Of a stretch of DNA of 64,000 nucleotides, positions 1 to 64,000 are shown piece after piece. A program made the translations under genes and the position numbers. Source of the DNA: Nitratifractor salsuginis DSM 16511 (GTDB lineage Bacteria; Campylobacterota; Campylobacteria; Campylobacterales; Sulfurovaceae); the NCBI RefSeq assembly GCF_000186245.1, contig NC_014935.1, positions 1,550,001-1,614,000 of the forward strand. The letters are read 5' to 3'. A model generated the notes under the pieces. The model was not told the origin of the DNA, did no database searches, and saw only the letters and a program-made list of their open reading frames with translations. The number at the start of each line of letters is the position of its first letter. Position 1 is the first letter of the stretch.

Positions 1-67
1 GCAGATTATAGCCAAAAAGAGGTTTGGGAGGGATTGAAAACGGTAGAAACGAGAACTTTTTGCCCTT

Positions 68-808
68 TCAAAACCTCCCCGGACCGAAGAGCAGCGAAGC
101 TGCCGGCTTCGCTGCTCTTTGCTGCGCCGGGGTGATATGCGGTGTGTGGCCACCGTAGCCGAAATCGACCAGCGACGGCGCGCCGGGAGAGCCGAAAGGT
201 CCCGTTCGGACATATCCGAAAGGCACCTCATCACTCATGTAGACCACCCCACCCGTGGTCCTATCGATGATCTCAGCCACATCGATCACCTTTCCGCTCG
301 GGAGGCGGATACCAGAGCGAAATCTAAGCACCGTATCGTGAACACACTTTGCCGTCGTTTGAATTTGTGCCGGGGTCAATCCGATGGAGAGGGGCTGCAT
401 CCTCGTCAGATAGAGATCGATCAGGTCTTTGTCCACTTTTACAAGCACTCCCCCAATATTGAGGTAGGCAATCCTCGGATCGAGGGTCAAGAAGGTGAGT
501 TTTCTGCCGAGAAGGATAAAGTTTTTGGGGACCTCGGCATACCAGATCTGAGATACAGGCATCCGGGTATTTTGAAACTCGATCCCATAAAGCCTTTTCC
601 CATCCACGGGCTGCTCCCCAAGATAGAGGGCGAGGGTTCCGTCGTTGTATTTGGCCCAAGTGCCGGGTTTGAGGGCTTCAAAACTCTTTTTAACGATGCG
701 GTTTTGCAGATCGTGAAGCTTCATCATGGTCTCCAGACATTGCTGATCATTCTGTACCGCAAAGAGTATCGACACCAAGCTCAGTAACCATAAGAGCACT
801 CTTCTCAT
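68..808 (-). CDS. Secreted protein of unknown function
   Basis: A 246-residue protein with a Sec-type signal peptide (residues 1-18: Arg-Arg, then a Leu/Val-rich core). I recognise no domain. The ATG at 808 is preferred over the one at 814 because an AGGAGG Shine-Dalgarno at 815-820 is 6 nt from it but touches the other. It is the last gene of a minus-strand run with the lipoprotein and the OmpA-like gene, so an envelope role is inferred from context. The last 18 codons contain a perfect 13-bp inverted repeat (87-119), so the Ala/Pro-rich C-terminus may be recently acquired. Confidence 0.75.
   Translation of the reverse strand: MRRVLLWLLSLVSILFAVQNDQQCLETMMKLHDLQNRIVKKSFEALKPGTWAKYNDGTLALYLGEQPVDGKRLYGIEFQNTRMPVSQIWYAEVPKNFILLGRKLTFLTLDPRIAYLNIGGVLVKVDKDLIDLYLTRMQPLSIGLTPAQIQTTAKCVHDTVLRFRSGIRLPSGKVIDVAEIIDRTTGGVVYMSDEVPFGYVRTGPFGSPGAPSLVDFGYGGHTPHITPAQQRAAKPAASLLFGPGRF
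87..119 (-). other. 13-bp perfect hairpin inside the 3' end of a gene
   Basis: Arms 87-99 and 107-119 are perfect complements (AAGAGCAGCGAAG and its reverse complement) around a 7-nt loop. It lies within the last codons of the secreted protein gene. No U-tract follows in the gene's direction, so a classical terminator is unlikely; an mRNA 3'-stabilising structure or an inserted palindrome is possible. Positions 1-67 downstream hold no gene I can support. Confidence 0.7.
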
Positions 809-838
809 CTCCATCCTCCTATCATTTCAATTTCCGTG

Positions 839-1864
839 CTATTTCAACACTTCGATCTTCGGGCACCCTTCTTCTGAAAAGTTGATCCGATTGCCGTTGG
901 ATATAGCATACCAGCCCGGCACCCTTTTCCTTTTCGGACAAATCTTTTGCAAATGGCCCGCGCCGTCCTCTCTCACGAAACATTCGGGGATCACCTCTTC
1001 CTTTGGACAACCCTTCGGCAAGTAGTAGATACTCTTGCCTCCACGTGCGACGCGGCCGATCGCTTCGATATCGGCGGGACTGAGCCCCTGCAGATATTTC
1101 ACGTCTCTCAAACGCTTCAGAATAACCGGCAGCTTCAATCCCGGATCGACATAGATAGAGCGCGTCTCTTCACTATAGACATCCATATCGTGGTTCTCGG
1201 AAGGATCTTCCGGGAAGCGGGCTCCGGGGAGGACCCGGCCCAGAAGCTCATTGATACGATGAAGGCTCGCCTTGGCCTGCCCGGCCGAGGCGAATCCCCA
1301 TTTTTTACCGATGGCTTCCGTCTTTAGTACGAAACGCCAGGGCCTGGGCCAGCGCAGCTCCCACTTGATGAATTCGGGATCCTCGCAGCTTGCGTTGGAA
1401 TCCCGCTTGAGCTCCGTCTCTTTCAAAAGATCCCTGTCCATCTCCGGATCGAGGCAGCGCTCCTGACAGATCACCCTGGAATAGAATTCACGGTCAAGTC
1501 GCCGCTGCAGGCGATCATCTTCGGGATCGACCCCTTTATTTCGACACTCATCAAAACTCTCCCAAGTCTGGGCGCACTTTTTATTTTTGAACCAGGGACG
1601 CAGATCGACACTGCTTGTGATACTCACAACCTTCGAGGATTGGGATGCTTCTATCGCAATATGTGGAATCTTGTCGATCTGATCGATACGGATCATCCGT
1701 AAACCGAACTCCTTTCGAAGATTTTCTATCCAATCTCTGGGAGGCTGCTGAAGGGTGACTCCCTTTTTGTTGAGGAAAACACCTACGATTTCGGGGATCG
1801 GCACGCAGCCCAGAAGCCCTACGCTCATTCCCGCCAGGAGACAGAGGCTCACAAATGCTCTCAT
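839..1864 (-). CDS. Predicted outer-envelope lipoprotein
   Basis: A 341-residue protein with a lipoprotein signal peptide ending in the lipobox Leu-Leu-Gly-Cys (Cys at about residue 20). The mature part is charged and carries scattered cysteines (Cys-Arg, Cys-Gln-Glu-Arg-Cys), but I recognise no domain. The ATG at 1864 overlaps the TGA of the upstream OmpA-like gene as ATGA, which indicates translational coupling and decides the start; the frame stays open further upstream but only inside the neighbour. Function unknown. It may act with the OmpA-like partner at the cell wall. Confidence 0.75.
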   Translation of the reverse strand: MRAFVSLCLLAGMSVGLLGCVPIPEIVGVFLNKKGVTLQQPPRDWIENLRKEFGLRMIRIDQIDKIPHIAIEASQSSKVVSITSSVDLRPWFKNKKCAQTWESFDECRNKGVDPEDDRLQRRLDREFYSRVICQERCLDPEMDRDLLKETELKRDSNASCEDPEFIKWELRWPRPWRFVLKTEAIGKKWGFASAGQAKASLHRINELLGRVLPGARFPEDPSENHDMDVYSEETRSIYVDPGLKLPVILKRLRDVKYLQGLSPADIEAIGRVARGGKSIYYLPKGCPKEEVIPECFVREDGAGHLQKICPKRKRVPGWYAISNGNRINFSEEGCPKIEVLK

Positions 1865-2916
1865 CGAATCAACCGGATCTCTACCCGGCGGTTTTTGGCC
1901 CGGCCCTCTTCTGTGGCGTTGTCGGCGATGGGGTTGGCTTTGCCCTTCCCGACGATCTTGAAGAGTTTGGGATCGACCTTTCCGCAATCCATCAGATAAT
2001 CCGCCACCGACTGGGCCCGTTGCAGAGAAAGGCGCAGGTTGTAGGCGTCGGTGCCGATATTGTCGGTATAGCCGGTGACGACGATCTGCCGGGCGGGATG
2101 GGAGCGGATATAGTCCGCCACCACATCGAGGGCCTTTTTGGCCTCGGGTTTGAGGATGAATTTATTGAAGTCAAAAAGGACCTTCTCAGGGACCGTCAGC
2201 ATCGACCCCTCACTCGTCTTGCGCACAATAATCCCTACCTGTTCGGGGGTGGGTTTCGCCTCGGCTTTCGTGTACTTCGCCACCCGAAGATCGCTGATCA
2301 GATACCCGTAGGGATCCGCCCGAAACCGATGTTCGAAACCGAAACCCGTCACACCCTTTCCCTTTTCCAGCTTCCACGGGATCGCTACGGCACGTTTCCC
2401 GTTGATATAAAAGCGCATTTGCCCCCTTCGTACCTGCAAAGCGACATGCTGGGGTTTCTCATAGCAATCTTTTATTTTTTTCAAGAATCCTACGCCCTCC
2501 AAATTGACCCCACATTGGTAAAAGGTCAACTTGCTTTTTGGGATCACTTTCTTGTCCCAGCCCTTCTCATCGTTCTCATAGAGGAAGAAATTGAATTCAC
2601 CTGCGTCTCGGGGAACGACATTGAAGTCGATGGAGAAATCTCCCGCACCCAGATCGATCTTTTTGCCTAGCTCCATACCGGCGGCCGCGGAATTGGCAAC
2701 CCAGATGTGATTGTTGAATTTCACGCACTCCACTGCTCCGTCGATCTTGTTGAACCCTTCGGGGATCTCCCCCACCGGACAATTCCTGAAATCGTTCCGG
2801 TAGAGGACCTTGTCCCCAGGAGCAAAAGGACGGGATGTTCCCGTCACCAATCCACCGGCCAGAATTAACGCGGAAAATAAGGATATTCCGACGAAAAGCC
2901 GAACAACTCTTCTCAT
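1861..2916 (-). CDS. OmpA-family protein with C-terminal peptidoglycan-binding domain
   Basis: A 351-residue exported protein: signal peptide (residues 1-21), a middle region (about 40-215) rich in beta-strand patterns that could be LamG-like, and a C-terminal OmpA domain (about 240-351). The OmpA domain shows the DFNK start, TGYTDNIGT, N-x-x-LS-x-x-RA-x-x-V-x-x-YL and a final RRVEIRL. The family binds diaminopimelate peptidoglycan through conserved Asp and Arg, and both are present. GGAGGG precedes the ATG. First gene of the operon with the lipoprotein and secreted protein. There is no N-terminal beta-barrel, so it is probably periplasmic rather than a porin. Confidence 0.85.
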   Translation of the reverse strand: MRRVVRLFVGISLFSALILAGGLVTGTSRPFAPGDKVLYRNDFRNCPVGEIPEGFNKIDGAVECVKFNNHIWVANSAAAGMELGKKIDLGAGDFSIDFNVVPRDAGEFNFFLYENDEKGWDKKVIPKSKLTFYQCGVNLEGVGFLKKIKDCYEKPQHVALQVRRGQMRFYINGKRAVAIPWKLEKGKGVTGFGFEHRFRADPYGYLISDLRVAKYTKAEAKPTPEQVGIIVRKTSEGSMLTVPEKVLFDFNKFILKPEAKKALDVVADYIRSHPARQIVVTGYTDNIGTDAYNLRLSLQRAQSVADYLMDCGKVDPKLFKIVGKGKANPIADNATEEGRAKNRRVEIRLIR

Positions 2917-2956
2917 TTTGCCCTCCTTTCCACTTAACTTCTTTTATTACTTTTAT

Positions 2957-2962
2957 ATTATA
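2957..2962 (-). promoter_or_regulatory. Probable -10 box of the OmpA-like operon
   Basis: TATAAT on the minus strand, about 40 nt before the ATG at 2916. The stretch 2940-3000 is strongly AT-rich compared with its surroundings. A weak TTTGAA lies near the -35 position. Another TATAAT reads on the plus strand at 2972-2977, and a CCCAAA-TCAT-TTTGGG palindrome sits at 3026-3041 on the SDR side. Confidence 0.5.
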
Positions 2963-3095
2963 CCACTAGTCTATAATCTTCAAACAAATCTTTGATTTAT
3001 CGATATATGCAAACAAGACACTTAACCCAAATCATTTTGGGAAGCAGGGAAATATGCTATCTTCGAGACCCTACTGATTTCAAAAGGAGAAGAAG

Positions 3096-3929
3096 ATCGA
3101 AAAGACCGTTTTGATCACCGGAGCCTACAGCGGTATGGGGCGTGTCACGGCCCAGTACCTGGCCGAGTGCGGTTACCGCGTCTATGCCACTAGCCGCGAT
3201 CCCGAAAGACTCCGGGCCGAGTTTGAAAAATCGGAGCTTTCCGATCCTCCCCGTGTCGTAGCGATGGACCTGCACTCCAAAAGCTCGGTAGCGCAAGCGG
3301 TGGAGACGATCCTGCAGGAGAACAAGGGCATCGACGTGCTGGTCAACAACGCCGGCTACGGGCTGGTAGCCACCGTGGAGGAGGCGGAGGAAGAGGAGAT
3401 TATAGAGCAGTTTCAGATCAACCTTTTCGGTCTGCTGCGGGTGACCCGGCAGGTCATCCCGGTGATGCGCCGACGGCAAAGCGGCGTCATCGTCAATATC
3501 AGCTCCTTTCTCGGGCGGGTGGGTTTGCCCCTGCTGACCTTTTACAACGCCAGCAAATACGCCGTGGAGGGGGTGACTGATTCCCTGCGTTTGGAGCTGG
3601 CGCCCGCGGGGATCCGGGTCCATTCGGTGATGCCGGGCTTTTTCAGCACCCAGTTCGCCCGCAAAAACCTCAAAGTCAACGCCAAGATCCAAAGTGAAAC
3701 GAGCCCCTACGCTCCCCTCTCCCGACAATTGGCCCCGAGAATCGTCGAAGAGATCAACCACGGCAACGACCCGATGGAAGTGGCACACGCCATCCGCTAC
3801 CTCATCGAGACCGAGGAAGCCCCCGCACGGGTCGCAGTGGGAGAGATCGCCAAAAAGTTTCTCGCGATGCGTCGGGAGCTCAACGATGCCGAGTATGAAC
3901 AGCGGGTGCGGGACAGCTATGGATTTTAA
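3096..3929 (+). CDS. Short-chain dehydrogenase/reductase (SDR)
   Basis: Classical SDR of about 277 residues: a nucleotide-binding TGAYSGMG motif near the N-terminus, NNAGYG, an active-site SS and YNASK (Tyr-x-x-x-Lys). NAD(P)-dependent oxidoreductase; substrate unknown. The start is odd. An AAGGAG at 3084-3089 is placed for an ATC codon at 3096, giving Ile/Met-Glu-Lys-Thr-Val-Leu-Ile-Thr-Gly, the usual beginning of this fold. The only conventional alternative is a TTG at 3111, which has no ribosome-binding site and removes the first beta-strand. The AraC-type gene follows after 12 nt and probably shares the transcript. Confidence 0.85.
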   Translation: MEKTVLITGAYSGMGRVTAQYLAECGYRVYATSRDPERLRAEFEKSELSDPPRVVAMDLHSKSSVAQAVETILQENKGIDVLVNNAGYGLVATVEEAEEEEIIEQFQINLFGLLRVTRQVIPVMRRRQSGVIVNISSFLGRVGLPLLTFYNASKYAVEGVTDSLRLELAPAGIRVHSVMPGFFSTQFARKNLKVNAKIQSETSPYAPLSRQLAPRIVEEINHGNDPMEVAHAIRYLIETEEAPARVAVGEIAKKFLAMRRELNDAEYEQRVRDSYGF

Positions 3930-3941
3930 GAGAGGTGCACG

Positions 3942-4901
3942 GTGAGGAGCCTTTTTTTCGGGGCCCAGGAGCGGCGCTGCCTCGTCAGCGACCTCGAAAA
4001 AGGCCCAGGAAGGCTCATCCGCCGGTTCGACATCTCCAACGGACTGGTCTGTCTGGAAGCCTCGCTAGAGGGGGAAGAGAATCCGGGCTTTTGCAAAGCG
4101 GTCAGCGGGATCGACCGGATGCTGGCCTTTCTCTTTGTCTTCAAAGGCCGGCTCGATCTCCAGGAACGCCGCGAGGCCCGATCGCTCAGTCTCAAGGCAG
4201 CAGAGAGTGCCATCGTGCTCAGCTCCCGTCAGGATCTGCTCGTCCAAAGCCCCGCCAAGCACCCGATGCACGCTTTTGCCCTCTTTGTGGGCGACTTCTT
4301 CATCCGCCGCTATCTGACGCAGAACCGCCGGGAGCCCATCGACCGCCTCTACACCCGATTGGCCGCCGGCGTCCCCTTTGAGCTGATCCACCGTCGCCCC
4401 GTGGATGCGCTTAGCGAATACCTCATCCGCCACATTCGCGCCTCCAGCCGCAAAAGCACGCTGAGCAACATCGCCACGGAACACCGGGCCCTCGAACTGC
4501 TGATCCATCAACTGGGGATGATCGAGTGGGAAGATCCCGCCGAGCTCAGCGAAGAGGAGCGGCTCATCACCGACCGGGCCAAGGCTGTGCTCCTGCAGCG
4601 CTACACCGAGGCGCTGACCATCCCGGAGCTGGCCCGGCTGGTGCGCAGCAACGACTTCAAACTCAAACGGGCCTTCAAAAAACGTTTCGGCACGACGATC
4701 CACAGCTATGTACAAAGCCTGCGCCTCAAAGAGGCCAACCGGCTCCTGCGGGATCGGATGATGAGCGTATCAGAGGTAGCCCGGGCGGTGGGGTATCGCC
4801 ATCCGGGCCATTTCAGCGCCCTCTTTTTCGAGCGCTTCGGCATCTATCCCGGTGATCTGCTCAAAAATCCCTTTCGTGACGGTGAAAAATCCCGATTGTG
4901 A
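3942..4901 (+). CDS. AraC-family transcriptional regulator
   Basis: A 319-residue protein with a C-terminal AraC double helix-turn-helix (about residues 215-315). The second helix region reads MSVSEVARAVGYRHPGHFS and is followed by the family's F-x-x-x-FG-x-x-P-like end. The N-terminal half resembles an AraC effector/dimerisation domain but its ligand is unknown. The start is GTG with AGAGAGG upstream. It follows the SDR gene closely and precedes the cytochrome c peroxidase gene, either of which could be its target. Confidence 0.85.
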   Translation: MRSLFFGAQERRCLVSDLEKGPGRLIRRFDISNGLVCLEASLEGEENPGFCKAVSGIDRMLAFLFVFKGRLDLQERREARSLSLKAAESAIVLSSRQDLLVQSPAKHPMHAFALFVGDFFIRRYLTQNRREPIDRLYTRLAAGVPFELIHRRPVDALSEYLIRHIRASSRKSTLSNIATEHRALELLIHQLGMIEWEDPAELSEEERLITDRAKAVLLQRYTEALTIPELARLVRSNDFKLKRAFKKRFGTTIHSYVQSLRLKEANRLLRDRMMSVSEVARAVGYRHPGHFSALFFERFGIYPGDLLKNPFRDGEKSRL

Positions 4902-4911
4902 CTAAAATGCA

Positions 4912-4968
4912 TTGAACTAACGCTCCTTGCACTCTATAATCGAAGAGAATCCTATCGAGCAAGGAGCG
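4912..4968 (+). promoter_or_regulatory. ccp promoter and inverted repeat covering the Shine-Dalgarno
   Basis: TTGAAC (4912-4917), a 17-nt spacer, then TATAAT (4935-4940) form a good sigma-70-type promoter. A perfect 10-bp inverted repeat brackets it: CGCTCCTTGC at 4921-4930 and GCAAGGAGCG at 4959-4968. The right arm contains the AAGGAG ribosome-binding site of ccp. A transcript started here would lack the left arm, whereas read-through from the araC gene would carry both and could hide the ribosome-binding site. A protein operator is the alternative reading. Confidence 0.6.
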
Positions 4969-4972
4969 AAAA

Positions 4973-6043
4973 ATGAAAGCTTTGCTGATCTCTTTGGCCA
5001 TCTTTGCCGGAATCTTTTCCCTCCCCTCCTTTTTCCCGGAAAAACCGCTCAAAGTCCCTTCCGACGAAGTCCTGCGCCAAGAAGCGCTCGAAAGCGGCTA
5101 TCGCCCCATCCCCAAAACCCGTGCGGGCCTGATGCGGGAGGTCAACGGCACCTACAACCCGATGACCCCCGCCAAGATCGCCCTGGGGAAAAAGCTCTTC
5201 TTCGACCCCATCCTCTCCCGAGACCGCACCGTCAGCTGCGCCAGTTGCCACATTCTCGCCGAAGGGGGCGATGATAACCGCCCGGCGGCCATCGGCTATC
5301 ACGGCCGCATCAACCCCCACCACCTCAACTCTCCCACAGTGCTCAACGCCGCTTTGGAGAAATATGAGTTCTGGGACGGAAGGGTCCACACCGTCGAGGA
5401 GCAGGCGGGCGGCCCGATCCAAGCGCCTTTTGAGATGAACCTCACCCCCAAAGAGGCGGTAGCGCGGCTCAAAAAGGATCCCCAATACCGCCAAACCTTT
5501 GCCAAGGTTTTCGGCAAAGAGGGGGTCACTTTCCATAATATCCGTATGGCCATCGGAGCCTATGAGCGAACCTTGCTGACCCGAGGCGCCTTCGACGAAT
5601 TCCTCGAAGGCAACACCGGCGCCCTCTCCCCGGCAGCCAAACGGGGGCTGACCCTCTTTATGCACAAAGGATGCAAAGGGTGCCACAGCGGGATGAGCGT
5701 CGGGGGGCAATTCGTCAAACGCTTTCCCCTTCGCGCCTACCTCAGCGATTATCTCGGCTTTGAGTTCACACCCAAATTCCATATGAAAAGCAGTGAATTC
5801 CCCTTCGACAATGTCGGAGATTTCCACGGACGGGGCGGCAGGGATTTCTTCCGGGTTCCGGTGCTGCGCAACATCGCCAGGACCTCCCCCTACTTCCACA
5901 ACGGCGCCGTCAAGGATCTGCACGAAGCGGTGCGGATCATGAGTAAATACCAGATCGGCCACGAATTCAACAAAAAGCAGATCGAAGATGTCGTCGCCTT
6001 TTTGAAATCCCTCAGCGGGAAAATCGTGGACTACGGGTATTGA
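4973..6043 (+). CDS. ccp: Di-haem cytochrome c peroxidase
   Basis: A 356-residue periplasmic enzyme reducing H2O2 to water with electrons from cytochrome c. It has a signal peptide (residues 1-20) and two haem c motifs: CASCH (89-93, low-potential peroxidatic haem) and CKGCH (234-238, electron-transfer haem). Length and spacing are normal for bacterial di-haem peroxidases (CcpA/MauG superfamily). SD AAGGAG. The globin-PsiE gene follows after 18 nt, which suggests one oxidative/nitrosative-stress operon. Confidence 0.93.
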   Translation: MKALLISLAIFAGIFSLPSFFPEKPLKVPSDEVLRQEALESGYRPIPKTRAGLMREVNGTYNPMTPAKIALGKKLFFDPILSRDRTVSCASCHILAEGGDDNRPAAIGYHGRINPHHLNSPTVLNAALEKYEFWDGRVHTVEEQAGGPIQAPFEMNLTPKEAVARLKKDPQYRQTFAKVFGKEGVTFHNIRMAIGAYERTLLTRGAFDEFLEGNTGALSPAAKRGLTLFMHKGCKGCHSGMSVGGQFVKRFPLRAYLSDYLGFEFTPKFHMKSSEFPFDNVGDFHGRGGRDFFRVPVLRNIARTSPYFHNGAVKDLHEAVRIMSKYQIGHEFNKKQIEDVVAFLKSLSGKIVDYGY

Positions 6044-6061
6044 GAAGTGAAAGGAGCCCTA

Positions 6062-6952
6062 ATGGAATACGATAGTTTAAAATCCCATTATAGATTTACG
6101 GAAGAAGAGGCGGCTATTCTCAAAGAGATGCAACCCAAAATGCGTCAAGTGGCCGATGAATTCATTGACGGGTTCTACAACTACATCTGGGGCTTTGGGA
6201 AAACGGCCGATTTCCTCAAAAATGACGAGATCATCGCCTATCATCGCAAAAAGATCAAAGAGTGGTTTCTCAATCTTTTTTGCGGGAAATACGACGTAGT
6301 CTACTTCACCGGCCTCTATAAAATCGGAGAGATCCACGTAAAGATCGGCTTGCCTACCCACTATGTCAACTCCGCGTTTACCTATGTGCGGACCTTCGTG
6401 CTGCAACATATCGAAGAGGATTTCAGCGACAAAGAACGGCATATCAAAGAGATTATGGCTGTCGAGAAGATCATCGATATGAATCTCGACGTGCTGACCA
6501 GCTCCTACCGTGAGGAGGAGCTGAGCAAATTCCTCTCTATGTCCAAATATGAACGTGAAATCCTTGGATGGCTCAAAAAATTCAGCTCCCACATCAACTT
6601 CTTTCTCGCGGGAGCGTTGGGGATCGTCGCCATCTTCTCCATCGGGCTCTTTTTGTATGATGTCTATCTGCTCTTTACCGGAGACGAGGGGATCGAAAAA
6701 GGGATTCTCAGCGTCCTAGGAAGCCTCCTGGTTCTCTGGGCCGCTATCGAGCTCATCCACGAAGAGATCCACCACCTGCAGGGAAGAGGTTTCGCCATCG
6801 GCGCGTTTATTATGCTGGCTATGGCCGCCCTGATCCGCAAGATATTGATCTATTCACTCTCGCCGGAAAAGGGTGAAGAGTTGATGATCATCGGCCTGGT
6901 GACCCTGGGACTGGCTCTCTCCTATTGGCTGGTGGGGAGGAAACGTCTATAG
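6062..6952 (+). CDS. Protoglobin (globin-coupled sensor) fused to a PsiE-like membrane domain
   Basis: A 296-residue protein. Residues 1-165 match the protoglobin/globin-coupled-sensor fold, with the proximal haem ligand His92 in the conserved IGEIHVKIGL segment. Residues 175-296 hold four membrane helices with the PsiE-type signature around the conserved Glu/His (AIELIHEEIHH). The ATG at 6062 is chosen because AAAGGAG lies 7 nt upstream; an in-frame GTG at 6047 would overlap that site. It follows ccp. I infer a membrane O2/NO sensor without a kinase or cyclase output domain; the PsiE output is unknown. Confidence 0.8.
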   Translation: MEYDSLKSHYRFTEEEAAILKEMQPKMRQVADEFIDGFYNYIWGFGKTADFLKNDEIIAYHRKKIKEWFLNLFCGKYDVVYFTGLYKIGEIHVKIGLPTHYVNSAFTYVRTFVLQHIEEDFSDKERHIKEIMAVEKIIDMNLDVLTSSYREEELSKFLSMSKYEREILGWLKKFSSHINFFLAGALGIVAIFSIGLFLYDVYLLFTGDEGIEKGILSVLGSLLVLWAAIELIHEEIHHLQGRGFAIGAFIMLAMAALIRKILIYSLSPEKGEELMIIGLVTLGLALSYWLVGRKRL

Positions 6953-7354
6953 TCGTGTTGGAATGGTTGTTATGTTTCTCTTGATGCACCCCATCCCGTA
7001 ACAGGACGGCGCCAAAAAGGTCTCTTTTGCGGCATCGACGAAAAAGATCGTGGGAAATCGGGTCGTGTAGTAGAGCTCAATCGGATAGCGGGCACCCGAA
7101 TCAGCGGTGATGATGACCGGAATGTATCGCTTCTCGATGCTCTGCCGCAAAGGTTCATCGACTCCGATCCGACGGATCAATTCCCCACATTCCCGACACC
7201 CTCTTTTCACCAGAACCACCAAAAGATCTTTGTGCTGCCGAAGGGCCAAACGATGGGCCGCCGCGTAATCCCCCATCCAGGAGATACGGGCCCACAGCGG
7301 CACAACCGTCAGTAAAAGGAATAAAAAACGTCTCAGGATTAGGGGACGGTCCAT
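6947..7354 (-). CDS. Periplasmic thioredoxin-fold protein
   Basis: A 135-residue protein with an N-terminal signal peptide (about residues 1-22) and a thioredoxin-like fold with a CREC active site (Cys-x-x-Cys) and a cis-Pro segment TTRFPTIFF. It resembles DUF255/SoxW-type single-domain thioredoxins. It starts inside the 3' end of the pentahaem cytochrome gene (16-nt overlap), so the two are coupled; reduction of haem-binding cysteines in the periplasm is plausible but inferred. Its 3' end overlaps the convergent globin gene by 6 nt. Confidence 0.8.
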   Translation of the reverse strand: MDRPLILRRFLFLLLTVVPLWARISWMGDYAAAHRLALRQHKDLLVVLVKRGCRECGELIRRIGVDEPLRQSIEKRYIPVIITADSGARYPIELYYTTRFPTIFFVDAAKETFLAPSCYGMGCIKRNITTIPTRL

Positions 7355-8466
7355 CGAAGCTCTTTGATCTTCATCGGGGTCGTGAAACGCTTGTCGGCCA
7401 GGTCGATGGCTCTGAGGCACTCCTCCTTGGCCAGACGGCCGTAGAGGGTCACGGTGACCTGGTCTCCGGAACGGAGTCCCGGTATTTTGTAGTTGAGGGT
7501 GCGGATCTCCTTGCCCTGGAGATTGTTGACCTTTTCAGAGGTAGCAGGAGTGGGAATGACGATGGGATGACCGTCTTTGAAAAAATAGTAAGCGAAGTAG
7601 GCTTTGGGATCTTCGGTTGGGCTTTTTCGGTAGTTTTGCCAAATCGTTTTGCCCTTGCGTTTGACCGTGATCTTGAGATATTTGGCCCGGGCAGGCTGGA
7701 TGATCATAGGATGGGGCATACGGTTTTCGAGGGTGACGGCGATTCCGCCGGGCTCTTTGGATACACTCAAACGATAGCCTGTTGCGCGGAACTTGGCATC
7801 ACGGATCCCGGGGAAGCGGTGGCTGTGGTGCTCGCTGCGGTTACGATTGTTGTGCTTTTCAGCTCCGCCGGGGACCATAGGCATATGACAGCGGATGCAT
7901 CCACGGCTATTGTCGGTGGGATGCATCGCCCGGAAGATCGTGACATTGTTCTCGTTGACCTTGTGGCTGTGGCATCCCATACAGACATTATCCCGGTAGA
8001 TGGGACTTTTGAGGGATGAGTGTTTGTCACTCTCGTCGGGATTGTTGTAGGAGCCGAAAAGGGAGGGTTTGTACCCCTCGGCCTGCTTGGCGGGGAGATT
8101 GAGATTGAAATGATGAGCTTTTTTCACATAGGCGATGGTATGACAGAAGAAGCAGGAAACCCCATCCCTTTCTCTCACATCCCTCTCGCGGGGACGCTCC
8201 TTGCCGGAGACGAGCGCATCAATGTTGGATGCGGCCGGCATATGGCATGGAGCGCACTCGTAGGTTTTGGGATTGGAAGCGTTGGCGACTTTCCGGTGGA
8301 GTTCGTCGGTGAAATAGCTCAGATGGTGAGCCGAGTGTTCATACTCTTCGTAGATTTTCTCGTGACACTCTTTGCATTTGTGATTGGGAATATAGGGTGT
8401 AGCGGCGCCAACGGCAGTATACGAGAATAAAAGAAAAGCCAAAATTTTCAGCAGGGGATGATGCAT
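7339..8466 (-). CDS. Pentahaem c-type cytochrome
   Basis: A 375-residue exported protein with signal peptide (1-21) and five haem c motifs: CKECH (31-35), CAPCH (71-75), CFFCH (105-109), CMGCH (162-166) and CIRCH (190-194), all in the first half. It resembles the cytochrome c554 family. Residues about 215-375 lack haems and look like a beta-sandwich. It lies 57 nt downstream of nirS in the same direction, separated by a UUCG-loop hairpin, so co-transcription with nirS is likely. An electron-transfer role in nitrite or NO metabolism is inferred; it is too small and has too few haems for NrfA or HAO. Confidence 0.88.
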   Translation of the reverse strand: MHHPLLKILAFLLFSYTAVGAATPYIPNHKCKECHEKIYEEYEHSAHHLSYFTDELHRKVANASNPKTYECAPCHMPAASNIDALVSGKERPRERDVRERDGVSCFFCHTIAYVKKAHHFNLNLPAKQAEGYKPSLFGSYNNPDESDKHSSLKSPIYRDNVCMGCHSHKVNENNVTIFRAMHPTDNSRGCIRCHMPMVPGGAEKHNNRNRSEHHSHRFPGIRDAKFRATGYRLSVSKEPGGIAVTLENRMPHPMIIQPARAKYLKITVKRKGKTIWQNYRKSPTEDPKAYFAYYFFKDGHPIVIPTPATSEKVNNLQGKEIRTLNYKIPGLRSGDQVTVTLYGRLAKEECLRAIDLADKRFTTPMKIKELRWTVP

Positions 8467-8493
8467 TGGGTTTTCCTTGGAAAAGTCAAGGCA

Positions 8494-8515
8494 TCACCCT
8501 CCCGAAGGAGAGTGA
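8494..8515 (-). other. UUCG-tetraloop hairpin between nirS and the pentahaem cytochrome gene
   Basis: On the minus strand TCACTCTCC-TTCG-GGAGGGTGA forms a 9-bp stem (one G-U pair) closed by a very stable UUCG loop. It begins 8 nt after the nirS stop. No strong U-run follows, so it more likely stabilises or processes the nirS mRNA than terminates it. Confidence 0.65.
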
Positions 8516-8523
8516 CAGGAGCC

Positions 8524-10233
8524 TTACGCTCCGGGAACTTCCTGGCGATGTTCTACGGAGTAAGTGAAGGTCGGAGTCGTCATATTGTAAATATACTTGA
8601 CGAACTTTCCAGTCTCAGACTCGTAAACACCGATCCGTCCGGTGGTCCACTCGGAGATGAAGGTCCACTTGCCATGGTTGGCAGGCTCGGCATGGAGCAG
8701 GCGAGGAACGACAGGGTTCTTGACCTTGGGCCCATGCTTGGCAGTATAAGTCAGCAAGGTCTCTTTGGAAATCTTGGAAGAGACCTGCTTGCCTTTGACC
8801 GTCTGATACTGAGTCGCATCCCACTCTTGCAGGATCTTGCCGGTATGGGCATCGATCAGGTGACCTTTGGTCTTGCCGACTTCGATGATCCGATCGGTCT
8901 TCAGGGTCTGCTTGTTGATCAGATAGACCTTGTTGTAGTTGTGGGGTCCGCCCAGGACACAGTCAGACCAGAGATAGGGAGTATCTTTGCTGGTACCGAC
9001 AAAGAGTCCGCCGCCGGCGGTAGGAACGTTGGCGACCACTTTGTTATCCATATTCCAGATAACGACATCACCGACGTTCATACTGTTGGTCGCGTTGAGC
9101 TGACCGTACTTGTCGTTGTACCAGGAGCTTCCCTGTCCGGGGTGGGGCTTGGTGCCGGGGCCGGTATAGATCTTGGCAGCCAGCTTTTTGGTCTTGAGGT
9201 CGACAACACCCATCAGGTCACTACCCTGAGAAGCGACATAGACGAAACGACCTTCATCCACACCCTCGTTTTCAAACGCATCGTGCAGGATTTTACCGAT
9301 GTTGGGAATATCCCCTACGACCGGGAAGTCAGGTTTGCTGTAATCGACGATATAGACATGGCCGCCGTCTTTCAGCGCAAAGCTGAAATAGGGAGCATAA
9401 GGTGTATCGGCGATGTAAGCGACGCGGCTGGGTCCGATGTTTCCGTCAGGATCGATGACACTGGAGGTGGGATAAACCTTCAGCGGCTCCAGGGTCTTGG
9501 CGTCACAGAGGACGGCGCCGCCGGGATTGTAATCTCCCGCCATGACATATTTACCGTCGGGAGAGACAGCCAGACCGCGAGACTCCTGTCCTACCTGCAC
9601 ACTGGCAATCGCCGGCTGGCCGGGAGCGTTGAGGTCGAACATGGTCAGACGCCCGGAGCGGCTGATCGAATAGGCGTAGCGGGGCATCCGCTTGTTGGTC
9701 ACCGTGACGTGAACAGCGAAACCTGCCTTGTGGCGGGAGAGGACCTTACCGGTGGTACCGTCGATGAAGTCGACCAGAGACGCGTCACGCTCAGTGGCGA
9801 AAACGATATCTTTGACACTCTTCACGTCGGTAGGTGTGGGATATTTCTTGAAGAGCGCTTCACGATCCGCCAATTTCTTCCAACTCTTCTTGATCTGATC
9901 GAGATCGAGCTTGAGTTCGACGGTATTTTTCCAGTTCATCAGCCAGTCGACCATCCCTGCGGCATCGTCACGGCTGAATTTCGATTTCCACGCCGGCATC
10001 GCCGTTCCGGGGCGACCCTCCAGAATGGTATCGACCAGCATCTGCTTATTCTTTTTCTTCAGAGCCTTGGGGCGCAGGTCAGCACCGACACCACCCTGGT
10101 GGATGGGGCCGTGACAACCCTGGCACTCTTTCTCATAGACTTTGGCGAAATCCATTTTTGACGTTCCGGCCTGGGCCATTGTCGCTGCCAGCGAAACCGC
10201 CGCTACATAACTAAGGACTGTTCCAAGTTTCAT
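8524..10233 (-). CDS. nirS: Cytochrome cd1 nitrite reductase
   Basis: Periplasmic enzyme reducing nitrite to NO. It has 569 residues: signal peptide (1-22), a cytochrome c domain with CQGCH (37-41), and an eight-bladed haem d1 propeller. Key residues are conserved: the proximal d1 ligand His175 (in GFAVHVT) and the active-site pair His317 (ILHDAF) and His364 (KPHPGQG). These distinguish it from NirN and NirF paralogues, although the sequence diverges from proteobacterial NirS. The start is fixed by AAAGGAGG just upstream of 10233. An FNR-type promoter lies at 10314-10355. Confidence 0.9.
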   Translation of the reverse strand: MKLGTVLSYVAAVSLAATMAQAGTSKMDFAKVYEKECQGCHGPIHQGGVGADLRPKALKKKNKQMLVDTILEGRPGTAMPAWKSKFSRDDAAGMVDWLMNWKNTVELKLDLDQIKKSWKKLADREALFKKYPTPTDVKSVKDIVFATERDASLVDFIDGTTGKVLSRHKAGFAVHVTVTNKRMPRYAYSISRSGRLTMFDLNAPGQPAIASVQVGQESRGLAVSPDGKYVMAGDYNPGGAVLCDAKTLEPLKVYPTSSVIDPDGNIGPSRVAYIADTPYAPYFSFALKDGGHVYIVDYSKPDFPVVGDIPNIGKILHDAFENEGVDEGRFVYVASQGSDLMGVVDLKTKKLAAKIYTGPGTKPHPGQGSSWYNDKYGQLNATNSMNVGDVVIWNMDNKVVANVPTAGGGLFVGTSKDTPYLWSDCVLGGPHNYNKVYLINKQTLKTDRIIEVGKTKGHLIDAHTGKILQEWDATQYQTVKGKQVSSKISKETLLTYTAKHGPKVKNPVVPRLLHAEPANHGKWTFISEWTTGRIGVYESETGKFVKYIYNMTTPTFTYSVEHRQEVPGA

Positions 10234-10313
10234 CTTTCCTCCTTTGGATTGATTCATCTTCATTTCCGGCCGATGTACACATCGACCACTCTCTCCCGTC
10301 ATCCGATTCTTCA

Positions 10314-10355
10314 ATTTTATTCCAACAAATCTTGAAAAATCATGACTTCGGTCAA
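10314..10355 (-). promoter_or_regulatory. FNR/NnrR-type promoter of nirS
   Basis: Minus strand: TTGAC-CGAA-GTCAT at 10355-10342, then 22 nt, then TAAAAT at 10319-10314. This is Class-II spacing (box centred near -41.5). The transcript would start about 75-80 nt before the nirS ATG. Confidence 0.75.
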
Positions 10356-10357
10356 GA

Positions 10358-10522
10358 CTACTTATTCTGCAGTTTCTTCTTTTCGCTGAAATAGATCCAG
10401 ATCATCGGCAGAATGATAATCGTATGCAACGTCAGCGTCAGCGTCAGCGGCCCCTGATTGAGCCAGGCGAAAATATTGTGGCAGGACACATCCGCACACT
10501 GTTCGAACATATGAAAGTTCAT
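10358..10522 (-). CDS. 54-residue single-pass membrane protein in the nor/nir cluster
   Basis: A small gene with good signals: AAGGAG 8-9 nt before the ATG at 10522 and a clean stop at 10358. The product has an N-terminal Cys/His segment (residues 9-15, C-x4-CH), one hydrophobic helix (about 22-46; LTLTLTLH from a CTGACG triplet repeat, then IIILPMIWIYF) and a basic Lys-rich tail. It lies 54 nt downstream of norB and just above the nirS promoter, so it is probably the last gene of the norCB transcript. I do not recognise the family; a NOR assembly or accessory subunit is one guess. Confidence 0.65.
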   Translation of the reverse strand: MNFHMFEQCADVSCHNIFAWLNQGPLTLTLTLHTIIILPMIWIYFSEKKKLQNK

Positions 10523-10576
10523 CGCATTTCTCCTTATGTAATGTCAACACAAAAGAGCTTCGCTCCTTTGCGAAAA

Positions 10577-12013
10577 TCAGGCGCCTTGCGCCGCCTCTTT
10601 CTTACCGATGGTCAGCAGGTCGATCAACAGATAGACGAATCCGACAAAGGTGACCAGACCCATGATTTCACGCCATACCTGTGCCTGGACATACCAGGGG
10701 AGGTTTTGGGCGGTGAAGAAGGCTTGCCATCCGGCTCCCAGCTCTGCACGCTCAACCAGGACCTGCTCATAGCCGGCGATGGTCAGAGCTACAGCCATTC
10801 CCAAAACACCGAAGGTGATCAGGAAGATCGCCATTTTGGACTTGAAGGTCGCTTTCATTCTCTTGATCCCGTAGGCTTCCTGAATGCCCAGATACATCAT
10901 ACCGATCAGGATCGTCGCATAGGCGCCGAAGAAGGCCAAGTGGCCGTGAGCTGCCGTAAACTGCGATCCATGGGTATAGATGTTGACCTGAGGCAGGGTA
11001 TGGAAGAATCCCCAAATACCGGCCCCAAGGAAGTTTCCGAAGGCATTGGTCGTAATCCAAGCCATTGCGGGACCGTTTTTAATGGCCGATTTTTCACCTT
11101 TTGCCTCGGTATGACCCTGCTCTTTCCCCCAGTCATAGAGGACATGGACGAACATGGCGACCAGAGGCACAGGCTCCAGTGCGGAGAAGAGGGCTCCGAT
11201 CTCCCACCAGTACTCGGGAGTACCGATCCAGAAGTAGTGGTGACCCAGTCCAAGAATACCAGAACCGAAGAGCATCAGGACTTCGATCCAGAGCCACATT
11301 TCGACGATTTCACGCTTGGCATCGATGACTTTGATTAAAGCGTAAGCCGCCAACGTACCGACGAAGACTTCCCAGGTCGCTTCCACCCAGAGGTGGATGA
11401 CCCACCACCACCAGTACTGATCGACGGAGATATTGTCAGTAAAGAACATACCCGCCAGATAGAGACCGGCCAGGGCCATCAGGTTCGCGACCATAACGGT
11501 CATAATTCCTGTGCGCTTCCCTTTCATATAGGTAGCAAAAACGTTCCAGTAGAAGATCAGGACCACAACGACAATGCCGATATCGGCCCATCGCGGTGCT
11601 TCGAGATATTCACGACCTTCGTTGATCAACCAGATGGTGCTCTCTTTACCGGGTCCGACCTGAACCAGGAGATAGACCAGGACTACCACGGTCACTGCCG
11701 CGGTAAGGACCCAGAAAGCCAGCTTACCCAGGCCGATACCCACGGTTTCGATCCCGGTCTCGTCCGGCAACATCAGATAGACCGAGCCGATCATGGCATA
11801 GAGCATCCAGACGACCAGCGCGTTGATGTGAACCATCCGGTTGACACTGAAATCCAGGATCCCGTAAAGGAAGCCGGGGAAAAGGAATTGCAATCCCGCT
11901 AACAAACCGAAGAGCAGCTGCGCCCCGAAGAGGATGATCGCCACTCTGAAATACATCATCGCGAGCTTTTTCGACTCCGACTGTAAAACGTTGCTTTTGA
12001 TACTACTGAGCAT
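10577..12013 (-). CDS. norB: Nitric oxide reductase subunit B (cNOR)
   Basis: Catalytic 12-helix subunit reducing 2 NO to N2O in the cytoplasmic membrane; 478 residues. Metal ligands are all visible: His62 and His358 (haem b), His356 (haem b3), and His207, His258 and His259 (FeB). Glu211 in HLWVEATWE is the essential glutamate of cNOR. There is no N-terminal quinol-oxidising extension, so it is the cytochrome c-dependent type, consistent with norC 11 nt upstream in overlap. Confidence 0.95.
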   Translation of the reverse strand: MLSSIKSNVLQSESKKLAMMYFRVAIILFGAQLLFGLLAGLQFLFPGFLYGILDFSVNRMVHINALVVWMLYAMIGSVYLMLPDETGIETVGIGLGKLAFWVLTAAVTVVVLVYLLVQVGPGKESTIWLINEGREYLEAPRWADIGIVVVVLIFYWNVFATYMKGKRTGIMTVMVANLMALAGLYLAGMFFTDNISVDQYWWWWVIHLWVEATWEVFVGTLAAYALIKVIDAKREIVEMWLWIEVLMLFGSGILGLGHHYFWIGTPEYWWEIGALFSALEPVPLVAMFVHVLYDWGKEQGHTEAKGEKSAIKNGPAMAWITTNAFGNFLGAGIWGFFHTLPQVNIYTHGSQFTAAHGHLAFFGAYATILIGMMYLGIQEAYGIKRMKATFKSKMAIFLITFGVLGMAVALTIAGYEQVLVERAELGAGWQAFFTAQNLPWYVQAQVWREIMGLVTFVGFVYLLIDLLTIGKKEAAQGA

Positions 12014-12683
12014 AGGTCCCTCCTGTTTGATACTCTTTCACGCCTTTGGAGAAGCCTCTGGGGAAGCCGTTGGTGTCGATAGCCGACATATGCTTCAGGA
12101 AAGCCACCAGACCCATAGCCTCTTTTTCGGTGATCCCCAGGTTGGGCATCATCCGCGCATGGGTGGGGTACCGCTCAGGATGCGTCAGGAAGGCAACCAT
12201 CGCCTCCTCTTTGGTCTTCTTGTTCGTCATAGCAGGCATGGTCTTTTCCCACATAGGATCGAGCCAGGCCTTGGTCAGGTCGGGCGCATAGTAGGCACCG
12301 TTACCGAGCAGGGTATGACAATCCATGCAGTTCTTGGCCTGAGAGGTGAGCTTACCCAGGTGCAGCAGGGCTGCAGCCTCTTTGGGGCTCCACTCTTTTC
12401 CGAAGAAGGGCTCTTTTTTCCCGATGACGGGAACTTCGAGGCCCCGCTTCTCATTGTATTTGTAGTCGATATGGTAGTTGATCACCGTCGGGGCGGGAAT
12501 CCGGCGTGTCTCTTTGCCGGTCGCCACCTCTTCTTGCAACTCCTTATCGGTTCCCATGCGAATCTGACTCATCGTGTCGAAGGTCAGAAAGATCAGCAGA
12601 ATCGTCGCGAACCCGGTTACCCAGGCTGCCGAGCGTCGCCAAAAGCTGATACTCGTCCAGACCGATGCTTTTTTCTCAGCCAT
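12003..12683 (-). CDS. norC: Nitric oxide reductase subunit C
   Basis: Membrane-anchored cytochrome c that feeds NorB. It has 226 residues: a membrane helix (about 18-36), haem motif CMDCH (119-123) followed by TLLGNGAYYAPDLT, and the Met ligand in ARMMPN. It is clearly longer than the usual NorC of about 150 residues because some 60 extra residues lie between the membrane anchor and the haem domain. SD AAGGAGGAAAAA. It overlaps norB by 11 nt (coupled). Confidence 0.93.
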   Translation of the reverse strand: MAEKKASVWTSISFWRRSAAWVTGFATILLIFLTFDTMSQIRMGTDKELQEEVATGKETRRIPAPTVINYHIDYKYNEKRGLEVPVIGKKEPFFGKEWSPKEAAALLHLGKLTSQAKNCMDCHTLLGNGAYYAPDLTKAWLDPMWEKTMPAMTNKKTKEEAMVAFLTHPERYPTHARMMPNLGITEKEAMGLVAFLKHMSAIDTNGFPRGFSKGVKEYQTGGTYAQ

Positions 12684-12694
12684 TTTTCCTCCTT

Positions 12695-13048
12695 TTATTG
12701 ATTGTGTGTATCGTTGGGCTTCTTCTGGTCATACCGTTTCTCCGACTCGGAAATGAGATAGAAATAGAGATGCGGTACGAAGAGATAGGCCACCATCGTC
12801 ACGATCAACACCTTGGTGGTGTAGTGATTGCTGTGAATCAGGATGGCCAACTCATACAGGCTAAGAACCTGCAAAATCCAGAGCAGATAGCCCACAGGTT
12901 CCCATTTCCGTGAGAGATACCCCATTTTGACGAGCGTGATCATTCCCGCGTAGGCAGCCCCCAGCACGATCACCAGAGTAGAGACGATGAAGATCGGCAG
13001 GAACTGATCGGGAGCGATCGAATGCCAAAGTGGTGCAGTATTTCCCAT
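12695..13048 (-). CDS. Small three-helix membrane protein leading the nor operon
   Basis: A 117-residue protein with three hydrophobic helices (about 17-40, 51-70 and 80-101) and a charged Lys/Asp-rich C-terminus. The start at 13048 is set by AAAGGAG 8 nt upstream. It is the first gene after the FNR-type promoter at 13092-13133 and lies 11 nt before norC. I do not recognise the family. A NorC/NorB accessory or electron-transfer partner is inferred from position alone. Confidence 0.75.
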   Translation of the reverse strand: MGNTAPLWHSIAPDQFLPIFIVSTLVIVLGAAYAGMITLVKMGYLSRKWEPVGYLLWILQVLSLYELAILIHSNHYTTKVLIVTMVAYLFVPHLYFYLISESEKRYDQKKPNDTHNQ

Positions 13049-13091
13049 GTCAAGGACTCCTTTGAACGTTATGCTACGACGAGCATAGGGT

Positions 13092-13133
13092 ATTATGGCG
13101 GCTTTCCCCGGACGGGGCATTGACAGAGGTCAA
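13092..13133 (-). promoter_or_regulatory. FNR/NnrR-type promoter of the norCB operon
   Basis: Minus strand: perfect palindrome TTGAC-AGAG-GTCAA in the plus reading (13120-13133), 22 nt, then CATAAT (13097-13092). Same geometry as the nirS and napA promoters. The first ATG is 44 nt further at 13048. Confidence 0.78.
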
Positions 13134-13141
13134 GATTTGAA

Positions 13142-13375
13142 AGTTATTGGTAGATTAGTCATTGGTTATTGGGAGAGTTGAACATTGAGGAATTTTGTTC
13201 CTCGGTTTCTCGCTTAATCATTGAACGAAGTCGGTTGGGAGTGTATTGGTATATTGGTTATTGGGTATGAAAAATCGTGTTACTTGCAGTGTAATCCGGT
13301 ATTATATATGTTCACTTTATTATAATCCAGAATCAAAAATTCTCAATTTTCCATTCTCAATTCTCAATTCTCAAT
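13142..13375. repeat. Composite heptamer-repeat element E1
   Basis: Fills most of the gene-free gap 13049-13375. The left part carries 7-bp units (ATTAGTC, ATTGGTT, ATTGGGA, GTTGAAC, ATTGAGG), then a GAGGAA-TTTTG-TTCCTC hairpin (about 13187-13203), more ATTGG units, and at the right an ATTCTCA array (13338-13375). The array touches the TGA of the minus-strand gene ending at 13376. The left and right modules recur in E8 and partly in E9. Confidence 0.75.
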
Positions 13376-13765
13376 TCAAAAAGCCTTTAAAGACTTTTTG
13401 ACAATACATCGCGCGGCACTGAAGGGGCGTACATATTGGGGGGAGACGAAGTTGTCTCCTTCCAGATGCCAATCGGCTATCCCCTTGCGTATCTCGATCG
13501 ATTGGGCGGCGGTTCGGATGGCCCGGCTTTCACAGAGGATCGGTTTTCCCTGCTCGAAGGCGGCTTTGACTTCGGCGATCCGGGAGCTGGTAACCCAGTA
13601 ATGCCCCCCGATAAAGAGAATGAGGACCAGGCCCACCCAGAACAAAGCTTTTTTGGGGGCTCCTTTGGACATGAAGGGACGGGTAGAGACATAGAGGGTG
13701 ATCAAGAGGATGATCCCCGCCAATACCAAATAGGCCCCTTCCAATCGAAAAAACTGTGATAGCAT
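13376..13765 (-). CDS. Two-helix membrane protein of unknown function
   Basis: A 129-residue protein with two hydrophobic helices (about 8-27 and 40-58) and a C-terminal soluble domain with two cysteines (CES, ARC). AGGAGGAG just upstream of the ATG at 13765 fixes the start. It is the minus-strand arm of a divergent FNR-type promoter, so it belongs to the denitrification regulon. I do not recognise it. Its TGA is followed immediately by a heptamer array (E1). Confidence 0.7.
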   Translation of the reverse strand: MLSQFFRLEGAYLVLAGIILLITLYVSTRPFMSKGAPKKALFWVGLVLILFIGGHYWVTSSRIAEVKAAFEQGKPILCESRAIRTAAQSIEIRKGIADWHLEGDNFVSPQYVRPFSAARCIVKKSLKAF

Positions 13766-13794
13766 CGCTTTTCTCCTCCTGCTCTTTTGGGGAA

Positions 13795-13865
13795 AGTCTA
13801 GCTGAGTTTGACGCTTCCCTTCCTTGATACAAGTCAACACGCTCTAATGAGAGAGAGCCTATACT
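13795..13865. promoter_or_regulatory. Shared FNR/NnrR box of a divergent promoter
   Basis: TTGAT-ACAA-GTCAA at 13824-13837. On the plus strand TATACT (13860-13865) follows at 22 nt and leads to the gene at 13899. On the minus strand TAGACT (13800-13795) follows at 23 nt and leads to the gene starting at 13765. One dimer could serve both directions. Confidence 0.7.
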
Positions 13866-13898
13866 ACCGCAAAAATGGCGCAAGGAACGGAATTCAGT

Positions 13899-14300
13899 AT
13901 GGCACAAAAAGAGATATTCAGTAAAAAGATCGTTTTGGCTTTGGGACTTTTGATGGTCTTTCTGGCCATCGTCGCCTTTATCGAAGGCAAACCGCCCTAT
14001 CGGGACAAGCGGATCTATCCGATTGTCAGAAGCTTCGAGCCCTATACAATAGAAAAGAGCATAGGCGGCCTGCGGATCCTCAGCAAAGAGGACCCCAAAT
14101 TCAAAGAGGAGCCGGATGCCGTGAATTTCTACAAGCGGCTTCAGGAGCTCGACCGCCAATGGGCGGGCAAGCATCTCAGGCTTCGCCACGACCGACTGGA
14201 GATCCTCGACGATCAGGGGAAAGTCCTCAAAACCATCGCATTTCAAAATGAAAAAGAGCGTCATTTCGTCCAAGACTATTATGGAGTGAAACCCCAATGA
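13899..14300 (+). CDS. Membrane-anchored protein of unknown function
   Basis: A 133-residue protein with one N-terminal membrane helix (about 11-28) and a charged, probably periplasmic domain. AAGGAACG 9 nt upstream supports the ATG at 13899; an in-frame ATG at 13875 would give an N-terminus that repeats itself (MAQ twice) and has no ribosome-binding site. First gene behind the plus-strand arm of the divergent FNR-type promoter. Its TGA overlaps the next ATG. Family not recognised. Confidence 0.65.
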   Translation: MAQKEIFSKKIVLALGLLMVFLAIVAFIEGKPPYRDKRIYPIVRSFEPYTIEKSIGGLRILSKEDPKFKEEPDAVNFYKRLQELDRQWAGKHLRLRHDRLEILDDQGKVLKTIAFQNEKERHFVQDYYGVKPQ

Positions 14301-14485
14301 TGAATACGGTTTTGATGCTGGTCTATACCAGCGTACTGCTCCTCTTTTTCGCCTATCCCGCTATGCGCATCGCCGAATGGCTTATGGAGCGTTTCGATAT
14401 CCATGAAAAGTGGTACAAAACGATGGTCATCGGCGTCACGATCCTTATCTCTCTTCTGGTCGCCGCCTACCTCAAATACGGATAA
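14297..14485 (+). CDS. 62-residue two-helix membrane protein
   Basis: A small protein with two hydrophobic segments (residues 3-22 and 43-58) joined by an amphipathic stretch. Its ATG overlaps the upstream TGA (ATGATGA), so it is translationally coupled. acpS starts 5 nt downstream. No family recognised. Its place in an FNR-controlled operon points to anaerobic metabolism. Confidence 0.65.
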   Translation: MMNTVLMLVYTSVLLLFFAYPAMRIAEWLMERFDIHEKWYKTMVIGVTILISLLVAAYLKYG

Positions 14486-14489
14486 TGCG

Positions 14490-14846
14490 ATGATCAAGGT
14501 GGGAACGGATATCGCCCTCATCGAACGGATCACAAAGAGCCGTGAAAAATTCGGGGAGAGATTTCTCAAACGTTATCTCGATGAATCGGAATACGATGCA
14601 GATAGCACCGATGCCACCCTCGCCGGGCTCTGGGCCGCCAAAGAGGCGACGGCCAAGGCCCTGGGCTGCGGCATCGGAGCCGATCTGGGCTTTCACGATA
14701 TGCACATCGTCAAGGATGAACGGGGCGCCCCCCATCTTCTTTTCGATGAAGCAGTTACCCGACGCTTCGGGATCGTAGAGAGCTCGCTTTCTATTAGCCA
14801 CGACGGCGGCTTTGCCATCGCGGTGGTCATGATAGTAACCGAGTAA
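14490..14846 (+). CDS. acpS: Holo-[acyl-carrier-protein] synthase
   Basis: Transfers 4'-phosphopantetheine from CoA to Ser of acyl-carrier protein, using Mg2+. A 118-residue protein of normal AcpS length: the N-terminal VGTDIALIERI carries the metal-binding Asp, and WAAKEATAKALG contains the catalytic Glu/Lys. SISHDGGFAIAVVM is the usual C-terminal strand. The start at 14490 follows the previous stop by 4 nt. Being last in an FNR-driven operon is unusual for a housekeeping gene. The stop lies within GAGTAACCGAGT repeats (E2). Confidence 0.92.
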   Translation: MIKVGTDIALIERITKSREKFGERFLKRYLDESEYDADSTDATLAGLWAAKEATAKALGCGIGADLGFHDMHIVKDERGAPHLLFDEAVTRRFGIVESSLSISHDGGFAIAVVMIVTE

Positions 14847-14852
14847 CCGAGT
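14835..14852. repeat. Mini heptamer/octamer repeat at the acpS stop (E2)
   Basis: GTAACCGA occurs twice in tandem plus GT. The acpS stop TAA lies inside it. The same GAGTAACCGAGT string forms the end of the Crp/Fnr gene in E10. Confidence 0.55.
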
Positions 14853-14899
14853 TTGACATAACTGATAGATTTGTCAAGGGGTTTGAAGCTGATTTGGAA

Positions 14900-14933
14900 G
14901 GTTGCGAAAATGGAAGCCGCAACCTCGTTTTTT
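14900..14933 (+). terminator. Intrinsic terminator after acpS
   Basis: GGTTGCG (14900-14906) and CGCAACC (14918-14924) form a stem around an 11-nt loop, followed by TCG and six T's. It ends the plus-strand operon begun at 13899. The remaining stretch 14934-15053 shows a CCACG-CTATA-CGTGG hairpin near 14980 and a GCCGG palindrome near 15040, but no gene I can support. Confidence 0.75.
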
Positions 14934-15053
14934 ATGCCGTGTAACATTCATAGCACTAGAAAACACCGCCTCCGCTCCCACGCTATACGTGGAAGAAAAC
15001 CAGGATCAGCCTCAATGGCCGTCACCACAGCAAGTGCCGGAAGGCCGGTTCTC

Positions 15054-15182
15054 TTAGACGGCAATCGTGAAGTGTTCATCGGTTAGAAATTCATTCAGGG
15101 TTTGGGCAGTGACGTAACGGGGAACGATATTTACGACAGGAATATAGGGATAGGAAAAAAAGAAAGTATCCAACGAGGACAT
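15054..15182 (-). CDS. Possible 42-residue ORF coupled to the PBP1A gene
   Basis: The ATG at 15182 overlaps the TAA of the penicillin-binding protein gene (TAATG) and the frame runs to a TAA at 15054. The product is aromatic near its N-terminus (FFFSYPYIP) with an acidic C-terminal half. The overlap is the only support. No family recognised; it could be chance or the remnant of a longer gene. Confidence 0.3.
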   Translation of the reverse strand: MSSLDTFFFSYPYIPVVNIVPRYVTAQTLNEFLTDEHFTIAV

Positions 15183-17344
15183 TAAAAGAGCGATCCGCTA
15201 TCCCCACCGACGGGAGCCGGATTCTTCCGGGGAGGATGGAGGGGGTCAACCACTTCTCTCCCCTGCTCATCCTCGATCCTGCCGCTGGCCGCCGAATCCC
15301 CATCCAGAGGGATCATCTCCACTTCGTCTGTCGCATCCGTGCTTCCGGCGGCACGCGAAGCGCTTCCCTCACTTTGATTCCGCTCACCTGGCGTCGCGGG
15401 GGCGAATCCCTCATCCAGAAAATCCCCGCTTTCGCCTTTGGGCAGAGGAGAGATCTTGGTATAGAGCTCTTTATGTCCGTCAACCTCTCCTTCGTAAACC
15501 CCGTCGGGGACCGGGAAAACCCGGGGCATATTGGGGTAGAGCTTCAGAAGTTCCCGATAGAAATAGGCGAAAGCCGGGGCCGATACCGATCCGCCGGTGG
15601 CGTGGCGCCCGATGGGACGGTTGCTGTCTCGGCCGTACCAGACGATGGTGGTCACCGACGGGGAGTAGCCGCAGAACCAGGCATCGACCCCATCGTTGGT
15701 GGTTCCCGTCTTGCCCGCCAGCTCTATCCCTTTGACGGCAGCCTTTCGGCCGGTCCCTCGCTTGATGACATCCTCGAGAATGCTGGTCATCAGATACGCC
15801 TGCTCCGGACGGGTGAAATCGAGGATCTCCTTGGGCTTCGTCTCGTAGATCACCGCCCCTTCTCTGGAGACGATCTTGCTGACGAGCCTCGGCTCGATCA
15901 TATGGCCGTAATTGGAAAAGACCGTATAAATCTGGGCCATCTTCTGTGGGCTCAGCGCCAGGTTCCCCAGGGCAATGGAGAGATCGTTGGGGATATTTTC
16001 CACATCCAGGAGTTTGAGGCGCTTTCGGATCGTTGCGATCCCGATGTCGTAGACCAGGTTGATGGTGGCCAGGTTGCGGGAGTGGACCAGAGCATCTCTG
16101 AGGGTGATGAAGCCTTTGAAATCCCGTTCGTAATTCTTGGGAGCCCAGATCTTGCGGTGACCGTTCTTGTAGTAGACAAAAGTCCGGGCGAGATCGGTGA
16201 GTTTGGAAGCGGGGTTGTAGCCCATATCGAGCGCCGTCTGGTAGATAAAGGGTTTGAAGGCCGATCCCGGCTGGCGTCGGGTCATCGTCACCCGGTTGAA
16301 GGCGCTTTTTTTGTAATCGACCCCTCCGACCATACTGAGGATGTCTCCCGTTTTGTTCTCCACCGCGATCAAGGCTCCGTTGAGATCGCTCTTTTTCGGA
16401 TTTTCCTTATAGCGTTTGAGGAGGCGGCCGTAGCCGTATTTCAACGCCTTGCGCGCCTTCTTCTGCATCGAGAGGTCGATGGTGGTGTAAATTTTATAGC
16501 CGCCGGTCCGGATATCCGCCAGCTTGCCGCGGAAACGGCGCAGCACCTCATCGACCACATAGGGCGCCACGTTCTGCGTCAGGGTGGTGCGATAGATCTT
16601 GGGAGTCTCCTTGATCGCTTTGTGATACTCCTCGTCGGTAATCCAGCCTAGGTGTTTCATTCGGTAGAGAATGGCGTTGGCCCGGTTGAGCGCCCGCTTG
16701 TAGTGGCGGCGGGGGTTGTAGTAGCTCGGAGCGTTGGGCAAGCCCACCAGAATCGCGATCTCTTTGAGGGTGAGGTCTTTGAGGGGTTTGTGGAAATACC
16801 CCTGGGCCGCGGTCTTGACTCCGTAATAGTTGTTTCCGTAGGCGATCTCGTTGAGATAACGCTCAATGATCTGCTCTTTGCTCAGGACATTCTCGATCTT
16901 GATGGCCAGGATCGCTTCTTTGATCTTGCGGGCCAGCTTTTTTTGGCTGGAGAGAAGCTTGTTTTTGACCAGCTGCTGGGTCAGGGTCGATCCCCCCTCG
17001 ACGAAGCGGCCCGCCTTGATGTCGGCGACGATCGCCCTCAGGATCGCGTCGGGGTTGACCCCGTGGTGCTCAAAAAAGCGGGTATCCTCGGTAGCGATGA
17101 GGGCTTCGACGAGTTTGGGAGGCAGCTCATCAAACGTGGCGTAGAGGCGGTGGCGTTTTTTGAAGACGTAGGCCAGATGTTTGCCGTGCCGGTCCAGGAT
17201 CTCCGTGGAGAGCTCGGGGCGGTAGTTGATAATCTTGTCGGCGTCGAGCTTCACCTCCTGATAGGCGTAGACGAAGGCTCCCACCAACGCGATGCCGAAA
17301 AGGATCGCCAGGAAGATGGAGGTTTTGACAAAACGGTTGATCAT
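15182..17344 (-). CDS. Penicillin-binding protein 1A-type (class A) transglycosylase/transpeptidase
   Basis: Bifunctional peptidoglycan polymerase, 720 residues. Membrane anchor 7-28; glycosyltransferase-51 domain about 50-225 with catalytic Glu86 in EDTRFFEHHG and GGSTLTQQLVKN; transpeptidase domain about 320-600 with Ser361-x-x-Lys364 (PGSAFK), SRN and KTGTTND. The last 90 residues are a disordered acidic Gly/Ser-rich tail not needed by the family. Its ATG overlaps the stop of the upstream ABC gene (ATGA). Confidence 0.93.
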   Translation of the reverse strand: MINRFVKTSIFLAILFGIALVGAFVYAYQEVKLDADKIINYRPELSTEILDRHGKHLAYVFKKRHRLYATFDELPPKLVEALIATEDTRFFEHHGVNPDAILRAIVADIKAGRFVEGGSTLTQQLVKNKLLSSQKKLARKIKEAILAIKIENVLSKEQIIERYLNEIAYGNNYYGVKTAAQGYFHKPLKDLTLKEIAILVGLPNAPSYYNPRRHYKRALNRANAILYRMKHLGWITDEEYHKAIKETPKIYRTTLTQNVAPYVVDEVLRRFRGKLADIRTGGYKIYTTIDLSMQKKARKALKYGYGRLLKRYKENPKKSDLNGALIAVENKTGDILSMVGGVDYKKSAFNRVTMTRRQPGSAFKPFIYQTALDMGYNPASKLTDLARTFVYYKNGHRKIWAPKNYERDFKGFITLRDALVHSRNLATINLVYDIGIATIRKRLKLLDVENIPNDLSIALGNLALSPQKMAQIYTVFSNYGHMIEPRLVSKIVSREGAVIYETKPKEILDFTRPEQAYLMTSILEDVIKRGTGRKAAVKGIELAGKTGTTNDGVDAWFCGYSPSVTTIVWYGRDSNRPIGRHATGGSVSAPAFAYFYRELLKLYPNMPRVFPVPDGVYEGEVDGHKELYTKISPLPKGESGDFLDEGFAPATPGERNQSEGSASRAAGSTDATDEVEMIPLDGDSAASGRIEDEQGREVVDPLHPPRKNPAPVGGDSGSLF

Positions 17345-18033
17345 CGACGGAACTCCCTCCGGGCGAAACTCGCTTCCAGCAACCGCCGGGTATAGTCGCT
17401 GCGGGGATGGGCCAGGATCACCTCACTGGGCCCGGCCTCGACCTTGCGCCCCTCCCGGATCACCAGCGTCTCCCGGCAAATCTTTGCCGCCAGGTTGATG
17501 TCGTGGGTGACGAAGAGCATGCTGAAGGCAAAGCGTTTTTGCAATTCTACCAGAATGCGGGCGACCTCCTCCCTCAGATGGGGGTCCAGGGCCGTCGTCG
17601 GCTCGTCGAGCAGAATCAGTTTCGGATCGCTGCTCAGGGCGACGGCGAAGATGATGCGCTGAAGCTGCCCTCCGCTGAGCTGGGGCGGATAGCGGTCGAA
17701 GAGGCTCCACTCCAGCCCCAGCAACGCAAAAAGTTCCCGCGCCTTCTCCTCGGAAGCGAACCACTGCTTGCGGATTTTGGTCAGCGGCGAAAGGGCGGTG
17801 AAGGGATTTTGGGGAACGAAGGAGAGGGTCCAGCCCCGAACAAGCCCGAAAGGAGCCGAGATCTTCAGCTCCGAGCGTAGATTGGAGGGGAGCATCCCCA
17901 GCAGTGCCTTGAGGGTCAGCGACTTGCCGCTGCCGCTTTGGCCCACCAGAGCCAGTGAGTCTTTGAGCTCGAAGTTCAGATCGACCAGAGGGCGTTCCCC
18001 TTCATAGATCTTCAGGGTTTCGACGCGGATCAA
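17341..18033 (-). CDS. ABC transporter ATP-binding protein (oligopeptide/nickel DppD-like)
   Basis: A 230-residue ATPase with Walker A GQSGSGKS, signature LSGGQLQR, Walker B LILLDEPT and an H-loop VTHD. It resembles the DppD/OppD/NikD branch but is shorter than usual (about 320 residues) and lacks the C-terminal oligopeptide-binding extension. No permease or binding protein is adjacent. The start is TTG at 18033 with AAGGAG upstream, overlapping the bioF stop (TTGA). Confidence 0.85.
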   Translation of the reverse strand: MIRVETLKIYEGERPLVDLNFELKDSLALVGQSGSGKSLTLKALLGMLPSNLRSELKISAPFGLVRGWTLSFVPQNPFTALSPLTKIRKQWFASEEKARELFALLGLEWSLFDRYPPQLSGGQLQRIIFAVALSSDPKLILLDEPTTALDPHLREEVARILVELQKRFAFSMLFVTHDINLAAKICRETLVIREGRKVEAGPSEVILAHPRSDYTRRLLEASFARREFRR

Positions 18034-19121
18034 AGACGCTCCTTAAGGTAGCTGAGCATCTTTTTGAGCTCCTTTTTGGGAGCGCCGAGCCGTGGGATGA
18101 TCCGAAGGATCGGTCGCGGGACCGTGGGCTGGCGGATGGCGCCGACGAGCCAGCCCCGCTCAGTGAGCTCCCGCTGAAGCTCCAAAGCCCGGGTATTCGA
18201 AGCGACAGGGATCGGCAGGATCAGCGACTCCATCCGCCTCCCGAGAATCCTCTGCACGATTTGCCGCCGCTTCCCGATCCGACGGCGCAGTTTCGGCGCG
18301 TGACGGCGGATATACTCCAAGTTCTCCAAGGCCAGAGCCGTATCGATCACCGAAGGGGCAGTGGAGTAGATAATCGGCTTGGCCCGGTTCTCCAGATAGG
18401 AGAGGATCGAAGCTTCGGCCAATATGTAGGCACCGTAGCTCCCGTAGGCTTTGCCCAGAGTCCCCATCTTGATATGCCCAGGGCAGGGGGCGATGCCGTA
18501 GTGCTCGAAGATCCCCAGCAGATGCCGCCCCAGCACTCCGGAGCTGTGGGCCTCGTCCACGATCAGCAAAGCCCCCTCCTCTTCGCAAATTTCGAAGATC
18601 TCCCGGGCGGCCAAATCCCCGCTCATCGAGTAGACCCCCTCCACGGCGACGATCTTCCGCTTGGCTTTGCTTTGGCGCAGCATACGGCGAAGCTCTTCGG
18701 GGTCGTTGTGGCGAAAGAGGCTCACCCGATCCCCCAGCAGCCCCGTCGCCATCATCCCGCTGGCGTGATACTCCTCGTCGATAAATAAGCGGTCCTTTTT
18801 GCGCACCAAAGCTTCGATGAGCCCGAGGTTGGCCAGGTAACCGCTGCCCACGATAATGCCCCCTTCGAAACCGTTGAGCTCGGCGATGCGGTCTTCGAAG
18901 AGTTGATGGACGGGGTGGTAGCCGTTGACGAGCATACTCGCCTTGGGAGCGTGAGCGGGGAAATCTTCAAGCCGGTGCAGGGCCCGGTGAAGCTGTTTGC
19001 GCTTTTCGGCCAGCCCCAGGTAGTCGTTGGAGGCGAAGTCGATCAAAGAGGGGTCATAGAGCCGGCGCTCGCGGAAACGTCCCGCCCTGCGCAACGCTTC
19101 GAGCTCCCGACTGTAGGGCAC
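18030..19121 (-). CDS. bioF: 8-amino-7-oxononanoate synthase-like PLP enzyme
   Basis: Alpha-oxoamine synthase family, 363 residues: FASNDYLGLA near the N-terminus, DEAHSSGVLG (PLP ring Asp) and the PLP-binding Lys in GTLGKAYGSYGA. The family joins an acyl thioester to an amino acid; BioF makes the biotin precursor from pimeloyl thioester and alanine. GTG at 19121, 2 nt after the maf stop, is the likely start because the fold begins there. No other biotin gene is nearby, so a related synthase cannot be excluded. Confidence 0.8.
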   Translation of the reverse strand: MPYSRELEALRRAGRFRERRLYDPSLIDFASNDYLGLAEKRKQLHRALHRLEDFPAHAPKASMLVNGYHPVHQLFEDRIAELNGFEGGIIVGSGYLANLGLIEALVRKKDRLFIDEEYHASGMMATGLLGDRVSLFRHNDPEELRRMLRQSKAKRKIVAVEGVYSMSGDLAAREIFEICEEEGALLIVDEAHSSGVLGRHLLGIFEHYGIAPCPGHIKMGTLGKAYGSYGAYILAEASILSYLENRAKPIIYSTAPSVIDTALALENLEYIRRHAPKLRRRIGKRRQIVQRILGRRMESLILPIPVASNTRALELQRELTERGWLVGAIRQPTVPRPILRIIPRLGAPKKELKKMLSYLKERL

Positions 19122-19123
19122 CG

Positions 19124-19675
19124 CTACACCTCGATCCAGGGACGCAGGATCTCCACCTGCAATCCCATCGCCGTGCTCTCGAGCCCCTGCACCTTCTCGA
19201 TGTAAGGCTTGCAAAACCCTTCGACCATACAGGCCCCCGCCTTGCCCTGCCACTCCCCGCTCTCAAGATAGCGCTGCAGCTCGGTTTCGTCGAAGGGAGC
19301 GAATCGGTAATGGGTCGCCGAAAGGTCCAGGAAGTAACGCCGGGCCGATTTGAGATGGGCGCAGCTGACGATGGCGATCTCTTCTCCGCTGATCGTCCTC
19401 AAGATCCGCTCGGCATCGTCGCGATCCTTCGCCTTGCGCAGGATCTGCCCCCGGGGCCCGGCGATCACCGTATCGGCTACCAACAGCGGGATCTCCAAGC
19501 CAAAAGCCGCCTCTGCCGCTTCCAGCTTGCCTTTGGAAGCGTGGTAGACGAATTTTCTAGCATCGTTCGTTTGAATCTGCTCCTCGTCGAAGTCCACGGG
19601 AGACTGGATGAAATCGATATCGAACTCTCTGAGGAGTTTGGCACGGCTCTCGGAGGCGGAACAAAGCCTTATCAT
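19124..19675 (-). CDS. maf: Maf-family nucleotide pyrophosphatase
   Basis: A 183-residue Maf/HAM1-like protein: N-terminal L-C-S-A-S-x-S-R, a VDFDEEQ acidic motif and VADTVI with the catalytic Asp. Maf enzymes hydrolyse non-canonical or methylated NTPs. The ATG at 19675 has GGAG 6 nt upstream; a GTG at 19687 is the alternative. bioF follows after 2 nt. A heptamer element (E3) lies just upstream. Confidence 0.85.
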   Translation of the reverse strand: MIRLCSASESRAKLLREFDIDFIQSPVDFDEEQIQTNDARKFVYHASKGKLEAAEAAFGLEIPLLVADTVIAGPRGQILRKAKDRDDAERILRTISGEEIAIVSCAHLKSARRYFLDLSATHYRFAPFDETELQRYLESGEWQGKAGACMVEGFCKPYIEKVQGLESTAMGLQVEILRPWIEV

Positions 19676-19694
19676 AAGAAGCTCCACTTCTTAT

Positions 19695-19819
19695 GAGATG
19701 GAGAATGGAGAATAGAGAATGGAGAATTTTTTAGTCGTCCAAAGTAATCACTATTCAAAAAAAGCTTTGCAGAGCAAAGCAATCCAAAATTCCTCATTCC
19801 TAACTCCTCATTTCTCATT
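19695..19819. repeat. Composite heptamer-repeat element E3
   Basis: Left array of GGAGAAT/AGAGAAT units (19695-19727), a core with a terminator hairpin (19757-19780), and a right array of ATTCCTC, ATTCCTA, ACTCCTC, ATTTCTC units (19786-19819). The right array touches the TGA of the gene ending at 19823. Read on the minus strand the core matches that of E6 closely, including TTTGGATTGC before the stem, the T-run after it and TGATTAC/TCATTAC further on. Confidence 0.8.
19757..19780 (-). terminator. Terminator hairpin in E3
   Basis: Minus strand: GCTTTGC-TCT-GCAAAGC followed by seven T's. It is oriented to terminate transcription from the membrane protein gene at 19823-20302. The stem differs from the E6 stem by a paired change (T-A instead of G-C). 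Confidence 0.8.
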
Positions 19820-19822
19820 GAA

Positions 19823-20302
19823 TCACACTCCCCGGAGTGTGATTCCGAGCCAGAGCGCCACGACCCCCAGCAAAATATTGATGGGCAGCAACAGATTGGG
19901 GATATTGGCCACCTGTGCTTTGGCGGCGGCCGGATCGCCCGCCTGGAAGAGCTTCCAGGCCCGGGCACGCTTGAAAACCATAAAGAGGTAATTCAGAGCC
20001 ATCACGGTCCAGATCCCCTCTTTGGCAATGAAGATGGTCTTGTTGGCACCGTGGTGGCCGTCCAGAGCGATCACCATCACCAGGCCCGTCAGGAGGATCA
20101 AAAGGATAAAAGGCGCCACGAGGGCAAAGAGCCGCCCCGTCACCCGAAGGGTCGTCTCCAGACGCACTTTGGGATCTTCGATACTCTGCAGCGCCGGATG
20201 AACCGCCGCGCGCACGGCGATCATCCCCCCGACCCAGACAAAGGCCCCCAAAACGTGCAGAAAAATGATGATATGGGCATAATTGGCAAACAGATCTTTC
20301 AT
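19823..20302 (-). CDS. Four-helix integral membrane protein (CopD-like)
   Basis: A 159-residue protein with four membrane helices (about 8-30, 52-72, 84-104 and 130-155). Conserved His in HIIIFLHVLGAFVWVGGM gives it the look of the CopD/DUF2269 type of small haem- or metal-linked membrane proteins. GGAGGAG precedes the ATG at 20302. The last eight codons with the stop form a near-perfect 12-bp palindrome (GAATCACACTCC with its complement, 19820-19845). Confidence 0.7.
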   Translation of the reverse strand: MKDLFANYAHIIIFLHVLGAFVWVGGMIAVRAAVHPALQSIEDPKVRLETTLRVTGRLFALVAPFILLILLTGLVMVIALDGHHGANKTIFIAKEGIWTVMALNYLFMVFKRARAWKLFQAGDPAAAKAQVANIPNLLLPINILLGVVALWLGITLRGV

Positions 20303-20316
20303 CCCACACTCCTCCA

Positions 20317-20351
20317 AATTTCTAATTACTAATTTCTACTTTCTAATTTAA
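20317..20351. repeat. Heptamer array E4 after alaS
   Basis: TTTCTAA, TTACTAA, TTTCTAC, TTTCTAA units running from just after the alaS stop (20352) to the ribosome-binding site of the next minus-strand gene. There is no hairpin core here. Confidence 0.7.
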
Positions 20352-22931
20352 TTATAGGTCGATCGCTCGCAAAGCATCGTCGAGATACCCTTTGGCCGCC
20401 CGCATCGCCTCGGGGATCTTTTCGGGGTTTTTCCCTCCCGCCTGAGCGAAGTCGGGGCGTCCGCCCCCGCCGCCGCCCAGGATCGGAGCGACTTCTTTGA
20501 TCCAATCCCCGGCTTTGACCGGCGTGTTTTTGCTGCCGGCGGCCAGGAGGACTTTATCGCCCTTTTTCTGGAAGAGCATCACCGCCACCTTCTCGTGACG
20601 GTTCTTGATCTCGTCGATCATCTTTTTGATATCCCCCGCCTTCACCTCGTCGACGATCACCGTGATGTCACCGATCTTCTCTTCGGCAAGCTCTTTAGCG
20701 CCGCCGGCCAGAGCAGCGTCGAGTTCGCTCTTGAGGGTTTTGATCTGCTCTTTGAGCTTGGCGATACCGGCCAGGGGCTCAGGGTTTTTCACCGCTTCGA
20801 CGATCTCTTTGCGCTCCCGGCGCAGGTGATCGAAGAGCTTGGCCGACTCTTTACCGCAGACCGCTTCGATCCGGCGCACCCCGGCGCTCACGCCCGACTC
20901 TTTGGTGATGGCGAAGAGGCCTACTTCCGCGGTATTGCGAACGTGGGTCCCCCCACAGAGCTCCACCGAAGCGTCGCCGAAGCGGACCACCCGCACCTCA
21001 TCGCCGTATTTTTCGCCAAAGAGGGCCATCGCCCCCTCTTTTTTGGCCTCTTCGATGGGAAGGACTTTGACCTCTCCCTCGATGGCACGGTCCACCACTT
21101 CGTTGACCCAATGCTCCACCTTTTGCAACTCTTCGGCGCTGAGGGCCTTGGGATGGGTGAAGTCGAAGCGCAGGCGCGTCGCCTCCACCAGTGAACCCGC
21201 CTGGGTCACGTGCTCGCCCAGCACTTCCCGCAGCGCGGCGTGAAGCAAGTGGGTCGCGCTGTGGTGCTTGGCGATCTGGCGGCGGGAATCATCCACCAGC
21301 GCTTCGACCTCCTGACCTACTTCCAGGGTGTTGCCTTCGGTATCGACATAGGAGAGGTTGAGCGCGTGGAATTTGCGGGTATCGAGGACTTTGACGTTGG
21401 GTCCGCCGCTCCAGACCACCAACTCACCCCGGTCACCGACCTGCCCGCCCGACTCGGCGTAGAAGGGCGTGGGATCAAGCATCACCCATCCGAGCCCTTC
21501 GAGTTTTTGGACCTCTTTGAAATTCTCATCCAGTAGAGCGACGATCCTGGTTTTGGTATCGGTCTCTTCGTAGCCGACAAAGCGGTTGGGGCCGTGGCGC
21601 TCCTCCAGGGCTTTGAAATCGCCGCTGACCGCCGCGTCACCGCTGCCCTTCCAAGCGGCGCGGGATTTGGCCTTCTGCTCGGCCATCTTGCCTTCGAAGG
21701 TGGCCATATCCAGCTCGATCCCCTTCTCCCGGAGCATATCCTGGGTCAGGTCGAGAGGGAATCCGTAGGTGTCGTAGAGTTTGAACGCCACCTCCCCGCT
21801 AAAGACATCCTTCGTGCGCTGCAGCTCTTCGTTGAAGAGTTTGATCCCCGCTTCGATGGTTTCGAAGAAGCGCTCCTCCTCCATCTTCATCGCCGTCTTG
21901 ACCGCTTCGGCCCGTTTGGGCAGATAGTCGTAGTGCCCGCCCATCTGCTCGACGAGGGTATCGACCAGGCGATGCATAAAGGGCTCTCTGAGGCCCAGCA
22001 GATAGCCGTGGCGGATCGCCCGGCGCATAATGCGGCGCAGGACGTAGCCCCGCCCCTCTTTGTCGAAGTTGACCCCCTGGGCCAGGAGGAAGGTGGTCGA
22101 GCGCAGGTGATCGGCGATGACCCGATAGCTGGCGATGGTCTCTTCGGTCGGGGCCTTACCGACGATCTCTGTGATGGCGTCGATCAGGGGTTTGAAGAGG
22201 GAAGAGTCGTAGTTGTTGAAGACCCCCTCCTTGATGGCGACCACCCGCTCCAGGCCCATTCCGGTATCGATGGAGGGTTTGGGCAGAGGGTGGAGCTCGC
22301 CCGTTTCATCCCGCTCGTACTGCATGAAAACCAGGTTCCAAATCTCCAGAAAACGGTCGCCGTCGCCCCCCATATAATCCTCGGGGCCGTTGAAGTGTTC
22401 CGCGCCCTGGTCGTAGAAGATTTCGCTGCAAGGGCCGCAGGGGCCGGTATCGCCCATTTGCCAGAAATTGTCCTTGTCCCCGAAACGCTTGATCCGCTCT
22501 TCGGCGATGTGTTCTTTCCAAATCTCGTAGGCTTCGTCATCGCTCTCGTGGACGGTCACCCAGATCTTTTCGACCGGCAGGGCCAGATACTCTTCGCCCG
22601 TGACGAATTCCCAGGCGAAAGCGATGGCCTCTTTTTTGAAATAGTCGCCGAAGCTGAAGTTCCCCAACATTTCGAAGAAGGTATGGTGCCGGGCCGTATA
22701 GCCCACATTGTCCAGGTCGTTGTGCTTGCCTCCGGCCCGAATACAGGTCTGCGAACTGGTCGCTCTGGGAGGATTGGGAATCGGCGCTTCGCCGGTAAAA
22801 ATGCTTTTGAACTGCACCATCCCCGCGTTGGTGAAGAGCAGGGTCGGATCGTCGGGTACCAGCGGGGAGCTGGGTACCACACGGTGGCCTCTCTGGGCGA
22901 AATAGTCGAGATACATCTTGCGGATATCCAT
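20352..22931 (-). CDS. alaS: Alanyl-tRNA synthetase
   Basis: Charges tRNA-Ala. 859 residues, normal length: class II catalytic core (1-250, with the TNAGM and RxxTSQ-like segments), editing domain with zinc-type [12 protein letters not shown] and CGGTHV motifs, and a DHHA1-type C-terminal domain ending in [15 protein letters not shown]. It lies alone between the CopD-like gene and the hemerythrin gene. Confidence 0.97.
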
Positions 22932-23039
22932 GGTTGTTTCCCTCGGTCGATTAATGGGTGATATTTTAGCGAAAAGAGATAGGGGAAAAGTTTTGTCGGA
23001 GAGAATGGCCTTTGGGAGAGTTCCCCGACGTTATTGGCC

Positions 23040-23471
23040 TCAGCTGAGGCTCAGGTAGAGATAGAGGTTATCCTCTTCATAGTTGATCCGCTCTTTCAGA
23101 ATTTCCAAAATATTTTGGAAGGTATCGAAAAACTCCTCATCGAACTGTGCATCGTCTCGGACATATTTGGCAAGAAATTTCATCAAAGTCATTTTGGTGT
23201 CTTTGAAAGAATTTTGGAACTGGAAAATAAGCTCTTCGACCTTTTTGTCGTTCATGTCGGTGTCACGGAGCATTTTGAACATTTCGATATCTTCGCTTCC
23301 CAAATGGTCCACCGCCATATCCACGAACTTTTTGAGATAGCGTTTGGTAGCCTCCTGATTATTCTTGACATACTCTCCAATTACCTTTTCACCAAGGATC
23401 ACGAGCTCTTCATGCTCTTTTTTCCATTGTTTAACCAATTTCCTTTGTTTAGGCTCAAAAAGTGAAAACAT
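23040..23471 (-). CDS. Hemerythrin-like helical protein
   Basis: A 143-residue all-helical protein with spaced iron-ligand candidates His20 (KEHEEL), His56 and Glu60 (DHLGSED), and Glu132/Glu133 near the end. This matches the HHE/hemerythrin-like four-helix pattern, but the two later His ligands of classical O2-binding hemerythrins are missing, so iron binding is uncertain. A TATAAT -10 lies at 23517-23512 on the minus strand. Possible role in O2, NO or iron sensing. Confidence 0.7.
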   Translation of the reverse strand: MFSLFEPKQRKLVKQWKKEHEELVILGEKVIGEYVKNNQEATKRYLKKFVDMAVDHLGSEDIEMFKMLRDTDMNDKKVEELIFQFQNSFKDTKMTLMKFLAKYVRDDAQFDEEFFDTFQNILEILKERINYEEDNLYLYLSLS

Positions 23472-23613
23472 AACCGACTCCCATTCTTTTTCCTGATTTA
23501 CTTAATGAAGTATTATAACCCAAAAAATTTACAGTTCATCAAAGTTCACAGACCGGTGACGCGATAGAATCCTCCCCCATCACTCATCAAAGCGATCTTT
23601 GTCCCCCTCCGGA

Positions 23614-24057
23614 TCAAAATTCGAAGGTACAGCGGTCACCGGAAGGCTCCCACCAGGGATCGAACTGGAACCTTCCCGTCGGCTCCGTCAAGCCTTCATA
23701 GCCCGAGATGCACTGATAAGGGACATTCCCCCAACCCAGGGAGCCGTCACGGCTGACCCCCAGGTAGAGCAGATCGGGATCGGAGAGGGAGAGGGTATCA
23801 TCCAGGTCGTAAAAAGTACACCGGTCTCCATCGACATAGCGGAAGGTCCCGTCCGCATCGGTCACCCCTTCATCAGGCCCACATCGGTAGGCCACGCCCT
23901 CCACTCCGACATAGCTGTCACTCTCAGGGTCGTAGGTCTGCAGATAAGCTTTTTTGTATGGGATCGACGCACTGCCGCCGCCTCCACCGCCACATCCACT
24001 CAAGCCCAAAGCCAGGAAAAGGATTCCGACCGTCACAAGGATTCTTTTTTTCATCAT
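23614..24057 (-). CDS. Small lipoprotein with two internal repeats
   Basis: A 147-residue lipoprotein: signal peptide with lipobox LSGC, a Gly run (seven), then two copies of a roughly 40-residue unit with the pattern V-x-Y-x-C ... G-x-T ... G-x-F ... GDRCTF. Each copy has two Cys, likely disulphide-bonded. GGAGG 5 nt before the ATG at 24057. Function unknown. Confidence 0.75.
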   Translation of the reverse strand: MMKKRILVTVGILFLALGLSGCGGGGGGSASIPYKKAYLQTYDPESDSYVGVEGVAYRCGPDEGVTDADGTFRYVDGDRCTFYDLDDTLSLSDPDLLYLGVSRDGSLGWGNVPYQCISGYEGLTEPTGRFQFDPWWEPSGDRCTFEF

Positions 24058-24158
24058 GTGTTCCTCCGTCGTCCGAACTTTCCCCACATTCAGTGTGGGA
24101 TTCAACGGGAATCTTAGATGAAAATCGGGGAGGAATCGTGAAGAGAAACGAAGGAAAG

Positions 24159-25196
24159 TTAGTGCGTGCCCAGATAGCTCTGCAGCAAGCCGGCGATTTC
24201 GCGGGCACCGTCGCGGGGAGTGAACTCGATCAGGCCGCGGCTGGGGATGGAGAGATCCTGCTTGAGCAGGTCGAGGACTTTGCCGGGTTCCAATTCCGAT
24301 TCGCGCAGGACCCAGGCGAGGCGTCGTTCCGCCAGGAAGCGGGCGTTGTGATACTGATGGTCCCCGGCTGCATAGGGGTAGGGGACGAAAAGGGTGGGCA
24401 AGCCGTTGGCCGCCAACTCCCAGAGGGTGGAGGCACCGGCTCTGGCCACGGCGAAATCGGCCCTTGCCATATAGTCGGGAATTTTGTCGCTGAAGCCGAA
24501 AACCTCCGCTTCAACCCCCTGCTCCCGATAGGCGTCGCGGACCCGCTCCAGGTGCCGCTCTCCCGCCTGATGGAGGATGGCGATCCCCCGCTCCCGGAGA
24601 TCCCGCGCCAGGGAGAGGGCCAGCTCGTTAATGGCCGCCGCTCCCTGGGAACCGCCCAGGAAAAGGATGGTTTTCGCCTCACTGCGCACCCTCGCTTTGT
24701 CGAAGAAGACCGATTTGACGGGATAGGCCCGGATGGGACTTTCGGGGTCATAGGAGGAGAGGAACGCTTTGGCATAGGGGCGCAGCAGACGATTGAGGGT
24801 GCCGGGGACGGCGTTTTGCTCATGGATCACCAGCGGAATACCCGTCAGCAGCGCCGCGATCGCCGCCGGCGCGGCAGAATATCCGCCCACGGAGAAGACC
24901 ACGCTTGCCTTTTGCTCTTTGAGGATCGATCGCGCCTGCATCACCGAACGGGCCAGCACTCTCAAAGAAGCGATCTTGCCCGCAAAGCCCTGATTGACCA
25001 CCCCCCGGCTCGGAAGGAAATAGCGCCGGGAAAAGTCGCTATCCTCTTCGAACCAGCGCCGATCCTGCCCTCCGGTGGAACCAATATAGACCGGAGGAGC
25101 TGTCGGCGTCTCGGAAGTAACAAGGCCTTCTTTCACTGCCCGGACAATCGCCAGGTGCCCTCCCGTCCCGCCGCCGGTCATAACGATACTACCCAT
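24159..25196 (-). CDS. murG: UDP-N-acetylglucosamine transferase (lipid II synthesis)
   Basis: Adds GlcNAc to undecaprenyl-PP-MurNAc-pentapeptide on the inner membrane face. 345 residues, normal for MurG: TGGGTGGHL glycine loop at the N-terminus, HEQNAVPG, GGSQGA and the C-terminal RAGASTLWELAANGLP. It overlaps ftsW by 8 nt, as in division/wall clusters. Confidence 0.95.
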   Translation of the reverse strand: MGSIVMTGGGTGGHLAIVRAVKEGLVTSETPTAPPVYIGSTGGQDRRWFEEDSDFSRRYFLPSRGVVNQGFAGKIASLRVLARSVMQARSILKEQKASVVFSVGGYSAAPAAIAALLTGIPLVIHEQNAVPGTLNRLLRPYAKAFLSSYDPESPIRAYPVKSVFFDKARVRSEAKTILFLGGSQGAAAINELALSLARDLRERGIAILHQAGERHLERVRDAYREQGVEAEVFGFSDKIPDYMARADFAVARAGASTLWELAANGLPTLFVPYPYAAGDHQYHNARFLAERRLAWVLRESELEPGKVLDLLKQDLSIPSRGLIEFTPRDGAREIAGLLQSYLGTH

Positions 25197-26376
25197 GTTT
25201 TTTCCTTTTGGATTTTTTCTCTTCGATCTTCTTCGAAACCATCAAGACCATCCCGATGGCCACCGATGAGGCGAGGATCTGGGATCCTCCATAGCTGAGA
25301 AAAGGCACGGCGATCCCTTTGATCGGTGTCACCCCGGCGATCCCGTAGCTATTGACGATAAAGGCAAAGAGGATCAGCAGCGCCACCCCGACGGTAAAGA
25401 GGTAATAAGCCGGCTGATGAAGGCGTGAAGCAATCTGCAGTAGTCGAAAGATGATGAAGATCAGCAGCCCCGCCACCAGGATCAGAGTCACAAAGCCGAG
25501 CTCTTCGGTCAAACCTGCCAAAACGAAGTCGGTATGGACTTCACTGAGATAACCCAGTTTGAATTGTCCGTTACCCAGCCCCTGGCCCAACCAACCGCCG
25601 TTGTGAATGGCATTGAGTGAGTTGGCGATTTGATAGGGTTCGCTCGCTTCCGGAACCCGAAGCTTCGCCACCATATCCTGGGGGAAAAAGCTCAGGAAAT
25701 GATCCTGCACCGTCGACCACCAACTCTTGATACGCCGCATCCGGTGGGGGGCAATGAGGATCAAAGTCACCACACCGACCAAACCCAGGAAAAGGGAAGT
25801 GAAAAAGAATTTGAGGCTGCGGCCCGCTATGAGGGTCAGAATGAGCATCGTCGCCGCCAGGACTACCACCTGCCCCAGATCCTTCTGGAAGATGGCGATG
25901 AGCACCACCGCCAGGCCGAACACCGCCAGATAGGGCAGTAGAACCAGAAACTCCCGCAATAGGGAGAGTTTGCCGTGCTGGATCAATTTGCGGGAAAAAC
26001 TCCAGGCGATAAAGAAGACGAAACCGACCTTGAAAAACTCCACCGGCGCCAGCGAGATGGGCCCGAGGCGAATCCAGCGCTTGGCCCCCAAGACCTCCTT
26101 GGCCAGAGAGGCCGGCAGAAAGGGCATCAGGATCATCGCCAGGAGGGAGAGGAGGAAAATGGCGAAGCCCAGACGCACGAACCAGCGGTCGGGATCGAGC
26201 CAACTCAACGTCACCATAATGCCGATCCCCAGGAGGACCGAAGCCAGCTGACGCAAAAAAAAGTGAAAATCGTCGTAACCGTAATAGTGGACCGTGAAGG
26301 TCGAGAGGGAGTAGACCAGGACAAGCGAGAGGGTAAAAAGAGCACATACTGCATAAAAAAGTGCTTTGTCCGACAT
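25189..26376 (-). CDS. ftsW: FtsW/RodA-family lipid II polymerase
   Basis: SEDS-family glycosyltransferase with about ten membrane helices, 395 residues from the ATG at 26376 (a TTG 12 nt upstream is possible). It shows KRWIRLGPISLAPVEFFK, NSLNAIHNGGWLGQGLGNGQFKLGYL in part, and the PIKGIAVPFLSYGGS hallmark near the C-terminus. Its place next to murG and opposite ftsI favours FtsW (division) over RodA. Divergent from ftsI across a 134-nt gap. Confidence 0.88.
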   Translation of the reverse strand: MSDKALFYAVCALFTLSLVLVYSLSTFTVHYYGYDDFHFFLRQLASVLLGIGIMVTLSWLDPDRWFVRLGFAIFLLSLLAMILMPFLPASLAKEVLGAKRWIRLGPISLAPVEFFKVGFVFFIAWSFSRKLIQHGKLSLLREFLVLLPYLAVFGLAVVLIAIFQKDLGQVVVLAATMLILTLIAGRSLKFFFTSLFLGLVGVVTLILIAPHRMRRIKSWWSTVQDHFLSFFPQDMVAKLRVPEASEPYQIANSLNAIHNGGWLGQGLGNGQFKLGYLSEVHTDFVLAGLTEELGFVTLILVAGLLIFIIFRLLQIASRLHQPAYYLFTVGVALLILFAFIVNSYGIAGVTPIKGIAVPFLSYGGSQILASSVAIGMVLMVSKKIEEKKSKRKKHG

Positions 26377-26510
26377 TGTTATTCCCAATTTTTATTAAAT
26401 AGTATCAAGTACCGAAATTATAGTCTATCTGAAGATAGTTTTCACTAAAATAGCAGAAATCTTCCCGTAAAAGTATAGCTATTTGCATAAATTTGGGATC
26501 TTGGACAATA

Positions 26511-28574
26511 ATGGGCAACAAACGGATATTTACCACCAGAAGTACCAAACTTCTCATCCTTTTCATTATGGCGGTCGTTCTCATCGCCGGCTTCCTCAGC
26601 GCCGTTCTGCGTATCCAGGAGCGTCCCAGAAAAATGCCGCCGCATACTTCGGTCATTCACGATCGGGCTCTGCGGGGAGCCATCCTCTCCCGGGAGGGTT
26701 ACACCATCAGCCGGTCCAACAAAACCTACGAAGCCACCGTCCACGCCCGCAGCATCGATCCGGAGAAAAAAGAGCTCTTCATCCGTCTTTTCGCCATCTA
26801 CAGCGGATTGTCCGAAAAGGAGGTCCGGCAAGCATTTCTCGATAAAAAAGGGCATCCCAAAAAAGGCTTCGTCGTCCTGAGCAAAGAGATCGACGCTTCC
26901 ACCGCGATCCAGTTGAAGTATCTGGCTTACCAGCTCCGTCGTCTCCACGTCTTTCGTTCCTTCCCCAACAAACGGGGTGTCCAGGTCCTCTATGGGCTGG
27001 ATATCCTCGAAAACGGAGAGGAACGGGAATTCCAGCTCAAAGATACCCTGACCCCCGTCATCGGCTATGTCCGAAGCCGCAATGTCGGCCGCTATCGAAA
27101 GATCTACGGCGTCAAGGGGCTGGAGAAGCGTTACGAACCCTACCTCAACAAAACCCAGGACGGCCTGGTGCGGGGGATGCGGGATGTCATCGGCACCATC
27201 ATCCGCAACAAGAGTAGCCTGCGCATCCCCCGCCGAGACGGATACAACCTGCACCTGAATGTCTCCCTCGCGCTGCAAAAGTATGTCGAAGCGACCCTCG
27301 ACAGGATGAAAGAAGAGACCGGGGCCAAAGAGATCATCGCCGCCGTGATGGAGAGCCGAAGCGGCAAACTCCTCACTCTAGCCAGCTCAGAGCGTTACGA
27401 CCCCGCGCACATCACCCAGGCGGATATCCCCAAGCTCAATGCCAAATTCACCGAATACCCCTATGAACCCGGCTCCGTCATCAAACCCCTCACCCTGGCC
27501 ATCGCCCTCGACAAGAACCGGGTCACTCCCGATACGGTCATCAACACTTACAACGGCGGGCCTTTTCATATCAGCAAACACCAAACCATCACCGACGACG
27601 AAGCCTACGACTCCCTCAGCGCCACCGACATCATCGTCCACTCCTCCAACATCGGGATTTCCCAGATCGCCTGGCGGCTCAGCGGTGCGGAATTTCACAA
27701 GGGATTGAGCGCTTTCGGCCTGGGGCGGCGCACCGGTATCGACCTCTCCCGGGAACTCCCCGGGCGGATCAAGCCGGCCCGTCTGCTGGAGCGCAAACCC
27801 CACGAAGCCAACCAGGCCTACGGCTACGGAATGCACGCGACCTTTGTCCAGCTGCTGCGGGCCCACAACGCCTTCAACAACGGCGGCCTGCTCGTCACTC
27901 CCCGGATCGTGGATTCCGTCACCGATGCCTCAGGGAAAAAATACCGCATCGACACTCCGGCACCTCATCGGATCATAAAACCCCACACCGCCCGGCAACT
28001 CCACCGAATCCTGGAAAAAGTGGTCAGCGAAGGAACCGGTGTCGCCGCCCAGTACCCGGGCCTGGACATCGGAGGCAAAACAGGAACGGCCCATATCACC
28101 GAGCACGGCCACTATGTCAAAAAATACAACAGCTCCTTCTACGGTTTCGCCAACGACGACAAAGGGCATCGCTACGAGATCGGAGTCCTGGTGATCCAGG
28201 CAAGCAAGTACCACAAATATTTCGCCGCCCAATCCGCCGTCCCGACCTTCAAAGCCATTGTGGACGATATGGTGGAACTGGGCTATCTCCACCCCAACCT
28301 CACTCCCGAACAGCGGGAAGCGATGCTGGCCAAAGAGAAAAAACGCCGCGCCGCCGCCCGGAAAAAGCAGCAGGAACGCACCCGGCAGATCAAAGAGCTG
28401 CTCCGCCGCCAGCGGGAGCAGATGCGTCGACAGGAGCGGAAAAACCATACAGCGCCCCGGCACCGCAGACCGGCACCGATCCCCGCCCGAGTGCACCACA
28501 AACCCCGGGTCTATACCCCGGCTCCAATCCCCCGCCGGCGGACACCCCACGAGGCCCTGCCCGATATGTTCTGA
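26511..28574 (+). CDS. ftsI: Class B penicillin-binding protein (FtsI/PBP3-like)
   Basis: Division transpeptidase of 687 residues: membrane helix (about 12-33), pedestal domain, and a transpeptidase domain with PGSVIK (S-x-x-K near residue 321), HSSN and GGKTGTA. Unusual: the last 90 residues form a strongly basic Arg/Lys/Gln-rich helix followed by a Pro/Arg/His-rich tail. The ATG at 26511 follows an AT-rich promoter region. It ends 1 nt before the convergent panC. Confidence 0.9.
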   Translation: MGNKRIFTTRSTKLLILFIMAVVLIAGFLSAVLRIQERPRKMPPHTSVIHDRALRGAILSREGYTISRSNKTYEATVHARSIDPEKKELFIRLFAIYSGLSEKEVRQAFLDKKGHPKKGFVVLSKEIDASTAIQLKYLAYQLRRLHVFRSFPNKRGVQVLYGLDILENGEEREFQLKDTLTPVIGYVRSRNVGRYRKIYGVKGLEKRYEPYLNKTQDGLVRGMRDVIGTIIRNKSSLRIPRRDGYNLHLNVSLALQKYVEATLDRMKEETGAKEIIAAVMESRSGKLLTLASSERYDPAHITQADIPKLNAKFTEYPYEPGSVIKPLTLAIALDKNRVTPDTVINTYNGGPFHISKHQTITDDEAYDSLSATDIIVHSSNIGISQIAWRLSGAEFHKGLSAFGLGRRTGIDLSRELPGRIKPARLLERKPHEANQAYGYGMHATFVQLLRAHNAFNNGGLLVTPRIVDSVTDASGKKYRIDTPAPHRIIKPHTARQLHRILEKVVSEGTGVAAQYPGLDIGGKTGTAHITEHGHYVKKYNSSFYGFANDDKGHRYEIGVLVIQASKYHKYFAAQSAVPTFKAIVDDMVELGYLHPNLTPEQREAMLAKEKKRRAAARKKQQERTRQIKELLRRQREQMRRQERKNHTAPRHRRPAPIPARVHHKPRVYTPAPIPRRRTPHEALPDMF

Positions 28575-28575
28575 G

Positions 28576-29403
28576 TCAGAGCCAGAGATTGTCGATCAAG
28601 CGAGTCTTCCCGACCCAGGCGGCCACTAGGATGATCGTGTTGCCCTCTTCCACCCGCTCCAGGGGCCGAAACTCCCGATCCACGATGGCCACATACTCCA
28701 GGCGATCCACTTCCGACTCCAGTATCCCCTCCATCGCCCTTCGAATCACTTCACTCTTACGTTCGCCGTTTTGTATCATTTCAGCGGCGCGCTTCAGGGA
28801 CCGCGAAAGACTCAGCGCACGGCGGCGCTCTTCATCACTCAGATAGAGGTTCCGGCTGCTCAGTGCCAAACCGTCGGGATCGCGGACGATTTCACAGGGG
28901 ACAATTTGCGTTCGCATAAAGTAGGTGCGCACCATTTGCCTGATTAGCACCAGCTGCTGTGCATCCTTCTTACCGAAATAAGCCCGGTCGGCCCGGCTTA
29001 GATTGAGCAGCTTCATCACTACTTGGAGCATCCCGTCGAAATGGCCGGGGCGCTTGGCCCCCTCCAGGATATATCCCCGGATCTTCGGTGCCCCGATAGA
29101 GAGTTCATCCTCTTCATAGATCTGATCCGTCGTCGGCATATAGAGCAGATCCACCCCGGCCAATTCGCAGATCCTGCGATCCGCCTCTTCCCTCCGGGGG
29201 TATTTGTCGAGATCCTCCCCTTCGAGAAACTGGGTCGGATTGACGAAGATCGAGACGATCACGTGATCGTTCTCCTCTTTCGCCCGGCGGATCAGCGACA
29301 GGTGCCCCTCGTGTAAAGCCCCCATCGTGGGGACAAAGCCGATCGATCCCGTCAATGCATCCCGCACCGTCACGAACTCTTCATAACTCCTCTCTACCTT
29401 CAT
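28576..29403 (-). CDS. panC: Pantothenate synthetase
   Basis: Joins pantoate and beta-alanine with ATP. 275 residues: [16 protein letters not shown] (HIGH-like), GHFDGM-x-x-VV-x-KL, FGKKDAQQ and LSSRN (KMSKS-like) are all in place. Convergent with ftsI. A heptamer element (E5) separates it from prfB. Confidence 0.95.
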
Positions 29404-29451
29404 AACCTCGCCTTCTACGATATTTTGCTAAAATCTTACCCCAAACTTGTG

Positions 29452-29539
29452 TAATTAGGAGTTAGGAATTAGAATTTAGGATTCTAGTCAAATAAAACTG
29501 TTTACAACTTCTAATTCCTAATTTCTCATTCCTAATTTT
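29452..29539. repeat. Composite heptamer-repeat element E5 between panC and prfB
   Basis: Left units GGAGTTA, GGAATTA, GAATTTA (29452-29485), a 20-nt AT-rich core, right units CTAATTC, CTAATTT, CTCATTC, CTAATTT (29507-29539). The left and right arrays are approximate reverse complements, so the whole could fold back on itself. Unlike most copies it sits between divergent starts. Confidence 0.7.
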
Positions 29540-29558
29540 CAAAAAGGAACTTTTCAAA

Positions 29559-30677
29559 ATGGATGCCTACGAATACGGCGAACTGCTCAAAAGCCTGAGC
29601 ACGAAGATGGAGAATATCACCAACATCGTCAAGCCCGAGGAGATCCGCAAGCGCCTGGATGAGATCGAGGAGATGCAGCAAAACCCCGAATTCTGGACCG
29701 ACAGCGATCGGGCGGCCAAAATCTCCCAGGAGAAGACCCGGCTGGAGCGGACCCTCGCCAAGTACGACGAAGCCAAAGCGGCCCTCGAAGATGCCCAGGA
29801 GTATTTCGAGCTGGCCAAAAGCGAGGGAGACGAAGAGACCCTGGAGATGCTCTACGACGAGGCGGAAAACCTCAAAGAGCACATCCAGCAACTGGAAGTC
29901 GCCATCATGCTCAGCGGCGAACACGACAGCGCGAATGCCATCGTCACCATCCACCCGGGTGCGGGCGGGACCGAGAGCCAAGATTGGGCCAGTATGCTTT
30001 ATCGGATGTATCTGCGCTGGGCGGAGCGCCACGGCTTCAAAGTGGAAGTGCTGGACTACCAGCCCGGTGAAGAGGCGGGGATCAAGGATGTGAGTTTCAT
30101 CATCAAAGGGGAGAACGCCTACGGCTATCTCAAGGTCGAAAACGGTATCCACCGCCTGGTGCGCATCAGCCCCTTCGACGCCAACGCCAAACGCCACACC
30201 TCTTTCACCTCAGTGATGGTCTCCCCGGAGATCAACGACGATATCGACATCGAGATCGAGGACAAAGATATCCGTATCGACACCTACCGGGCCAGCGGGG
30301 CCGGCGGTCAGCACGTCAACAAAACCGAATCGGCCATCCGCATCACCCACATCCCCACCGGCATCGTGGTCCAGTGCCAGAACGACCGCTCACAGCACAA
30401 GAACAAAGCCGCCGCGATGAAGATGCTCAAGTCACGGCTCTATGAGTATGAGATGGCCAAGAAGCAGGCGGAGATCGACGGCATTGAAAAGAGTGATATC
30501 GGATGGGGCCACCAGATCAGAAGTTATGTCCTGCAGCCCTATCAGCAGGTCAAAGACACCCGCAGCGGTCAAGCCTTCACCAACGTCGAAGCGATCCTCG
30601 ACGGGGACATCGACAAGCTCCTCGAAGGAGTCCTCATCGCCCAGGCGAGTGGAGAGAAAGAGAACGCCGAGGCTTAG
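29559..30677 (+). CDS. prfB: Peptide chain release factor 2
   Basis: Recognises UGA/UAA stops. 372 residues; the anticodon-like SPF tripeptide (RISPFDAN) and the GGQ loop ([13 protein letters not shown]) are intact. The gene is one uninterrupted frame with no in-frame UGA and no programmed +1 frameshift. AAGGAAC upstream of the ATG. Confidence 0.97.
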
Positions 30678-30717
30678 GCGTCCCCCTCACCTTTTATTCC
30701 CGCACCGAATAGATCTA

Positions 30718-31254
30718 CTATTCAAACTCCAGGGTCAATTTGTCCTGATGAACGGTGAAAGCATCGAGTCGCTTCGCCTGAAATTTCGGTCCGAAACTGT
30801 AAACCACCAACGAACGTAGCGCCCGGGCCACCAAAACCGGGATCTCCTGACGCGCTCCCGCCGATATGTACTCCTGCAGGGAGACATCGCCGCCGAAATT
30901 GAGTGTGACCGGTTCCAATTTGTCGAAATAGAGGGCGTGGCTGCCGGGATCATACCGGAGCTTGGCCTGATAGCGGAGCGTGCCGTCGATCCCCTCGGGA
31001 ATTTCGAAACTGGTCATAACAAAGCGGGTGATGAGGCTGAGGCTGCCCGGCTGATCGCCTTGCTGCACCAGTGCGGATTCCAGCACCACTCTGCAAAACT
31101 TGCCTTTGAGCGATTTCGGGAGCTGTTTTTGCATCTGGGTATCGAGATCATCAAAGGTGAGTATCTTTTCACTTTTTCCGAACAGAGGTACGGTCGGCAT
31201 CGCACATCCACCGACGAAAAACGCAAGGGCGACGATCCATATCAATCGTTTCAT
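30718..31254 (-). CDS. DUF1439/YceB-like lipoprotein
   Basis: A 178-residue lipoprotein with a signal peptide ending in VGGC (Cys at about 17). The rest alternates beta-strand patterns and resembles the YceB/DUF1439 lipoproteins, a TULIP-like fold; that match is tentative. The ATG at 31254 is chosen because the signal peptide begins there. lolD lies upstream in the same direction, so a link to outer-membrane lipid traffic is plausible. Confidence 0.65.
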   Translation of the reverse strand: MKRLIWIVALAFFVGGCAMPTVPLFGKSEKILTFDDLDTQMQKQLPKSLKGKFCRVVLESALVQQGDQPGSLSLITRFVMTSFEIPEGIDGTLRYQAKLRYDPGSHALYFDKLEPVTLNFGGDVSLQEYISAGARQEIPVLVARALRSLVVYSFGPKFQAKRLDAFTVHQDKLTLEFE

Positions 31255-31306
31255 TTGACTCCAGTCTCCATTGAGATTTGGGGCAATTATAACCAGATTG
31301 GGCGTT

Positions 31307-31957
31307 CTAGGAAAGGGGGCGGAGTTCCCGGTCTTCGAGAAGATATTGCCGGGAGCATTTCCGGGCCACTTCCGGATCATGTGTCACCAGGAAAAGGGCC
31401 CTTTCCCCCTGGGAGATATATTCGAGCAGTGCCGTCATCACCAGTTCCGAAGTCTCCAAATCGAGATTGCCCGTAGGCTCATCGGCAAAGATCAGTTTGG
31501 GCTTTTTGTTCAGCACGCGCACCAGAGAGACCCGCTGTTGCTGGCCCCCGGAGAGTTCACTCACCTTTTGATCGACAGTCTCACTGATCTCCAAAAGGTC
31601 AAAAAGCTCCGGATCGAAGGGCTGCTTCGCCAACAATGCGGCCACTTCCACGTTTTCTCGGGCGCTCATCCCCTTGAAGAGATAATGGTGCTGGAACACC
31701 ACACCTGTCTCATAGCGCCGGAGCATCTCTTTGCGTGCCTCTTTGAGCCGGTAGAGATTCTGGCCGAACAACCTCACTTCGCCTTCGAGCGGGGGGATCA
31801 ATCCTGCCAGGGTATGGAGCAGAGTCGATTTCCCGCTGCCGCTACGCCCCATGACCGCCACACTCTCCCCTGCTCTGATCGTCATGGAAACGTTATCGTA
31901 GAGAGGGTAATCGAAGGCATGGGATAGGCCCTGAGCTTCAAGCAGGAGCATGGACAT
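31307..31957 (-). CDS. lolD: LolD-like ABC transporter ATPase
   Basis: A 216-residue ATPase with GRSGSGKST (Walker A), LSGGQQQRVSL (signature), LIFADEPTGNLD (Walker B) and VTHD. The DEPTGNLD form is typical of the LolD/FtsE/MacB group; LolD releases lipoproteins from the inner membrane. No lolC/E permease gene is adjacent, so the partner is elsewhere. AAGGAATTC before the ATG and a TATAAT about 35 nt upstream on the minus strand (around 31996). Confidence 0.75.
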   Translation of the reverse strand: MSMLLLEAQGLSHAFDYPLYDNVSMTIRAGESVAVMGRSGSGKSTLLHTLAGLIPPLEGEVRLFGQNLYRLKEARKEMLRRYETGVVFQHHYLFKGMSARENVEVAALLAKQPFDPELFDLLEISETVDQKVSELSGGQQQRVSLVRVLNKKPKLIFADEPTGNLDLETSELVMTALLEYISQGERALFLVTHDPEVARKCSRQYLLEDRELRPLS

Positions 31958-32043
31958 TGAATTCCTTGTTGAAAAAGAAGTATGTCGATTATATCACAGG
32001 GAATAGAGTGGAACGTTTTGGGAAAAAAGGGGGGAGCAGGGGC

Positions 32044-32961
32044 TTACTTGCCCATCTGCTTGGCGACTTCGGCTGCGAAGTCCTCTTCGACCTTTTCGAC
32101 GCCCTCACCGAGCTCGAAACGGACGTAGTCGATCAGTTTGGCGCTGCCGCCTGCCTCTTTGGCGACTTTGGCCAGATATTCACTGACGCTGATCTTGTCA
32201 TCCATAACGAACTTCTGGTTCTCCAGGGTATTATCCTGGAGGAAGCGCTTGATTTTGCCGGGCAGAATCTTCTCGAGGATGTTCTCGGGCTTACCCTCTT
32301 TGAGCAGCTGCTCTCTGGCGATCTCTTTTTCCTTCTCAATCACTTCGGCGGGAACCGCCTCTTCGTTGAGATAGGTGGGGTTCATCGCCGCGGCATGCAT
32401 CGCGATGTTTTTGAGCGCCTCTTTGACCGCGGGGCAGGTCTCGGGCTTGTCGCATTGAGCCGCCACCAAAACACCTACACGGCCGCCGGCATGGACATAA
32501 CCGTTGACGGTGCCGTTCTCATCGGTTTCGATCGTCGCGACGCGGCGGACAACCAGGTTCTCACCGATGGTCGCGATCTGCAGGGCCAGATACTCTTTGA
32601 ATCCCTCACCTTCGATTTCGCTCTCCAGGATCTCTTCGGCGCTGGCCAGGTTGTTGGCGAACGCGTGCTCGACGACCTGGTTGGCGAAGCTCTGGAACTT
32701 CTCGTTCTTGGCGACGAAGTCGGTCTGCGAGTTGATCTCGACCATAATCCCTTTGTGGTCTTCGATCTTCATCGTGATGGCGCCTTCGGCGGCGACTTTG
32801 TCCGCTTTTTTCGCCGCGGCACCCAGGCCCTTCTTGCGCAGCCACTCTACCGCGGCTTCCATATCACCGTCGGTGGCGCTCAAAGCCTGCTTGCAGTCCA
32901 TCATACCGGCATCGGTCATCTCTCTCAGTTTTTTGACATCTTTGGGTCCGAAGTTTGCCAT
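32044..32961 (-). CDS. tsf: Elongation factor Ts
   Basis: GDP/GTP exchange factor for EF-Tu. 305 residues: N-terminal UBA-like domain with LREMTDAGMMDCKQAL, then the core with INSQTDFVAKNE. The ATG shares one base with the rpsB stop (TAATG), so the two are translationally coupled as in most bacteria. Confidence 0.97.
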   Translation of the reverse strand: MANFGPKDVKKLREMTDAGMMDCKQALSATDGDMEAAVEWLRKKGLGAAAKKADKVAAEGAITMKIEDHKGIMVEINSQTDFVAKNEKFQSFANQVVEHAFANNLASAEEILESEIEGEGFKEYLALQIATIGENLVVRRVATIETDENGTVNGYVHAGGRVGVLVAAQCDKPETCPAVKEALKNIAMHAAAMNPTYLNEEAVPAEVIEKEKEIAREQLLKEGKPENILEKILPGKIKRFLQDNTLENQKFVMDDKISVSEYLAKVAKEAGGSAKLIDYVRFELGEGVEKVEEDFAAEVAKQMGK

Positions 32962-33821
32962 TATTTAGCCTCCTCGACTTTCTCTGCGGGCTCACTGGCC
33001 TCTTTTTCAGCATCGGCTTTTGCCTCTTCGACGATCGCTTTCATCTCCTCTTCGCTGACGTTGGCAGCCGCGGCCGCCTCTTCGCTGATGGCGGCGGAAG
33101 CTTCACTACTCTCTTCACCTTCAGCAGCGCCATGCTCTTCTTCATAGATCGTTTTACCTTCGATGATGGCATCGGCGATTTCACGGCAGAAAAGGTTGAT
33201 GGAACGGATGGCGTCATCGTTGCCGGGGATGGGATAGTCGATCAGGTCGGGATCGCAGTTGGTGTCCAGGGGAGCGATGACGGGCATACCCATCCGGCGT
33301 GCCTCTTTGACGGCGATGTGCTCTTTGACGGCGTCGATGACAAACATCATATCGGGGAGTTTTTTCATATGGCGATAGCCCTCGAGGTAGTTCAGGAGCT
33401 TCTCTTTCTTGCGGCGCAGCATCAGGGCCTCTTTTTTGGTCAGGAGGTTGATCTGGCCGTTCTCTTCCATCTGCTCGATGATTTCGAGTTTACGGATGGA
33501 TTTTTTGATGGTGGGGTAGTTGGTGAGCATACCGCCCAGCCAGCGGGTAGCGACGTAGGGCATACCGGCACGCTCGGCATGCTCTTTGACCGCGCTGCGC
33601 GCCTGCTTCTTGGTTCCGACGAAAAGGACGGTCTTCCCTTCGGCCGCAGCGTCACGAACGACGTTATAGGTATATTTGAAGTAGCGCAGAGTCTTCTGCA
33701 GGTCGATGATGTAGATGTTTTTCCGCTCACCGAAGATAAATTTCTTCATTTTGGGGTTCCAGCGGCGGGTTTGGTGACCGAAGTGTACTCCGCACTCCAG
33801 CAAATCTTTCATAGTTACCAT
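32961..33821 (-). CDS. rpsB: 30S ribosomal protein S2
   Basis: 286 residues: typical start [22 protein letters not shown] in part, RWLGGMLTN, and the [12 protein letters not shown] segment. Beyond the conserved core (about 1-228) it has a 55-residue Ala/Glu-rich tail, a feature of Campylobacterota S2. First gene of the rpsB-tsf operon, with a leader of about 150 nt. Confidence 0.97.
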
Positions 33822-33983
33822 ATTGTTTTGCTCCTTGATTTTATAGCAAATGATTTCGGATCGTCAGACGATCACCTCAGGTTTGAACCTCTGCAGCCCT
33901 TAATGCCCGGCGGACACAACCTGTTCAAGGAATAACTGCATGAGAATTTCGCCTACCCCACAGAGATAGGAGGCGCGATTATA
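33822..33983 (-). promoter_or_regulatory. Promoter and structured 5' leader of rpsB-tsf
   Basis: TATAAT on the minus strand at 33983-33978 with a T-rich run before it. The leader of roughly 150 nt contains a GATCGTC-A-GACGATC inverted repeat (around 33860) and TTGAAC/GTTCAA arms enclosing a GC-rich segment (about 33880-33935). A GGAG sits before the rpsB ATG. Autoregulation by S2, as known for rpsB leaders elsewhere, is inferred. Confidence 0.5.
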
Positions 33984-34012
33984 TCCCAAAAAGGCTTAAA
34001 GCTCCACTTCAG

Positions 34013-34879
34013 TTATTTGTAACTCTCCAGGCGCTTAAACCACCCTTTTTTGAAGCGCCAAAGCTTTCGCTCGGGCGGAGCGATACGGATCAGTCGCTCC
34101 AGCACCTTTCGGGCTGCGACGGCAAAAGCGTGATGGGGATCGGGATCACGAAGATCCATCCGTGTAAGGACCTGATAGAGCCCCCACCCTTTGCCCTGAT
34201 AGCGCTCGCTTTTGGTAACTCCGTCGCCTTTGAAATTGATGTAGTCGATGAGGATATAGGCCCCCTGGGGATCGACGCTGCCGTCTTTTCGATAGAGCAG
34301 TCTGCGGTAATTTTTTTCGACGATCTTCCCCTGGCCGTGCCTCTCGGCATAGCGGAGGATCTTCGGGAAGGATTCATTGAGCCGCCGGAGCATATAGCGG
34401 GCCTGAAGCCCCTGGGTCCGGTCGAGAAAAACAGTCAACTCCCGCATCTTCGGGCTGTTTTGTTCCTTGGCTTGTTTCCACCGTTCATAGCTGTTCCAGA
34501 CACAGGGGGTTTGGGGTGTCAGCCACTTGGGCGCTTTGGCCCCGTGGGCGATCAAAAATTTCAGCATCGGAGGGAAAGACTCTTTGAACCACATCCGCTG
34601 CTCTTTCGTATACCAGATGAAATGCCCGATCCCGCAGGAGGCGAACTCTTCGCCCTTGTTCCACCAAACCAGTTGCCAGCGCTGTCCGGAGCCTTCGTTT
34701 TGCCAAATCATATGGGCGATCCGACGGGCCTGGGCGTCGCTGAGCTTGAGCTCCGAAGCGAAAAGAAAGGAACCGAAGAGGAGAGAACAGACGAGAAAGA
34801 GAATCGAATGAGAAATGAGGAATGAGGAATGAGGAACTTTGGATTGCGTTGCTTCGCAACGCTTTTTATTAAAAATCAT
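34013..34879 (-). CDS. Secreted protein of unknown function whose start lies inside a repeat element
   Basis: A 288-residue protein with a hydrophobic signal segment (about 26-42) and a soluble domain rich in Trp, Tyr, Arg and Lys (MIWQNEGSGQRWQLVWWNKG, CGIGHFIWYT). No family recognised. The only ATG in frame (34879) lies within element E6, so about 25 N-terminal residues would be translated from the heptamer array and hairpin, with no ribosome-binding site. If that start is wrong, an ATT near 34807 would be needed. Confidence 0.7.
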   Translation of the reverse strand: MIFNKKRCEATQSKVPHSSFLISHSILFLVCSLLFGSFLFASELKLSDAQARRIAHMIWQNEGSGQRWQLVWWNKGEEFASCGIGHFIWYTKEQRMWFKESFPPMLKFLIAHGAKAPKWLTPQTPCVWNSYERWKQAKEQNSPKMRELTVFLDRTQGLQARYMLRRLNESFPKILRYAERHGQGKIVEKNYRRLLYRKDGSVDPQGAYILIDYINFKGDGVTKSERYQGKGWGLYQVLTRMDLRDPDPHHAFAVAARKVLERLIRIAPPERKLWRFKKGWFKRLESYK

Positions 34880-34925
34880 TACACTAATCCAAAATCCAAA
34901 ATTTATAATCCAAAATCTTCAATCT
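34805..34925. repeat. Composite heptamer-repeat element E6
   Basis: Left array of GAGGAAT/GAGAAAT units (34805-34836), a core with a terminator hairpin (34846-34867), right array of TCCAAAA, TCCAAAA, TTTATAA, TCCAAAA, TCTTCAA units (34887-34925). The right array supplies the TGA of bcp; the left array and core encode the N-terminus of the neighbouring secreted protein. Confidence 0.8.
34846..34867 (+). terminator. Terminator-like hairpin in E6
   Basis: Plus strand: GCGTTGC-TTC-GCAACGC followed by TTTTT. It is antisense to both flanking minus-strand genes, so it would block antisense transcription rather than end them. Homologous to the E3 hairpin with a compensatory base-pair change. Confidence 0.7.
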
Positions 34926-35392
34926 CCCTCCACCAGCTCCTTCAATGTCTTCAGCACCTCCTCGACGTGGCCTTTGACCTTGACCTTTTCCCATTTGGCG
35001 CGGATGATGCCGTCGGGATCGATGATGAAGGTGGAGCGGACCACTCCCATATATTCCCGTCCGTAGTTTTTCTTGAGCTGCCACACACCGTAAAGCTCAC
35101 AGACCTTATGATCCTCATCTGCCAAAAGGGTCACTTTGAGCTCCTTTTTGGCGATGAAGTTCTGATGGCGTTTGACACTGTCGGGGCTCACTCCGAGCAC
35201 CGTGGCCCTCAGATCGCGGAACTCGTCGATATGGGCGGTGAAATCGAGGGCTTCGGTGGTGCAGCCGGGGGTGTTGTCCTTGGGATAGAAGTAGAGGACT
35301 ACCCAGCTGCCCTGCAGATCCCGCAGGCAAACCTCTTCACTGTCCTGGTTGGGCAGGCAGAAGTCGGGGGCTTTTTCTCCGATATTTGGCAT
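34919..35392 (-). CDS. bcp: Bcp-type thiol peroxidase (peroxiredoxin)
   Basis: Reduces H2O2 and organic hydroperoxides in the cytoplasm. 157 residues: thioredoxin-like peroxiredoxin with the peroxidatic Cys in TPGCTTEA, a second Cys in VCELYG, and VVRSTFIIDPDG. The ATG at 35392 has AAGGAG upstream; a TTG 36 nt earlier is less likely. Its final codons GGA-GAT-TGA run into the heptamers of E6. Confidence 0.92.
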   Translation of the reverse strand: MPNIGEKAPDFCLPNQDSEEVCLRDLQGSWVVLYFYPKDNTPGCTTEALDFTAHIDEFRDLRATVLGVSPDSVKRHQNFIAKKELKVTLLADEDHKVCELYGVWQLKKNYGREYMGVVRSTFIIDPDGIIRAKWEKVKVKGHVEEVLKTLKELVEGD

Positions 35393-35451
35393 AATGTCTC
35401 CTTGAAAGATCGAAAAATTTATGGGCAAAGTATAACAGAAGAGGAAAGAGA

Positions 35452-35658
35452 ATGAGCGAGAATACCAAAGAGGAGCTCCTGACGGAGATCGAAAAGCTGA
35501 TGGCCTACGGGAAAGAAGAGCCGACGATCAACCCTTCACTCCTAAAATATCTGGACCTCAACGCCCTCACCGAGATCCGGGACAAGCTCAAAGAGCGCAG
35601 CGCCACCCTCAAGGAGGAGGACAAAGAGTGGTTACAGCAGTTTAGGAAAGAGGATTAA
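35452..35658 (+). CDS. Small conserved-type acidic helical protein
   Basis: A 68-residue charged protein (many Glu/Lys, predicted helices) with a clear GAGGAAAGAGA upstream of the ATG. No family recognised. Its TAA is followed 2 nt later by the GTCGCAC module of element E7, as seen for nirDL and E10. Divergent from bcp. Confidence 0.65.
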   Translation: MSENTKEELLTEIEKLMAYGKEEPTINPSLLKYLDLNALTEIRDKLKERSATLKEEDKEWLQQFRKED

Positions 35659-35660
35659 AA

Positions 35661-35825
35661 GTCGCACGTCGCAGGCACGGGCCTTCGGCCCTCAAGTCAC
35701 AAGATTTGGAAATCCGTGTTACGTGCTACGTGCTACGAGAAAAGAAAAAAATCTTCTATTCACCCAGAAATTATTTACTCATCACCCAGCAATCCAAAAT
35801 TCAAAATCCAGAATCCTCAATCTCC
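35661..35825. repeat. Composite heptamer-repeat element E7
   Basis: Units GTCGCAC, GTCGCAG, then hairpin GGGCC-TTC-GGCCC (35679-35691), a TACGTGC array (35715-35737), an AT-rich stretch, and a right array TCCAAAA, TTCAAAA, TCCAGAA, TCCTCAA (35789-35825) that supplies the TGA of the DUF523 gene. The first half is nearly identical to E10. Confidence 0.8.
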
Positions 35826-36290
35826 AACGATCGGCGGTGCCGGATTCGCCGCCAGGAAGTCCTCCGCATCCCAGGCATCGATCCCCCGTCTTTTGGCTTC
35901 GGCAGCCATCAGGCCGGAGGCACGGTTGTCGATGAGCTTTTTGTCACGGTCGTAAAGCCGGGCACTGCACACGCCGCAACTGGGGCTGCGATCCTTGCCG
36001 ATAAAAAGATCGATATCGGGATGGGTATCGAAAAAGTTTCGGGCGTATTGCTCAACCGGAGGAGAGAGATCGGCCCCGGTGAGGTTGGAGATCGCCTTGA
36101 CCCCCTCCTCCGTCTCCACCAGGTCCATCGTGGGACGGGGTGTGCCGAAGGCGTGGTCCTCGGGGCAGAAGGGGATCAGTTCACACCCCTCCAGTTTGCC
36201 CAGGAGTTTGGGGTCCCGGTTGTCGGTGCCGTCGTAGCGGCAGCGCTCACCCAGCAGGCAGGCGCTGATGGCGACTTTGGGTTTCGCCAT
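35817..36290 (-). CDS. DUF523 family protein
   Basis: A 157-residue protein with the DUF523 hallmarks: ISACLLGERCRYDG at the N-terminus, PFCPED and KDRSPSCG-x-x. The conserved cysteines suggest a metal or Fe-S site; biochemical role unknown. The ATG shares a base with the yidB stop (TGATG). The C-terminus ends Val-Gly-Asp with its stop inside E7. Confidence 0.88.
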   Translation of the reverse strand: MAKPKVAISACLLGERCRYDGTDNRDPKLLGKLEGCELIPFCPEDHAFGTPRPTMDLVETEEGVKAISNLTGADLSPPVEQYARNFFDTHPDIDLFIGKDRSPSCGVCSARLYDRDKKLIDNRASGLMAAEAKRRGIDAWDAEDFLAANPAPPIVGD

Positions 36291-36742
36291 CAGCCGCGTC
36301 CGAACATCTTGCCCAGCATACCGAGGGCCCCCTCGATCCCTCCGACCTGATCGAGAAGATTGGAGAGCATATCGCTGCCGGCGGGCGTCGCTTTGTCCAC
36401 CACTTCGGGCACGGCATCGGCCAGAGCCTTGCGGGCGCTTTCAACGCTGATCCCCAGCTCCTGAGCAAAGGCTTCGACCTTTTCGCTGCCCAGAGCCGAT
36501 TCGAGCTGCTCCGGATCGACCGGAGCGTTCTGCCCCTCTCCCAGCCAGCTCTGGACCAGGTCCCCCAGACCGCCTTTGGCGAACTGTTGAACCAGGGCGC
36601 CCAGATCGAGATCGCCGCCCTCTCCTCCGAACACCTTGGAGAGCGCTCCGCTGATCGCATCGGTATCCAGGCCGCTCGTCGCCTCGTCACTGTTGTTTTT
36701 GATCATCGAAGCACCCAGTTGCAGCAGTTGATTGAGATCCAT
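36290..36742 (-). CDS. yidB: YidB-family (DUF937) protein
   Basis: A 150-residue helical, Gly/Ala-rich protein with the YidB-type LVQQFAKGGLGDLVQSWLGEGQN in part and AQELGISVESA near the middle. Cellular role unknown. A GGGATC-ACC-GATCCC hairpin (36759-36773) precedes its AGGAG, and the IS200 element begins about 40 nt upstream, so the insertion may have altered its promoter. Confidence 0.85.
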   Translation of the reverse strand: MDLNQLLQLGASMIKNNSDEATSGLDTDAISGALSKVFGGEGGDLDLGALVQQFAKGGLGDLVQSWLGEGQNAPVDPEQLESALGSEKVEAFAQELGISVESARKALADAVPEVVDKATPAGSDMLSNLLDQVGGIEGALGMLGKMFGRG

Positions 36743-36782
36743 AATTAACTCCTTTTGGGATCGGTGATCCCGATTTCAATTG

Positions 36783-37340
36783 TGAATGTCTCCACCGGCT
36801 AATAGCCGGTGGCTTCAGATTACGGCTGAAAGCCGGTCATTCAGCCTGAAGGCCGTCGGTTGATCAGACAACTCGGAACTCATCATCAAGCTCTGGTGGT
36901 TGTTGGTTCTTGATATATTCCATCCAGACTTCATCGGTCACATTTCCACTCGTTGCAACCCAGTATCCTCTCGCCCACAAATGCTGCCCCCAATACCGCT
37001 TCTTCAGCATCCGAAATTCACTCATCAATTTATGCGAACTCTTCCCTTTCAAATATTGCACTGCCTTTGATACGGACATATTTGGCGGTATCCCTATCAA
37101 CAAATGTACATGATCCCGATTGATGGATCCTGCATAAATCACCATCTCCCGACTCATCGCAATCTCACGTAACAAATCTCGGCATCGGTACCCCACATCC
37201 CCTTTTAAGACGGGATAACGGTATTTTGTCGTCCACACGAGATGGTATTTACAGTCCCATACTGTATGCCCACCATTTCTATACTCTTGCATCTTTCAAG
37301 CATACCATATCCCGGCCGCCTAAAGGCGTGGGGTTTACGG
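36783..37340 (-). mobile_element. IS200-type insertion sequence (IS200/IS605 family)
   Basis: A short element holding only tnpA. The transposase-proximal end has a CGCC-TAAA-GGCG hairpin (37317-37328) followed by GTGGGGTTTAC. The other end has CCACCGGC-TAATA-GCCGGTGG (36792-36812) and a second imperfect hairpin (about 36820-36858). Sub-terminal hairpins and absence of terminal inverted repeats fit single-strand transposition. Exact ends are estimated. Confidence 0.85.
36864..37292 (-). CDS. tnpA: IS200/IS605 TnpA transposase (Y1 HUH)
   Basis: A 142-residue single-strand transposase: typical HTVWDCKYHLVWTTKYR start, HUH motif in RDHVHLLIG, and the catalytic Tyr in the C-terminal helix (MEYIKNQ). 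Length is complete and no frameshift is visible, so it may be active. There is no tnpB. Confidence 0.95.
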   Translation of the reverse strand: MQEYRNGGHTVWDCKYHLVWTTKYRYPVLKGDVGYRCRDLLREIAMSREMVIYAGSINRDHVHLLIGIPPNMSVSKAVQYLKGKSSHKLMSEFRMLKKRYWGQHLWARGYWVATSGNVTDEVWMEYIKNQQPPELDDEFRVV

Positions 37341-37357
37341 ATCCCCGATGGGGGACT

Positions 37358-37840
37358 CTAAAAGACAAAAAGCATCAGATAGACCCAGATGCCTGTCAAC
37401 GCGGTGAGAAAGATCCCCCAGGCACTCCACCAGCCGCTACGGATGTGGCGCAGGGTGTAGCCGCCCGGGAGGTTCCGGCATCGCCAGTTCCGCTCCGCCA
37501 GGACCAGGGTCCTCAGCCACCAGAGCAGCGTCGCGACCGCGATCGCGACGTGCAGGACCAGAAAGCTCACCAGCAGCCAATGGGGCAGAGAACTCTGCTG
37601 GGCGAAGCGGGTGAAGCCGCCGCCGGTGCGCACCCCGTACTCGAACCAACCGACGACCGCCGCCGAGAAGAAAAAGAGCAGCCACTGATAGCAGCGGTGC
37701 AGGCTGTAGTGCCCCTGCCGCGCAAAGAGGATCCCCACATAGAGTGCCAGGGGAAGAAGCGCCACGACCGTCGTCATCAGATCCATAAAAAAGGGGGCCT
37801 CCGTCCCGAAAAAACCTGGTTTGAACATATATCGCATCAT
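37358..37840 (-). CDS. DUF420-like membrane protein
   Basis: A 160-residue protein with four membrane helices and the DUF420-like ending RHIRSGWWSAWGIFLTALTG then WVYLMLF. DUF420 proteins occur near cytochrome oxidase assembly genes and carry conserved His residues; some are here (SLPHWLLVSFLVLHV). GGAGGG before the ATG. It lies 15 nt after the aldehyde dehydrogenase gene. Confidence 0.75.
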   Translation of the reverse strand: MMRYMFKPGFFGTEAPFFMDLMTTVVALLPLALYVGILFARQGHYSLHRCYQWLLFFFSAAVVGWFEYGVRTGGGFTRFAQQSSLPHWLLVSFLVLHVAIAVATLLWWLRTLVLAERNWRCRNLPGGYTLRHIRSGWWSAWGIFLTALTGIWVYLMLFVF

Positions 37841-37855
37841 CGATTTCCCTCCCAG

Positions 37856-39310
37856 TTAGAAGATGACCACGGATTGGATCTCCGTAAACTCTTCCAGAGC
37901 GAAACGCGGGCCTTCACGCCCCACTCCCGAGAGTTTGACCCCGCCGTAGGGTTGGACGTCAAAACGGACCGTGGGGATGTCGTTGACGACGACACCCCCC
38001 GCCTCGGCTGCGTCGATGAAGGCCTTGGCCGCACGGATCGAATCGGTGAAGATCGAATACTGCAGGCCGTAGGGAGAGCTGTTGATCTTCTCCAGCGCTG
38101 TCTCCATATCGGGCACGCTCACCAGAGAGACCACCGGGGCGAAGACCTCTTCACAGACAATCTTCATCTCGTCGGTCACATCAGTCACCACCGTCGGAGG
38201 GAAGATCCCGTCGACCTCTTCGCCACCGACGAGGATCGTGGCACCTTCATCCCGGGCGCTGGCGACCCAGCTCTTGGCCCGGTGTCTGGCATCCTCGTCA
38301 ATCAGGGGCCCCATAAAGGTCTCCTCTTCGTAGGGAGATCCCACTTTAAGCAGCTTAGTCTCCTTGGCCATCAATTCGGCGAACTCTTCGTAGACCGCTT
38401 CGTGCACGTAGATCCGCTGCAAAGAGATACAGACCTGCCCGCTGTTGTAAAAGGAACCGAAAGCGCACTTGGCCGCCGCATCGGCCAGGTTGGCCTCCTT
38501 ATCGATGTAGGTGGCGGCATTGCCCCCCAGCTCCAGGCTCACTTTTTTGATCCCCGCCTCGGAGCTGATGATCTTGCCTACCGGAACGGAACCGGTAAAG
38601 CTGATCACCCGGGGAATGGGGCTCTTGACCAGGGCCGAGCCCACTTCGGCATCCCCGTAGACCAGGCTGAGGGCATCGGGAACGGCATGTTCTGATTCGA
38701 TGAAAAGCTTGGCCAGTTTGTAGGCGGTGAGCGGCGCTTCCGGGGTCGGCTTGAGAACCACAGCGTTGCCCGCCCCCAGGGCAGGAGCGATCTTGTGAGC
38801 GATCAGATTGAGGGGAAAGTTGAAGGGGGTGATGCAGACCGCCACTCCCGCAGGGATGCGGCGCCAATAAGCCGTCGCTTCCCGGCCGCTCGGGGCGACA
38901 TCGGTGGGGATGGTCTCTCCGACGAAGTGCACCAGCTCTTTGGCGGTGAGCTCAATAGTCTCGGCACAACGCTGCACTTCGATCCGGGCGAAGTGTATCG
39001 GCTTGGCGATCTCGTCGACGATCAGCCGGGCAAAATCTTCCTGATTCTCCCGAATCTTCGCCGCCACATCCTCCAGCCAGGCGATCCGCTGATGCAGGGG
39101 AGCCTTGGCCGCTGCCTTGGCGGCGACTTTGGCCACTTCCAGCGCCCGTTTGGCATCTTCGGGAGAGCAGACGGGATAGCGGCTGACCACTTTACCGGTA
39201 TAGGGATTTTTGCGTTCGATCAACGCTTCGCGACTCTCCTCGGCGGATCCGAAGAGAATTTTGGCGGTGCGATCCTCTTCATCGCTCCCAAAGAGTTTGA
39301 ACAGGGCCAT
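37856..39310 (-). CDS. NAD(P)-dependent aldehyde dehydrogenase
   Basis: A 484-residue ALDH-superfamily enzyme: ITPFNFPLNLI, FTGSVPVGK (cofactor-binding), catalytic Glu in LELGGN and catalytic Cys in SGQVCISLQRI, then EEVFAPV. The pattern is closest to the lactaldehyde / non-phosphorylating glyceraldehyde-3-P dehydrogenase branch. Substrate unknown. An ACAAT-type -10 lies about 30 nt upstream. Confidence 0.92.
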   Translation of the reverse strand: MALFKLFGSDEEDRTAKILFGSAEESREALIERKNPYTGKVVSRYPVCSPEDAKRALEVAKVAAKAAAKAPLHQRIAWLEDVAAKIRENQEDFARLIVDEIAKPIHFARIEVQRCAETIELTAKELVHFVGETIPTDVAPSGREATAYWRRIPAGVAVCITPFNFPLNLIAHKIAPALGAGNAVVLKPTPEAPLTAYKLAKLFIESEHAVPDALSLVYGDAEVGSALVKSPIPRVISFTGSVPVGKIISSEAGIKKVSLELGGNAATYIDKEANLADAAAKCAFGSFYNSGQVCISLQRIYVHEAVYEEFAELMAKETKLLKVGSPYEEETFMGPLIDEDARHRAKSWVASARDEGATILVGGEEVDGIFPPTVVTDVTDEMKIVCEEVFAPVVSLVSVPDMETALEKINSSPYGLQYSIFTDSIRAAKAFIDAAEAGGVVVNDIPTVRFDVQPYGGVKLSGVGREGPRFALEEFTEIQSVVIF

Positions 39311-39383
39311 AAAACCTCCTCCTTTCGAACATCGTGATAGGTTCTATTGTAGCCAAAAGGGGTTTAAAGGGGGAGTTCTATGT

Positions 39384-39531
39384 CGATTAGTCATTGGTCA
39401 TAAATCATTGGAAGAGTTGAGCGTTGAGTGCTGAGCGTTGAGAAATCTTGTCGCCCGCTTGTTTATGGGCATTGAGGCATCGGAAATTTAAAAGAATCAT
39501 TATCAACAAATTCTCAATTCTCAATTCTCAT
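39384..39531. repeat. Composite heptamer-repeat element E8
   Basis: ATTAGTC, ATTGGTC, ATTGGAA, then GTTGAGC, GTTGAGT, GCTGAGC, GTTGAGA units (39413-39442), a GCCC-n10-GGGC hairpin (about 39453-39470), and an ATTCTCA array (39509-39531). The array touches the TAA of the minus-strand gene ending at 39532. The overall order matches E1. Confidence 0.78.
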
Positions 39532-39789
39532 TTACTGCGAAGTCTCTTCTTCCCGCAGTGTGGAGTGGGAACAGCTCCCCTCCTCGCAGTAGCTTCTTTT
39601 GAGGATGAACTTCCAGATGAAATCCTTGATCGCCAGGGCGACACAGTAGAGCCAGAGCAGATCCGTCACCCACCAGCGGGGATAGTCGAGCCCGTAGACC
39701 AGGGCAGGATAGCCCAGGATCATGATCCATTTGAAATAGTAGAAAAAGAGGATCCCCGCCCCATAGATTTCACGTAGCACTTTTTTCAA
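39532..39789 (-). CDS. Small membrane protein downstream of the AsmA-like gene
   Basis: An 85-residue protein with two hydrophobic segments (about 10-34 and 41-62) and two Cys near the C-terminus (CEEGSC). AGGAG spaced 5 nt supports a TTG start at 39789; a GTG at 39795 touches that site. It follows the AsmA-like stop by 12 nt. Unrecognised. Confidence 0.65.
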   Translation of the reverse strand: MKKVLREIYGAGILFFYYFKWIMILGYPALVYGLDYPRWWVTDLLWLYCVALAIKDFIWKFILKRSYCEEGSCSHSTLREEETSQ

Positions 39790-39801
39790 TTTCACTCCTC
39801 T

Positions 39802-42339
39802 TTAGAATAGTTTCTGCAGGAATTTTCCCACGGGGCTTCCCCCCTTGATCACCTTGTCGATCTTCTTACGGATCTTTTTGTTTTTGATCACCTTTTCGAT
39901 CTTGTGTTCCAGGGCCTGGGTCATAATGGGGGTCATCGCCGGATGTTTGAGCGGCCCGTGGATCCGGATCATATATTGGTGTCCGTGGTCATCGATTTTC
40001 AGCACCGCATCGATACTTTGCTGTATCCGATCGATTTTTCCACCTTTGATCTCGAGTCGGGTACGCGAAGAGGTGGCGTGGAAATCGAAGAGGATCGGTC
40101 GTTTTTCGATCTGCGCCGTCAAAATTACCCGGCTGAAGAGCTCACGACTCAGGTCCCGTTTGAGCAGCAGAGAGGCCACCTGGGTCAAAGGGCTTTGGAC
40201 CAGGCGGATCCCCTGTGATTCCACCTTGAGATTTCCCCGCTCACTCTGGAGATTGTAGCGCAGGTCGCTTTGGGCTTTCCCGGTCAAAAGCGGAGAGATA
40301 TCCAAAGCTTTCATCACCCGGGCGATCTCCATCCCCTGGGTCCGGATACGCAACAGATCCCCATCCAAAACATAATCAAGCCGGCCGCCCCACTCTTTCC
40401 CACTCCCGGTCACATGCAGTTTCCCCGCCCAGTCGAGACGTCCCGTCACCACCAGAGGCCCCCGATAGCGCCGTCCGGTCAAAGGCTGGAGACGTGAGAG
40501 ATCGGGAATGTTCAGCGCATAAAGCGACCTAAAGCGTCCCGAGTCGAAAAGATAGCGTCCCTTGCGAAGCTTCAGCACCCCCCATCCGCTTTCCAGATCC
40601 GACTGCAGGGTGAGTTCTGAACCCAAGAAATGTCCATCGCTCCGGACCTTCAGGGAAAGCGGCCGGCCAAGGCGGATGCCGCAGAGTTTTTTCAGAGCCT
40701 TCGGATCGGCCAGAGCCTTGAGATTTAGCGTATAATCTCCGCTCTTTCTGGCGATGTCTTTGAGATTCAGCTTACCGTTGAGCGTGGCCTTCTTCCACAG
40801 CGGCGGCAGTCCTGCCAGGCTGGAGAGCTTCCGGCCGTCGGTATTCTTCAGCGTCAGCTCCAGGCTTGCGCCGCTGTAGCGCCAATGGATCCTGCCGCCG
40901 AAGGAGACGGTCTCCCCTTCTACCCGCAAAAGCTTTTTGACGGGAAGATAACTCATCTCCCCTTTCAGATCGGCCCGGTAGGATCCTCGGGCTTTGGCGA
41001 AGAGCTTCAACCGGCGCAGATCGGGGAATATCAGCCGGTATTTCCCCTCCATCGCCCCGCTGATCCATTCATATTTCAAATCACTCAGCACCAGATCCAA
41101 AAGGGGGCTTCGGTAATCCGCCGAGGCTTGCAAGAGGCTTTTATGCAGACGGCCTTGGCTTTGGAGGGTAAAATCAAGCGCCTTGCCCGGATCGGTCCCA
41201 ACGAGCTTGAGCAGCTCCTCTCGGTTCCAACGGCCTTTGGCCAGGAGGGTATAGCGGCCCTCGAGCTTTTTGAGGTCCTGAAAACGGGCGGTGGCATCGA
41301 TTTTCCCCGAACGTGCCAGAGGAGGCTCTCCCGCCAGAGCCAACAGCGACGGGATCCCCACCTGTTTCAGGCTCAGCTCCAAGGCGCCGTTATCGTAGAA
41401 AAAGCGGGTCTTGCCCTCCAGGCTCGGGCTCACACCCGTCAACTGCAGAAGTTCTTTTCCCCGATCGAGATAGAGGGTTCCGGCCATTTTCCAAGGCCCG
41501 TAGAGGGCGGTATGCGTCAGGGGCTTCAGGCGGGAGAGTTCGGGGATCTCCAGACGATAGTCGCTTTTGAAGATTTTGAGCTTGCGGTCGCTGCGGAAAT
41601 TTTTCAGGCTTAGATCGATCAGCCCGCTATGCAGGGCTGCTTCCCCTTTGAGAAGTTTACCCGCGAGGCGAAGCCGGCCCTGGAGAGTATATTTCCGGAC
41701 CGGGGGAAGTTGGATGCCGAAATCCTTTTTGAGGAGTCGGGCATCGATTCGACCTTCATTGACTTTGAAATCGATCCCCCCCTTCTGCACCGTGGCATCG
41801 ATGCTGGGAATTTCGGCTTTCAGATCCAGCATGCCCGTCGCATAGGGCGGCTTCCCGGCGAAGGCCAGCAGCTGATCCACCCGGGCTCCTTTGGCATCCG
41901 CTTTGAGGCCGAGGACTTTTCCCTCACGCATTTCGAGGGCATAATGGAGGCTTGCATCGAAGCCCCGTCCCGCTCCCGTAACCGTCATATCGGCCGGCTT
42001 GCCTTTGAGCCGCCCTTGCAGATCGAGTTTGACGGGATAGCGCTCCGTCCCGATCGACACTTCCTTCGCGTTCACCCGATAGCCAAGATCGAAGCTGAGG
42101 GGAATCCAGCGTACCGGGCCGGCAGCTTCGAAACGGATCGTTTTGTCCACAGTCCCGGAGAGTTGCAGAGTGTTCAACCTCGGTTTGAGGCTGTCAAGCT
42201 CCACCCGATGATTGGGCAGCGTATGATGCAGATAGGCGTTGGCCAGGGGAATCAGCACCAGGGAACGCCCCGGCGGAGTGAAGAGGATTGCAGCGATTAC
42301 GGCGAGTGTGCCGAATAAAATAGCGAGTGTTTTTTTCAT
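39802..42339 (-). CDS. AsmA/TamB-like large envelope protein
   Basis: An 845-residue protein with an N-terminal membrane anchor (about 4-22) and a long beta-strand-rich periplasmic region of repeating amphipathic units (recurring RLKP/LSRLQPLT and GxLxLxG patterns), ending in a basic Lys/Ile helix. The architecture is that of AsmA-like repeat proteins, which bridge the membranes in phospholipid transport. The repeat units look duplicated (PPYATG, PPLARSGK, PPLWKKA). A TATAAT lies at 42386-42381 (minus), giving it its own promoter. Confidence 0.75.
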   Translation of the reverse strand: MKKTLAILFGTLAVIAAILFTPPGRSLVLIPLANAYLHHTLPNHRVELDSLKPRLNTLQLSGTVDKTIRFEAAGPVRWIPLSFDLGYRVNAKEVSIGTERYPVKLDLQGRLKGKPADMTVTGAGRGFDASLHYALEMREGKVLGLKADAKGARVDQLLAFAGKPPYATGMLDLKAEIPSIDATVQKGGIDFKVNEGRIDARLLKKDFGIQLPPVRKYTLQGRLRLAGKLLKGEAALHSGLIDLSLKNFRSDRKLKIFKSDYRLEIPELSRLKPLTHTALYGPWKMAGTLYLDRGKELLQLTGVSPSLEGKTRFFYDNGALELSLKQVGIPSLLALAGEPPLARSGKIDATARFQDLKKLEGRYTLLAKGRWNREELLKLVGTDPGKALDFTLQSQGRLHKSLLQASADYRSPLLDLVLSDLKYEWISGAMEGKYRLIFPDLRRLKLFAKARGSYRADLKGEMSYLPVKKLLRVEGETVSFGGRIHWRYSGASLELTLKNTDGRKLSSLAGLPPLWKKATLNGKLNLKDIARKSGDYTLNLKALADPKALKKLCGIRLGRPLSLKVRSDGHFLGSELTLQSDLESGWGVLKLRKGRYLFDSGRFRSLYALNIPDLSRLQPLTGRRYRGPLVVTGRLDWAGKLHVTGSGKEWGGRLDYVLDGDLLRIRTQGMEIARVMKALDISPLLTGKAQSDLRYNLQSERGNLKVESQGIRLVQSPLTQVASLLLKRDLSRELFSRVILTAQIEKRPILFDFHATSSRTRLEIKGGKIDRIQQSIDAVLKIDDHGHQYMIRIHGPLKHPAMTPIMTQALEHKIEKVIKNKKIRKKIDKVIKGGSPVGKFLQKLF

Positions 42340-42409
42340 CAGACCCCCGAATCTCGTCTCGATAATAGTGTATGGGAAAGATTATAGCGAAGAGATCCGG
42401 GCAGAAGAA

Positions 42410-42721
42410 TCAGAGTGCGCCCAGAGCCTTTTTGACGTTGTCATCGGCCATAGAGATATTCCACTCGGGCTCCCAGACCACCTCGACTTCGACATTCTTG
42501 ACGCCGGGAACCCGCATCTCCACCGCATCCTTGACCCATTGGGTCAGCATCTGATGCAATGGACAGCCCCGTGTCGAGAGGGTCATCACGACTTTGACAT
42601 TGCAGTCGTCATCGATAATGGCATCGTAGATAAGTCCCATCTCCACCAGATTGAAGCCTACCTCCGGGTCGACGACATTGCGGATCGCATCGTAAACCTG
42701 TTCTTTGGTAATGTCACACAT
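42410..42721 (-). CDS. MIP18/DUF59 (SufT/PaaD-like) Fe-S assembly factor
   Basis: A 103-residue protein of the DUF59 family: VVDPEVGFNLVEMGLIYD and LSTRGCPLHQML, with the single conserved Cys. The family helps deliver Fe-S clusters. The ATG at 42721 is preferred over a TTG one codon upstream. Last gene of the FNR-controlled operon that begins at 44327. Maturation or repair of NO-damaged Fe-S proteins is an inference from that setting. Confidence 0.85.
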   Translation of the reverse strand: MCDITKEQVYDAIRNVVDPEVGFNLVEMGLIYDAIIDDDCNVKVVMTLSTRGCPLHQMLTQWVKDAVEMRVPGVKNVEVEVVWEPEWNISMADDNVKKALGAL

Positions 42722-42736
42722 CAAAAATCCTTTTTA

Positions 42737-43978
42737 TTACTTCTTGACGCCGAATGAGAGCATCCACTTCACACTGGCGAGCATAAAGCCCGCGCCCACG
42801 ATCAAAAGCGCCACGCCTCCACGGTAGAGATCGTTTACCCCCAGGAGGATACCCAATCCGGCGATCACCACGCCCGAAGCTGTCAATGCGAATTCCCAAT
42901 CGGCCATATGTTTGGGATACATCTCCTGCAGCATCGGAACCCGTTCTTTGCCCACCAGGGGGCTGAAACGCTCGAACCAGACCAGAAAGGGAATGATCTT
43001 GTAGAGGTGCCCCGTGATCAGAAAGGTCACGAAGCCCATAATCAAAAACCAGGCGGCCGAGAGAACCAGACGTTCCGAATCGACGAAAAAGGTCAGAAAG
43101 CCCAAAAACGCCGCCACGACAAGCGCCCCGTATCCGAAGAACATCGAGCGGGCCCAGATATCGTTCTCTTTGCGGGCACGAAGTTTATAGATCAGCCAGA
43201 CCTGATAGAGGTAGAGCCCCACCGCAACCAGCATCAACGCCATCGCCAAAACACGACCGACACTCAGGCCGACCAGTGTGGAGAAGAGGTGCAAGAGCAC
43301 TCCCGCAAGCATCAGATTGAAAGCCCGGTTGATCGGCGTTTCGTCAAAGCCGTGGGCCAGGCCGAACATGGGCAGTAGGATCAACGAAAGCCCCATGATG
43401 GTCAAGACCACATAACCGCCCAGCACCAGCACGGCGTGGGTGCTCAGCCACCAGGCCACATCGATCTTGACCCCCGCTCCGATGGCCAGGGTCATCAAAA
43501 ATCCCACGACGATCCCCGTCGTGAGAAAAAGGTTGGCGGCTACGGCGGTCTTGACCGTCAGAGTGACATTGGTGACCTTTTTCAGGGTCATCAGGGTGTC
43601 GTAGAGGTAGATCAGCATCGCCGTGAGCACCAGCAAGCCCCCGTAGGGGAGTACCGCCGACGCCCACCAGAACCCCAGCACCATCAGCAGGGTCCCGATC
43701 AGCAGCAGAGGCCAGATCACATAATAGAGATCCACCGAATGGTGCCCCACTTCCACGACGACCGGAATGAGCTGTGCCATGGCTCCGAAGATGATCATCA
43801 TCACGAAGCCCAACAGATACCAATGGACCCAGCCGGCGATATTGGGATCGAAATGGCCCATCTTCGGATCGAGGAAGAGCAGAGCCACACTGCCCAGAAA
43901 AAAGAAGATCGTCCCGATGATGAAAAAAGGGGCGATCATACTGAAAGGAGGCGCATAATCCTTGGAAATGGAGAACAT
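42737..43978 (-). CDS. Polytopic haem-copper-oxidase-like / NnrS-like membrane protein
   Basis: A 413-residue protein with about twelve membrane helices. Conserved-looking His in helices: WVHWYLLGF, VGHHS, STHAVLVLGGY, FGLAHGF and GHLYKIIPFLVW. This recalls NnrS and stand-alone haem-copper subunit I relatives, but the full ligand set of NorB or CcoN is not there. The ATG at 43978 lies 7 nt after the DUF2249 gene. The FNR-type promoter upstream suggests a role in NO metabolism or tolerance. Confidence 0.7.
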   Translation of the reverse strand: MFSISKDYAPPFSMIAPFFIIGTIFFFLGSVALLFLDPKMGHFDPNIAGWVHWYLLGFVMMIIFGAMAQLIPVVVEVGHHSVDLYYVIWPLLLIGTLLMVLGFWWASAVLPYGGLLVLTAMLIYLYDTLMTLKKVTNVTLTVKTAVAANLFLTTGIVVGFLMTLAIGAGVKIDVAWWLSTHAVLVLGGYVVLTIMGLSLILLPMFGLAHGFDETPINRAFNLMLAGVLLHLFSTLVGLSVGRVLAMALMLVAVGLYLYQVWLIYKLRARKENDIWARSMFFGYGALVVAAFLGFLTFFVDSERLVLSAAWFLIMGFVTFLITGHLYKIIPFLVWFERFSPLVGKERVPMLQEMYPKHMADWEFALTASGVVIAGLGILLGVNDLYRGGVALLIVGAGFMLASVKWMLSFGVKK

Positions 43979-43985
43979 AAGCCGA

Positions 43986-44327
43986 TCAACCCTCGCAGTG
44001 GCTGTCGTCGAGCTTGGCCTGCTCGCTGGCACCCGGCTTGTAGCCAAAGACCAGCTTCACCCGTCCGTCGGGAAGGGCTTCCTCTTCGATTTGATAATTC
44101 TCTTCGATCTTGGCCAAAAGCCCCATGGGTTTTTTGTGGTTGATCATCACCAGTTTCTTGTCGGGACCGTCGATGAGCTTGAGCCCCGCCATGGCGTTGA
44201 CCATCGGCTCCGGGGGACCGCATTTGGACGTATCGAATTCGTAATACTGAGTCTCACCGATCTTGTAGGTGAAGAAGGGAACAGTCGCTCCGGGGACTTC
44301 AATGGGTTCTTTTTTTATTTCTGACAT
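43986..44327 (-). CDS. DUF2249-like (TusA-fold) protein
   Basis: A 113-residue protein: FDTSKCGPPEPMVNAM and LVMINHKKPMGLL match the DUF2249 pattern (D-x-R-x-x-PPEP ... V-x-x-x-x-P). The family shares the TusA/SirA fold and is often found with hemerythrin or NO-detoxification genes. There are two Cys, the second near the C-terminus. TAGGAG before the ATG. First gene behind the FNR box at 44382. Confidence 0.8.
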   Translation of the reverse strand: MSEIKKEPIEVPGATVPFFTYKIGETQYYEFDTSKCGPPEPMVNAMAGLKLIDGPDKKLVMINHKKPMGLLAKIEENYQIEEEALPDGRVKLVFGYKPGASEQAKLDDSHCEG

Positions 44328-44353
44328 ATTTACTCCTATTTGAAAGATGGGGT

Positions 44354-44395
44354 ATTATAGAGCGGTCAAGCTATAAAAGAGTTGATCAAGGTCAA
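44354..44395 (-). promoter_or_regulatory. FNR/NnrR-type promoter of the DUF2249 operon
   Basis: Box TTGAT-CAAG-GTCAA (plus reading, 44382-44395), 22 nt, then a perfect TATAAT at 44359-44354 on the minus strand. The ATG is 27 nt further. Confidence 0.8.
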
Positions 44396-44408
44396 GAAAT
44401 TTAGTGTA

Positions 44409-44482
44409 TTCATTGGGAGAGTTGGGCGTTGAGTACTGAGCGTTGAGATGTCGCTCGGTCGCTCCGTGCGGTTTATGGCCGA
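44409..44482. repeat. Heptamer-repeat element E9
   Basis: ATTGGGA, GTTGGGC, GTTGAGT, ACTGAGC, GTTGAGA units (44411-44448), then a GC-rich palindromic stretch with CGG...CCG arms (about 44455-44481). It ends 3 nt from the stop of the siroheme synthase gene. The left part matches E8. Confidence 0.7.
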
Positions 44483-44485
44483 ATT

Positions 44486-45064
44486 TCAGTTCCGAAGGGA
44501 GGGGAAATTCTCCTTGACATACTCTTTGGCCATCCGCTCGAAACGCTCCATGCGTTCTTTGCCTTTGGGAAGTTCCGAACGAAGTTTGCGCATCTGTGCC
44601 AAAAATCCCTCCACTCCTTCGGGGAGTACCTGTTCGAACCATCGGCGGATCTGCCGGGCAAAGGCCGGAGAGGCCCCGGAGGTGGAGAAGGCCACAGTCA
44701 AATCCCCCCGTTTGACATAGGAGGGAAAGATAAAGTCGCAGTAGCGGGTATCATCGACACTGTTGACCAGTACCCGCGCCTTTCGCGTCTCCTCGAAGAT
44801 TTGACGGTGAAGCTCCACCGTATCGGTGGCCACGATCACCAGATCGTACTCCAGGGCTTCACCACTGCGGTAGGGCCGGACCAGGAGCGTGAGGCAATGC
44901 TCCCGGGCCATCGTCGCTACCGGCTCGGAGACTTCAGCAGCGACAATGGTGATCTCTTTGCAGAAATCGAGGAGCTTTTCGAGCTTTTCGGCGGCGATAT
45001 GCCCTCCACCGACCAGGAGGATGCGCTTGCCCTCCAGTTGAAAAAAGGCGGGAAAGTAACTCAT
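44486..45064 (-). CDS. Precorrin-2 dehydrogenase / sirohydrochlorin ferrochelatase (CysG N-terminal, Met8-like)
   Basis: A 192-residue NAD-dependent enzyme with VGGGHIAAEK (Rossmann loop), TTD-like ATDTVELHR and SVDDTRYCDFIFPS, then STSGASPA. It oxidises precorrin-2 to sirohydrochlorin on the way to siroheme and, through siroheme, haem d1. The methyltransferase half is a separate gene at 54722. It shares one base with napD (TGATG), so it is in the nap transcript. Confidence 0.9.
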   Translation of the reverse strand: MSYFPAFFQLEGKRILLVGGGHIAAEKLEKLLDFCKEITIVAAEVSEPVATMAREHCLTLLVRPYRSGEALEYDLVIVATDTVELHRQIFEETRKARVLVNSVDDTRYCDFIFPSYVKRGDLTVAFSTSGASPAFARQIRRWFEQVLPEGVEGFLAQMRKLRSELPKGKERMERFERMAKEYVKENFPSLRN

Positions 45065-45420
45065 CAGAGCTTTTTCTTCAAGTCTCCGTGGTAAACCACC
45101 GTCGCGGGGTCAATCTCCTCTTCGGTACAACGCTGGAGCAGCTCGGGCACCTCTTCCGCCTCGTCGAGCTCTTTCATCGCCGCGTCCAAATCCTCCTGAT
45201 AAGTCATCATCATCTCGGCGGAGATCACGTGGTCGACACGCTGGATCTCCATCAATTTGGCGATCTCCCCATTGACATCTTCCGCTTCGATGGTCACGAT
45301 GATCTTGCCGGTCGGCTTGTCGCCAAAGTGGTATTCACACACACCACTCTCTTCACACCATTTTTTGATCTCGTCATAGTGTTCCGGTGTGCAACGGATA
45401 ACGATACTCGATATATTCAT
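45064..45420 (-). CDS. napD: NapD chaperone of periplasmic nitrate reductase
   Basis: Cytoplasmic chaperone that binds the NapA Tat signal. 118 residues with the NapD ferredoxin-like fold: N-terminal NISSIVIRC, then GKIIVTIEAED and VISAEMMMTYQEDL. It is longer than E. coli NapD (87) through an acidic C-terminal tail. GGGAG before the ATG. Confidence 0.88.
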   Translation of the reverse strand: MNISSIVIRCTPEHYDEIKKWCEESGVCEYHFGDKPTGKIIVTIEAEDVNGEIAKLMEIQRVDHVISAEMMMTYQEDLDAAMKELDEAEEVPELLQRCTEEEIDPATVVYHGDLKKKL

Positions 45421-45437
45421 TTTTTTCTCCCTCTCTT

Positions 45438-46403
45438 TTATGGTTTGATTTTCCAGAGCATAATGCTCGGGTCGTGGCTGGCACTGAACAGCGTCGTCTC
45501 ATCTTTGAACACGATCCGGGTCAGGATGCTTTTCTGCCCTTTGAGCAGGGCAAAAGGAGTTTTGGTATCCAAATGATAAAGGGTTATGGAGTTGTCATCG
45601 TGCATCGCATAGGCCGCTGTCTTGGCAGCAGGGCTGAGGGCGACGGCATAGATGAGGAAATCGCTTTTGAAATATCCATGCTCACCGGAGCTCAGATTAT
45701 AGTAGGAAGCTCGTCGATCCTGCGCCCCGGCAATGACCCAATCCTGACGGATATCTACGCTGAAAACATTATCCACATGGAGTTTTTCGATCCGCTTGAG
45801 GATTTTTCCCGTCGCTGTCTCTATCACGGTCAATTCACCACTCTCGCAACCGAAAACCGCCCGCTTGCGCCGACTGTCCATCGAAAAATCGGAGAATTTC
45901 GATTCGCTGAGTTGCTCGCGGTAGAGCTCCTTGCCCGTCCCGATCTCGTAGAGGACCGCTTCATTGCCCAAAGTGGCATAGAGAATATGATTCTTATCGA
46001 CAAAACGGGCTTTGACAATGCTATGGCGTTCTTCCGCCCCGAATAGCTTGGTGACTTTGCCATTTTCGAGGATCCGAAGATCGCTGAATCCCCCCTGCCC
46101 GCTGTCGCTGAGGATCAGATAGCGGCCGCCGAGCTCATCGACGCTGAAGACTTTATCGTCGATCTTGTCCCCCATGAAATCTTTCACCTGGGGGAGATGG
46201 AGCAGGGTTTCGACTTTGAAACTCTGTAGATCGATGCGCTGCAGACTGCCGTGGTCGGTCCCGGCGATCAGGGCACCGTCGTCGCTCAGGACGATATCGT
46301 TAACCGCTCCGTCGGCTTCGATCTGACGTTGGGGAGCGACTGTGGGCAAAGATCCCGCCATGACCAGGCCCAAAAGGGCGATCAGAGAAAAGAGATACCG
46401 CAT
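45438..46403 (-). CDS. napL: NapL-type periplasmic beta-propeller protein
   Basis: A 321-residue protein with a signal peptide (1-17) and repeated WD40-like blades (e.g. DGALIAGTDHG, TTLFSASHDPSIMLW). Position between napF and napD is that of napL in Campylobacterota nap operons; its exact role in nitrate reduction is not established. The start shares a base with the upstream stop (TAATG). Confidence 0.85.
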   Translation of the reverse strand: MRYLFSLIALLGLVMAGSLPTVAPQRQIEADGAVNDIVLSDDGALIAGTDHGSLQRIDLQSFKVETLLHLPQVKDFMGDKIDDKVFSVDELGGRYLILSDSGQGGFSDLRILENGKVTKLFGAEERHSIVKARFVDKNHILYATLGNEAVLYEIGTGKELYREQLSESKFSDFSMDSRRKRAVFGCESGELTVIETATGKILKRIEKLHVDNVFSVDIRQDWVIAGAQDRRASYYNLSSGEHGYFKSDFLIYAVALSPAAKTAAYAMHDDNSITLYHLDTKTPFALLKGQKSILTRIVFKDETTLFSASHDPSIMLWKIKP

Positions 46404-46780
46404 TATGCCTCTCCTTCTTTTTTTTCACGGGCCAGAGTCTCCAGCACTTCCAGCACATGCGCAGCGATGCGCTCTTCATCCAGATCGCACTGCACGCCAT
46501 AGAGATCCTCCTCGGCATCGAAAAAGTCTTCGAAGGCTTCGACCTTGGCCAACTCCTGAGGGATCTTTGCGAAGAGCTCTTCTCCGAAAGCCTCGGCGAT
46601 CCGCTCCGGCAGATAGATCATCCAATTGTATTCGGTCGGATCAATCACATCCGCCTCGTCGGCCTCTTCCTCCACATTGGGGTCGACCACGACAAAATAG
46701 CGCCGTTCATCCAAATCCTCATCGTCGAAAAGCGACATCAAGGTCGGATAGTTTTGCAACAGTGTTTCACGTTCACGCAT
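46403..46780 (-). CDS. Unknown acidic protein inserted in the nap operon
   Basis: A 125-residue, very acidic, helix-rich protein, probably cytoplasmic (no signal or membrane segment). No family recognised. AAAGGAG 8 nt before the ATG at 46780 fixes the start. It lies between napF and napL, has its own FNR-type box upstream and is coupled to napL. A nap maturation factor or chaperone is one possibility. Confidence 0.75.
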   Translation of the reverse strand: MRERETLLQNYPTLMSLFDDEDLDERRYFVVVDPNVEEEADEADVIDPTEYNWMIYLPERIAEAFGEELFAKIPQELAKVEAFEDFFDAEEDLYGVQCDLDEERIAAHVLEVLETLAREKKEGEA

Positions 46781-46830
46781 CAGTGCTCCTTTCATCGCAT
46801 CCCTTTTCCTCGGAAACAACGAGTTGGGAT

Positions 46831-46871
46831 ATTGTAGCAAAGGAAGAGGAAAGCCTCTTGACCTAAGTCAG
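46831..46871 (-). promoter_or_regulatory. Internal FNR/NnrR-type promoter in the nap operon
   Basis: Box TTGAC-CTAA-GTCAG (plus reading, 46858-46871) overlaps the napF stop codon; TACAAT follows 21 nt away at 46836-46831 (minus). It would add transcription of the 125-aa gene, napL, napD and the siroheme gene. One half-site is imperfect. Confidence 0.6.
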
Positions 46872-47368
46872 CCCAGAACACGATAGTCGATGGCCTGAGT
46901 CGGGCAGCGGCTCATACAAAACCCGCAGCCCGTGCAACGTTCCTCGTCGATGACCGGATTGTAAAGGCCGTTAAAAAGAATCGCGTCGTCGATGCAGGGC
47001 TCTTTGCAGGCAAAGCAGATGGTGTCGTGATGGGCCAGGCAGGCTTTCGGATCGATGCGGAAAAAGGCATTGACCCGCTCCGGCCCATCCGACAGGTTCA
47101 AAACCCCCGCTTCACAGGCTTCGGCACACGCTTCACAAAAGATGCACCCCTTCTCCGTCAGATTGAGCGTCGGAGTCCGGTCGGCGCGGATGACGATGAT
47201 CTCCTCTTCACAGGCGGTGGCACAGGCGTGCGTTTCGCATGTAGGGCACCGGCTCTGAAAAAGAGAAAGATCCCCCGCATAGGGGGGGCGTAGAATTGCA
47301 GTTTCCTTCGGGGCTTCCTCCCGGACAGGACATGCCAGCGAGCGGAAAAACTCCCTCCGGTCCGCCAT
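46868..47368 (-). CDS. napF: NapF ferredoxin-type protein
   Basis: A 166-residue cytoplasmic protein with four cysteine clusters for [4Fe-4S]: CPTC-x4-C-x3-C, CIFCEACAEAC, C-x2-C-x3-C around CFACKEPC, and CTGCGFCMSRCP. No signal peptide. NapF assists NapA cluster assembly. The ATG at 47368 is chosen by homology of RREFFRSL and follows napB by 2 nt. Confidence 0.9.
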   Translation of the reverse strand: MADRREFFRSLACPVREEAPKETAILRPPYAGDLSLFQSRCPTCETHACATACEEEIIVIRADRTPTLNLTEKGCIFCEACAEACEAGVLNLSDGPERVNAFFRIDPKACLAHHDTICFACKEPCIDDAILFNGLYNPVIDEERCTGCGFCMSRCPTQAIDYRVLG

Positions 47369-47370
47369 TC

Positions 47371-48033
47371 CTATTTGACCCCTTCGTCGATTACTTTGAT
47401 CAGGTTGGAGCGCTTCTTCTGCTCGGCGTTTTTGAAGTCGGGCTTGAAGGTATTGCCCACCAGAGGCTTCACATTTGCCTGAGGCACGTGACACTGAGTA
47501 CAATTGTAGCGAGCCGGATTGAGCTTCTTGAGCTTTTTGAACTTCGCCACTTTAACATCGGTCGCATTGGCGACCACTTTGCCGTCTTTGACAATATTGC
47601 CGTTCTTATCCAGCTTAGTGCTGGGGCGGAAGTCGACGAAGTGGCTCTCGGGTATAGGAGTCGCTCCGACACTCTTTGCGACGTTGGGCATGTGGCAGCC
47701 CAGGCACTGGTTGTTCTTGATGGTAATGGGTACCAGACCTTCGATGCTGTGGGGAATCAGCGGCGGTGCGTTGACATAGGAGCGCTCGAATTTGGGCGCA
47801 GCCCCAGGCGCGGGACGCTTATAGGTCACTGTCGGCAACGATCCATTGCCTGTCAGGTTTGTCGCTCCATAACTCAGCTGCTCCTCGGTCACGACCTTTT
47901 TGTTTCCAAGATCCTGCTTTTTGAGCATCTTGGCATCGTTGACCCCTTTGTTGATGTTGACATAATCCCCGGCGAAGAGCACCGCACCGGCGGCGACAAC
48001 GCTGATTAGGGTGATTTTCATGGTTCGTTTCAT
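47371..48033 (-). CDS. napB: NapB di-haem cytochrome c subunit
   Basis: Periplasmic electron donor to NapA. 220 residues: signal peptide (1-21) and two haem c motifs, CLGCH and CTQCH, each preceded by a His-containing segment (PPLIPHSIEG, ESHFVDFRP) for bis-His ligation. It is longer than most NapB, with an added Lys-rich region between the haems. GGGAGGAAAA before the ATG. Confidence 0.93.
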   Translation of the reverse strand: MKRTMKITLISVVAAGAVLFAGDYVNINKGVNDAKMLKKQDLGNKKVVTEEQLSYGATNLTGNGSLPTVTYKRPAPGAAPKFERSYVNAPPLIPHSIEGLVPITIKNNQCLGCHMPNVAKSVGATPIPESHFVDFRPSTKLDKNGNIVKDGKVVANATDVKVAKFKKLKKLNPARYNCTQCHVPQANVKPLVGNTFKPDFKNAEQKKRSNLIKVIDEGVK

Positions 48034-48048
48034 TCTTTTCCTCCCGTT

Positions 48049-48888
48049 TTATTTTGCTAAGAAATTCCTCAACTCAAAGCCCAGCGCCTCGTCATCGCAG
48101 ACGTCGACACAGCGGCCGCAGTTGGTGCATTCACCCTTGGAGACAAATTCGCTCCGTTTTCCGATCATTCCCAGGACTTCCACCTCGGGACAGACATTTT
48201 TACATTTCATACAGAGGGTGCAGTTGTCACTGTTGTGCTTGACCCGGATCAGACTGTACTTCCCAATCACGGAGTAGACACCGCCCAGGGGGCAGATGTG
48301 ACCGCACCATCCGTTCTTGACCGCAAAAAGGTCAAAAAGAAAGATCGCCACCAGCAGACCGATCCCGGCCCCCAGAGCGAAGCCCACGGACCCTTCGACG
48401 ACCTGGATCCCGAAGACAACGTTCCGGTTGAAGATCGTGATGGGACTGACGATCTCGAAGGCCGCCAGACCTGTGACCGCCGAAACGATAAGCGCCAGAA
48501 CGATCATGTAATAGCGCACATTGCGGGAGATCCAAATCTTCCGTTCGATTCGGTCGATTAGGAGCTTCCGACGCAGCCACGCCGCCAGATCGGTGATCAT
48601 ATTGACCGGGCAGACCCAACTGCAGAAAGCCCGTCCGCCGATGATGGCATAGAAGAGCGTGATGATCGCCGCTCCGATGAGGACATTGACCCCCACGACC
48701 GCACCGGTCGCAAAAATTTGCAACACGGCGAAGGGATCGCTCAGAGGGATTTTGCCCAGCACCAACGAGGTGGAGAGATCCCCCTGAAGCACTTTCCAGC
48801 CGTACCAGCTTCCCATGAAATAGAGCACGAGCAGTCCGATCTGGACAATCCGGCGAAGAATGAGGTATTTGATATTACTCCACTTCAT
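48049..48888 (-). CDS. napH: NapH membrane ferredoxin (quinol dehydrogenase)
   Basis: A 279-residue protein with four membrane helices, two CxxxCP motifs (CSWVCP, CGHICP) and two C-terminal [4Fe-4S] sites (CTLCMKCKNVCP, CTNCGRCVDVC). With NapG it passes electrons from menaquinol to NapB/A, replacing the missing NapC. Starts right after napG. Confidence 0.95.
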   Translation of the reverse strand: MKWSNIKYLILRRIVQIGLLVLYFMGSWYGWKVLQGDLSTSLVLGKIPLSDPFAVLQIFATGAVVGVNVLIGAAIITLFYAIIGGRAFCSWVCPVNMITDLAAWLRRKLLIDRIERKIWISRNVRYYMIVLALIVSAVTGLAAFEIVSPITIFNRNVVFGIQVVEGSVGFALGAGIGLLVAIFLFDLFAVKNGWCGHICPLGGVYSVIGKYSLIRVKHNSDNCTLCMKCKNVCPEVEVLGMIGKRSEFVSKGECTNCGRCVDVCDDEALGFELRNFLAK

Positions 48889-48889
48889 C

Positions 48890-49741
48890 TCAGTACTCCA
48901 CTCCCTTGTTCAGGTAATCCATGGGATTCTTGGCACTGCGCTTGTCATGGGTGGTGACATCCTTGCCGACGCGTTCCTTGACACGCTGCTGATCTTTTTT
49001 GTCCCACCCTTTGACATAGTGGGCCCCCGGTTTACCCAGGGCAATCTCACGGGGCAGGACGCGAATGGCCGGTTTTTCGGTCACACAAGCCTTTTCGCAC
49101 AATCCGCAGCCGGTGCAGGCGTGCATATCCACCACCGGTTTGAGAAAGGCGTGTTTGCCGGTGCGCTCGTTTTTGTCGTATTCCAGGCGCAAAGCTTTGT
49201 CCATCAGAGGACAGGCGCGGTAGCAGGCGTCACACTGCAGGCCCCAGAAGGCGATGCAGGAGTTTTGATCGACGACCGCCAGCCCCATATCCATCATCGT
49301 ATAGTCCAGCTCCCCCGTTTTGGGGTTGGTGACTTTGGTCAGATCCAGCGCGCCCGTCGGGCACGCCACGACACAGGGGATATCGTCACACATATAACAG
49401 GGGACATCCCTGGGAATGAAAAAGGGAGTCCCGATGGTCACATCGTCCTGGGCTCTGGCCATCTTGATCGTTCCGGGACGGGGCTCGCCCGTATCCCGGT
49501 CGATATTGCTGGGGCGATTGAAACAGGCCTCGGCACAAAGACCGCACTTGATGCAGGTCTTGAGAAAATCAGGCTCATCCAGCGCCGCGGGAGGTCGGAG
49601 TGTCAGTGGGGAGCTCTTGGCTTTTTCGGCATAGCCGGCCCAGAGCAATCCCCCCATGATCCCCAATCCCGTGGCATAGGCGAAATCCGTCAGGAACCTC
49701 CGCCGGGAGCTGATCGTCACTTTTTTGGCCTTTTCGCCCAC
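48890..49741 (-). CDS. napG: NapG periplasmic ferredoxin
   Basis: A 283-residue protein with a Tat signal (RRRFLTDF) and four [4Fe-4S] clusters (CIKCGLCAEAC; CYMCDDIPCVVACP; CDACYRACP; CTGCGLCEKAC). Electron carrier between NapH and NapB. The start is GTG at 49741 with AAAGGAT upstream. Gap to napA is 15 nt. Confidence 0.94.
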   Translation of the reverse strand: MGEKAKKVTISSRRRFLTDFAYATGLGIMGGLLWAGYAEKAKSSPLTLRPPAALDEPDFLKTCIKCGLCAEACFNRPSNIDRDTGEPRPGTIKMARAQDDVTIGTPFFIPRDVPCYMCDDIPCVVACPTGALDLTKVTNPKTGELDYTMMDMGLAVVDQNSCIAFWGLQCDACYRACPLMDKALRLEYDKNERTGKHAFLKPVVDMHACTGCGLCEKACVTEKPAIRVLPREIALGKPGAHYVKGWDKKDQQRVKERVGKDVTTHDKRSAKNPMDYLNKGVEY

Positions 49742-49756
49742 GCTTTATCCTTTCAA

Positions 49757-52591
49757 TCAGGCTTTATAGATCTTAACCGCACACTTCTTGTAGTCGGTCT
49801 GCTTGGACATCGGACAGGTCGCATCCAGGGTGACCTTGTTGATGAGAACCCGCTCATCGAACCAGGGCACGAAGACCAGACCGCGAGGAGGCCGGTTCCG
49901 TCCGCGGGTTTCGACACGGACCTTGACCTTGCCGCGGCGGGACTCGACCCAGACCAGGTCACCGTTTTTCAAGCCGCGTTTCTTGGCATCTTTGGGGTTC
50001 ATGTAGCAGAGTGCCTCGGGCACGGCCCGGAAGAGCTCGGGAACCCGCATGGTCATCGTACCGCTGTGCCAATGCTCCAGAACCCGTCCGGTACAGAGCC
50101 AGGTATCGTACTCTTTGTCCGGCATTTCCGGGGGATCCATGTAGGGCCGAGCAAAGATCTTGGCTTTGTTGGCCAGGGACTTCTTCTTCTTGTCTTTGAC
50201 GCCCCGGAGATCTCCGCTGGGCAGTTTCTTGGCCAGAGGACCGTAGAAGGCGAAGTCTTTGAGCCCTGCCTCTTTGGCGTGCTTGGCGGCATAGGGGTCG
50301 TATTTGACGTTGAAGCGCCAGAAGGTCTCCTTGCCGTTGACGACCGGCCATTTGAGACCGCGAACCTTATGATAGGTCACGAAGTCGGCCAGGTCGTGTC
50401 CATGACCACGGCCGAAGCTGGCGTACTCTTCCCAGAGATACTGATGGAGCATGAAGCCATAGCCCTTGAAGACTTTACCGTCGCTGCCGACAACGTTACG
50501 CTTGTCGCCCAGACACTCACTGTTGTCGAAGCCCTTTTGCGGGAACTTGTTCAGATCGATGGGATATTGCTTCTTGGCCCGCTCGTTGGCATAGAGGATC
50601 TCATACATCGTCGTATCAGGCTTGTATCCCATCTTCTCGGCCGCTTTGCGGACATCGGGAAGCTTCTTGCCGTTGCGCAGGGTATAGGGACCCCAGAGGT
50701 CGTTGACGGTAAAGCGCTTGGAGAGCTCGACCCACTGCCAGGTGTCGCTCATGGCATGGCCGACCGGCAGTACCTGCTGGCGCCAGTGCTGTGTCCGGCG
50801 CTCGGCGTTACCATAGGCACCCCACTTCTCGTAGATCATCGCGCTGGGCAGAACCAGGTCGGAGACCATCGCTGAGATTCCGGGATAACCGTCGGAGGTT
50901 ACGATGAAGTTGTCCATCTCCCGGGCGGCTTTGATCCAGTGGCGGGCGTTGGCGCTGTCCTGATAGGGGTTACAGACGTTGGCCCAGGCGAACTTGACCA
51001 CACCGTCTTCGATGTCGCGGTGGATCTTCATAATATGCTGATTGCCCACCGGGTTGAGGGTTCCCTCGGGGATATGCCAAATCTTCTCGGCGATCTTGCG
51101 GTGCTTGGGGTTCTTGACCATCAGGTCCGCCGGCAGGCGGTGGGCGAAGGTTCCGACCTCACGGGCGGTACCGCACGCCGAAGGCTGACCGGTCAGGGAG
51201 TAAGCACCGTTTCCGGGCTTGGCCTGCTTGTTGAGCAGGAAGTGGACGTTGTAGCTGAGGGTGTTGTCCCAGCTTCCCCGGGTGTGCTGGTTCATTCCCA
51301 TGGTCCAGAAGGAGACGACTTTGCGATCCTTTTCGATGTAGAGATCGGCCAGCATTTTCAGCTTTTTCTTGAAGGATTCGAGATCCTCGTCCGGATCTCC
51401 TTTGGCGAGTTTGGCAACATAGTCAAGCGTAAAGGGCTCCAGAGACTTCTTGTACTCTTCGAAGCTGATCATCCAGTGCTTGAGGGTACCCGGAGTGTTC
51501 TTCATCTCGTCGCCGGCTTTGTATCCGTAGGGCTCCAGGGCAGGGCCTTCGAACTCGGAGACTTTTTTGGCCATCTCTTTACGAACGATCTCCATCTCTT
51601 TGGCGCTGTATTTACCTGCCGAACCGTCGGGGCGGACAGGCGTCAGAGACTTTTCACCCTTGCGACGCATGCCGTAACCGATGTTGACGGGACCGACGGC
51701 AAAGACAATGTGTTGCTTGACAAAGTCCCAATCGATCGCTTCGGGATGGTTGTAGACGATCTCCCGGGCGACATAGTTCCAGAGTGCCACGTCGGTCTGA
51801 GGACGGAAGATAATATTGAAATCGCTCAGGTCGCAGCTCCGGTGGGTATAGGTCTGGATATTAACGACTTTGACCCGCTCGGGGTCAGAGAGCTTGCGAT
51901 CGGAAACACGGGACCAGAGGATGGGGTGCATCTCGGCCATGTTCGATCCCCAGCTGATAATGGTATCCGTCAGCTCGATGTCATCGTAACATCCGGAGGG
52001 TTCGTCGATTCCGAAGGTCTGATAGAAGCCGACGACCGCCGACGCCATACAGTGGCGGGCGTTGGGGTCGATGGCGTTGGAGCGGAAGCCCGCCTTCATC
52101 ATCTTCTGTGCGGCGTATCCCTCCATAATGGTGTACTGACCGGAACCGAAGACGGCGACCCCCTCGGGACCGCTCTCTTTGAGGGCTCTACGGATGTGCT
52201 TCTCCATCTCGTCGAAAGCACGCTTCCAGCTGACGGGGCGGAATTTACCCTTCTTGTCGAATTCGCCCTTGTCATTCATCCGGAGCAGAGGCACCTTGAG
52301 GCGGTCGGCTCCGTACATGATCTTGGCGGTGAAGTATCCTTTGATACAGTTCAGACCGCGGTTGACCGGTGCGGCGGGGTCTCCCTTGACGGCAACGATC
52401 TTACCGCCCTTGGTAGCGACCATAATCCCGCATCCGGTTCCACAGAAGCGGCAGACAGCCTTATCCCAGCGCCAGCCCTCTTCTCCTTTTGCCGCGGCAG
52501 CCTGGACCTCGGAAGGGACCGTGATGCCTACGGCACTGGCGGCAGCTGCTGCTGCCGAACTCTTCAAAAAATCTCGTCGATTCATTCCCAT
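49757..52591 (-). CDS. napA: Periplasmic nitrate reductase catalytic subunit
   Basis: Reduces nitrate to nitrite. 944 residues: Tat signal [16 protein letters not shown], a [4Fe-4S] site ([10 protein letters not shown] ... CIKG), the Mo-ligand Cys in [11 protein letters not shown] and bis-MGD domains through to the C-terminal cap. AGGAGG before the ATG at 52591. It heads the nap operon under an FNR-type promoter. Confidence 0.97.
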
Positions 52592-52623
52592 TGTAACCTC
52601 CTGTGAATTTACGGGATGCTCAC

Positions 52624-52665
52624 ATTTTACTCCGATGCATTTGATGAAAAGTTGACATAAATCAA
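52624..52665 (-). promoter_or_regulatory. FNR/NnrR-type promoter of the nap operon
   Basis: Box TTGAC-ATAA-ATCAA (52652-52665), 22 nt, then TAAAAT at 52629-52624 on the minus strand; the same -10 and spacing as nirS. The ATG is 33 nt beyond. Confidence 0.8.
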
Positions 52666-52696
52666 TTTGAAGAATGAGGAGAATTGTCTTTATACA

Positions 52697-52738
52697 TTGA
52701 CAGGTATCAAGAGCGTAGAGACTTTCCTTGAGTACAAT
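52697..52738 (+). promoter_or_regulatory. FNR/NnrR-type promoter of nirDL
   Basis: Box TTGAC-AGGT-ATCAA (52697-52710), 22 nt, then TACAAT (52733-52738) on the plus strand. The ATG follows 31 nt later. Together with the napA box it makes a divergent regulatory region with separate sites 45 bp apart. Confidence 0.8.
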
Positions 52739-52769
52739 TTATTTTATGATTAACCAAAAGGAGTCGAAG

Positions 52770-53768
52770 ATGCGGGAGGAGCTGCTTTACCGAATGCAAA
52801 ACGCCTTTCCCCTCACCGCACGTCCCTTCCAGGTGCTGGGGGAAGAGCTGGGGGCCAGCGAAGAGGAGGTCCTGAGTGAAGTCCGGCGCCTCAAGGAGGA
52901 GGGGATCATCCGTCAAACCTCCGCCATCTTCGATACCAAAAAACTGGGATACCATTCGTCGCTGGTGGCGTTCAAAGTCCCGGAAGAGCGGATCGAAACG
53001 GCTGCCGAGATCATCAATTCCCACCCCGGTGTCAGCCATAACTATCTGCGCAACCACGATTTCAACATCTGGTTTACCCTGGCCGTCCTTCCCGACTCCC
53101 GTATGGGGCTCCTCGGGACGGTCCAGAAACTCAAAGAACTCACCCAGGCGGACGAATCGATCATCCTCCCGACTCTGAAGATGTTCAAAATCTCCGTCAA
53201 ACTCGATACGACAGGGAAACAGAGCAAAAAGGAGCGGGTCCATAAGAAGGAGCTCAAGCCGATCAGGATGAGAGCCAGGCACTTCGCGGCGATCCGGGAA
53301 TTGCAAAAGGACATCCCCGTCATCGCAGAACCCTTCGCCCCGGCCATAGAACGGCTCAATATGAGTTACGACGAACTCTTCGCTCTGGCGAAGGAGCTCC
53401 AGGAAGCCGGGGTGATGCGCCGCTTCGCCACCATCCTCAACCACCGCAAAGCCGGCTTCACCGCCAACGCCATGAGCGTCTGGAACGTCCCCGAAGATCA
53501 GGCAGAAGAGTTGGGAAAGAAAATCGCGGAGTTTCGGGCGGTCAGCCACTGCTACCTACGCCCCAAATACCCCAACTGGCCCTACAACCTCTTCGCGATG
53601 GTCCACGCCCAGAGCCAGGAAGCCTGTGACGAGCTCATCGACGAGATCGCCCGGGAGACCGGGCTCAAAGAGTACGGCAAACTCTACTCCACCCGTGAAT
53701 TCAAGAAAAAGAGACTGGTCTATTTCGATCCCGCCTTCGAAGAATGGGAACGGAAATATGAAGGATAA
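52770..53768 (+). CDS. nirDL: NirDL-type fused siroheme decarboxylase (haem d1 biosynthesis)
   Basis: A 332-residue fusion of two AsnC/Lrp-fold halves (about 1-155 and 175-332), each with a winged helix and a C-terminal ferredoxin-like part (GYHSSLVAFKVPEE; GFTANAMSVWNVPE). This family decarboxylates siroheme to didecarboxysiroheme. Conserved His in HNYLRNHDFNIWFTL and HCYLRPKYPNWPYNL fits. The ATG at 52770 has AAAAGGAG. A separate nirG/nirH pair is not in the window. Confidence 0.88.
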   Translation: MREELLYRMQNAFPLTARPFQVLGEELGASEEEVLSEVRRLKEEGIIRQTSAIFDTKKLGYHSSLVAFKVPEERIETAAEIINSHPGVSHNYLRNHDFNIWFTLAVLPDSRMGLLGTVQKLKELTQADESIILPTLKMFKISVKLDTTGKQSKKERVHKKELKPIRMRARHFAAIRELQKDIPVIAEPFAPAIERLNMSYDELFALAKELQEAGVMRRFATILNHRKAGFTANAMSVWNVPEDQAEELGKKIAEFRAVSHCYLRPKYPNWPYNLFAMVHAQSQEACDELIDEIARETGLKEYGKLYSTREFKKKRLVYFDPAFEEWERKYEG

Positions 53769-53902
53769 GAAGTCGCACGCCGCAAGCACGGGCCTTCGGC
53801 CCTCACTTCATAATTTGTGTTAGGTGCTACGTGTTACGTGTTACGTAAATATCAACGCTCACCACAATTCGGTTACTCATTACTCCGTTACTCGGTTACT
53901 CG
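53769..53902. repeat. Composite heptamer-repeat element E10
   Basis: AAGTCGCACG, CGCAAGC, hairpin GGGCC-TTC-GGCCC (53790-53802), a TACGTGT array (53827-53846), a short spacer, then GTTACTC/ATTACTC units (53870-53902). It starts at the nirDL stop and ends in the TAA of the Crp/Fnr gene. The first half matches E7 almost base for base. Confidence 0.8.
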
Positions 53903-54604
53903 TTATTCAAGTCCCATCTGCTGCTTGAAATCGGCAATACAGTTGGTGCAAGTCTTGATCTTATTGCTTTCGATGACCCGGTCCAGCGCTACAGGATCGA
54001 GCACTTTGACTTCGTGGGTTTTGCCGATTTCGATCAGGCCCTCTTTTTTCATCTTCTTGAAGATCCGGGAGAGGGTCTCGGGAGTCAGGTTGAGAATGGA
54101 GGCGACTTCGTTGTATTTGAGTTTACTGAAGATTTCACTGTTTTCCAGGAGCATCTTGGCCACTTTCGCCTCGGAAGAGTAGATCGTCTCTTTGTGAATC
54201 AACGAGGAGAGGACCATGATCTTGGAAGTGAGGGATTTGATGATCTCCAGGGAGAAATCGCTGTTGGAAAGGTTTTTGTAAATGATCTCATAGGGGATCA
54301 GGGCCATTTTCCCCTCGGTGACGAATTCACAGGTGGCGGGAAAAGGCATCTTCTCGAAACAGGCATACTCTCCCACGACCGCCGGAGCTTCAAAGCGGTT
54401 GATCTGAACCTGGGTCCCTTTGGGAGAGGTCTTGTAGAGTTTGACGGTCCCTTCGATCACCACATAGAGATACTCTCCCCGATCCCCCTCGTAGAAGACA
54501 ATCCCATCCTTCCCATAGCTACGGACAATAGTATGCTCTTTGAGCTCGGTCACGTTCTGATCGGATAGATTGGAAAAGAGTTGTATCTCGCGCAGGTCAT
54601 ACAT
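53903..54604 (-). CDS. Crp/Fnr-family regulator with C-terminal Cys-x-x-Cys
   Basis: A 233-residue protein: cyclic-nucleotide-binding-type sensor domain (about 8-120), dimer helix, and winged helix with VASILNLTPETLSRIFKKM. Glu176, Ser179 and Arg180 correspond to the FNR residues that read TTGA half-sites, matching the boxes in this window. There are no N-terminal Fe-S cysteines, but CTNC (219-222) ends the protein. Likely the NO/anaerobiosis regulator of the nap-nir-nor genes (inference). No box in its own promoter; a TACAAT lies about 30 nt upstream. Confidence 0.85.
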   Translation of the reverse strand: MYDLREIQLFSNLSDQNVTELKEHTIVRSYGKDGIVFYEGDRGEYLYVVIEGTVKLYKTSPKGTQVQINRFEAPAVVGEYACFEKMPFPATCEFVTEGKMALIPYEIIYKNLSNSDFSLEIIKSLTSKIMVLSSLIHKETIYSSEAKVAKMLLENSEIFSKLKYNEVASILNLTPETLSRIFKKMKKEGLIEIGKTHEVKVLDPVALDRVIESNKIKTCTNCIADFKQQMGLE

Positions 54605-54721
54605 AGGCAATTATCCTTCTCAATGAAGAAGAATTGTAGCAGAGATTCCTGAGCCGGCTATAAAAAAATTCATAGTATTTCAATTGAAGCTCTTGGTGAC
54701 AGCATCCCCAAGGACCCGAAG

Positions 54722-55459
54722 CTACTCGGCAAACCACCGGAGCGTCTCGCGAAGCTCGACCACCTTGCCGACGACAATCAGAGCCGGGGTCGGGATCCCG
54801 GCTTCCTTCACTCGGGCATATATGTTTTCCAGGGTTCCGACGACACATTGCTGCTCCGGTGTCGTTCCCCGGGAGATCACGGCGGCCGGTGTGGCAGGGT
54901 CCCGCCCGATGCGAATGAGGTTTTCGGCGATTTTGCTCAGATTGTGCAGCCCCATGAGAAAAATGATCGTCTCATCGCTCTTCATACTCTCCCAGTCTAC
55001 CTGGGACTGCTCTTTGTTGGGAGCTTCATGCCCGGTGACGACCTTGAAAGAGACCGCCACACCACGATGGGTCACCGGGATGCCGGCATAGGCGGGTACG
55101 GAGATAGCCGAGGTAACTCCGGGGATGAATTCGTAGGCGATTCCCCGCTCTTTGAGATAGGCCGCCTCTTCCCCTCCCCGGCCAAAGACCAGCGGGTCCC
55201 CGCCTTTGAGCCGGACAACGGTTTCGTGCTCGAGGGCATTTTGGTAAATCACTTCGTTGATCTGATCCTGAGGCAGCGTATGGCGGCCATCCTCTTTGCC
55301 CACATAGACAAATTTACAGCCATCCTTGGCTTCGTCGAGAATCTTCGGATTGGCCAGGCGATCGTAAATGATCACATCCGCCTGCCGAACGACGCGAAGG
55401 GCCTTGACCGTCAAAAGATCGATATCGCCGGGACCCGCACCTGTAAGATAAACCATCAT
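54722..55459 (-). CDS. cobA/nirE: Uroporphyrinogen-III C-methyltransferase
   Basis: Makes precorrin-2 from uroporphyrinogen III with two SAM. 245 residues: VYLTGAGPGDIDLLTVKAL, DRLANP, RLKGGDPLVFGRGGEE, IPGVTSAISVPAYAGIP and PVTHRG are all typical of SUMT. Placed next to nirJ and the regulator it serves haem d1 (nirE role) as well as siroheme. Confidence 0.95.
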   Translation of the reverse strand: MMVYLTGAGPGDIDLLTVKALRVVRQADVIIYDRLANPKILDEAKDGCKFVYVGKEDGRHTLPQDQINEVIYQNALEHETVVRLKGGDPLVFGRGGEEAAYLKERGIAYEFIPGVTSAISVPAYAGIPVTHRGVAVSFKVVTGHEAPNKEQSQVDWESMKSDETIIFLMGLHNLSKIAENLIRIGRDPATPAAVISRGTTPEQQCVVGTLENIYARVKEAGIPTPALIVVGKVVELRETLRWFAE

Positions 55460-55466
55460 TCCTCCA

Positions 55467-55576
55467 AGTAATGAGTAACTAGTAACTAGTAACTAGTAAC
55501 TAGTAACTAGAAATTTTTTCCATTTTATCATCGATCCGATGGAGCCAAAAAAAAATTCTCCATCCTCAATCTTCAA
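55467..55576. repeat. Composite heptamer-repeat element E11
   Basis: A near-perfect TAACTAG array of about six units (55476-55510), a core with CATCG-ATC-CGATG and flanking T- and A-runs (55511-55553), then TCCTCAA, TCTTCAA, TCTTCCA units (55555-55576). It supplies the TGA of nirJ. Confidence 0.8.
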
Positions 55577-56703
55577 TCTTCCATCCCTGTTATCTCAGCC
55601 ATGCTGAGATAACAGGAGGGGTCTTCAGCCCAGAGATCTCCGTGGATCGCCCATGCCCGGCTGCGGCTGCCTCCGTTGCAAATGTCGATCACGCCGCAAT
55701 CGGCGCATTTTCCCGAGAGCTTACGGGAATGCTCCCGCAGACGTGTGAGCAACTCATTCTCCTGATCCAGCCAAATCTCGCTGAAGGGCCGCTCGGTCAT
55801 ATTGCCGATGATATAGGGAAAGAATGGGTCGGGTTTGACATTGCCTTTCCAATCGATATTGACCAGTTTGCGACCGGCGCTGTTGCCGCCCCAGTTTCGC
55901 AGGCGCCGGGCCATCTCCCCTCCCAGCTCGGGGTAGCGCTCGGCGAACTTTTCGAGAAAGAGGATCGCATCCATCTCCATATTGCCGGTGACGATATCGA
56001 TTTTGCGTCCCTCGTCGTGGTATTGGAAGGCTTTGTCGATGATGAACTCCACATACGTGCGGCGTTCTTCGGGCGTGATGTCGATCTTGAGATTCTCCAA
56101 GCCCCGTCCGCTGTATACCAGATGGGAGATGTAGATCTTGTCCACGCCGATCCGTTCGGCCAAATCAAAGATCTCGTAGAAGCTCCCCTGGGTCTCTTTG
56201 GTCAGGGTGAAACGGATCCCCGCATTGCCGCCGTGCTGCTGAATCAGGGCGATGGCATCCAGGCTGCGGCGATAAGCCCCTTCCAGACCCCTGAAAGCAT
56301 CGTGGACCTCTTCGATACCGTCGATGCTGATCCCGATGTAGTTGAAGGTCTCGATGATCCGGTCGACATTCTTTTCACTCACATAGAGGCCGTTGGTGGA
56401 GAGGTAAGTGATGATCCCCGCCCGGCGCATCGCATCGGCGATGGTGAAGATATCTTTGCGGATCAGGGGCTCTCCCCCGCTGAAGATCACAAAGCGCACT
56501 CCCGCTTTGAGTAGCTCGGGGATCGCCCCGAGGATGAACTCCGTCGAGAGAAAATCTTCGCTGTTGGGATCGGCATAGCTGTAGCAGTGACGGCAGGCGA
56601 GGTTGCAGCGGTTGGTGAAATTCCAGATGGCGATGGAGCCGTCCAGCGAACGCTCCGGCTTACCTGCCGTCACCGAATCGATCAGGTTCGAGAGCCGGAA
56701 CAC
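55573..56703 (-). CDS. nirJ: NirJ radical-SAM enzyme of haem d1 synthesis
   Basis: A 376-residue radical-SAM protein: C33-x3-C37-x2-C40 (CNLACRHC) for the SAM-bound [4Fe-4S], GGEPL, and a SPASM-like C-terminal set (CADCGVIDIC ... C). NirJ replaces the propionates on rings A and B by oxo groups. GTG start at 56703, directly after the nirF TAA. Confidence 0.9.
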   Translation of the reverse strand: MFRLSNLIDSVTAGKPERSLDGSIAIWNFTNRCNLACRHCYSYADPNSEDFLSTEFILGAIPELLKAGVRFVIFSGGEPLIRKDIFTIADAMRRAGIITYLSTNGLYVSEKNVDRIIETFNYIGISIDGIEEVHDAFRGLEGAYRRSLDAIALIQQHGGNAGIRFTLTKETQGSFYEIFDLAERIGVDKIYISHLVYSGRGLENLKIDITPEERRTYVEFIIDKAFQYHDEGRKIDIVTGNMEMDAILFLEKFAERYPELGGEMARRLRNWGGNSAGRKLVNIDWKGNVKPDPFFPYIIGNMTERPFSEIWLDQENELLTRLREHSRKLSGKCADCGVIDICNGGSRSRAWAIHGDLWAEDPSCYLSMAEITGMED

Positions 56704-57843
56704 TTAATGACTCACTTTGCGGATTTTGGGGGCGGGCTCGTCGGGCGCTTCGAAGAGGAAGATCCCCGAAGGTTTGGGCACCGGCCACATGAAGTGCTTC
56801 CACCACTTTTTGGGATCGGGGTCAGTCGTATGGTATGCCAGGACCTCGTTTTTGGTATTGACGCTGAAGTAGATCTCCGGTTCATCCTTGGACCAGCGCA
56901 GATGAAGGATCCAGCCCGGGAAGTGGAAAGTCCGGGCGATCTTGAACGTTTTGGCATCGATGATCTGCACATAGGGGAAATCTTTGCCGCTGAAGGAGAC
57001 CGCCAGCCACTTTTTGTCGGGGCTGAGGGCGGTAAAGACGGGATTTCCCTTGACGTCGATGGCTCTCACCGGCTTGAAATCGTGATCGAAGACAAAGACC
57101 TTTTTGGCCCCGACCGCCGGGACGAAGAAGTAGCGGTCCGAAATGCTCCAGAATCCGAAATGGGGGACTTTGAGAATCCGATCTTTCCGGCCCAGGTCCA
57201 GGGGAATCTTTTTGTAGGTCATCGTATCGAGATTGAGCAGCCCCACCGCCGGAGAGTTGAAAAGCCCGGCGACATAGAGGTTTTTGTGGATCATCGCGTC
57301 GAAGGGGACTTTACCGATATTCTCGAACTTTTTGTAGAGCACGAAGTGGGGTTTGCCCTTGCCCTCATTCGCATCTTTCATCACCCAGATCTGATCCTTG
57401 TCCATCAATTCGAAGATGAGATAATTTTTGTAATTCTTGATCCCGACGTTCCGGCTGCCGGTCTTGATGCTCTCGATGGGGTTGAGATCGCGGTCGAGCA
57501 CTTCGACGGTCTTGTTGTCATAGTTGGCCACGGCCAGGTAGTTGTCCCCGATGATGAATCCGATGGCGCTCTTGGAAGTCTTGTACTCTTTGAGCTTTTT
57601 GTTGTGTATAGGGTCGAACTTGATCACATAGCCATCGCGGGTGATGACGTAACCGTCGTTGCCTTTGAATTTCACCACCGCGTGGTTGAAATTGTGCATA
57701 TTCTTGATTTCGTCATAGAGGAGATTGTGATCGATCACCGCCAAGGCGGAGTTTTCCCGCTCCACGACGAAGATCTTCTCCCGGGCACTCAAAGTACCGA
57801 AGAGTGCGGCCAGCAAAATGACGAGCAGTAGGGGTTTTCTCAT
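56704..57843 (-). CDS. nirF: NirF haem d1 biosynthesis protein
   Basis: A 379-residue periplasmic beta-propeller (signal peptide 1-20) related to the d1 domain of NirS but without a haem c motif. It has VITRDGYVIKFDP, NYDNKTVEVLD and FDAMIH typical of NirF, which acts as a dehydrogenase late in d1 synthesis. Between nirC and nirJ; the ATG overlaps the nirC stop (ATGA). Confidence 0.88.
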   Translation of the reverse strand: MRKPLLLVILLAALFGTLSAREKIFVVERENSALAVIDHNLLYDEIKNMHNFNHAVVKFKGNDGYVITRDGYVIKFDPIHNKKLKEYKTSKSAIGFIIGDNYLAVANYDNKTVEVLDRDLNPIESIKTGSRNVGIKNYKNYLIFELMDKDQIWVMKDANEGKGKPHFVLYKKFENIGKVPFDAMIHKNLYVAGLFNSPAVGLLNLDTMTYKKIPLDLGRKDRILKVPHFGFWSISDRYFFVPAVGAKKVFVFDHDFKPVRAIDVKGNPVFTALSPDKKWLAVSFSGKDFPYVQIIDAKTFKIARTFHFPGWILHLRWSKDEPEIYFSVNTKNEVLAYHTTDPDPKKWWKHFMWPVPKPSGIFLFEAPDEPAPKIRKVSH

Positions 57844-58163
57844 TTTTTATCCTTGAAAAGCATAATAAAGTCGGTCAGAGCCTGAATCTGGGTGGCATTG
57901 AGATCATTGAAAGCCGGCATGGAGTTTCGGGCATAGCCCAGGGTTTTGGAGACCCGCTCGGGATCGACGATCTGAGCCATGATCTCTTCCCGGCTCCGTT
58001 TGTTGGCTATCGAATGAAAAGAGGGTCCGAAGGCTTCCGCCGTCTGATGGTGGCAGCCCCAGCAATACTCCTTGAAGAGGCGATACCCCGGAGTTCCCTC
58101 TCCCACATTGGCGGCCTGGAGCATCCAGGACAGACACAAAGCTGCCAAAACGACTCTTTTCAT
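57840..58163 (-). CDS. nirC: NirC-type small cytochrome c
   Basis: A 107-residue exported monohaem cytochrome: signal peptide (1-17), CWGCH, and a Met ligand in RNSMPAF. Length and position before nirF match NirC. AGGAGAG precedes the ATG at 58163. Confidence 0.88.
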   Translation of the reverse strand: MKRVVLAALCLSWMLQAANVGEGTPGYRLFKEYCWGCHHQTAEAFGPSFHSIANKRSREEIMAQIVDPERVSKTLGYARNSMPAFNDLNATQIQALTDFIMLFKDKK

Positions 58164-58207
58164 CTCGGATCTCTCCTTTTCGATAACCTTCAAACTGTTT
58201 CGACGGT

Positions 58208-58278
58208 ATGATAACAGCTCTTCATTGAGGACCTGTTGACAGATATCAAAGCTTCTCTATAAAAGTAGAGAGTAGAAT
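58208..58278. promoter_or_regulatory. Divergent FNR/NnrR-type promoter of nirCFJ and the siroheme reductase
   Basis: Box TTGAC-AGAT-ATCAA at 58236-58249. Minus strand: TATCAT at 58213-58208 (22 nt). Plus strand: TAGAAT at 58273-58278 (23 nt). A second partial site AAGAT-AATT-ATCAA lies at 58286-58299, only 15 nt before the plus-strand start. Confidence 0.72.
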
Positions 58279-58314
58279 TCACTTTAAGATAATTATCAAA
58301 GTAGAGAACCTCCT

Positions 58315-59973
58315 GTGAAACAAGCAAATGAGCCAAAGCTGAACAAGATCGAACGCTACAAAAGAGAGCTTCCTCCCGCCGACTTTTCACCTGAGCGTGT
58401 CAAAGATTGGCAAAACGTGGACGAACGGTGCCGGTTCTATCTGAAAAATTTCGGCCTTTACAACAACAAGCTTCGTCCCGATCTCTGGATGATCCGTCTT
58501 CGCTTCGACGGAGGCCTCATCACGCCCGAGGCCCTCAAACTACTTGCCCGGATCGCACGACAGGAAACAGCCCGCCTCCTCCTGACCGCTCGGGGGCAGA
58601 TGGAGCTTCACGACCTCAGGGCCGGCCGGGTCCTGCCCCTCTGGCGGGAGCTCAAAGCTGCCGGGCTGCAAACGTGCCAAGTCATTTCCGACAATTTTCG
58701 GGGCATCGTTATCGATCCTCTCGACGGCCTCGCCTCCGACAACCGCATCGAATGTCTATCCATCCTACAGGAGATCAGAGAGCGGGTCGTGGGCAAGCGT
58801 GAGTGGATCGGCACCCTCCCCCGCAAATTCAACACGGCCCTCATCGGCAGAGAGGCTCCCTCGTTCAACCCTTGGGGGAACGACCTCCTCCTGGCCCTGG
58901 CCCGCGATGGAGATCGATGGGGGTTTAACCTCTATCTGGGGGGTAAAAACAGTGAGACCGCCCGGGAGGCCGATATCTTCTGCCCTCCCGAAAGTGCGGC
59001 GGACCTTTTTGAAGCGGTCGCCAAAGTCTATCGGGAACACGGCCCGAGAGGCAGCCGCTCCAAAACCCGCCTCTTTCACCTCATCGAAGAGGTGGGAATG
59101 CCTCAAATCCGTGTGTGGATCGAAGAGGAGTCGGGCACTCCCCTGCCCCGGGCGGGAGAGCTCAGGATGCAAAGCAGCCACCGCAACCGAGACCATCTCC
59201 TCCCTATCCGCCGCTACGGCCGCCACGGAGAGATCAGCCCCGAGGAACTCGAAAAAGCCGTCCAAGAGGCCCAAAGCCACGAACACACCCTCCGTCTGAC
59301 TCCCCACCAGGAACTCTGGGCTTTCGATCCGGACCTGGTCCATCAAGAAATTCAAAATCCCAAATCCAAAATCCCAAATCACGCTTCTACCGGAAGCGTA
59401 ACCGCGTGTGCCGGCTCCCGCTACTGCCCCCTCTCCCTCTGGGACATCAAAGAAGACCTGGCGCTCCTCCCCCTGGGACGTCTGGAAAAGCTGGGGGTGA
59501 GCCTCGGATTCAGCGGCTGCCTCAAAGGGTGCGGACGACACTACCACAGCGATCTGGGGCTCATCGGCCTGCGCACCAACCTCTATGCCGAAACCGAACG
59601 GGCGGCACGGATCTTCCTGGGAGCGCTCCAGGCACCCGAGCCTATGCCGGCGCGGATGCTCTACTACTCTGTGCCCCTGCGCAGACTCGGTGAATTGCTC
59701 CATACGATCCTCGATGATTATGAAGCCTCGGACAGGGCGGATTTCGAAACCTTCAGCCGAGAAGTTCTCGCACGCTACTCCATCGAGACTTTGCAGTTGT
59801 GGTATCTCGTCCGCCAACTCCATGAGCTCCCCAATAATCTCGTTGAGTTATTCTACGCAGGCGACGAATTCGTGCTCCTGTCAAAGATCGATGAACTCCC
59901 GGATATGCCGCAAAACCCCGAACTCTACGAAAAAATCAAACAACTCAGCCACCGCCTCTGGGATCTCGTTTGA
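58315..59973 (+). CDS. Ferredoxin-type nitrite/sulfite reductase (siroheme, [4Fe-4S])
   Basis: A 552-residue NirA/SiR-family protein with two ferredoxin-like half domains and the siroheme/Fe-S ligands C365-x5-C371 (CAGSRYC) and C402-x3-C406 (CLKGC). It reduces nitrite to ammonia or sulfite to sulfide. The FNR box and haem d1 neighbours suggest nitrite, which is not proven. GTG start; the ribosome-binding site is weak. Residues 345-358 are encoded by a heptamer array plus hairpin (E12) inserted in frame just before the cluster-binding loop. Confidence 0.85.
   Translation: MKQANEPKLNKIERYKRELPPADFSPERVKDWQNVDERCRFYLKNFGLYNNKLRPDLWMIRLRFDGGLITPEALKLLARIARQETARLLLTARGQMELHDLRAGRVLPLWRELKAAGLQTCQVISDNFRGIVIDPLDGLASDNRIECLSILQEIRERVVGKREWIGTLPRKFNTALIGREAPSFNPWGNDLLLALARDGDRWGFNLYLGGKNSETAREADIFCPPESAADLFEAVAKVYREHGPRGSRSKTRLFHLIEEVGMPQIRVWIEEESGTPLPRAGELRMQSSHRNRDHLLPIRRYGRHGEISPEELEKAVQEAQSHEHTLRLTPHQELWAFDPDLVHQEIQNPKSKIPNHASTGSVTACAGSRYCPLSLWDIKEDLALLPLGRLEKLGVSLGFSGCLKGCGRHYHSDLGLIGLRTNLYAETERAARIFLGALQAPEPMPARMLYYSVPLRRLGELLHTILDDYEASDRADFETFSREVLARYSIETLQLWYLVRQLHELPNNLVELFYAGDEFVLLSKIDELPDMPQNPELYEKIKQLSHRLWDLV
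59350..59398. repeat. Heptamer element E12 inside a coding sequence
   Basis: Units TTCAAAA, TCCCAAA, TCCAAAA, TCCCAAA (59350-59380) followed by hairpin CGCTTC-TACCG-GAAGCG (59382-59398). The units match the right arrays of E6 and E7. It is read in frame as an Ile/Asn/Pro/Lys-rich insert of about 16 residues. Confidence 0.8.
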
Positions 59974-60036
59974 GCCCTTCTGAATGCAACGGAACATTTT
60001 TGGATAAAATACTTCAAAATAAAGAACGGAAGTGGA

Positions 60037-60678
60037 ATGAAATCACATTATGTCTGTTGCGAAGAGTGTGATGAGATCAGTCGCCTTCCCTATCCCCATC
60101 GCCCCGGAGTCTATCGCTGCCCCAATTGCCGTCATACACTTTTCCGATACTCTCCGGGGATGGTCGAGAAACTCTACGCTTTGAGTTTCGCCGCTTTGAT
60201 CCTCTTTATGATCACCAATCTCTTTCCTTTTTTGAGCTTCGAAGTGATGGGGAACAAAGCGGAAGCCACCTTTACCACCGCATTCATTTATCTCTACAAA
60301 GAGGGGGATTACCTCATTGCCCTGGCGCTGCTGATGACGACGCTGGTGGTCCCGGCGATGCGGATCCTGCTGCTGCTCTTTCTGACCGGCCCCATCTATC
60401 ATCGCATCGTTCCACGCTACGCATCGACGATGCTCAAGATTTTCGAAGCCATCACCCCGTGGGGGATGCTGGATGTCTTTCTGGTCGCCATCCTGGTCTC
60501 CATCGTCAAACTCGTCAAGATGGGGACGATCATCCCGGGAACTTCCCTTTGGGCCTTTGGCGCAATGGTCTTTGTCCTGGCCTATATGCAGATGATCTTC
60601 GATCCCCATCCCCTCTGGGACCTGATCGACAGAGCCCGCGGCCGGGAACCCGACCTTCCCAGGAAGAGTGAACGATGA
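60037..60678 (+). CDS. pqiA: PqiA-like membrane protein (first half)
   Basis: A 213-residue protein: N-terminal zinc-ribbon-like pairs (CCEEC ... CPNC) and four membrane helices with NLFPFLSFEVMG, as in one half of E. coli PqiA. PqiABC moves lipids between membranes. Preceded by a TAAAAT -10; overlaps the next gene (ATGA). Confidence 0.88.
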   Translation: MKSHYVCCEECDEISRLPYPHRPGVYRCPNCRHTLFRYSPGMVEKLYALSFAALILFMITNLFPFLSFEVMGNKAEATFTTAFIYLYKEGDYLIALALLMTTLVVPAMRILLLLFLTGPIYHRIVPRYASTMLKIFEAITPWGMLDVFLVAILVSIVKLVKMGTIIPGTSLWAFGAMVFVLAYMQMIFDPHPLWDLIDRARGREPDLPRKSER

Positions 60679-61373
60679 GAGGGATCGATGCAGGCTATGG
60701 ACGCTGTGAAAGCTGCGGGCAGCTCCTTCGTTTTCCTCCGCCTTTTCGGGGTGCCCGCACGGCACTTTGCCCCCGGTGCGGAAGTACGGTCCATCTCCGG
60801 CGGCCCGCTTCGATCCAGAACACCTGGGCGCTGGTACTCGCCAGCATTGTCTTTTATATTCCGGCCAACCTCCTGCCGATGATGCATGTCCACACCTTCG
60901 CGGGCTCGTCATCCGATACCATTATGAGCGGGATCATCTACTTCCTCGAGAGCGGTTCTTACCTCATCGGGATCGTCATTTTCATCGCCAGTATCTTCGT
61001 TCCCACCGTCAAAATCTTCATTCTGATCTATCTACTGCTTTCGATACAACGGGGTTGGCATCATGATCCGATACGCCGGCAAAAGCTCTATCTCTTCACC
61101 GAAATCATCGGCCGCTGGTCTATGGTCGATGTCTTCGTCGTCTCCATTATGATCGCCCTAGTCCATTTTAGAGGCTTGAGCGAAATCCGAACGGGACTGG
61201 GAGCACTTTTCTTCCTTCTGGTCGTCATCAGTACCATGCTCGCCGCTATGACCTTTGACCCCAGGCTGATCTGGGATCAAATCGAATTCAAGGCTTCCTC
61301 AAGGGATCTTTTAAAGCGGGATTCGGCATCCATTCAGTATGATGCACCATCAAAAAAGGATCTTCATGGCTGA
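60675..61373 (+). CDS. pqiA: PqiA-like membrane protein (second half)
   Basis: A 232-residue partner with its own zinc-ribbon pairs (CESC, CPRC) and four helices (NLLPMMHVHTF, GRWSMVDVFVVS). Together the two proteins correspond to the tandem halves of a single PqiA. Overlaps pqiB. Confidence 0.88.
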   Translation: MRGIDAGYGRCESCGQLLRFPPPFRGARTALCPRCGSTVHLRRPASIQNTWALVLASIVFYIPANLLPMMHVHTFAGSSSDTIMSGIIYFLESGSYLIGIVIFIASIFVPTVKIFILIYLLLSIQRGWHHDPIRRQKLYLFTEIIGRWSMVDVFVVSIMIALVHFRGLSEIRTGLGALFFLLVVISTMLAAMTFDPRLIWDQIEFKASSRDLLKRDSASIQYDAPSKKDLHG

Positions 61374-62991
61374 GTCCCCCCTTCAACGTCCTCCGGGAGA
61401 AGAGTATGTCCGCGAAGCGATCTGGAGTCGCAAAAGGCATCATTTTTCTCCCGTTTGGATCGTCCCGATTGTCGCGCTGATTATTGGAGCGGTCCTCGTT
61501 TGGCAAAATCTGAGCCAGCGCGGGCCGGCTGTTCAGATCCTTTTCAAATCGGCGGCGGGGATCACCCCGGGAAAATCGGTCGTCAAATACAAAGATGTCA
61601 TCGTCGGGAAAGTCGAGGACGTCCGTTTCAGCGACGACCTGGGCTCGGTCATTGTTACCGCCAGATTGACCAAAGAGATGCGTCCCTACCTCAGCGAAAA
61701 AACCCTTTTCTGGATCGTCCACGCCCGTCTGAGCGCTGATTCCGTCGAGGGCTTGGATACCCTCCTCTCCGGGGCCTATATCAGTATGGACCCGCATAAA
61801 GGCAAAGAGTCGGTCCGACGCTTCAAAGGTCTGGTCAATCCCCCCGTGATTACCGACCGGACTCCCGGAAAACGGTTCATCCTCGAAGCCCAAAGCAAAG
61901 GCTCCCTCCAAATCGGTTCCCCGGTTTACTACAAACAGCTCAAAGCGGGAACTGTCGTCTCCTACCACTTGGCACCCAACGGCAGAACCGTCCTGATCGA
62001 TGTCTTTATCCAAAAACCTTTCAGTGATCTCATTACCGACACGACCCGGTTTTGGAACGCCAGTGGTATCGATGCCCACATCGGTGCTGACGGAGTCGAA
62101 ATCCGTACCGAATCCCTCACCGCCATTCTTTCGGGGGGAATCGCCTTCGACAATTTCGAAGTCTTCGGACCCGGCAGTAGGGTACAGGACGGGCATCATT
62201 TCGTCCTCTACAATACGATCAAAGAGGCCAGGAAGGTCACGTACACCCGGGAACTTTACTTCTGGGTCTACTTCAACGAGTCAGTTCGCGGACTCAAAGC
62301 CGGTGCCCCGGTGGAGTTTAGAGGGGTCAAAGTGGGTGAAGTGGTCAATCTCTTCCTCGTCGGCGATGTCAAAACCGCCAATTTCAAAATCCCCATCCTA
62401 ATCAAGATTGAGCCGGAACGCTTCACGATCACCGGACGGGAGCGCAATGCCAGTAAGGGGATGGATCCAAAGGTCTTCAAGGCCCTGGTGGACAAAGGCC
62501 TCCGGGCGCAGCTTCAGAGTGCCAACCTCCTCACCGGTTCTTTGCTGATCAACCTAGATTTCCATCCCGACGCTCCCAAGGCAAACCTTATCAAAGAGAA
62601 TGGTCTCTATGTCTTTCCCAGTGTCCCCGCTACGATCGAGACACTCAAAAACAATGTCCAATCGATTCTGAACAATCTGGCCGCCATCCCCTTCAAAGAG
62701 ATCGGGGAAGAGACCCGTCAGATCCTTGGCGATGTCAGACAGAAGACGCTCCCCGGTTTCGACGCGACGCTTCAGGGGGTCAACCGGGAGCTGCTGCCCT
62801 CCTTTGTCAAGCTGATCGATCAAAGCAATCAAACCCTGGAAGAGATCCGCAAAAATTATCTCGACACCAATGCGCAGATCCACCGCCAAATGCTGAAACT
62901 GATGAATGAAATCGAAGAGACCAGCCGGTCCATACGTGAACTCAGCAACTATCTGAACCGGCATCCGGAATCTCTGATAAGAGGACGCTAA
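61366..62991 (+). CDS. pqiB: PqiB-like MCE-domain protein
   Basis: A 541-residue protein: membrane helix (about 28-47), three MCE/MlaD domains (e.g. PAVQILFKSAAGITPGKSVVKY in part; GSPVYYKQLKAGTV; GAPVEFRGVKVGEV) and a C-terminal coiled coil. MCE rings form a tunnel across the periplasm for lipids. The ATG at 61366 (AAAAGGA upstream) overlaps the previous stop. Confidence 0.92.
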   Translation: MAESPLQRPPGEEYVREAIWSRKRHHFSPVWIVPIVALIIGAVLVWQNLSQRGPAVQILFKSAAGITPGKSVVKYKDVIVGKVEDVRFSDDLGSVIVTARLTKEMRPYLSEKTLFWIVHARLSADSVEGLDTLLSGAYISMDPHKGKESVRRFKGLVNPPVITDRTPGKRFILEAQSKGSLQIGSPVYYKQLKAGTVVSYHLAPNGRTVLIDVFIQKPFSDLITDTTRFWNASGIDAHIGADGVEIRTESLTAILSGGIAFDNFEVFGPGSRVQDGHHFVLYNTIKEARKVTYTRELYFWVYFNESVRGLKAGAPVEFRGVKVGEVVNLFLVGDVKTANFKIPILIKIEPERFTITGRERNASKGMDPKVFKALVDKGLRAQLQSANLLTGSLLINLDFHPDAPKANLIKENGLYVFPSVPATIETLKNNVQSILNNLAAIPFKEIGEETRQILGDVRQKTLPGFDATLQGVNRELLPSFVKLIDQSNQTLEEIRKNYLDTNAQIHRQMLKLMNEIEETSRSIRELSNYLNRHPESLIRGR

Positions 62992-63576
62992 ATGAAGAAA
63001 CTGACTCTGTTATCTTTTGCTCTGCTCACCCTCTTTTTGGCAGGGTGCAGCAGCCGATCCGAATACTACCGCCTCCAGCCCCGTCTGCAACCTCATCGGG
63101 ATGTCACTCCCCTTTCCACTCGGCACATTGTAGGAATCGGGGAAGTGCAGGTAACCGACTATCTTCAGCAAAAGGCCCTCACCCTGCGCCTAGGCCCCAG
63201 CCGATTGAAAGTCAAAGAAAACGCTCTCTGGGCTGGGTCTTTGGACAAAAATATCCAAAAAGTCCTCCAGCACAATCTGGCCCAACTGGTCCCTGACTAT
63301 ACCTTTCTCTCCTACCCCTGGGAAGAGCCTCTCTCGGACCGGACCCGGATTTATGTGACTGTTGACCGTTTCGACGGTGACAGCAACGGCACCGTGGTGC
63401 TGGAGGGGCATTGGAGTCTCGTCGACCGGGAAAAAGACCGAATGGTTTTAGGTGAAGATTTTCATTATATGCAGAGAGGAGCGGCGAACCTCCCCGGCAT
63501 CGTCGCCACGCAAAATCGCCTCCTGGAGCGGCTCAGCCGTCGGATCGCATCGAGGATTCGTCAGCGAACCCGTTGA
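62992..63576 (+). CDS. pqiC: PqiC-like lipoprotein
   Basis: A 194-residue lipoprotein with lipobox LAGC (Cys at about 19) and the DUF330/ABC-transport auxiliary fold (YYRLQP, IGEVQVTDYLQQKALTLR in part, PWEEPLSDRTRIYVTV). Outer-membrane receptor end of the Pqi tunnel. Starts directly after pqiB; overlaps the convergent GGDEF gene by 16 nt. Confidence 0.88.
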   Translation: MKKLTLLSFALLTLFLAGCSSRSEYYRLQPRLQPHRDVTPLSTRHIVGIGEVQVTDYLQQKALTLRLGPSRLKVKENALWAGSLDKNIQKVLQHNLAQLVPDYTFLSYPWEEPLSDRTRIYVTVDRFDGDSNGTVVLEGHWSLVDREKDRMVLGEDFHYMQRGAANLPGIVATQNRLLERLSRRIASRIRQRTR

Positions 63577-64000
63577 CGCCGTTCATAAAAAACCCTATTC
63601 CGCCCCAAATTCTTGGCCTGATAGAGTGCTTTATCCGCACGACGAAACATTTTGTGAGCATCCCGGGCATCCTCTTCCGGATTGAGGGTCGATACACCGC
63701 AACTGCAGTGGAGTTGCACTCCGTTTTCGTACTTTATTTCCATAATCTTTCGACGGATCTCTTCGGCCAACTCTATTGCCTCATCCAAGCTTCTCTGACT
63801 CAAAACGACAAACTCTTCTCCTCCCCAACGCGCCAGAAAATCTTTGGGACCGATACACTGTTCCAAAACCCTGGCAACATCCGTCAAAACCTTATCTCCA
63901 AAATCGTGCCCATACCGATCATTAATGGCTTTGAAATGATCCAGGTCGATTAAAATCATACTCAGTTGCCCATTCTCGCTGAGCGCTTTTGGGATCAAAC
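63561..64000 (-). CDS. Diguanylate cyclase GGDEF domain (partial)
   Basis: The C-terminal 146 residues of a larger protein whose start lies beyond the window. It has the FKAINDRYGHDFGD metal-binding helix, the GGEEF active site in RWGGEEFVV (a functional GGDEF variant) and the YQAK-x-x-GRNRV end. It makes c-di-GMP. The sensor part is not visible. Confidence 0.92.
   Translation of the reverse strand, partial: LIPKALSENGQLSMILIDLDHFKAINDRYGHDFGDKVLTDVARVLEQCIGPKDFLARWGGEEFVVLSQRSLDEAIELAEEIRRKIMEIKYENGVQLHCSCGVSTLNPEEDARDAHKMFRRADKALYQAKNLGRNRVFYERRQRVR

Follow-up and report, generated by a model that had tools for sequence, protein, structure and literature searches.

Gene content and genomic context

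The window, i.e., the whole stretch of 64,000 nucleotides that was analysed, derives from a genome consisting of a single contig of 2,101,285 bases and carries three genes on the minus strand at positions 42410–44327. The first gene (43986–44327) encodes a DUF2249-like, TusA-fold protein of 113 amino acids, the second (42737–43978) a 413-residue protein with 12 transmembrane helices (TM) and a haem-copper-oxidase fold, and the third (42410–42721) a 103-residue DUF59 protein (PF01883) annotated as a metal-sulfur cluster assembly factor. According to the open reading frames and the sequence, the gaps between the genes are 7 and 15 bases, in agreement with the original prediction, which had described three tightly spaced genes.

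The nap operon and a sirohaem synthase gene lie upstream of the trio, all on the minus strand. The gene just upstream of the trio (44486–45064) encodes a sirohaem synthase N-terminal-domain protein (TIGR01470, 126.9 bits, cut-off 62.3), a homologue of which was found in 28 of 80 fetched trio loci. It is preceded by the operon napA-G-H-B-F-L-D (45064–52591), in which NapA was identified by TIGR01706 (1351.6 bits), and NapG, NapH, NapB, and NapD by their respective models; NapF was the best-scoring model for its gene yet remained below threshold, and NapL is a WD40-like gene whose name was inferred from its position. One unnamed gene separates NapF from NapL. The window also contains nirS (PF02239, 185 bits), norB (PF00115, 193.7 bits), and a norC-like cytochrome gene (PF00034) at 8524–12683 on the minus strand. 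Elsewhere in the host genome, a DrpB-like gene adjoins nnrS (L038), and a second gene set at about 122,900–125,600 (L037) comprises genes for a membrane-protein paralogue, a DUF2249 protein, an HHE protein, and an FmdE-like protein. The paralogue also lies near the trio in three loci (L061, L066, and L121).

Promoter of the trio

Upstream of the first gene is an FNR-type box, TTGACCTTGATCAA (44382–44395, minus strand), which matches TTGAY-N4-RTCAA exactly and is followed 22 bases later by a −10 element, TATAAT (44354–44359, minus strand). Class-II FNR promoters combine an FNR box centred at −41.5 with a −10 box. Here, TATAAT begins 29.5 bases from the centre of the FNR box. With the −10 box taken to occupy −12 to −7, the FNR box is centred at −41.5, and a class-II FNR-type promoter is predicted from the sequence. 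The site was not listed by a sigma-70 scan; the scan requires a −35 hexamer, which is dispensable for an FNR-type promoter.

Six boxes of the exact TTGAY-N4-RTCAA type occur in the window against 0.28 expected. Among 116 distinct upstream regions of orthologues, obtained by merging identical ones, 93 contain a box with at least nine of ten matching positions, located 50–140 bases before the start; when identical regions were not merged, the count was 101 of 122, compared with 2.8% in mononucleotide shuffles. A −10 hexamer with at least four of six matches lies exactly 22 bases past the box in 85 of the 92 regions with enough sequence, and 40 of the 92 have a perfect TATAAT at this spacing; the other 14 offsets tested yielded a mean of at most 2.7 of six hexamer matches. 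The FNR-type box with a perfect TATAAT, as initially reported for this locus, is therefore real in the window, and boxes with exactly this spacing are found across the phylum.

A scan of the whole genome with the bipartite pattern returned four exact matches, upstream of the trio, napA (52624–52665, minus strand; G000:C1:1602624-1602665), an ahbAB-like gene, and a nir operon. Nine further sites had one mismatch, some of them before nirS, the norC-like gene, and nosZ, and the reversed control pattern gave four matches against 13 for the true pattern. Because of these genome-wide matches, the trio can be assigned a promoter of the denitrification-regulon type; by pattern, this promoter type is common to the trio and the nap, nir, nor, and nos genes of this genome.

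Conservation in Campylobacterota

In the 80 fetched loci with the membrane gene, all from Campylobacterota by title, a DUF2249-like gene lies upstream in 79 and a DUF59 gene downstream in 76. Two of the misses, one of each gene, lie at contig edges (L060 and L063), and three loci truly lack the DUF59 gene (L080, L086, and L118); some loci represent one genome under two identifiers (e.g., L004 and L044). The alignments were thinned by hand (A1, n = 33; A4, 57 of 79 usable; A5, 54 of 61). The full trio is present in 43 of the 47 genomes with an inspected locus; these were the 30 best matches plus 18 selected from the weaker ones, with one genome counted in both groups. Of the four incomplete cases, L024 lacks DUF59, no DUF2249 gene was detected in L138, and L127 and L128 have only the membrane gene. 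Stop codons interrupt the membrane gene in one of the 43 full-trio genomes. The full trio is retained in Campylobacter-like genomes despite a membrane-protein identity of only about 30%, and on an Aliarcobacter plasmid the trio stands alone between a recombinase and an IS21 element with its FNR-type box kept. The trio is thus a conserved unit whose order and promoter are maintained across the Campylobacterota. A link to phages was rejected, as phage records gave no match.

Neighbours of the trio in the 80 loci include a DrpB-like gene (DUF1858 + DUF2249), present in nine, and an FmdE-like gene, present in 13. Most of the recurrent neighbour groups were antisense or shadow frames of known genes; the FmdE-like and DUF1858 groups were the ones taken further.

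Co-occurrence with denitrification genes

The same 249 Campylobacterota genomes were scored for the membrane gene, NirS, NorB, NosZ, and NapA. The membrane gene matched in 108 genomes, which were sorted by hand according to score, frame length, and loci into 94 with a trio-type gene and 14 with only a paralogue; two of the 94 (G132 and G216) carry the membrane gene without the trio. Of 46 genomes matching NirS, nine were dropped as weak, leaving 37 strong ones, and homologues at E ≤ 1e-20 were counted in 70 genomes for NorB; NosZ was found in 75 and NapA in 213. The membrane gene is present in 33 of 37 NirS-positive, 59 of 70 NorB-positive, and 66 of 75 NosZ-positive genomes. As had been suggested as a check on the original prediction, the gene was compared with denitrification genes and co-occurs with them: NirS, NorB, or NosZ occurs in 72 of the 94 genomes with the membrane gene versus 18 of the 155 without it. 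At the genus level, with labels assigned by hand, the table is 21/4/8/23 (p = 1.4e-5, only a guide because the genomes are related).

A trio common in genomes without NO metabolism would count against the original prediction, and this applies only in part. At the thresholds used, 22 of the 94 genomes have none of NirS, NorB, and NosZ; two of these 22 carry a lone membrane gene, and NirK, NorVW, and Hcp were outside the search. Conversely, four genomes positive for both NirS and NorB (G008, G186, G199, and G240) have no trio-type gene, G199 and G240 having the paralogue only. By eye, four of the 94 (G002, G198, G216, and G248) are absent from the NapA list. The reading of the trio as a simple accessory of Nap was rejected, as Nap is present in 213 of 249 genomes and the trio-type membrane gene in 94.

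Occurrence in other phyla

A tblastn search of 72,556 plasmids returned 126 records for the membrane protein of the window and 113 for its Sinorhizobium relative, and eight were examined. Sinorhizobium meliloti pSymA and Rhizobium N1341 both carry DUF2249, the membrane gene, a DUF2249 pair, and DUF59 in this order, flanked by nor/hemN and by nnrS/nirK and a Crp-Fnr regulator, and Sinorhizobium RAC02 has a similar arrangement on the nirK/nap side. The Aminobacter record contains nosZ, nosD, an ABC transporter, and nosL, followed by the membrane, DUF2249, and DUF59 genes, and in Paracoccus these three genes precede nirK, near ric. The Thermus plasmid pTHTHE1601 carries narGHJI, two DUF2249 genes, a small COX1-like protein, and a protoglobin, and then the membrane and DUF59 genes; the two DUF2249 genes appear to be DrpA and DrpB, judging by their place, domains, and length. 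In Haloferax, the membrane gene adjoins multicopper-oxidase (NirK-like) and qNor-like genes, without a neighbouring DUF59 gene. The gene set therefore recurs in three bacterial phyla, and the membrane gene is found in a haloarchaeon as well.

The TusA-fold and DUF59 proteins

The first protein scores 17.3 bits against PF10006 (DUF2249), under the curated cut-off of 29.5, and an Aliarcobacter orthologue scores 23.2 bits. Its AlphaFold2 (AF2) model (pLDDT 87.3) has the two-layer beta-alpha-beta-alpha-beta-beta fold of DUF2249 and TusA proteins and is nearest to SirA (3hz7, Z 7.9) and TusA (3lvj_C, Z 6.9), both modest scores. The Pfam match alone is weak, and it is the likeness of the model to SirA and TusA that upholds the earlier assignment of a TusA-fold protein. 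TusA sulfurtransferases have an invariant Cys in a CPxP-like motif. This Cys is not conserved here, position 36 being Cys in the window and Glu or Thr in several orthologues, and classical sulfur transfer is doubtful because of this variation; a sulfurtransferase acting through the motif Cys was rejected. A C-terminal Cys is invariant in a set of 54 sequences and absent from three of another set of 29.

For the third protein, which had been claimed to be an Fe-S assembly factor, the DUF59 family identity is certain (PF01883, 64.2 bits, cut-off 23.5). Its profile matches the solved DUF59 proteins 2cu6_A (E 2.5e-34) and 1uwd_A (E 4.7e-32), and Cys 53 is invariant. It shares PF01883 and these solved homologues with the SufT/DUF59 Fe-S maturation proteins, although its score of 90 bits falls below the cut-off of the SUF-associated NCBIfam model (143.4) and the operon differs. 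DUF59 proteins are reported to act in Fe-S maturation (PMC4982691; PMC9045647).

The membrane protein

The second protein has no Pfam or NCBIfam family match, and neither do its relatives in Aliarcobacter, Thermus, Haloferax, and Sinorhizobium. A profile built from 33 sequences matches CcoN in the PDB (E 1.1e-5), and the AF2 model (pLDDT 90.8, 57 sequences) has 12 long helices in the 12-TM subunit I fold. It superimposes on CcoN 8smr_E with Z 36.3 and an rmsd of 2.8 over 383 of 413 residues, and on the cytochrome c-dependent NO reductase (cNOR) 4xyd_A with Z 34.2. The described resemblance to haem-copper subunits is thus supported by the profile and over the whole length of the model. The resemblance to NnrS proposed along with it found no such support, as PF05940 does not match the membrane protein, while the host's own NnrS scores 263 bits, and a profile comparison, weak because only two NnrS sequences were used, gave no match. 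Identity with NnrS was set aside for want of a PF05940 match, though kinship with it is conceivable.

In haem-copper oxidases and NO reductases, the six ligand histidines are found on TM2, on TM6, and as pairs on TM7 and TM10. No residues invariant among 136 distinct homologues of the membrane protein correspond to the TM7 and TM10 pairs. Among the positions listed, the only His shared by all 136 are H52 and H181; Q69, M204, and W334 are also universal. Since the other ligand positions are lost, NOR-like catalysis is unlikely, and the reading of the protein as an NO reductase or oxidase was rejected on account of the missing catalytic ligand set.

A collinear hhalign comparison with NorB, which is weak (E 0.066), pairs H52 with the TM2 ligand and H181 with that of TM6. 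Splitting the protein into three four-helix units gives a different result, with H52 of unit 1 on H359 (E 2.8e-7) and H181 of unit 2 on H357 (E 9.3e-6) of CcoN unit 3, both in L174 numbering. These two CcoN residues form the TM10 pair, which we take to be ligands of the low-spin and the high-spin haem. The unit-by-unit comparison is the stronger of the two, judged by its alignment scores, though a direct alignment of units 1 and 2 (E 6.8e-7) puts H52 on H181, at odds with the two-residue offset. W310 occupies the place in unit 3 equivalent to H52. From the CcoN unit alignments and the three-fold pseudo-symmetry, H52 and H181 would face the pore between units 1 and 2. In oxidases and NO reductases, this third pore stays empty.

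Comparison with known systems

Part of the background is already established. A survey of haem-copper-like (HCOH) families by Pei and colleagues in 2014 reportedly described a three-unit type with 12 TM, homology to haem-copper proteins, and two conserved His. The membrane protein has all of these features, and a denitrification context in common with the three-unit type besides. Neighbouring DUF2249 genes, cited second-hand in the accessible text of a haloarchaeal study (PMC11218638), are a further likeness. For two features of the trio, its DUF59 partner and its class-II FNR promoter, the texts consulted gave no description. Compared with CcoN of the cbb3 oxidase and NorB of cNOR, the protein keeps the fold over 383 of 413 residues but has only two invariant His, and its operon lacks partner oxidase subunits. 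With NnrS it shares the character of a polytopic membrane protein of NO regulons, and nnrS adjoins the gene set in rhizobia; it differs in having no Pfam NnrS match, and the two-sequence profile test, itself weak, gave none either.

Another related system is that of Thermus thermophilus, in which DrpA and DrpB are DUF2249 proteins of a nitrate-respiration cluster; on the Thermus plasmid pTHTHE1601, the membrane and DUF59 genes lie shortly downstream. Whereas the first protein of the trio is a single divergent DUF2249 domain, Thermus DrpB consists of DUF1858 and two DUF2249 domains. According to the available text of the Thermus study, a drpAB double mutant makes the nitrate reductase subunits with low activity, nar expression in DrpA/DrpB mutants loses its nitrate dependence, and the authors interpret the two proteins as nitrate sensors, DrpA being periplasmic (PMC6282519). 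That text centres on DrpA and DrpB, without treatment of the membrane or DUF59 genes (PMC6282519). In Haloferax mediterranei, DUF2249 genes are reported to rise under denitrification, and a DUF2249 domain is part of an Fe-S carrier NTPase encoded in the haloarchaeal nar operon (PMC11218638). DUF2249 (COG4309) was tied to NO reductase and nor genes by regulon analysis in 2005 (PMC1274295).

The claim that the unit is unrecognised therefore stands only in part. In the open-licence literature, no paper joining DUF59 with DUF2249 was found, nor any on the S. meliloti SMa125x tags (which may be wrong), but the proximity of DUF2249 to nor (PMC1274295) and the Thermus DrpA/DrpB mutants (PMC6282519) were on record, so that pieces of the trio are partly known already.

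Possible function of the trio

The trio is best explained, with a probability of about 0.42, as an accessory operon within the denitrification regulon, one that would keep the metal centres of N-oxide respiration working during nitric oxide production, its biochemistry being conjectural. The NO-protection or Fe-S repair role named in the original prediction is accordingly plausible. An FNR/Dnr-type regulator would switch the trio on at low oxygen in the presence of N-oxides. The membrane protein may hold one low-spin haem b, a predicted cofactor, between H52 and H181 and may act as an electron or NO relay rather than a reductase, while the soluble TusA-fold and DUF59 proteins may dock at its cytosolic face and supply iron and sulfur, as Fe-S clusters, to enzymes that are newly made or have been damaged by NO, for example nitrate reductase. 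We infer such a membrane-anchored unit for the maintenance of Fe-S and other metal centres from the accessible literature on Thermus drpAB, Haloferax DUF2249 genes, the link between COG4309 and NO reductase, and DUF59. A more specific version is conceivable from the alignments, though doubtful: the single haem would be shifted to the third pore, and the membrane protein, with its TusA-fold and DUF59 partners, would be a haem relay coupled to Fe-S repair, serving N-oxide respiration as a module found in three bacterial phyla and, with no partner genes adjoining, in a haloarchaeon.

The maintenance role is consistent with the gene set and its order, the promoter, the co-occurrence, the neighbours across phyla, the fold and the lost ligands, the DrpB-like neighbours in nine of 80 loci, and, to the extent of the texts available, the Thermus, haloarchaeal, and DUF59 literature. 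Against it stand the 22 of 94 genomes without NirS, NorB, and NosZ, the four genomes with NirS and NorB without a trio-type gene, and the varying motif Cys, together with the nitrate-sensor view of the Thermus authors and a periplasmic DrpA, which is at odds with a cytosolic carrier (PMC6282519).

Several of these observations can be read otherwise. The low nitrate-reductase activity of the Thermus drpAB double mutant, whose subunits are normal (PMC6282519), the co-occurrence with NosZ, which is the strongest for any single gene (66 of 75 NosZ-positive genomes), and the MoeA, MOSC, and FmdE-like neighbours in some loci would also suit a dedicated maturation unit that builds or inserts a cofactor (an Fe-S, haem, or Cu/S centre) into one N-oxide reductase and has no role in NO damage. 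This is a minority possibility, because no single reductase fits all neighbourhoods, which contain nar in Thermus, nirK in Paracoccus and rhizobia, nos in Aminobacter, and nap in the present genome, and Nap itself, in 213 of 249 genomes, is far commoner than the trio. The loss of nitrate-dependent nar expression in DrpA/DrpB mutants (PMC6282519) and the DrpB homologues adjoining the trio in nine of 80 loci point instead to N-oxide sensing, with the haem protein detecting NO or nitrate and the DUF2249 protein relaying the signal, as proposed for DrpA/DrpB; we regard this as unlikely, given that the trio includes a DUF59 assembly factor, that no DNA-binding or kinase domain was found with Pfam and NCBIfam, and that the trio's own promoter is of the FNR type and belongs to the same regulon.

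A general anaerobic or stress operon that shares the regulation of denitrification without serving it would be expected to appear apart from denitrification genes, and the trio does occur in Campylobacter-like genomes without NirS, with an msrAB-type gene adjoining in one locus checked, and alone between transposon genes on the Aliarcobacter plasmid. The co-occurrence and the neighbourhood with nir, nor, nos, nar, and nap across phyla make this explanation improbable. Least credible is a new NO reductase or oxidase of the haem-copper family: the fold, which matches CcoN (Z 36.3) and cNOR (Z 34.2) over the whole length, and the N-oxide context agree with it, but the TM7 and TM10 His pairs are without invariant counterparts in the 136 homologues, and most genomes with the membrane gene, 59 of 94, already have a NorB homologue.

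The trio bears on a wider question, namely how denitrifiers, which produce nitric oxide internally, maintain their Fe-S and Mo enzymes. An operon that is conserved and specifically regulated, with a membrane protein unmodelled in Pfam and NCBIfam, would offer a defined genetic target for that question, and the trio is small and portable, with the gene set present in the model rhizobium S. meliloti, which makes the proposal testable. A haem in the third pore, if true, would show how the haem-copper fold came to be re-used outside respiration.

Gene neighborhoods and relatives of the trio

The host genome carries a second gene set (L037:7933-10600, corresponding to about 122932-125599 of the host contig G000:C1), made up of consecutive genes for a paralogue of the trio membrane protein, a genuine DUF2249 protein, a hemerythrin HHE protein, and an FmdE-like protein. 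In loci L061, L066, and L121, the trio occurs with the paralogue, DUF2249, and HHE genes nearby. Distant from the trio, the host also has a convergent pair of an NnrS gene and a DrpB-like gene (DUF1858 + DUF2249; L038:5149-7104). A sirohaem nitrite/sulfite reductase-like protein is encoded next to the nir operon (window positions 58315-59973) and scored 162 bits against the ferredoxin-nitrite reductase model, under the cut-off of that model.

A solitary trio was found on an 83-kb plasmid of Aliarcobacter butzleri (L033:4680-13777), flanked by Tn3/recombinase and IS21 genes. The membrane gene is present as a lone copy (34-36% identical) in L127, L128, and L141, adjoined by neither DUF2249 nor DUF59 genes. 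In Thermus, the gene of a 144-aa protein weakly matching COX1 (L034:12521-12952) sits between the DrpB and protoglobin genes, and this protein may correspond to just one of the four-helix units that build the haem-copper fold.

In L124, L129, and L136, an FmdE-like gene adjoins the DUF59 gene. In the Campylobacterota genome G044, in-frame stops break the membrane gene into two open pieces (L126:8055-9287), while its DUF2249 and DUF59 partner genes look intact. MOSC and MoeA genes follow in this locus, hinting at a link to the molybdenum cofactor.

Follow-up and report, generated by a model that had tools for sequence, protein, structure and literature searches.

Siroheme reductase gene and its in-frame insert

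The window analysed here is a stretch of 64,000 nucleotides from the genome of Nitratifractor salsuginis DSM 16511. An ORF of 552 amino acids at positions 58315-59973 on the plus strand encodes a nitrite/sulfite (siroheme) reductase with invariant cysteine ligand motifs, whose homologues of known structure include plant NiR, NirA and SiR. Codons 345-361 consist of a repeat array and a hairpin. The array (59348-59380, plus strand; AAATTCAAAATCCCAAATCCAAAATCCCAAATC) is built of AATCCAA and AATCCCA units, encodes EIQNPKSKIPN without a break in frame, and is supported both by TRF (period 7/14, 94% match) and by comparison with orthologues. The hairpin ACGCTTC-TACCG-GAAGCGT (59381-59399, plus strand) follows with no gap; it has a 7 bp stem, its arms covary, and its outer (3') arm is formed by the host codons G-S-V. 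The whole module is 52 nt long and contains no gene, and conservation resumes at the invariant C365/C371, the first cluster cysteine pair. By homology, plant NiR has a longer segment before the cysteine motif at the position of the insert, so this stretch would be naturally variable in length.

The initial annotation had placed a period-7 array and an adjoining hairpin in frame before the first cluster cysteine pair, and both are present in the sequence. The hairpin that it gave as CGCTTC-TACCG-GAAGCG is there as well, with a stem one pair longer than stated. The array had also been assigned to the same type as the right arrays of two intergenic elements, E6 and E7, and all three do belong to the AATCCAA family.

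The insertion site in related genomes

Orthologous reductases were compared by the number of residues between a conserved RL.P.Q motif and the cysteine pair. This segment contains 33-40 residues in the members of the genus without period-7 arrays (G003, G004 and G008), 46 in the window protein, 43-65 in other members of the genus and 87-89 in two genomes of a sister genus. In the alignment, orthologues without the array also lack the encoded residues, which bears out the proposed in-frame insertion; its size had been put at about 14-18 residues, but the net excess over the array-less relatives is only about 6-13. No orthologue was seen that carried the same residues without period-7 DNA, and in G002 and G005 the pattern is even cleaner.

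Period-7 DNA occupies the reductase site in ten related genomes, most relatives being available as drafts. The heptamer is AATCCAA in G002, G005 and G011, TCTCAAT in G006, G007 and G009, CTCAACG/CTCAACA together with TCTTCCA in G001 and G010, and ACCATCA plus other heptamers in G036 and G044. In several of these arrays two or three heptamer blocks are joined, and every array is in frame and free of stop codons. The presence of different heptamers in relatives at one site implies that the site persists while the unit changes. A simple, recent insertion in a single event was rejected, since the site is filled, with differing units, in ten related genomes. Judged from the orthologous sequences, the insert is evidently old and common to the clade, and it apparently sits in a length-variable, length-tolerant loop.

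Heptamer arrays across the genome

The Nitratifractor genome was sampled as stretches totalling about 464 kb, and copy counts from this sample are not genome totals. It contains 65 period-7 arrays with a score of at least 12, compared with 0-4 arrays for each of periods 4-6 and 9-13 at the same score; the rows for periods 8, 14 and 15 probably restate period-7 arrays for the most part. Array length is mostly 30-33 nt, and 50 of 59 arrays round to four or five units. Hairpins scoring at least 18 adjoin the outer end of 13/59 arrays but only 0.7% of random positions. When the threshold is lowered to 16, they are found at the outer end of 14/59 arrays, at the inner end of 2/59 and at 1.4% of random positions.

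Within the window, the intergenic mini-element E6 has a left array of GGAATGA units detected by the array scan (34807-34836), an inner hairpin GCGTTGC-TTC-GCAACGC (34846-34862) of the same type as in the gene-bearing element at locus L032, and a right AATCCAA array called by TRF (34886-34917). The E7 right array (35791-35816), also called by TRF, is again of the AATCCAA family to which the reductase insert belongs; all four features are on the plus strand. The mini-elements and the L032 element have in common the GGAATGA array, a short spacer and the inner hairpin, a MITE-like sharing of ends with a gene-bearing copy that is seen for the L032 subfamily only. The inner hairpin follows the consensus GCNTTGC-NNN-GCAANGC, and 11 of its 13 copies in the 464 kb are no more than 30 nt away from an array. 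An Rfam search of the window returned no match.

Association with PF05635 genes

The gene carried at L032 belongs to the 23S_rRNA_IVP family (PF05635; IVP below), of which the Nitratifractor genome has five members, one of them split. This fifth gene (L035) is interrupted, with two pieces in different frames, and its flanking heptamer arrays are kept. The reductase array is present in the genomes of the genus that have 4-8 IVP genes, and it is missing from G003 and G004, which have no IVP gene, and from G008, which has one; G012 has neither an IVP gene nor a close reductase orthologue. Array density per 100 kb is 0 in G003 and G004 and 2.0 in G008, as compared with 12.8 in G000, 21.2 in G001, 20 in G009 and only 5 in G005. 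In G010, which has seven IVP genes, no arrays were found in a 20-kb sample. Some other genera, too, have IVP genes together with a reductase that lacks the array, so that outside the clade the presence of IVP genes does not predict the insertion.

Inverted complementary flanks, mostly heptamer arrays, surround 30 of the 31 IVP loci in the genus (controls, 2.3%), and most copies have a heptamer of their own, with the left array matching the right. A scan across many bacterial phyla, made with a seven-sequence IVP alignment of one subfamily and therefore covering that subfamily, found inverted flanks at 58 of 79 usable loci versus 5 of 69 in DNA 600 bp away, with no detectable inverted flanks at the remaining 21 loci. 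A period-7 array lies near 49 of the 79 loci, and other periods near only 1-3. Some gammaproteobacterial loci in the set L180-L259 (for example L209, L214 and L252) have very long period-7 arrays of up to about 17 units, in contrast to the short ones of the Nitratifractor genome. Among 20 IVP loci sampled across bacteria, none lay in rRNA and none gave an Rfam match.

Closely related IVPs at different loci have one heptamer in common (L032 versus L075, L077 and L078), which indicates that element and array travel together, and IVP identity correlates with heptamer similarity (0/2000 permutations). Orthologous IVP loci can nonetheless differ in heptamer on both sides, which in sequence terms looks like concerted change. 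Within the Nitratifractor sample, 36 of 59 array heptamers are within one mismatch of a heptamer from the genome's own IVP loci, as against 3-27 for the sets of other genomes, and own-genome specificity is accordingly weak.

To our knowledge, the IVP has no known catalytic motif. Crystal structures are available for the family (2RLD and 2GSC). Two candidates for a common partner enzyme were considered and discarded. Reverse transcriptase (PF00078) is found in no genome of the genus that has at least four IVP genes, and Y1_Tnp is absent from G002, G005, G006, G007 and G010, which have 4-7 IVP genes together with the reductase array, some of these five being incomplete drafts. No transposase common to the IVP-rich genomes of the genus was found. 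The window itself contains a Y1 (IS200/IS605-type) transposase at 36903-37265, of which the genome has seven copies with identical scores.

The same module in other genes

A comparable module lies at the start of maf, where the hairpin TCATAAGAAG-CTCCA-CTTCTTATGA (19672-19696, minus strand) has a Shine-Dalgarno sequence in its loop and the ATG in its arm, and adjoins an ATGGAGA array (19698-19727, plus strand). Relatives have other heptamers at the orthologous site, and in four species the hairpin is constant while the heptamer differs. IVP-rich relatives usually have an array and a hairpin where pgsA, maf, dedA, queE and the gene for a membrane protein at L049 begin; the loop contains or lies close to the Shine-Dalgarno sequence, and the start codon is within the 3' arm or adjoins it. 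Besides maf, start modules were located at L046:2989, L055:12415, L049:8291, L039:5377 and L042:14140, and such modules might affect translation. Array-less relatives have neither array nor hairpin at these gene starts; the absence of the hairpin from array-less orthologues at pgsA, dedA and queE, and at the L049 gene, suggests that both arrive together in the cases seen. The L049 gene has a compact empty site in G005, G006 and G011 and about 180-270 extra bases in G000, G001, G009 and G010. Empty and filled sites align, with no clear target-site duplication readable between them.

In-frame arrays are also found in the fumarate reductase subunits, one in FrdA and two in FrdB, with species-specific heptamers. 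Some of these adjoin hairpins of 13-14 bp, in which the outer arm consists of conserved host codons. At L039:4985-5016, 3009-3046 and 3225-3247, arrays lie in the flavoprotein and iron-sulfur subunits of fumarate reductase/succinate dehydrogenase, and relatives have other heptamers at the same positions. The N-termini of MurI (L053) and of a TrmH-like protein (L048) are array-encoded (MKSKIQNPKSKIV; MAEKNSTHNAQRTTL).

The data do not support a fixed palindrome as part of the element, given that at the reductase site the stem differs between species and the outer arm belongs to the host codons. Most of the stems pair (CGCTTC/GAAGCG, GCCTC/GAGGC, CTCCC/GGGAG and GATCGGC/GCCGATC); there is almost none in G010 and one of only 4 bp in G036. 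Pairing between the two arms of the same species was compared with pairing after arms had been swapped between species, using 5000 permutations and, for the reductase, 11 species. The own-species values are higher at the reductase (5.8 versus 3.5; 0/5000 permutations reach it), pgsA (15.1 versus 3.9; 0/5000), maf (10.7 versus 5.7; 30/5000) and dedA (12.5 versus 8.9; 9/5000), figures that are indications and not exact probabilities because arms and loops were picked by eye and kinship is uncorrected. The idea that the left arm is a strict inverted copy of the downstream host codons was set aside, as part of that arm coincides with native codons at the FrdB sites.

Interpretation

The reading that we favor, with a probability of roughly 0.6, is that the reductase insert represents one end, a solo array with its junction hairpin, of a family of heptamer-array elements linked to IVP genes, and that the site has persisted while the unit was rewritten. 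The most complete copies of this family would consist of a single gene for a PF05635 four-helix-bundle protein enclosed by a pair of heptamer arrays in inverted orientation. The reductase gene may have received an ancestral element before the clade diversified, and the element would have been kept because it lacked stop codons, preserved the frame and lay in a loop that tolerates changes in length. Later, the unit would have been replaced or homogenised several times at the persisting site as the hairpin kept pairing. The IVP proteins may recognise the heptamer or hairpin as DNA or RNA and promote spread of a presumably mobile family, with the chemistry supplied by an unnamed host enzyme. Mini-elements and solo arrays could then be deletion derivatives and stripped ends, and the arms might stay paired through template-directed copying instead of selection. 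It might also be that IVP elements simply prefer arrays made by something else.

Parts of this pattern can be read in other ways. If the modules at gene starts were primary, acting on expression, the coding copies would be by-products. At pgsA, maf and queE the loop contains or borders the Shine-Dalgarno sequence, and the start codon is part of the 3' arm or adjoins it, which fits this idea; similar proposals have been made for Beggiatoaceae (PMC4679880) and Geobacter metallireducens (PMC2700814). However, the unit sequence is unconserved at orthologous sites, some species have an empty site before the same gene, and the module also lies deep within the coding regions of SiR, FrdA and FrdB, so that a primary role at gene starts is unlikely. 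We regard as slightly less probable again a slippage-born microsatellite, in which a local short repeat in a tolerant loop was expanded by polymerase slippage with no mobile element involved. In many bacterial genomes no long simple repeat is commoner than the heptamer, for which slippage has been proposed (PMC4679880), and units do change within the arrays found here. Against this stand the narrow array length, with most at 30-33 nt, the few recurring families and the inverted pairs, along with hairpins that adjoin arrays far above chance, the flanking of one gene family, and the joint occurrence of arrays at several unrelated sites.

The hairpin could instead be the conserved entity, with elements inserting next to DNA hairpins that were already there and one element later taking the place of another, as the single maf hairpin retained in four species with different heptamers might suggest. 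The 23S rRNA intervening sequences, which code for the same protein family, likewise replace the loops of rRNA helices (PMC4990558). This explanation is nevertheless improbable, as the array-less orthologues of pgsA, dedA, queE and the L049 gene have no hairpin.

A broader version of the heptamer-array element reading can be offered tentatively, and is itself somewhat doubtful. PF05635 genes within inverted, co-evolving heptamer arrays may form a bacteria-wide class of mobile elements that have no transposase or reverse transcriptase of their own, and that seed modules of array and hairpin where genes start as well as, with the frame kept, within core enzymes, rewriting the unit sequence in place, with the 23S rRNA intervening sequences as a ribosomal branch. 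The question of where dispersed heptamer repeats come from and that of what the S23/IVP protein does, both of long standing, may be one and the same, in which case a widespread element could be studied through a known gene family. Sulfite and fumarate reductases, moreover, carry loops that selfish DNA seems to have written and, from one species to another, rewritten, and these core-enzyme loops constitute a natural experiment in protein tolerance.

Comparison with known systems

The 23S rRNA intervening sequences resemble the gene-bearing copies in having a PF05635 gene between inverted complementary ends and a link to hairpins. Their origin has been called unclear, and the ORF has been proposed as a mobility component, for example in Coxiella (PMC4990558). 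Unlike them, the sampled copies do not lie in rRNA genes and have heptamer arrays as inverted ends, and most contain no gene. PF05635 is considered homologous to Avd of the diversity-generating retroelements (PMC10053308), but genomes of the genus rich in IVP genes and arrays have no reverse transcriptase. REP/RAYT systems differ as well, in that the Y1 transposase is missing from five IVP-bearing genomes with the reductase array.

Rickettsia palindromic elements, to which the insert had been likened from the outset, are palindromic families of about 100-150 nt (PMC4316617). The likeness lies in short repeats placed in frame within conserved proteins (here SiR, FrdA and FrdB) as well as in intergenic copies; it does not extend to the size, which is 52 nt here, or to a family-specific palindrome, since the module has a heptamer array and no conserved palindrome sequence. 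The comparison thus seems to hold as an analogy and not as membership. The small dispersed repeats (SDR) of Nostoc were reportedly found by Elhai in 2008 to be embedded in heptameric repeats. Like the modules described here, they are tiny hairpins beside tandem heptamers and are suspected of being mobile; the inner hairpin here is GCNTTGC-NNN-GCAANGC.

Finally, heptamer repeats, copies within genes among them, are known as TAACTGA in Beggiatoaceae (PMC4679880), as GGACCGG elements in Geobacter metallireducens (PMC2700814), and as GGGAATC of Xanthomonas and the Nostoc-type repeats, for which a preference for four units has been reported (PMC4692102). A literature search found no paper that joins heptamer arrays to IVP genes, an absence that is no proof of novelty. 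The known heptanucleotide repeats, including the cyanobacterial STRR, share with the present arrays the 7-nt unit, a copy number of about four and a dispersed, mostly intergenic and sometimes genic distribution, and the dispersed tandem units with a preference for about four copies found here are STRR-like. Published reports describe a single heptamer or a few in each genome, with regulatory or G4 roles proposed, whereas the arrays described here comprise many co-existing heptamers that switch at fixed sites, adjoin hairpins and flank PF05635 genes.
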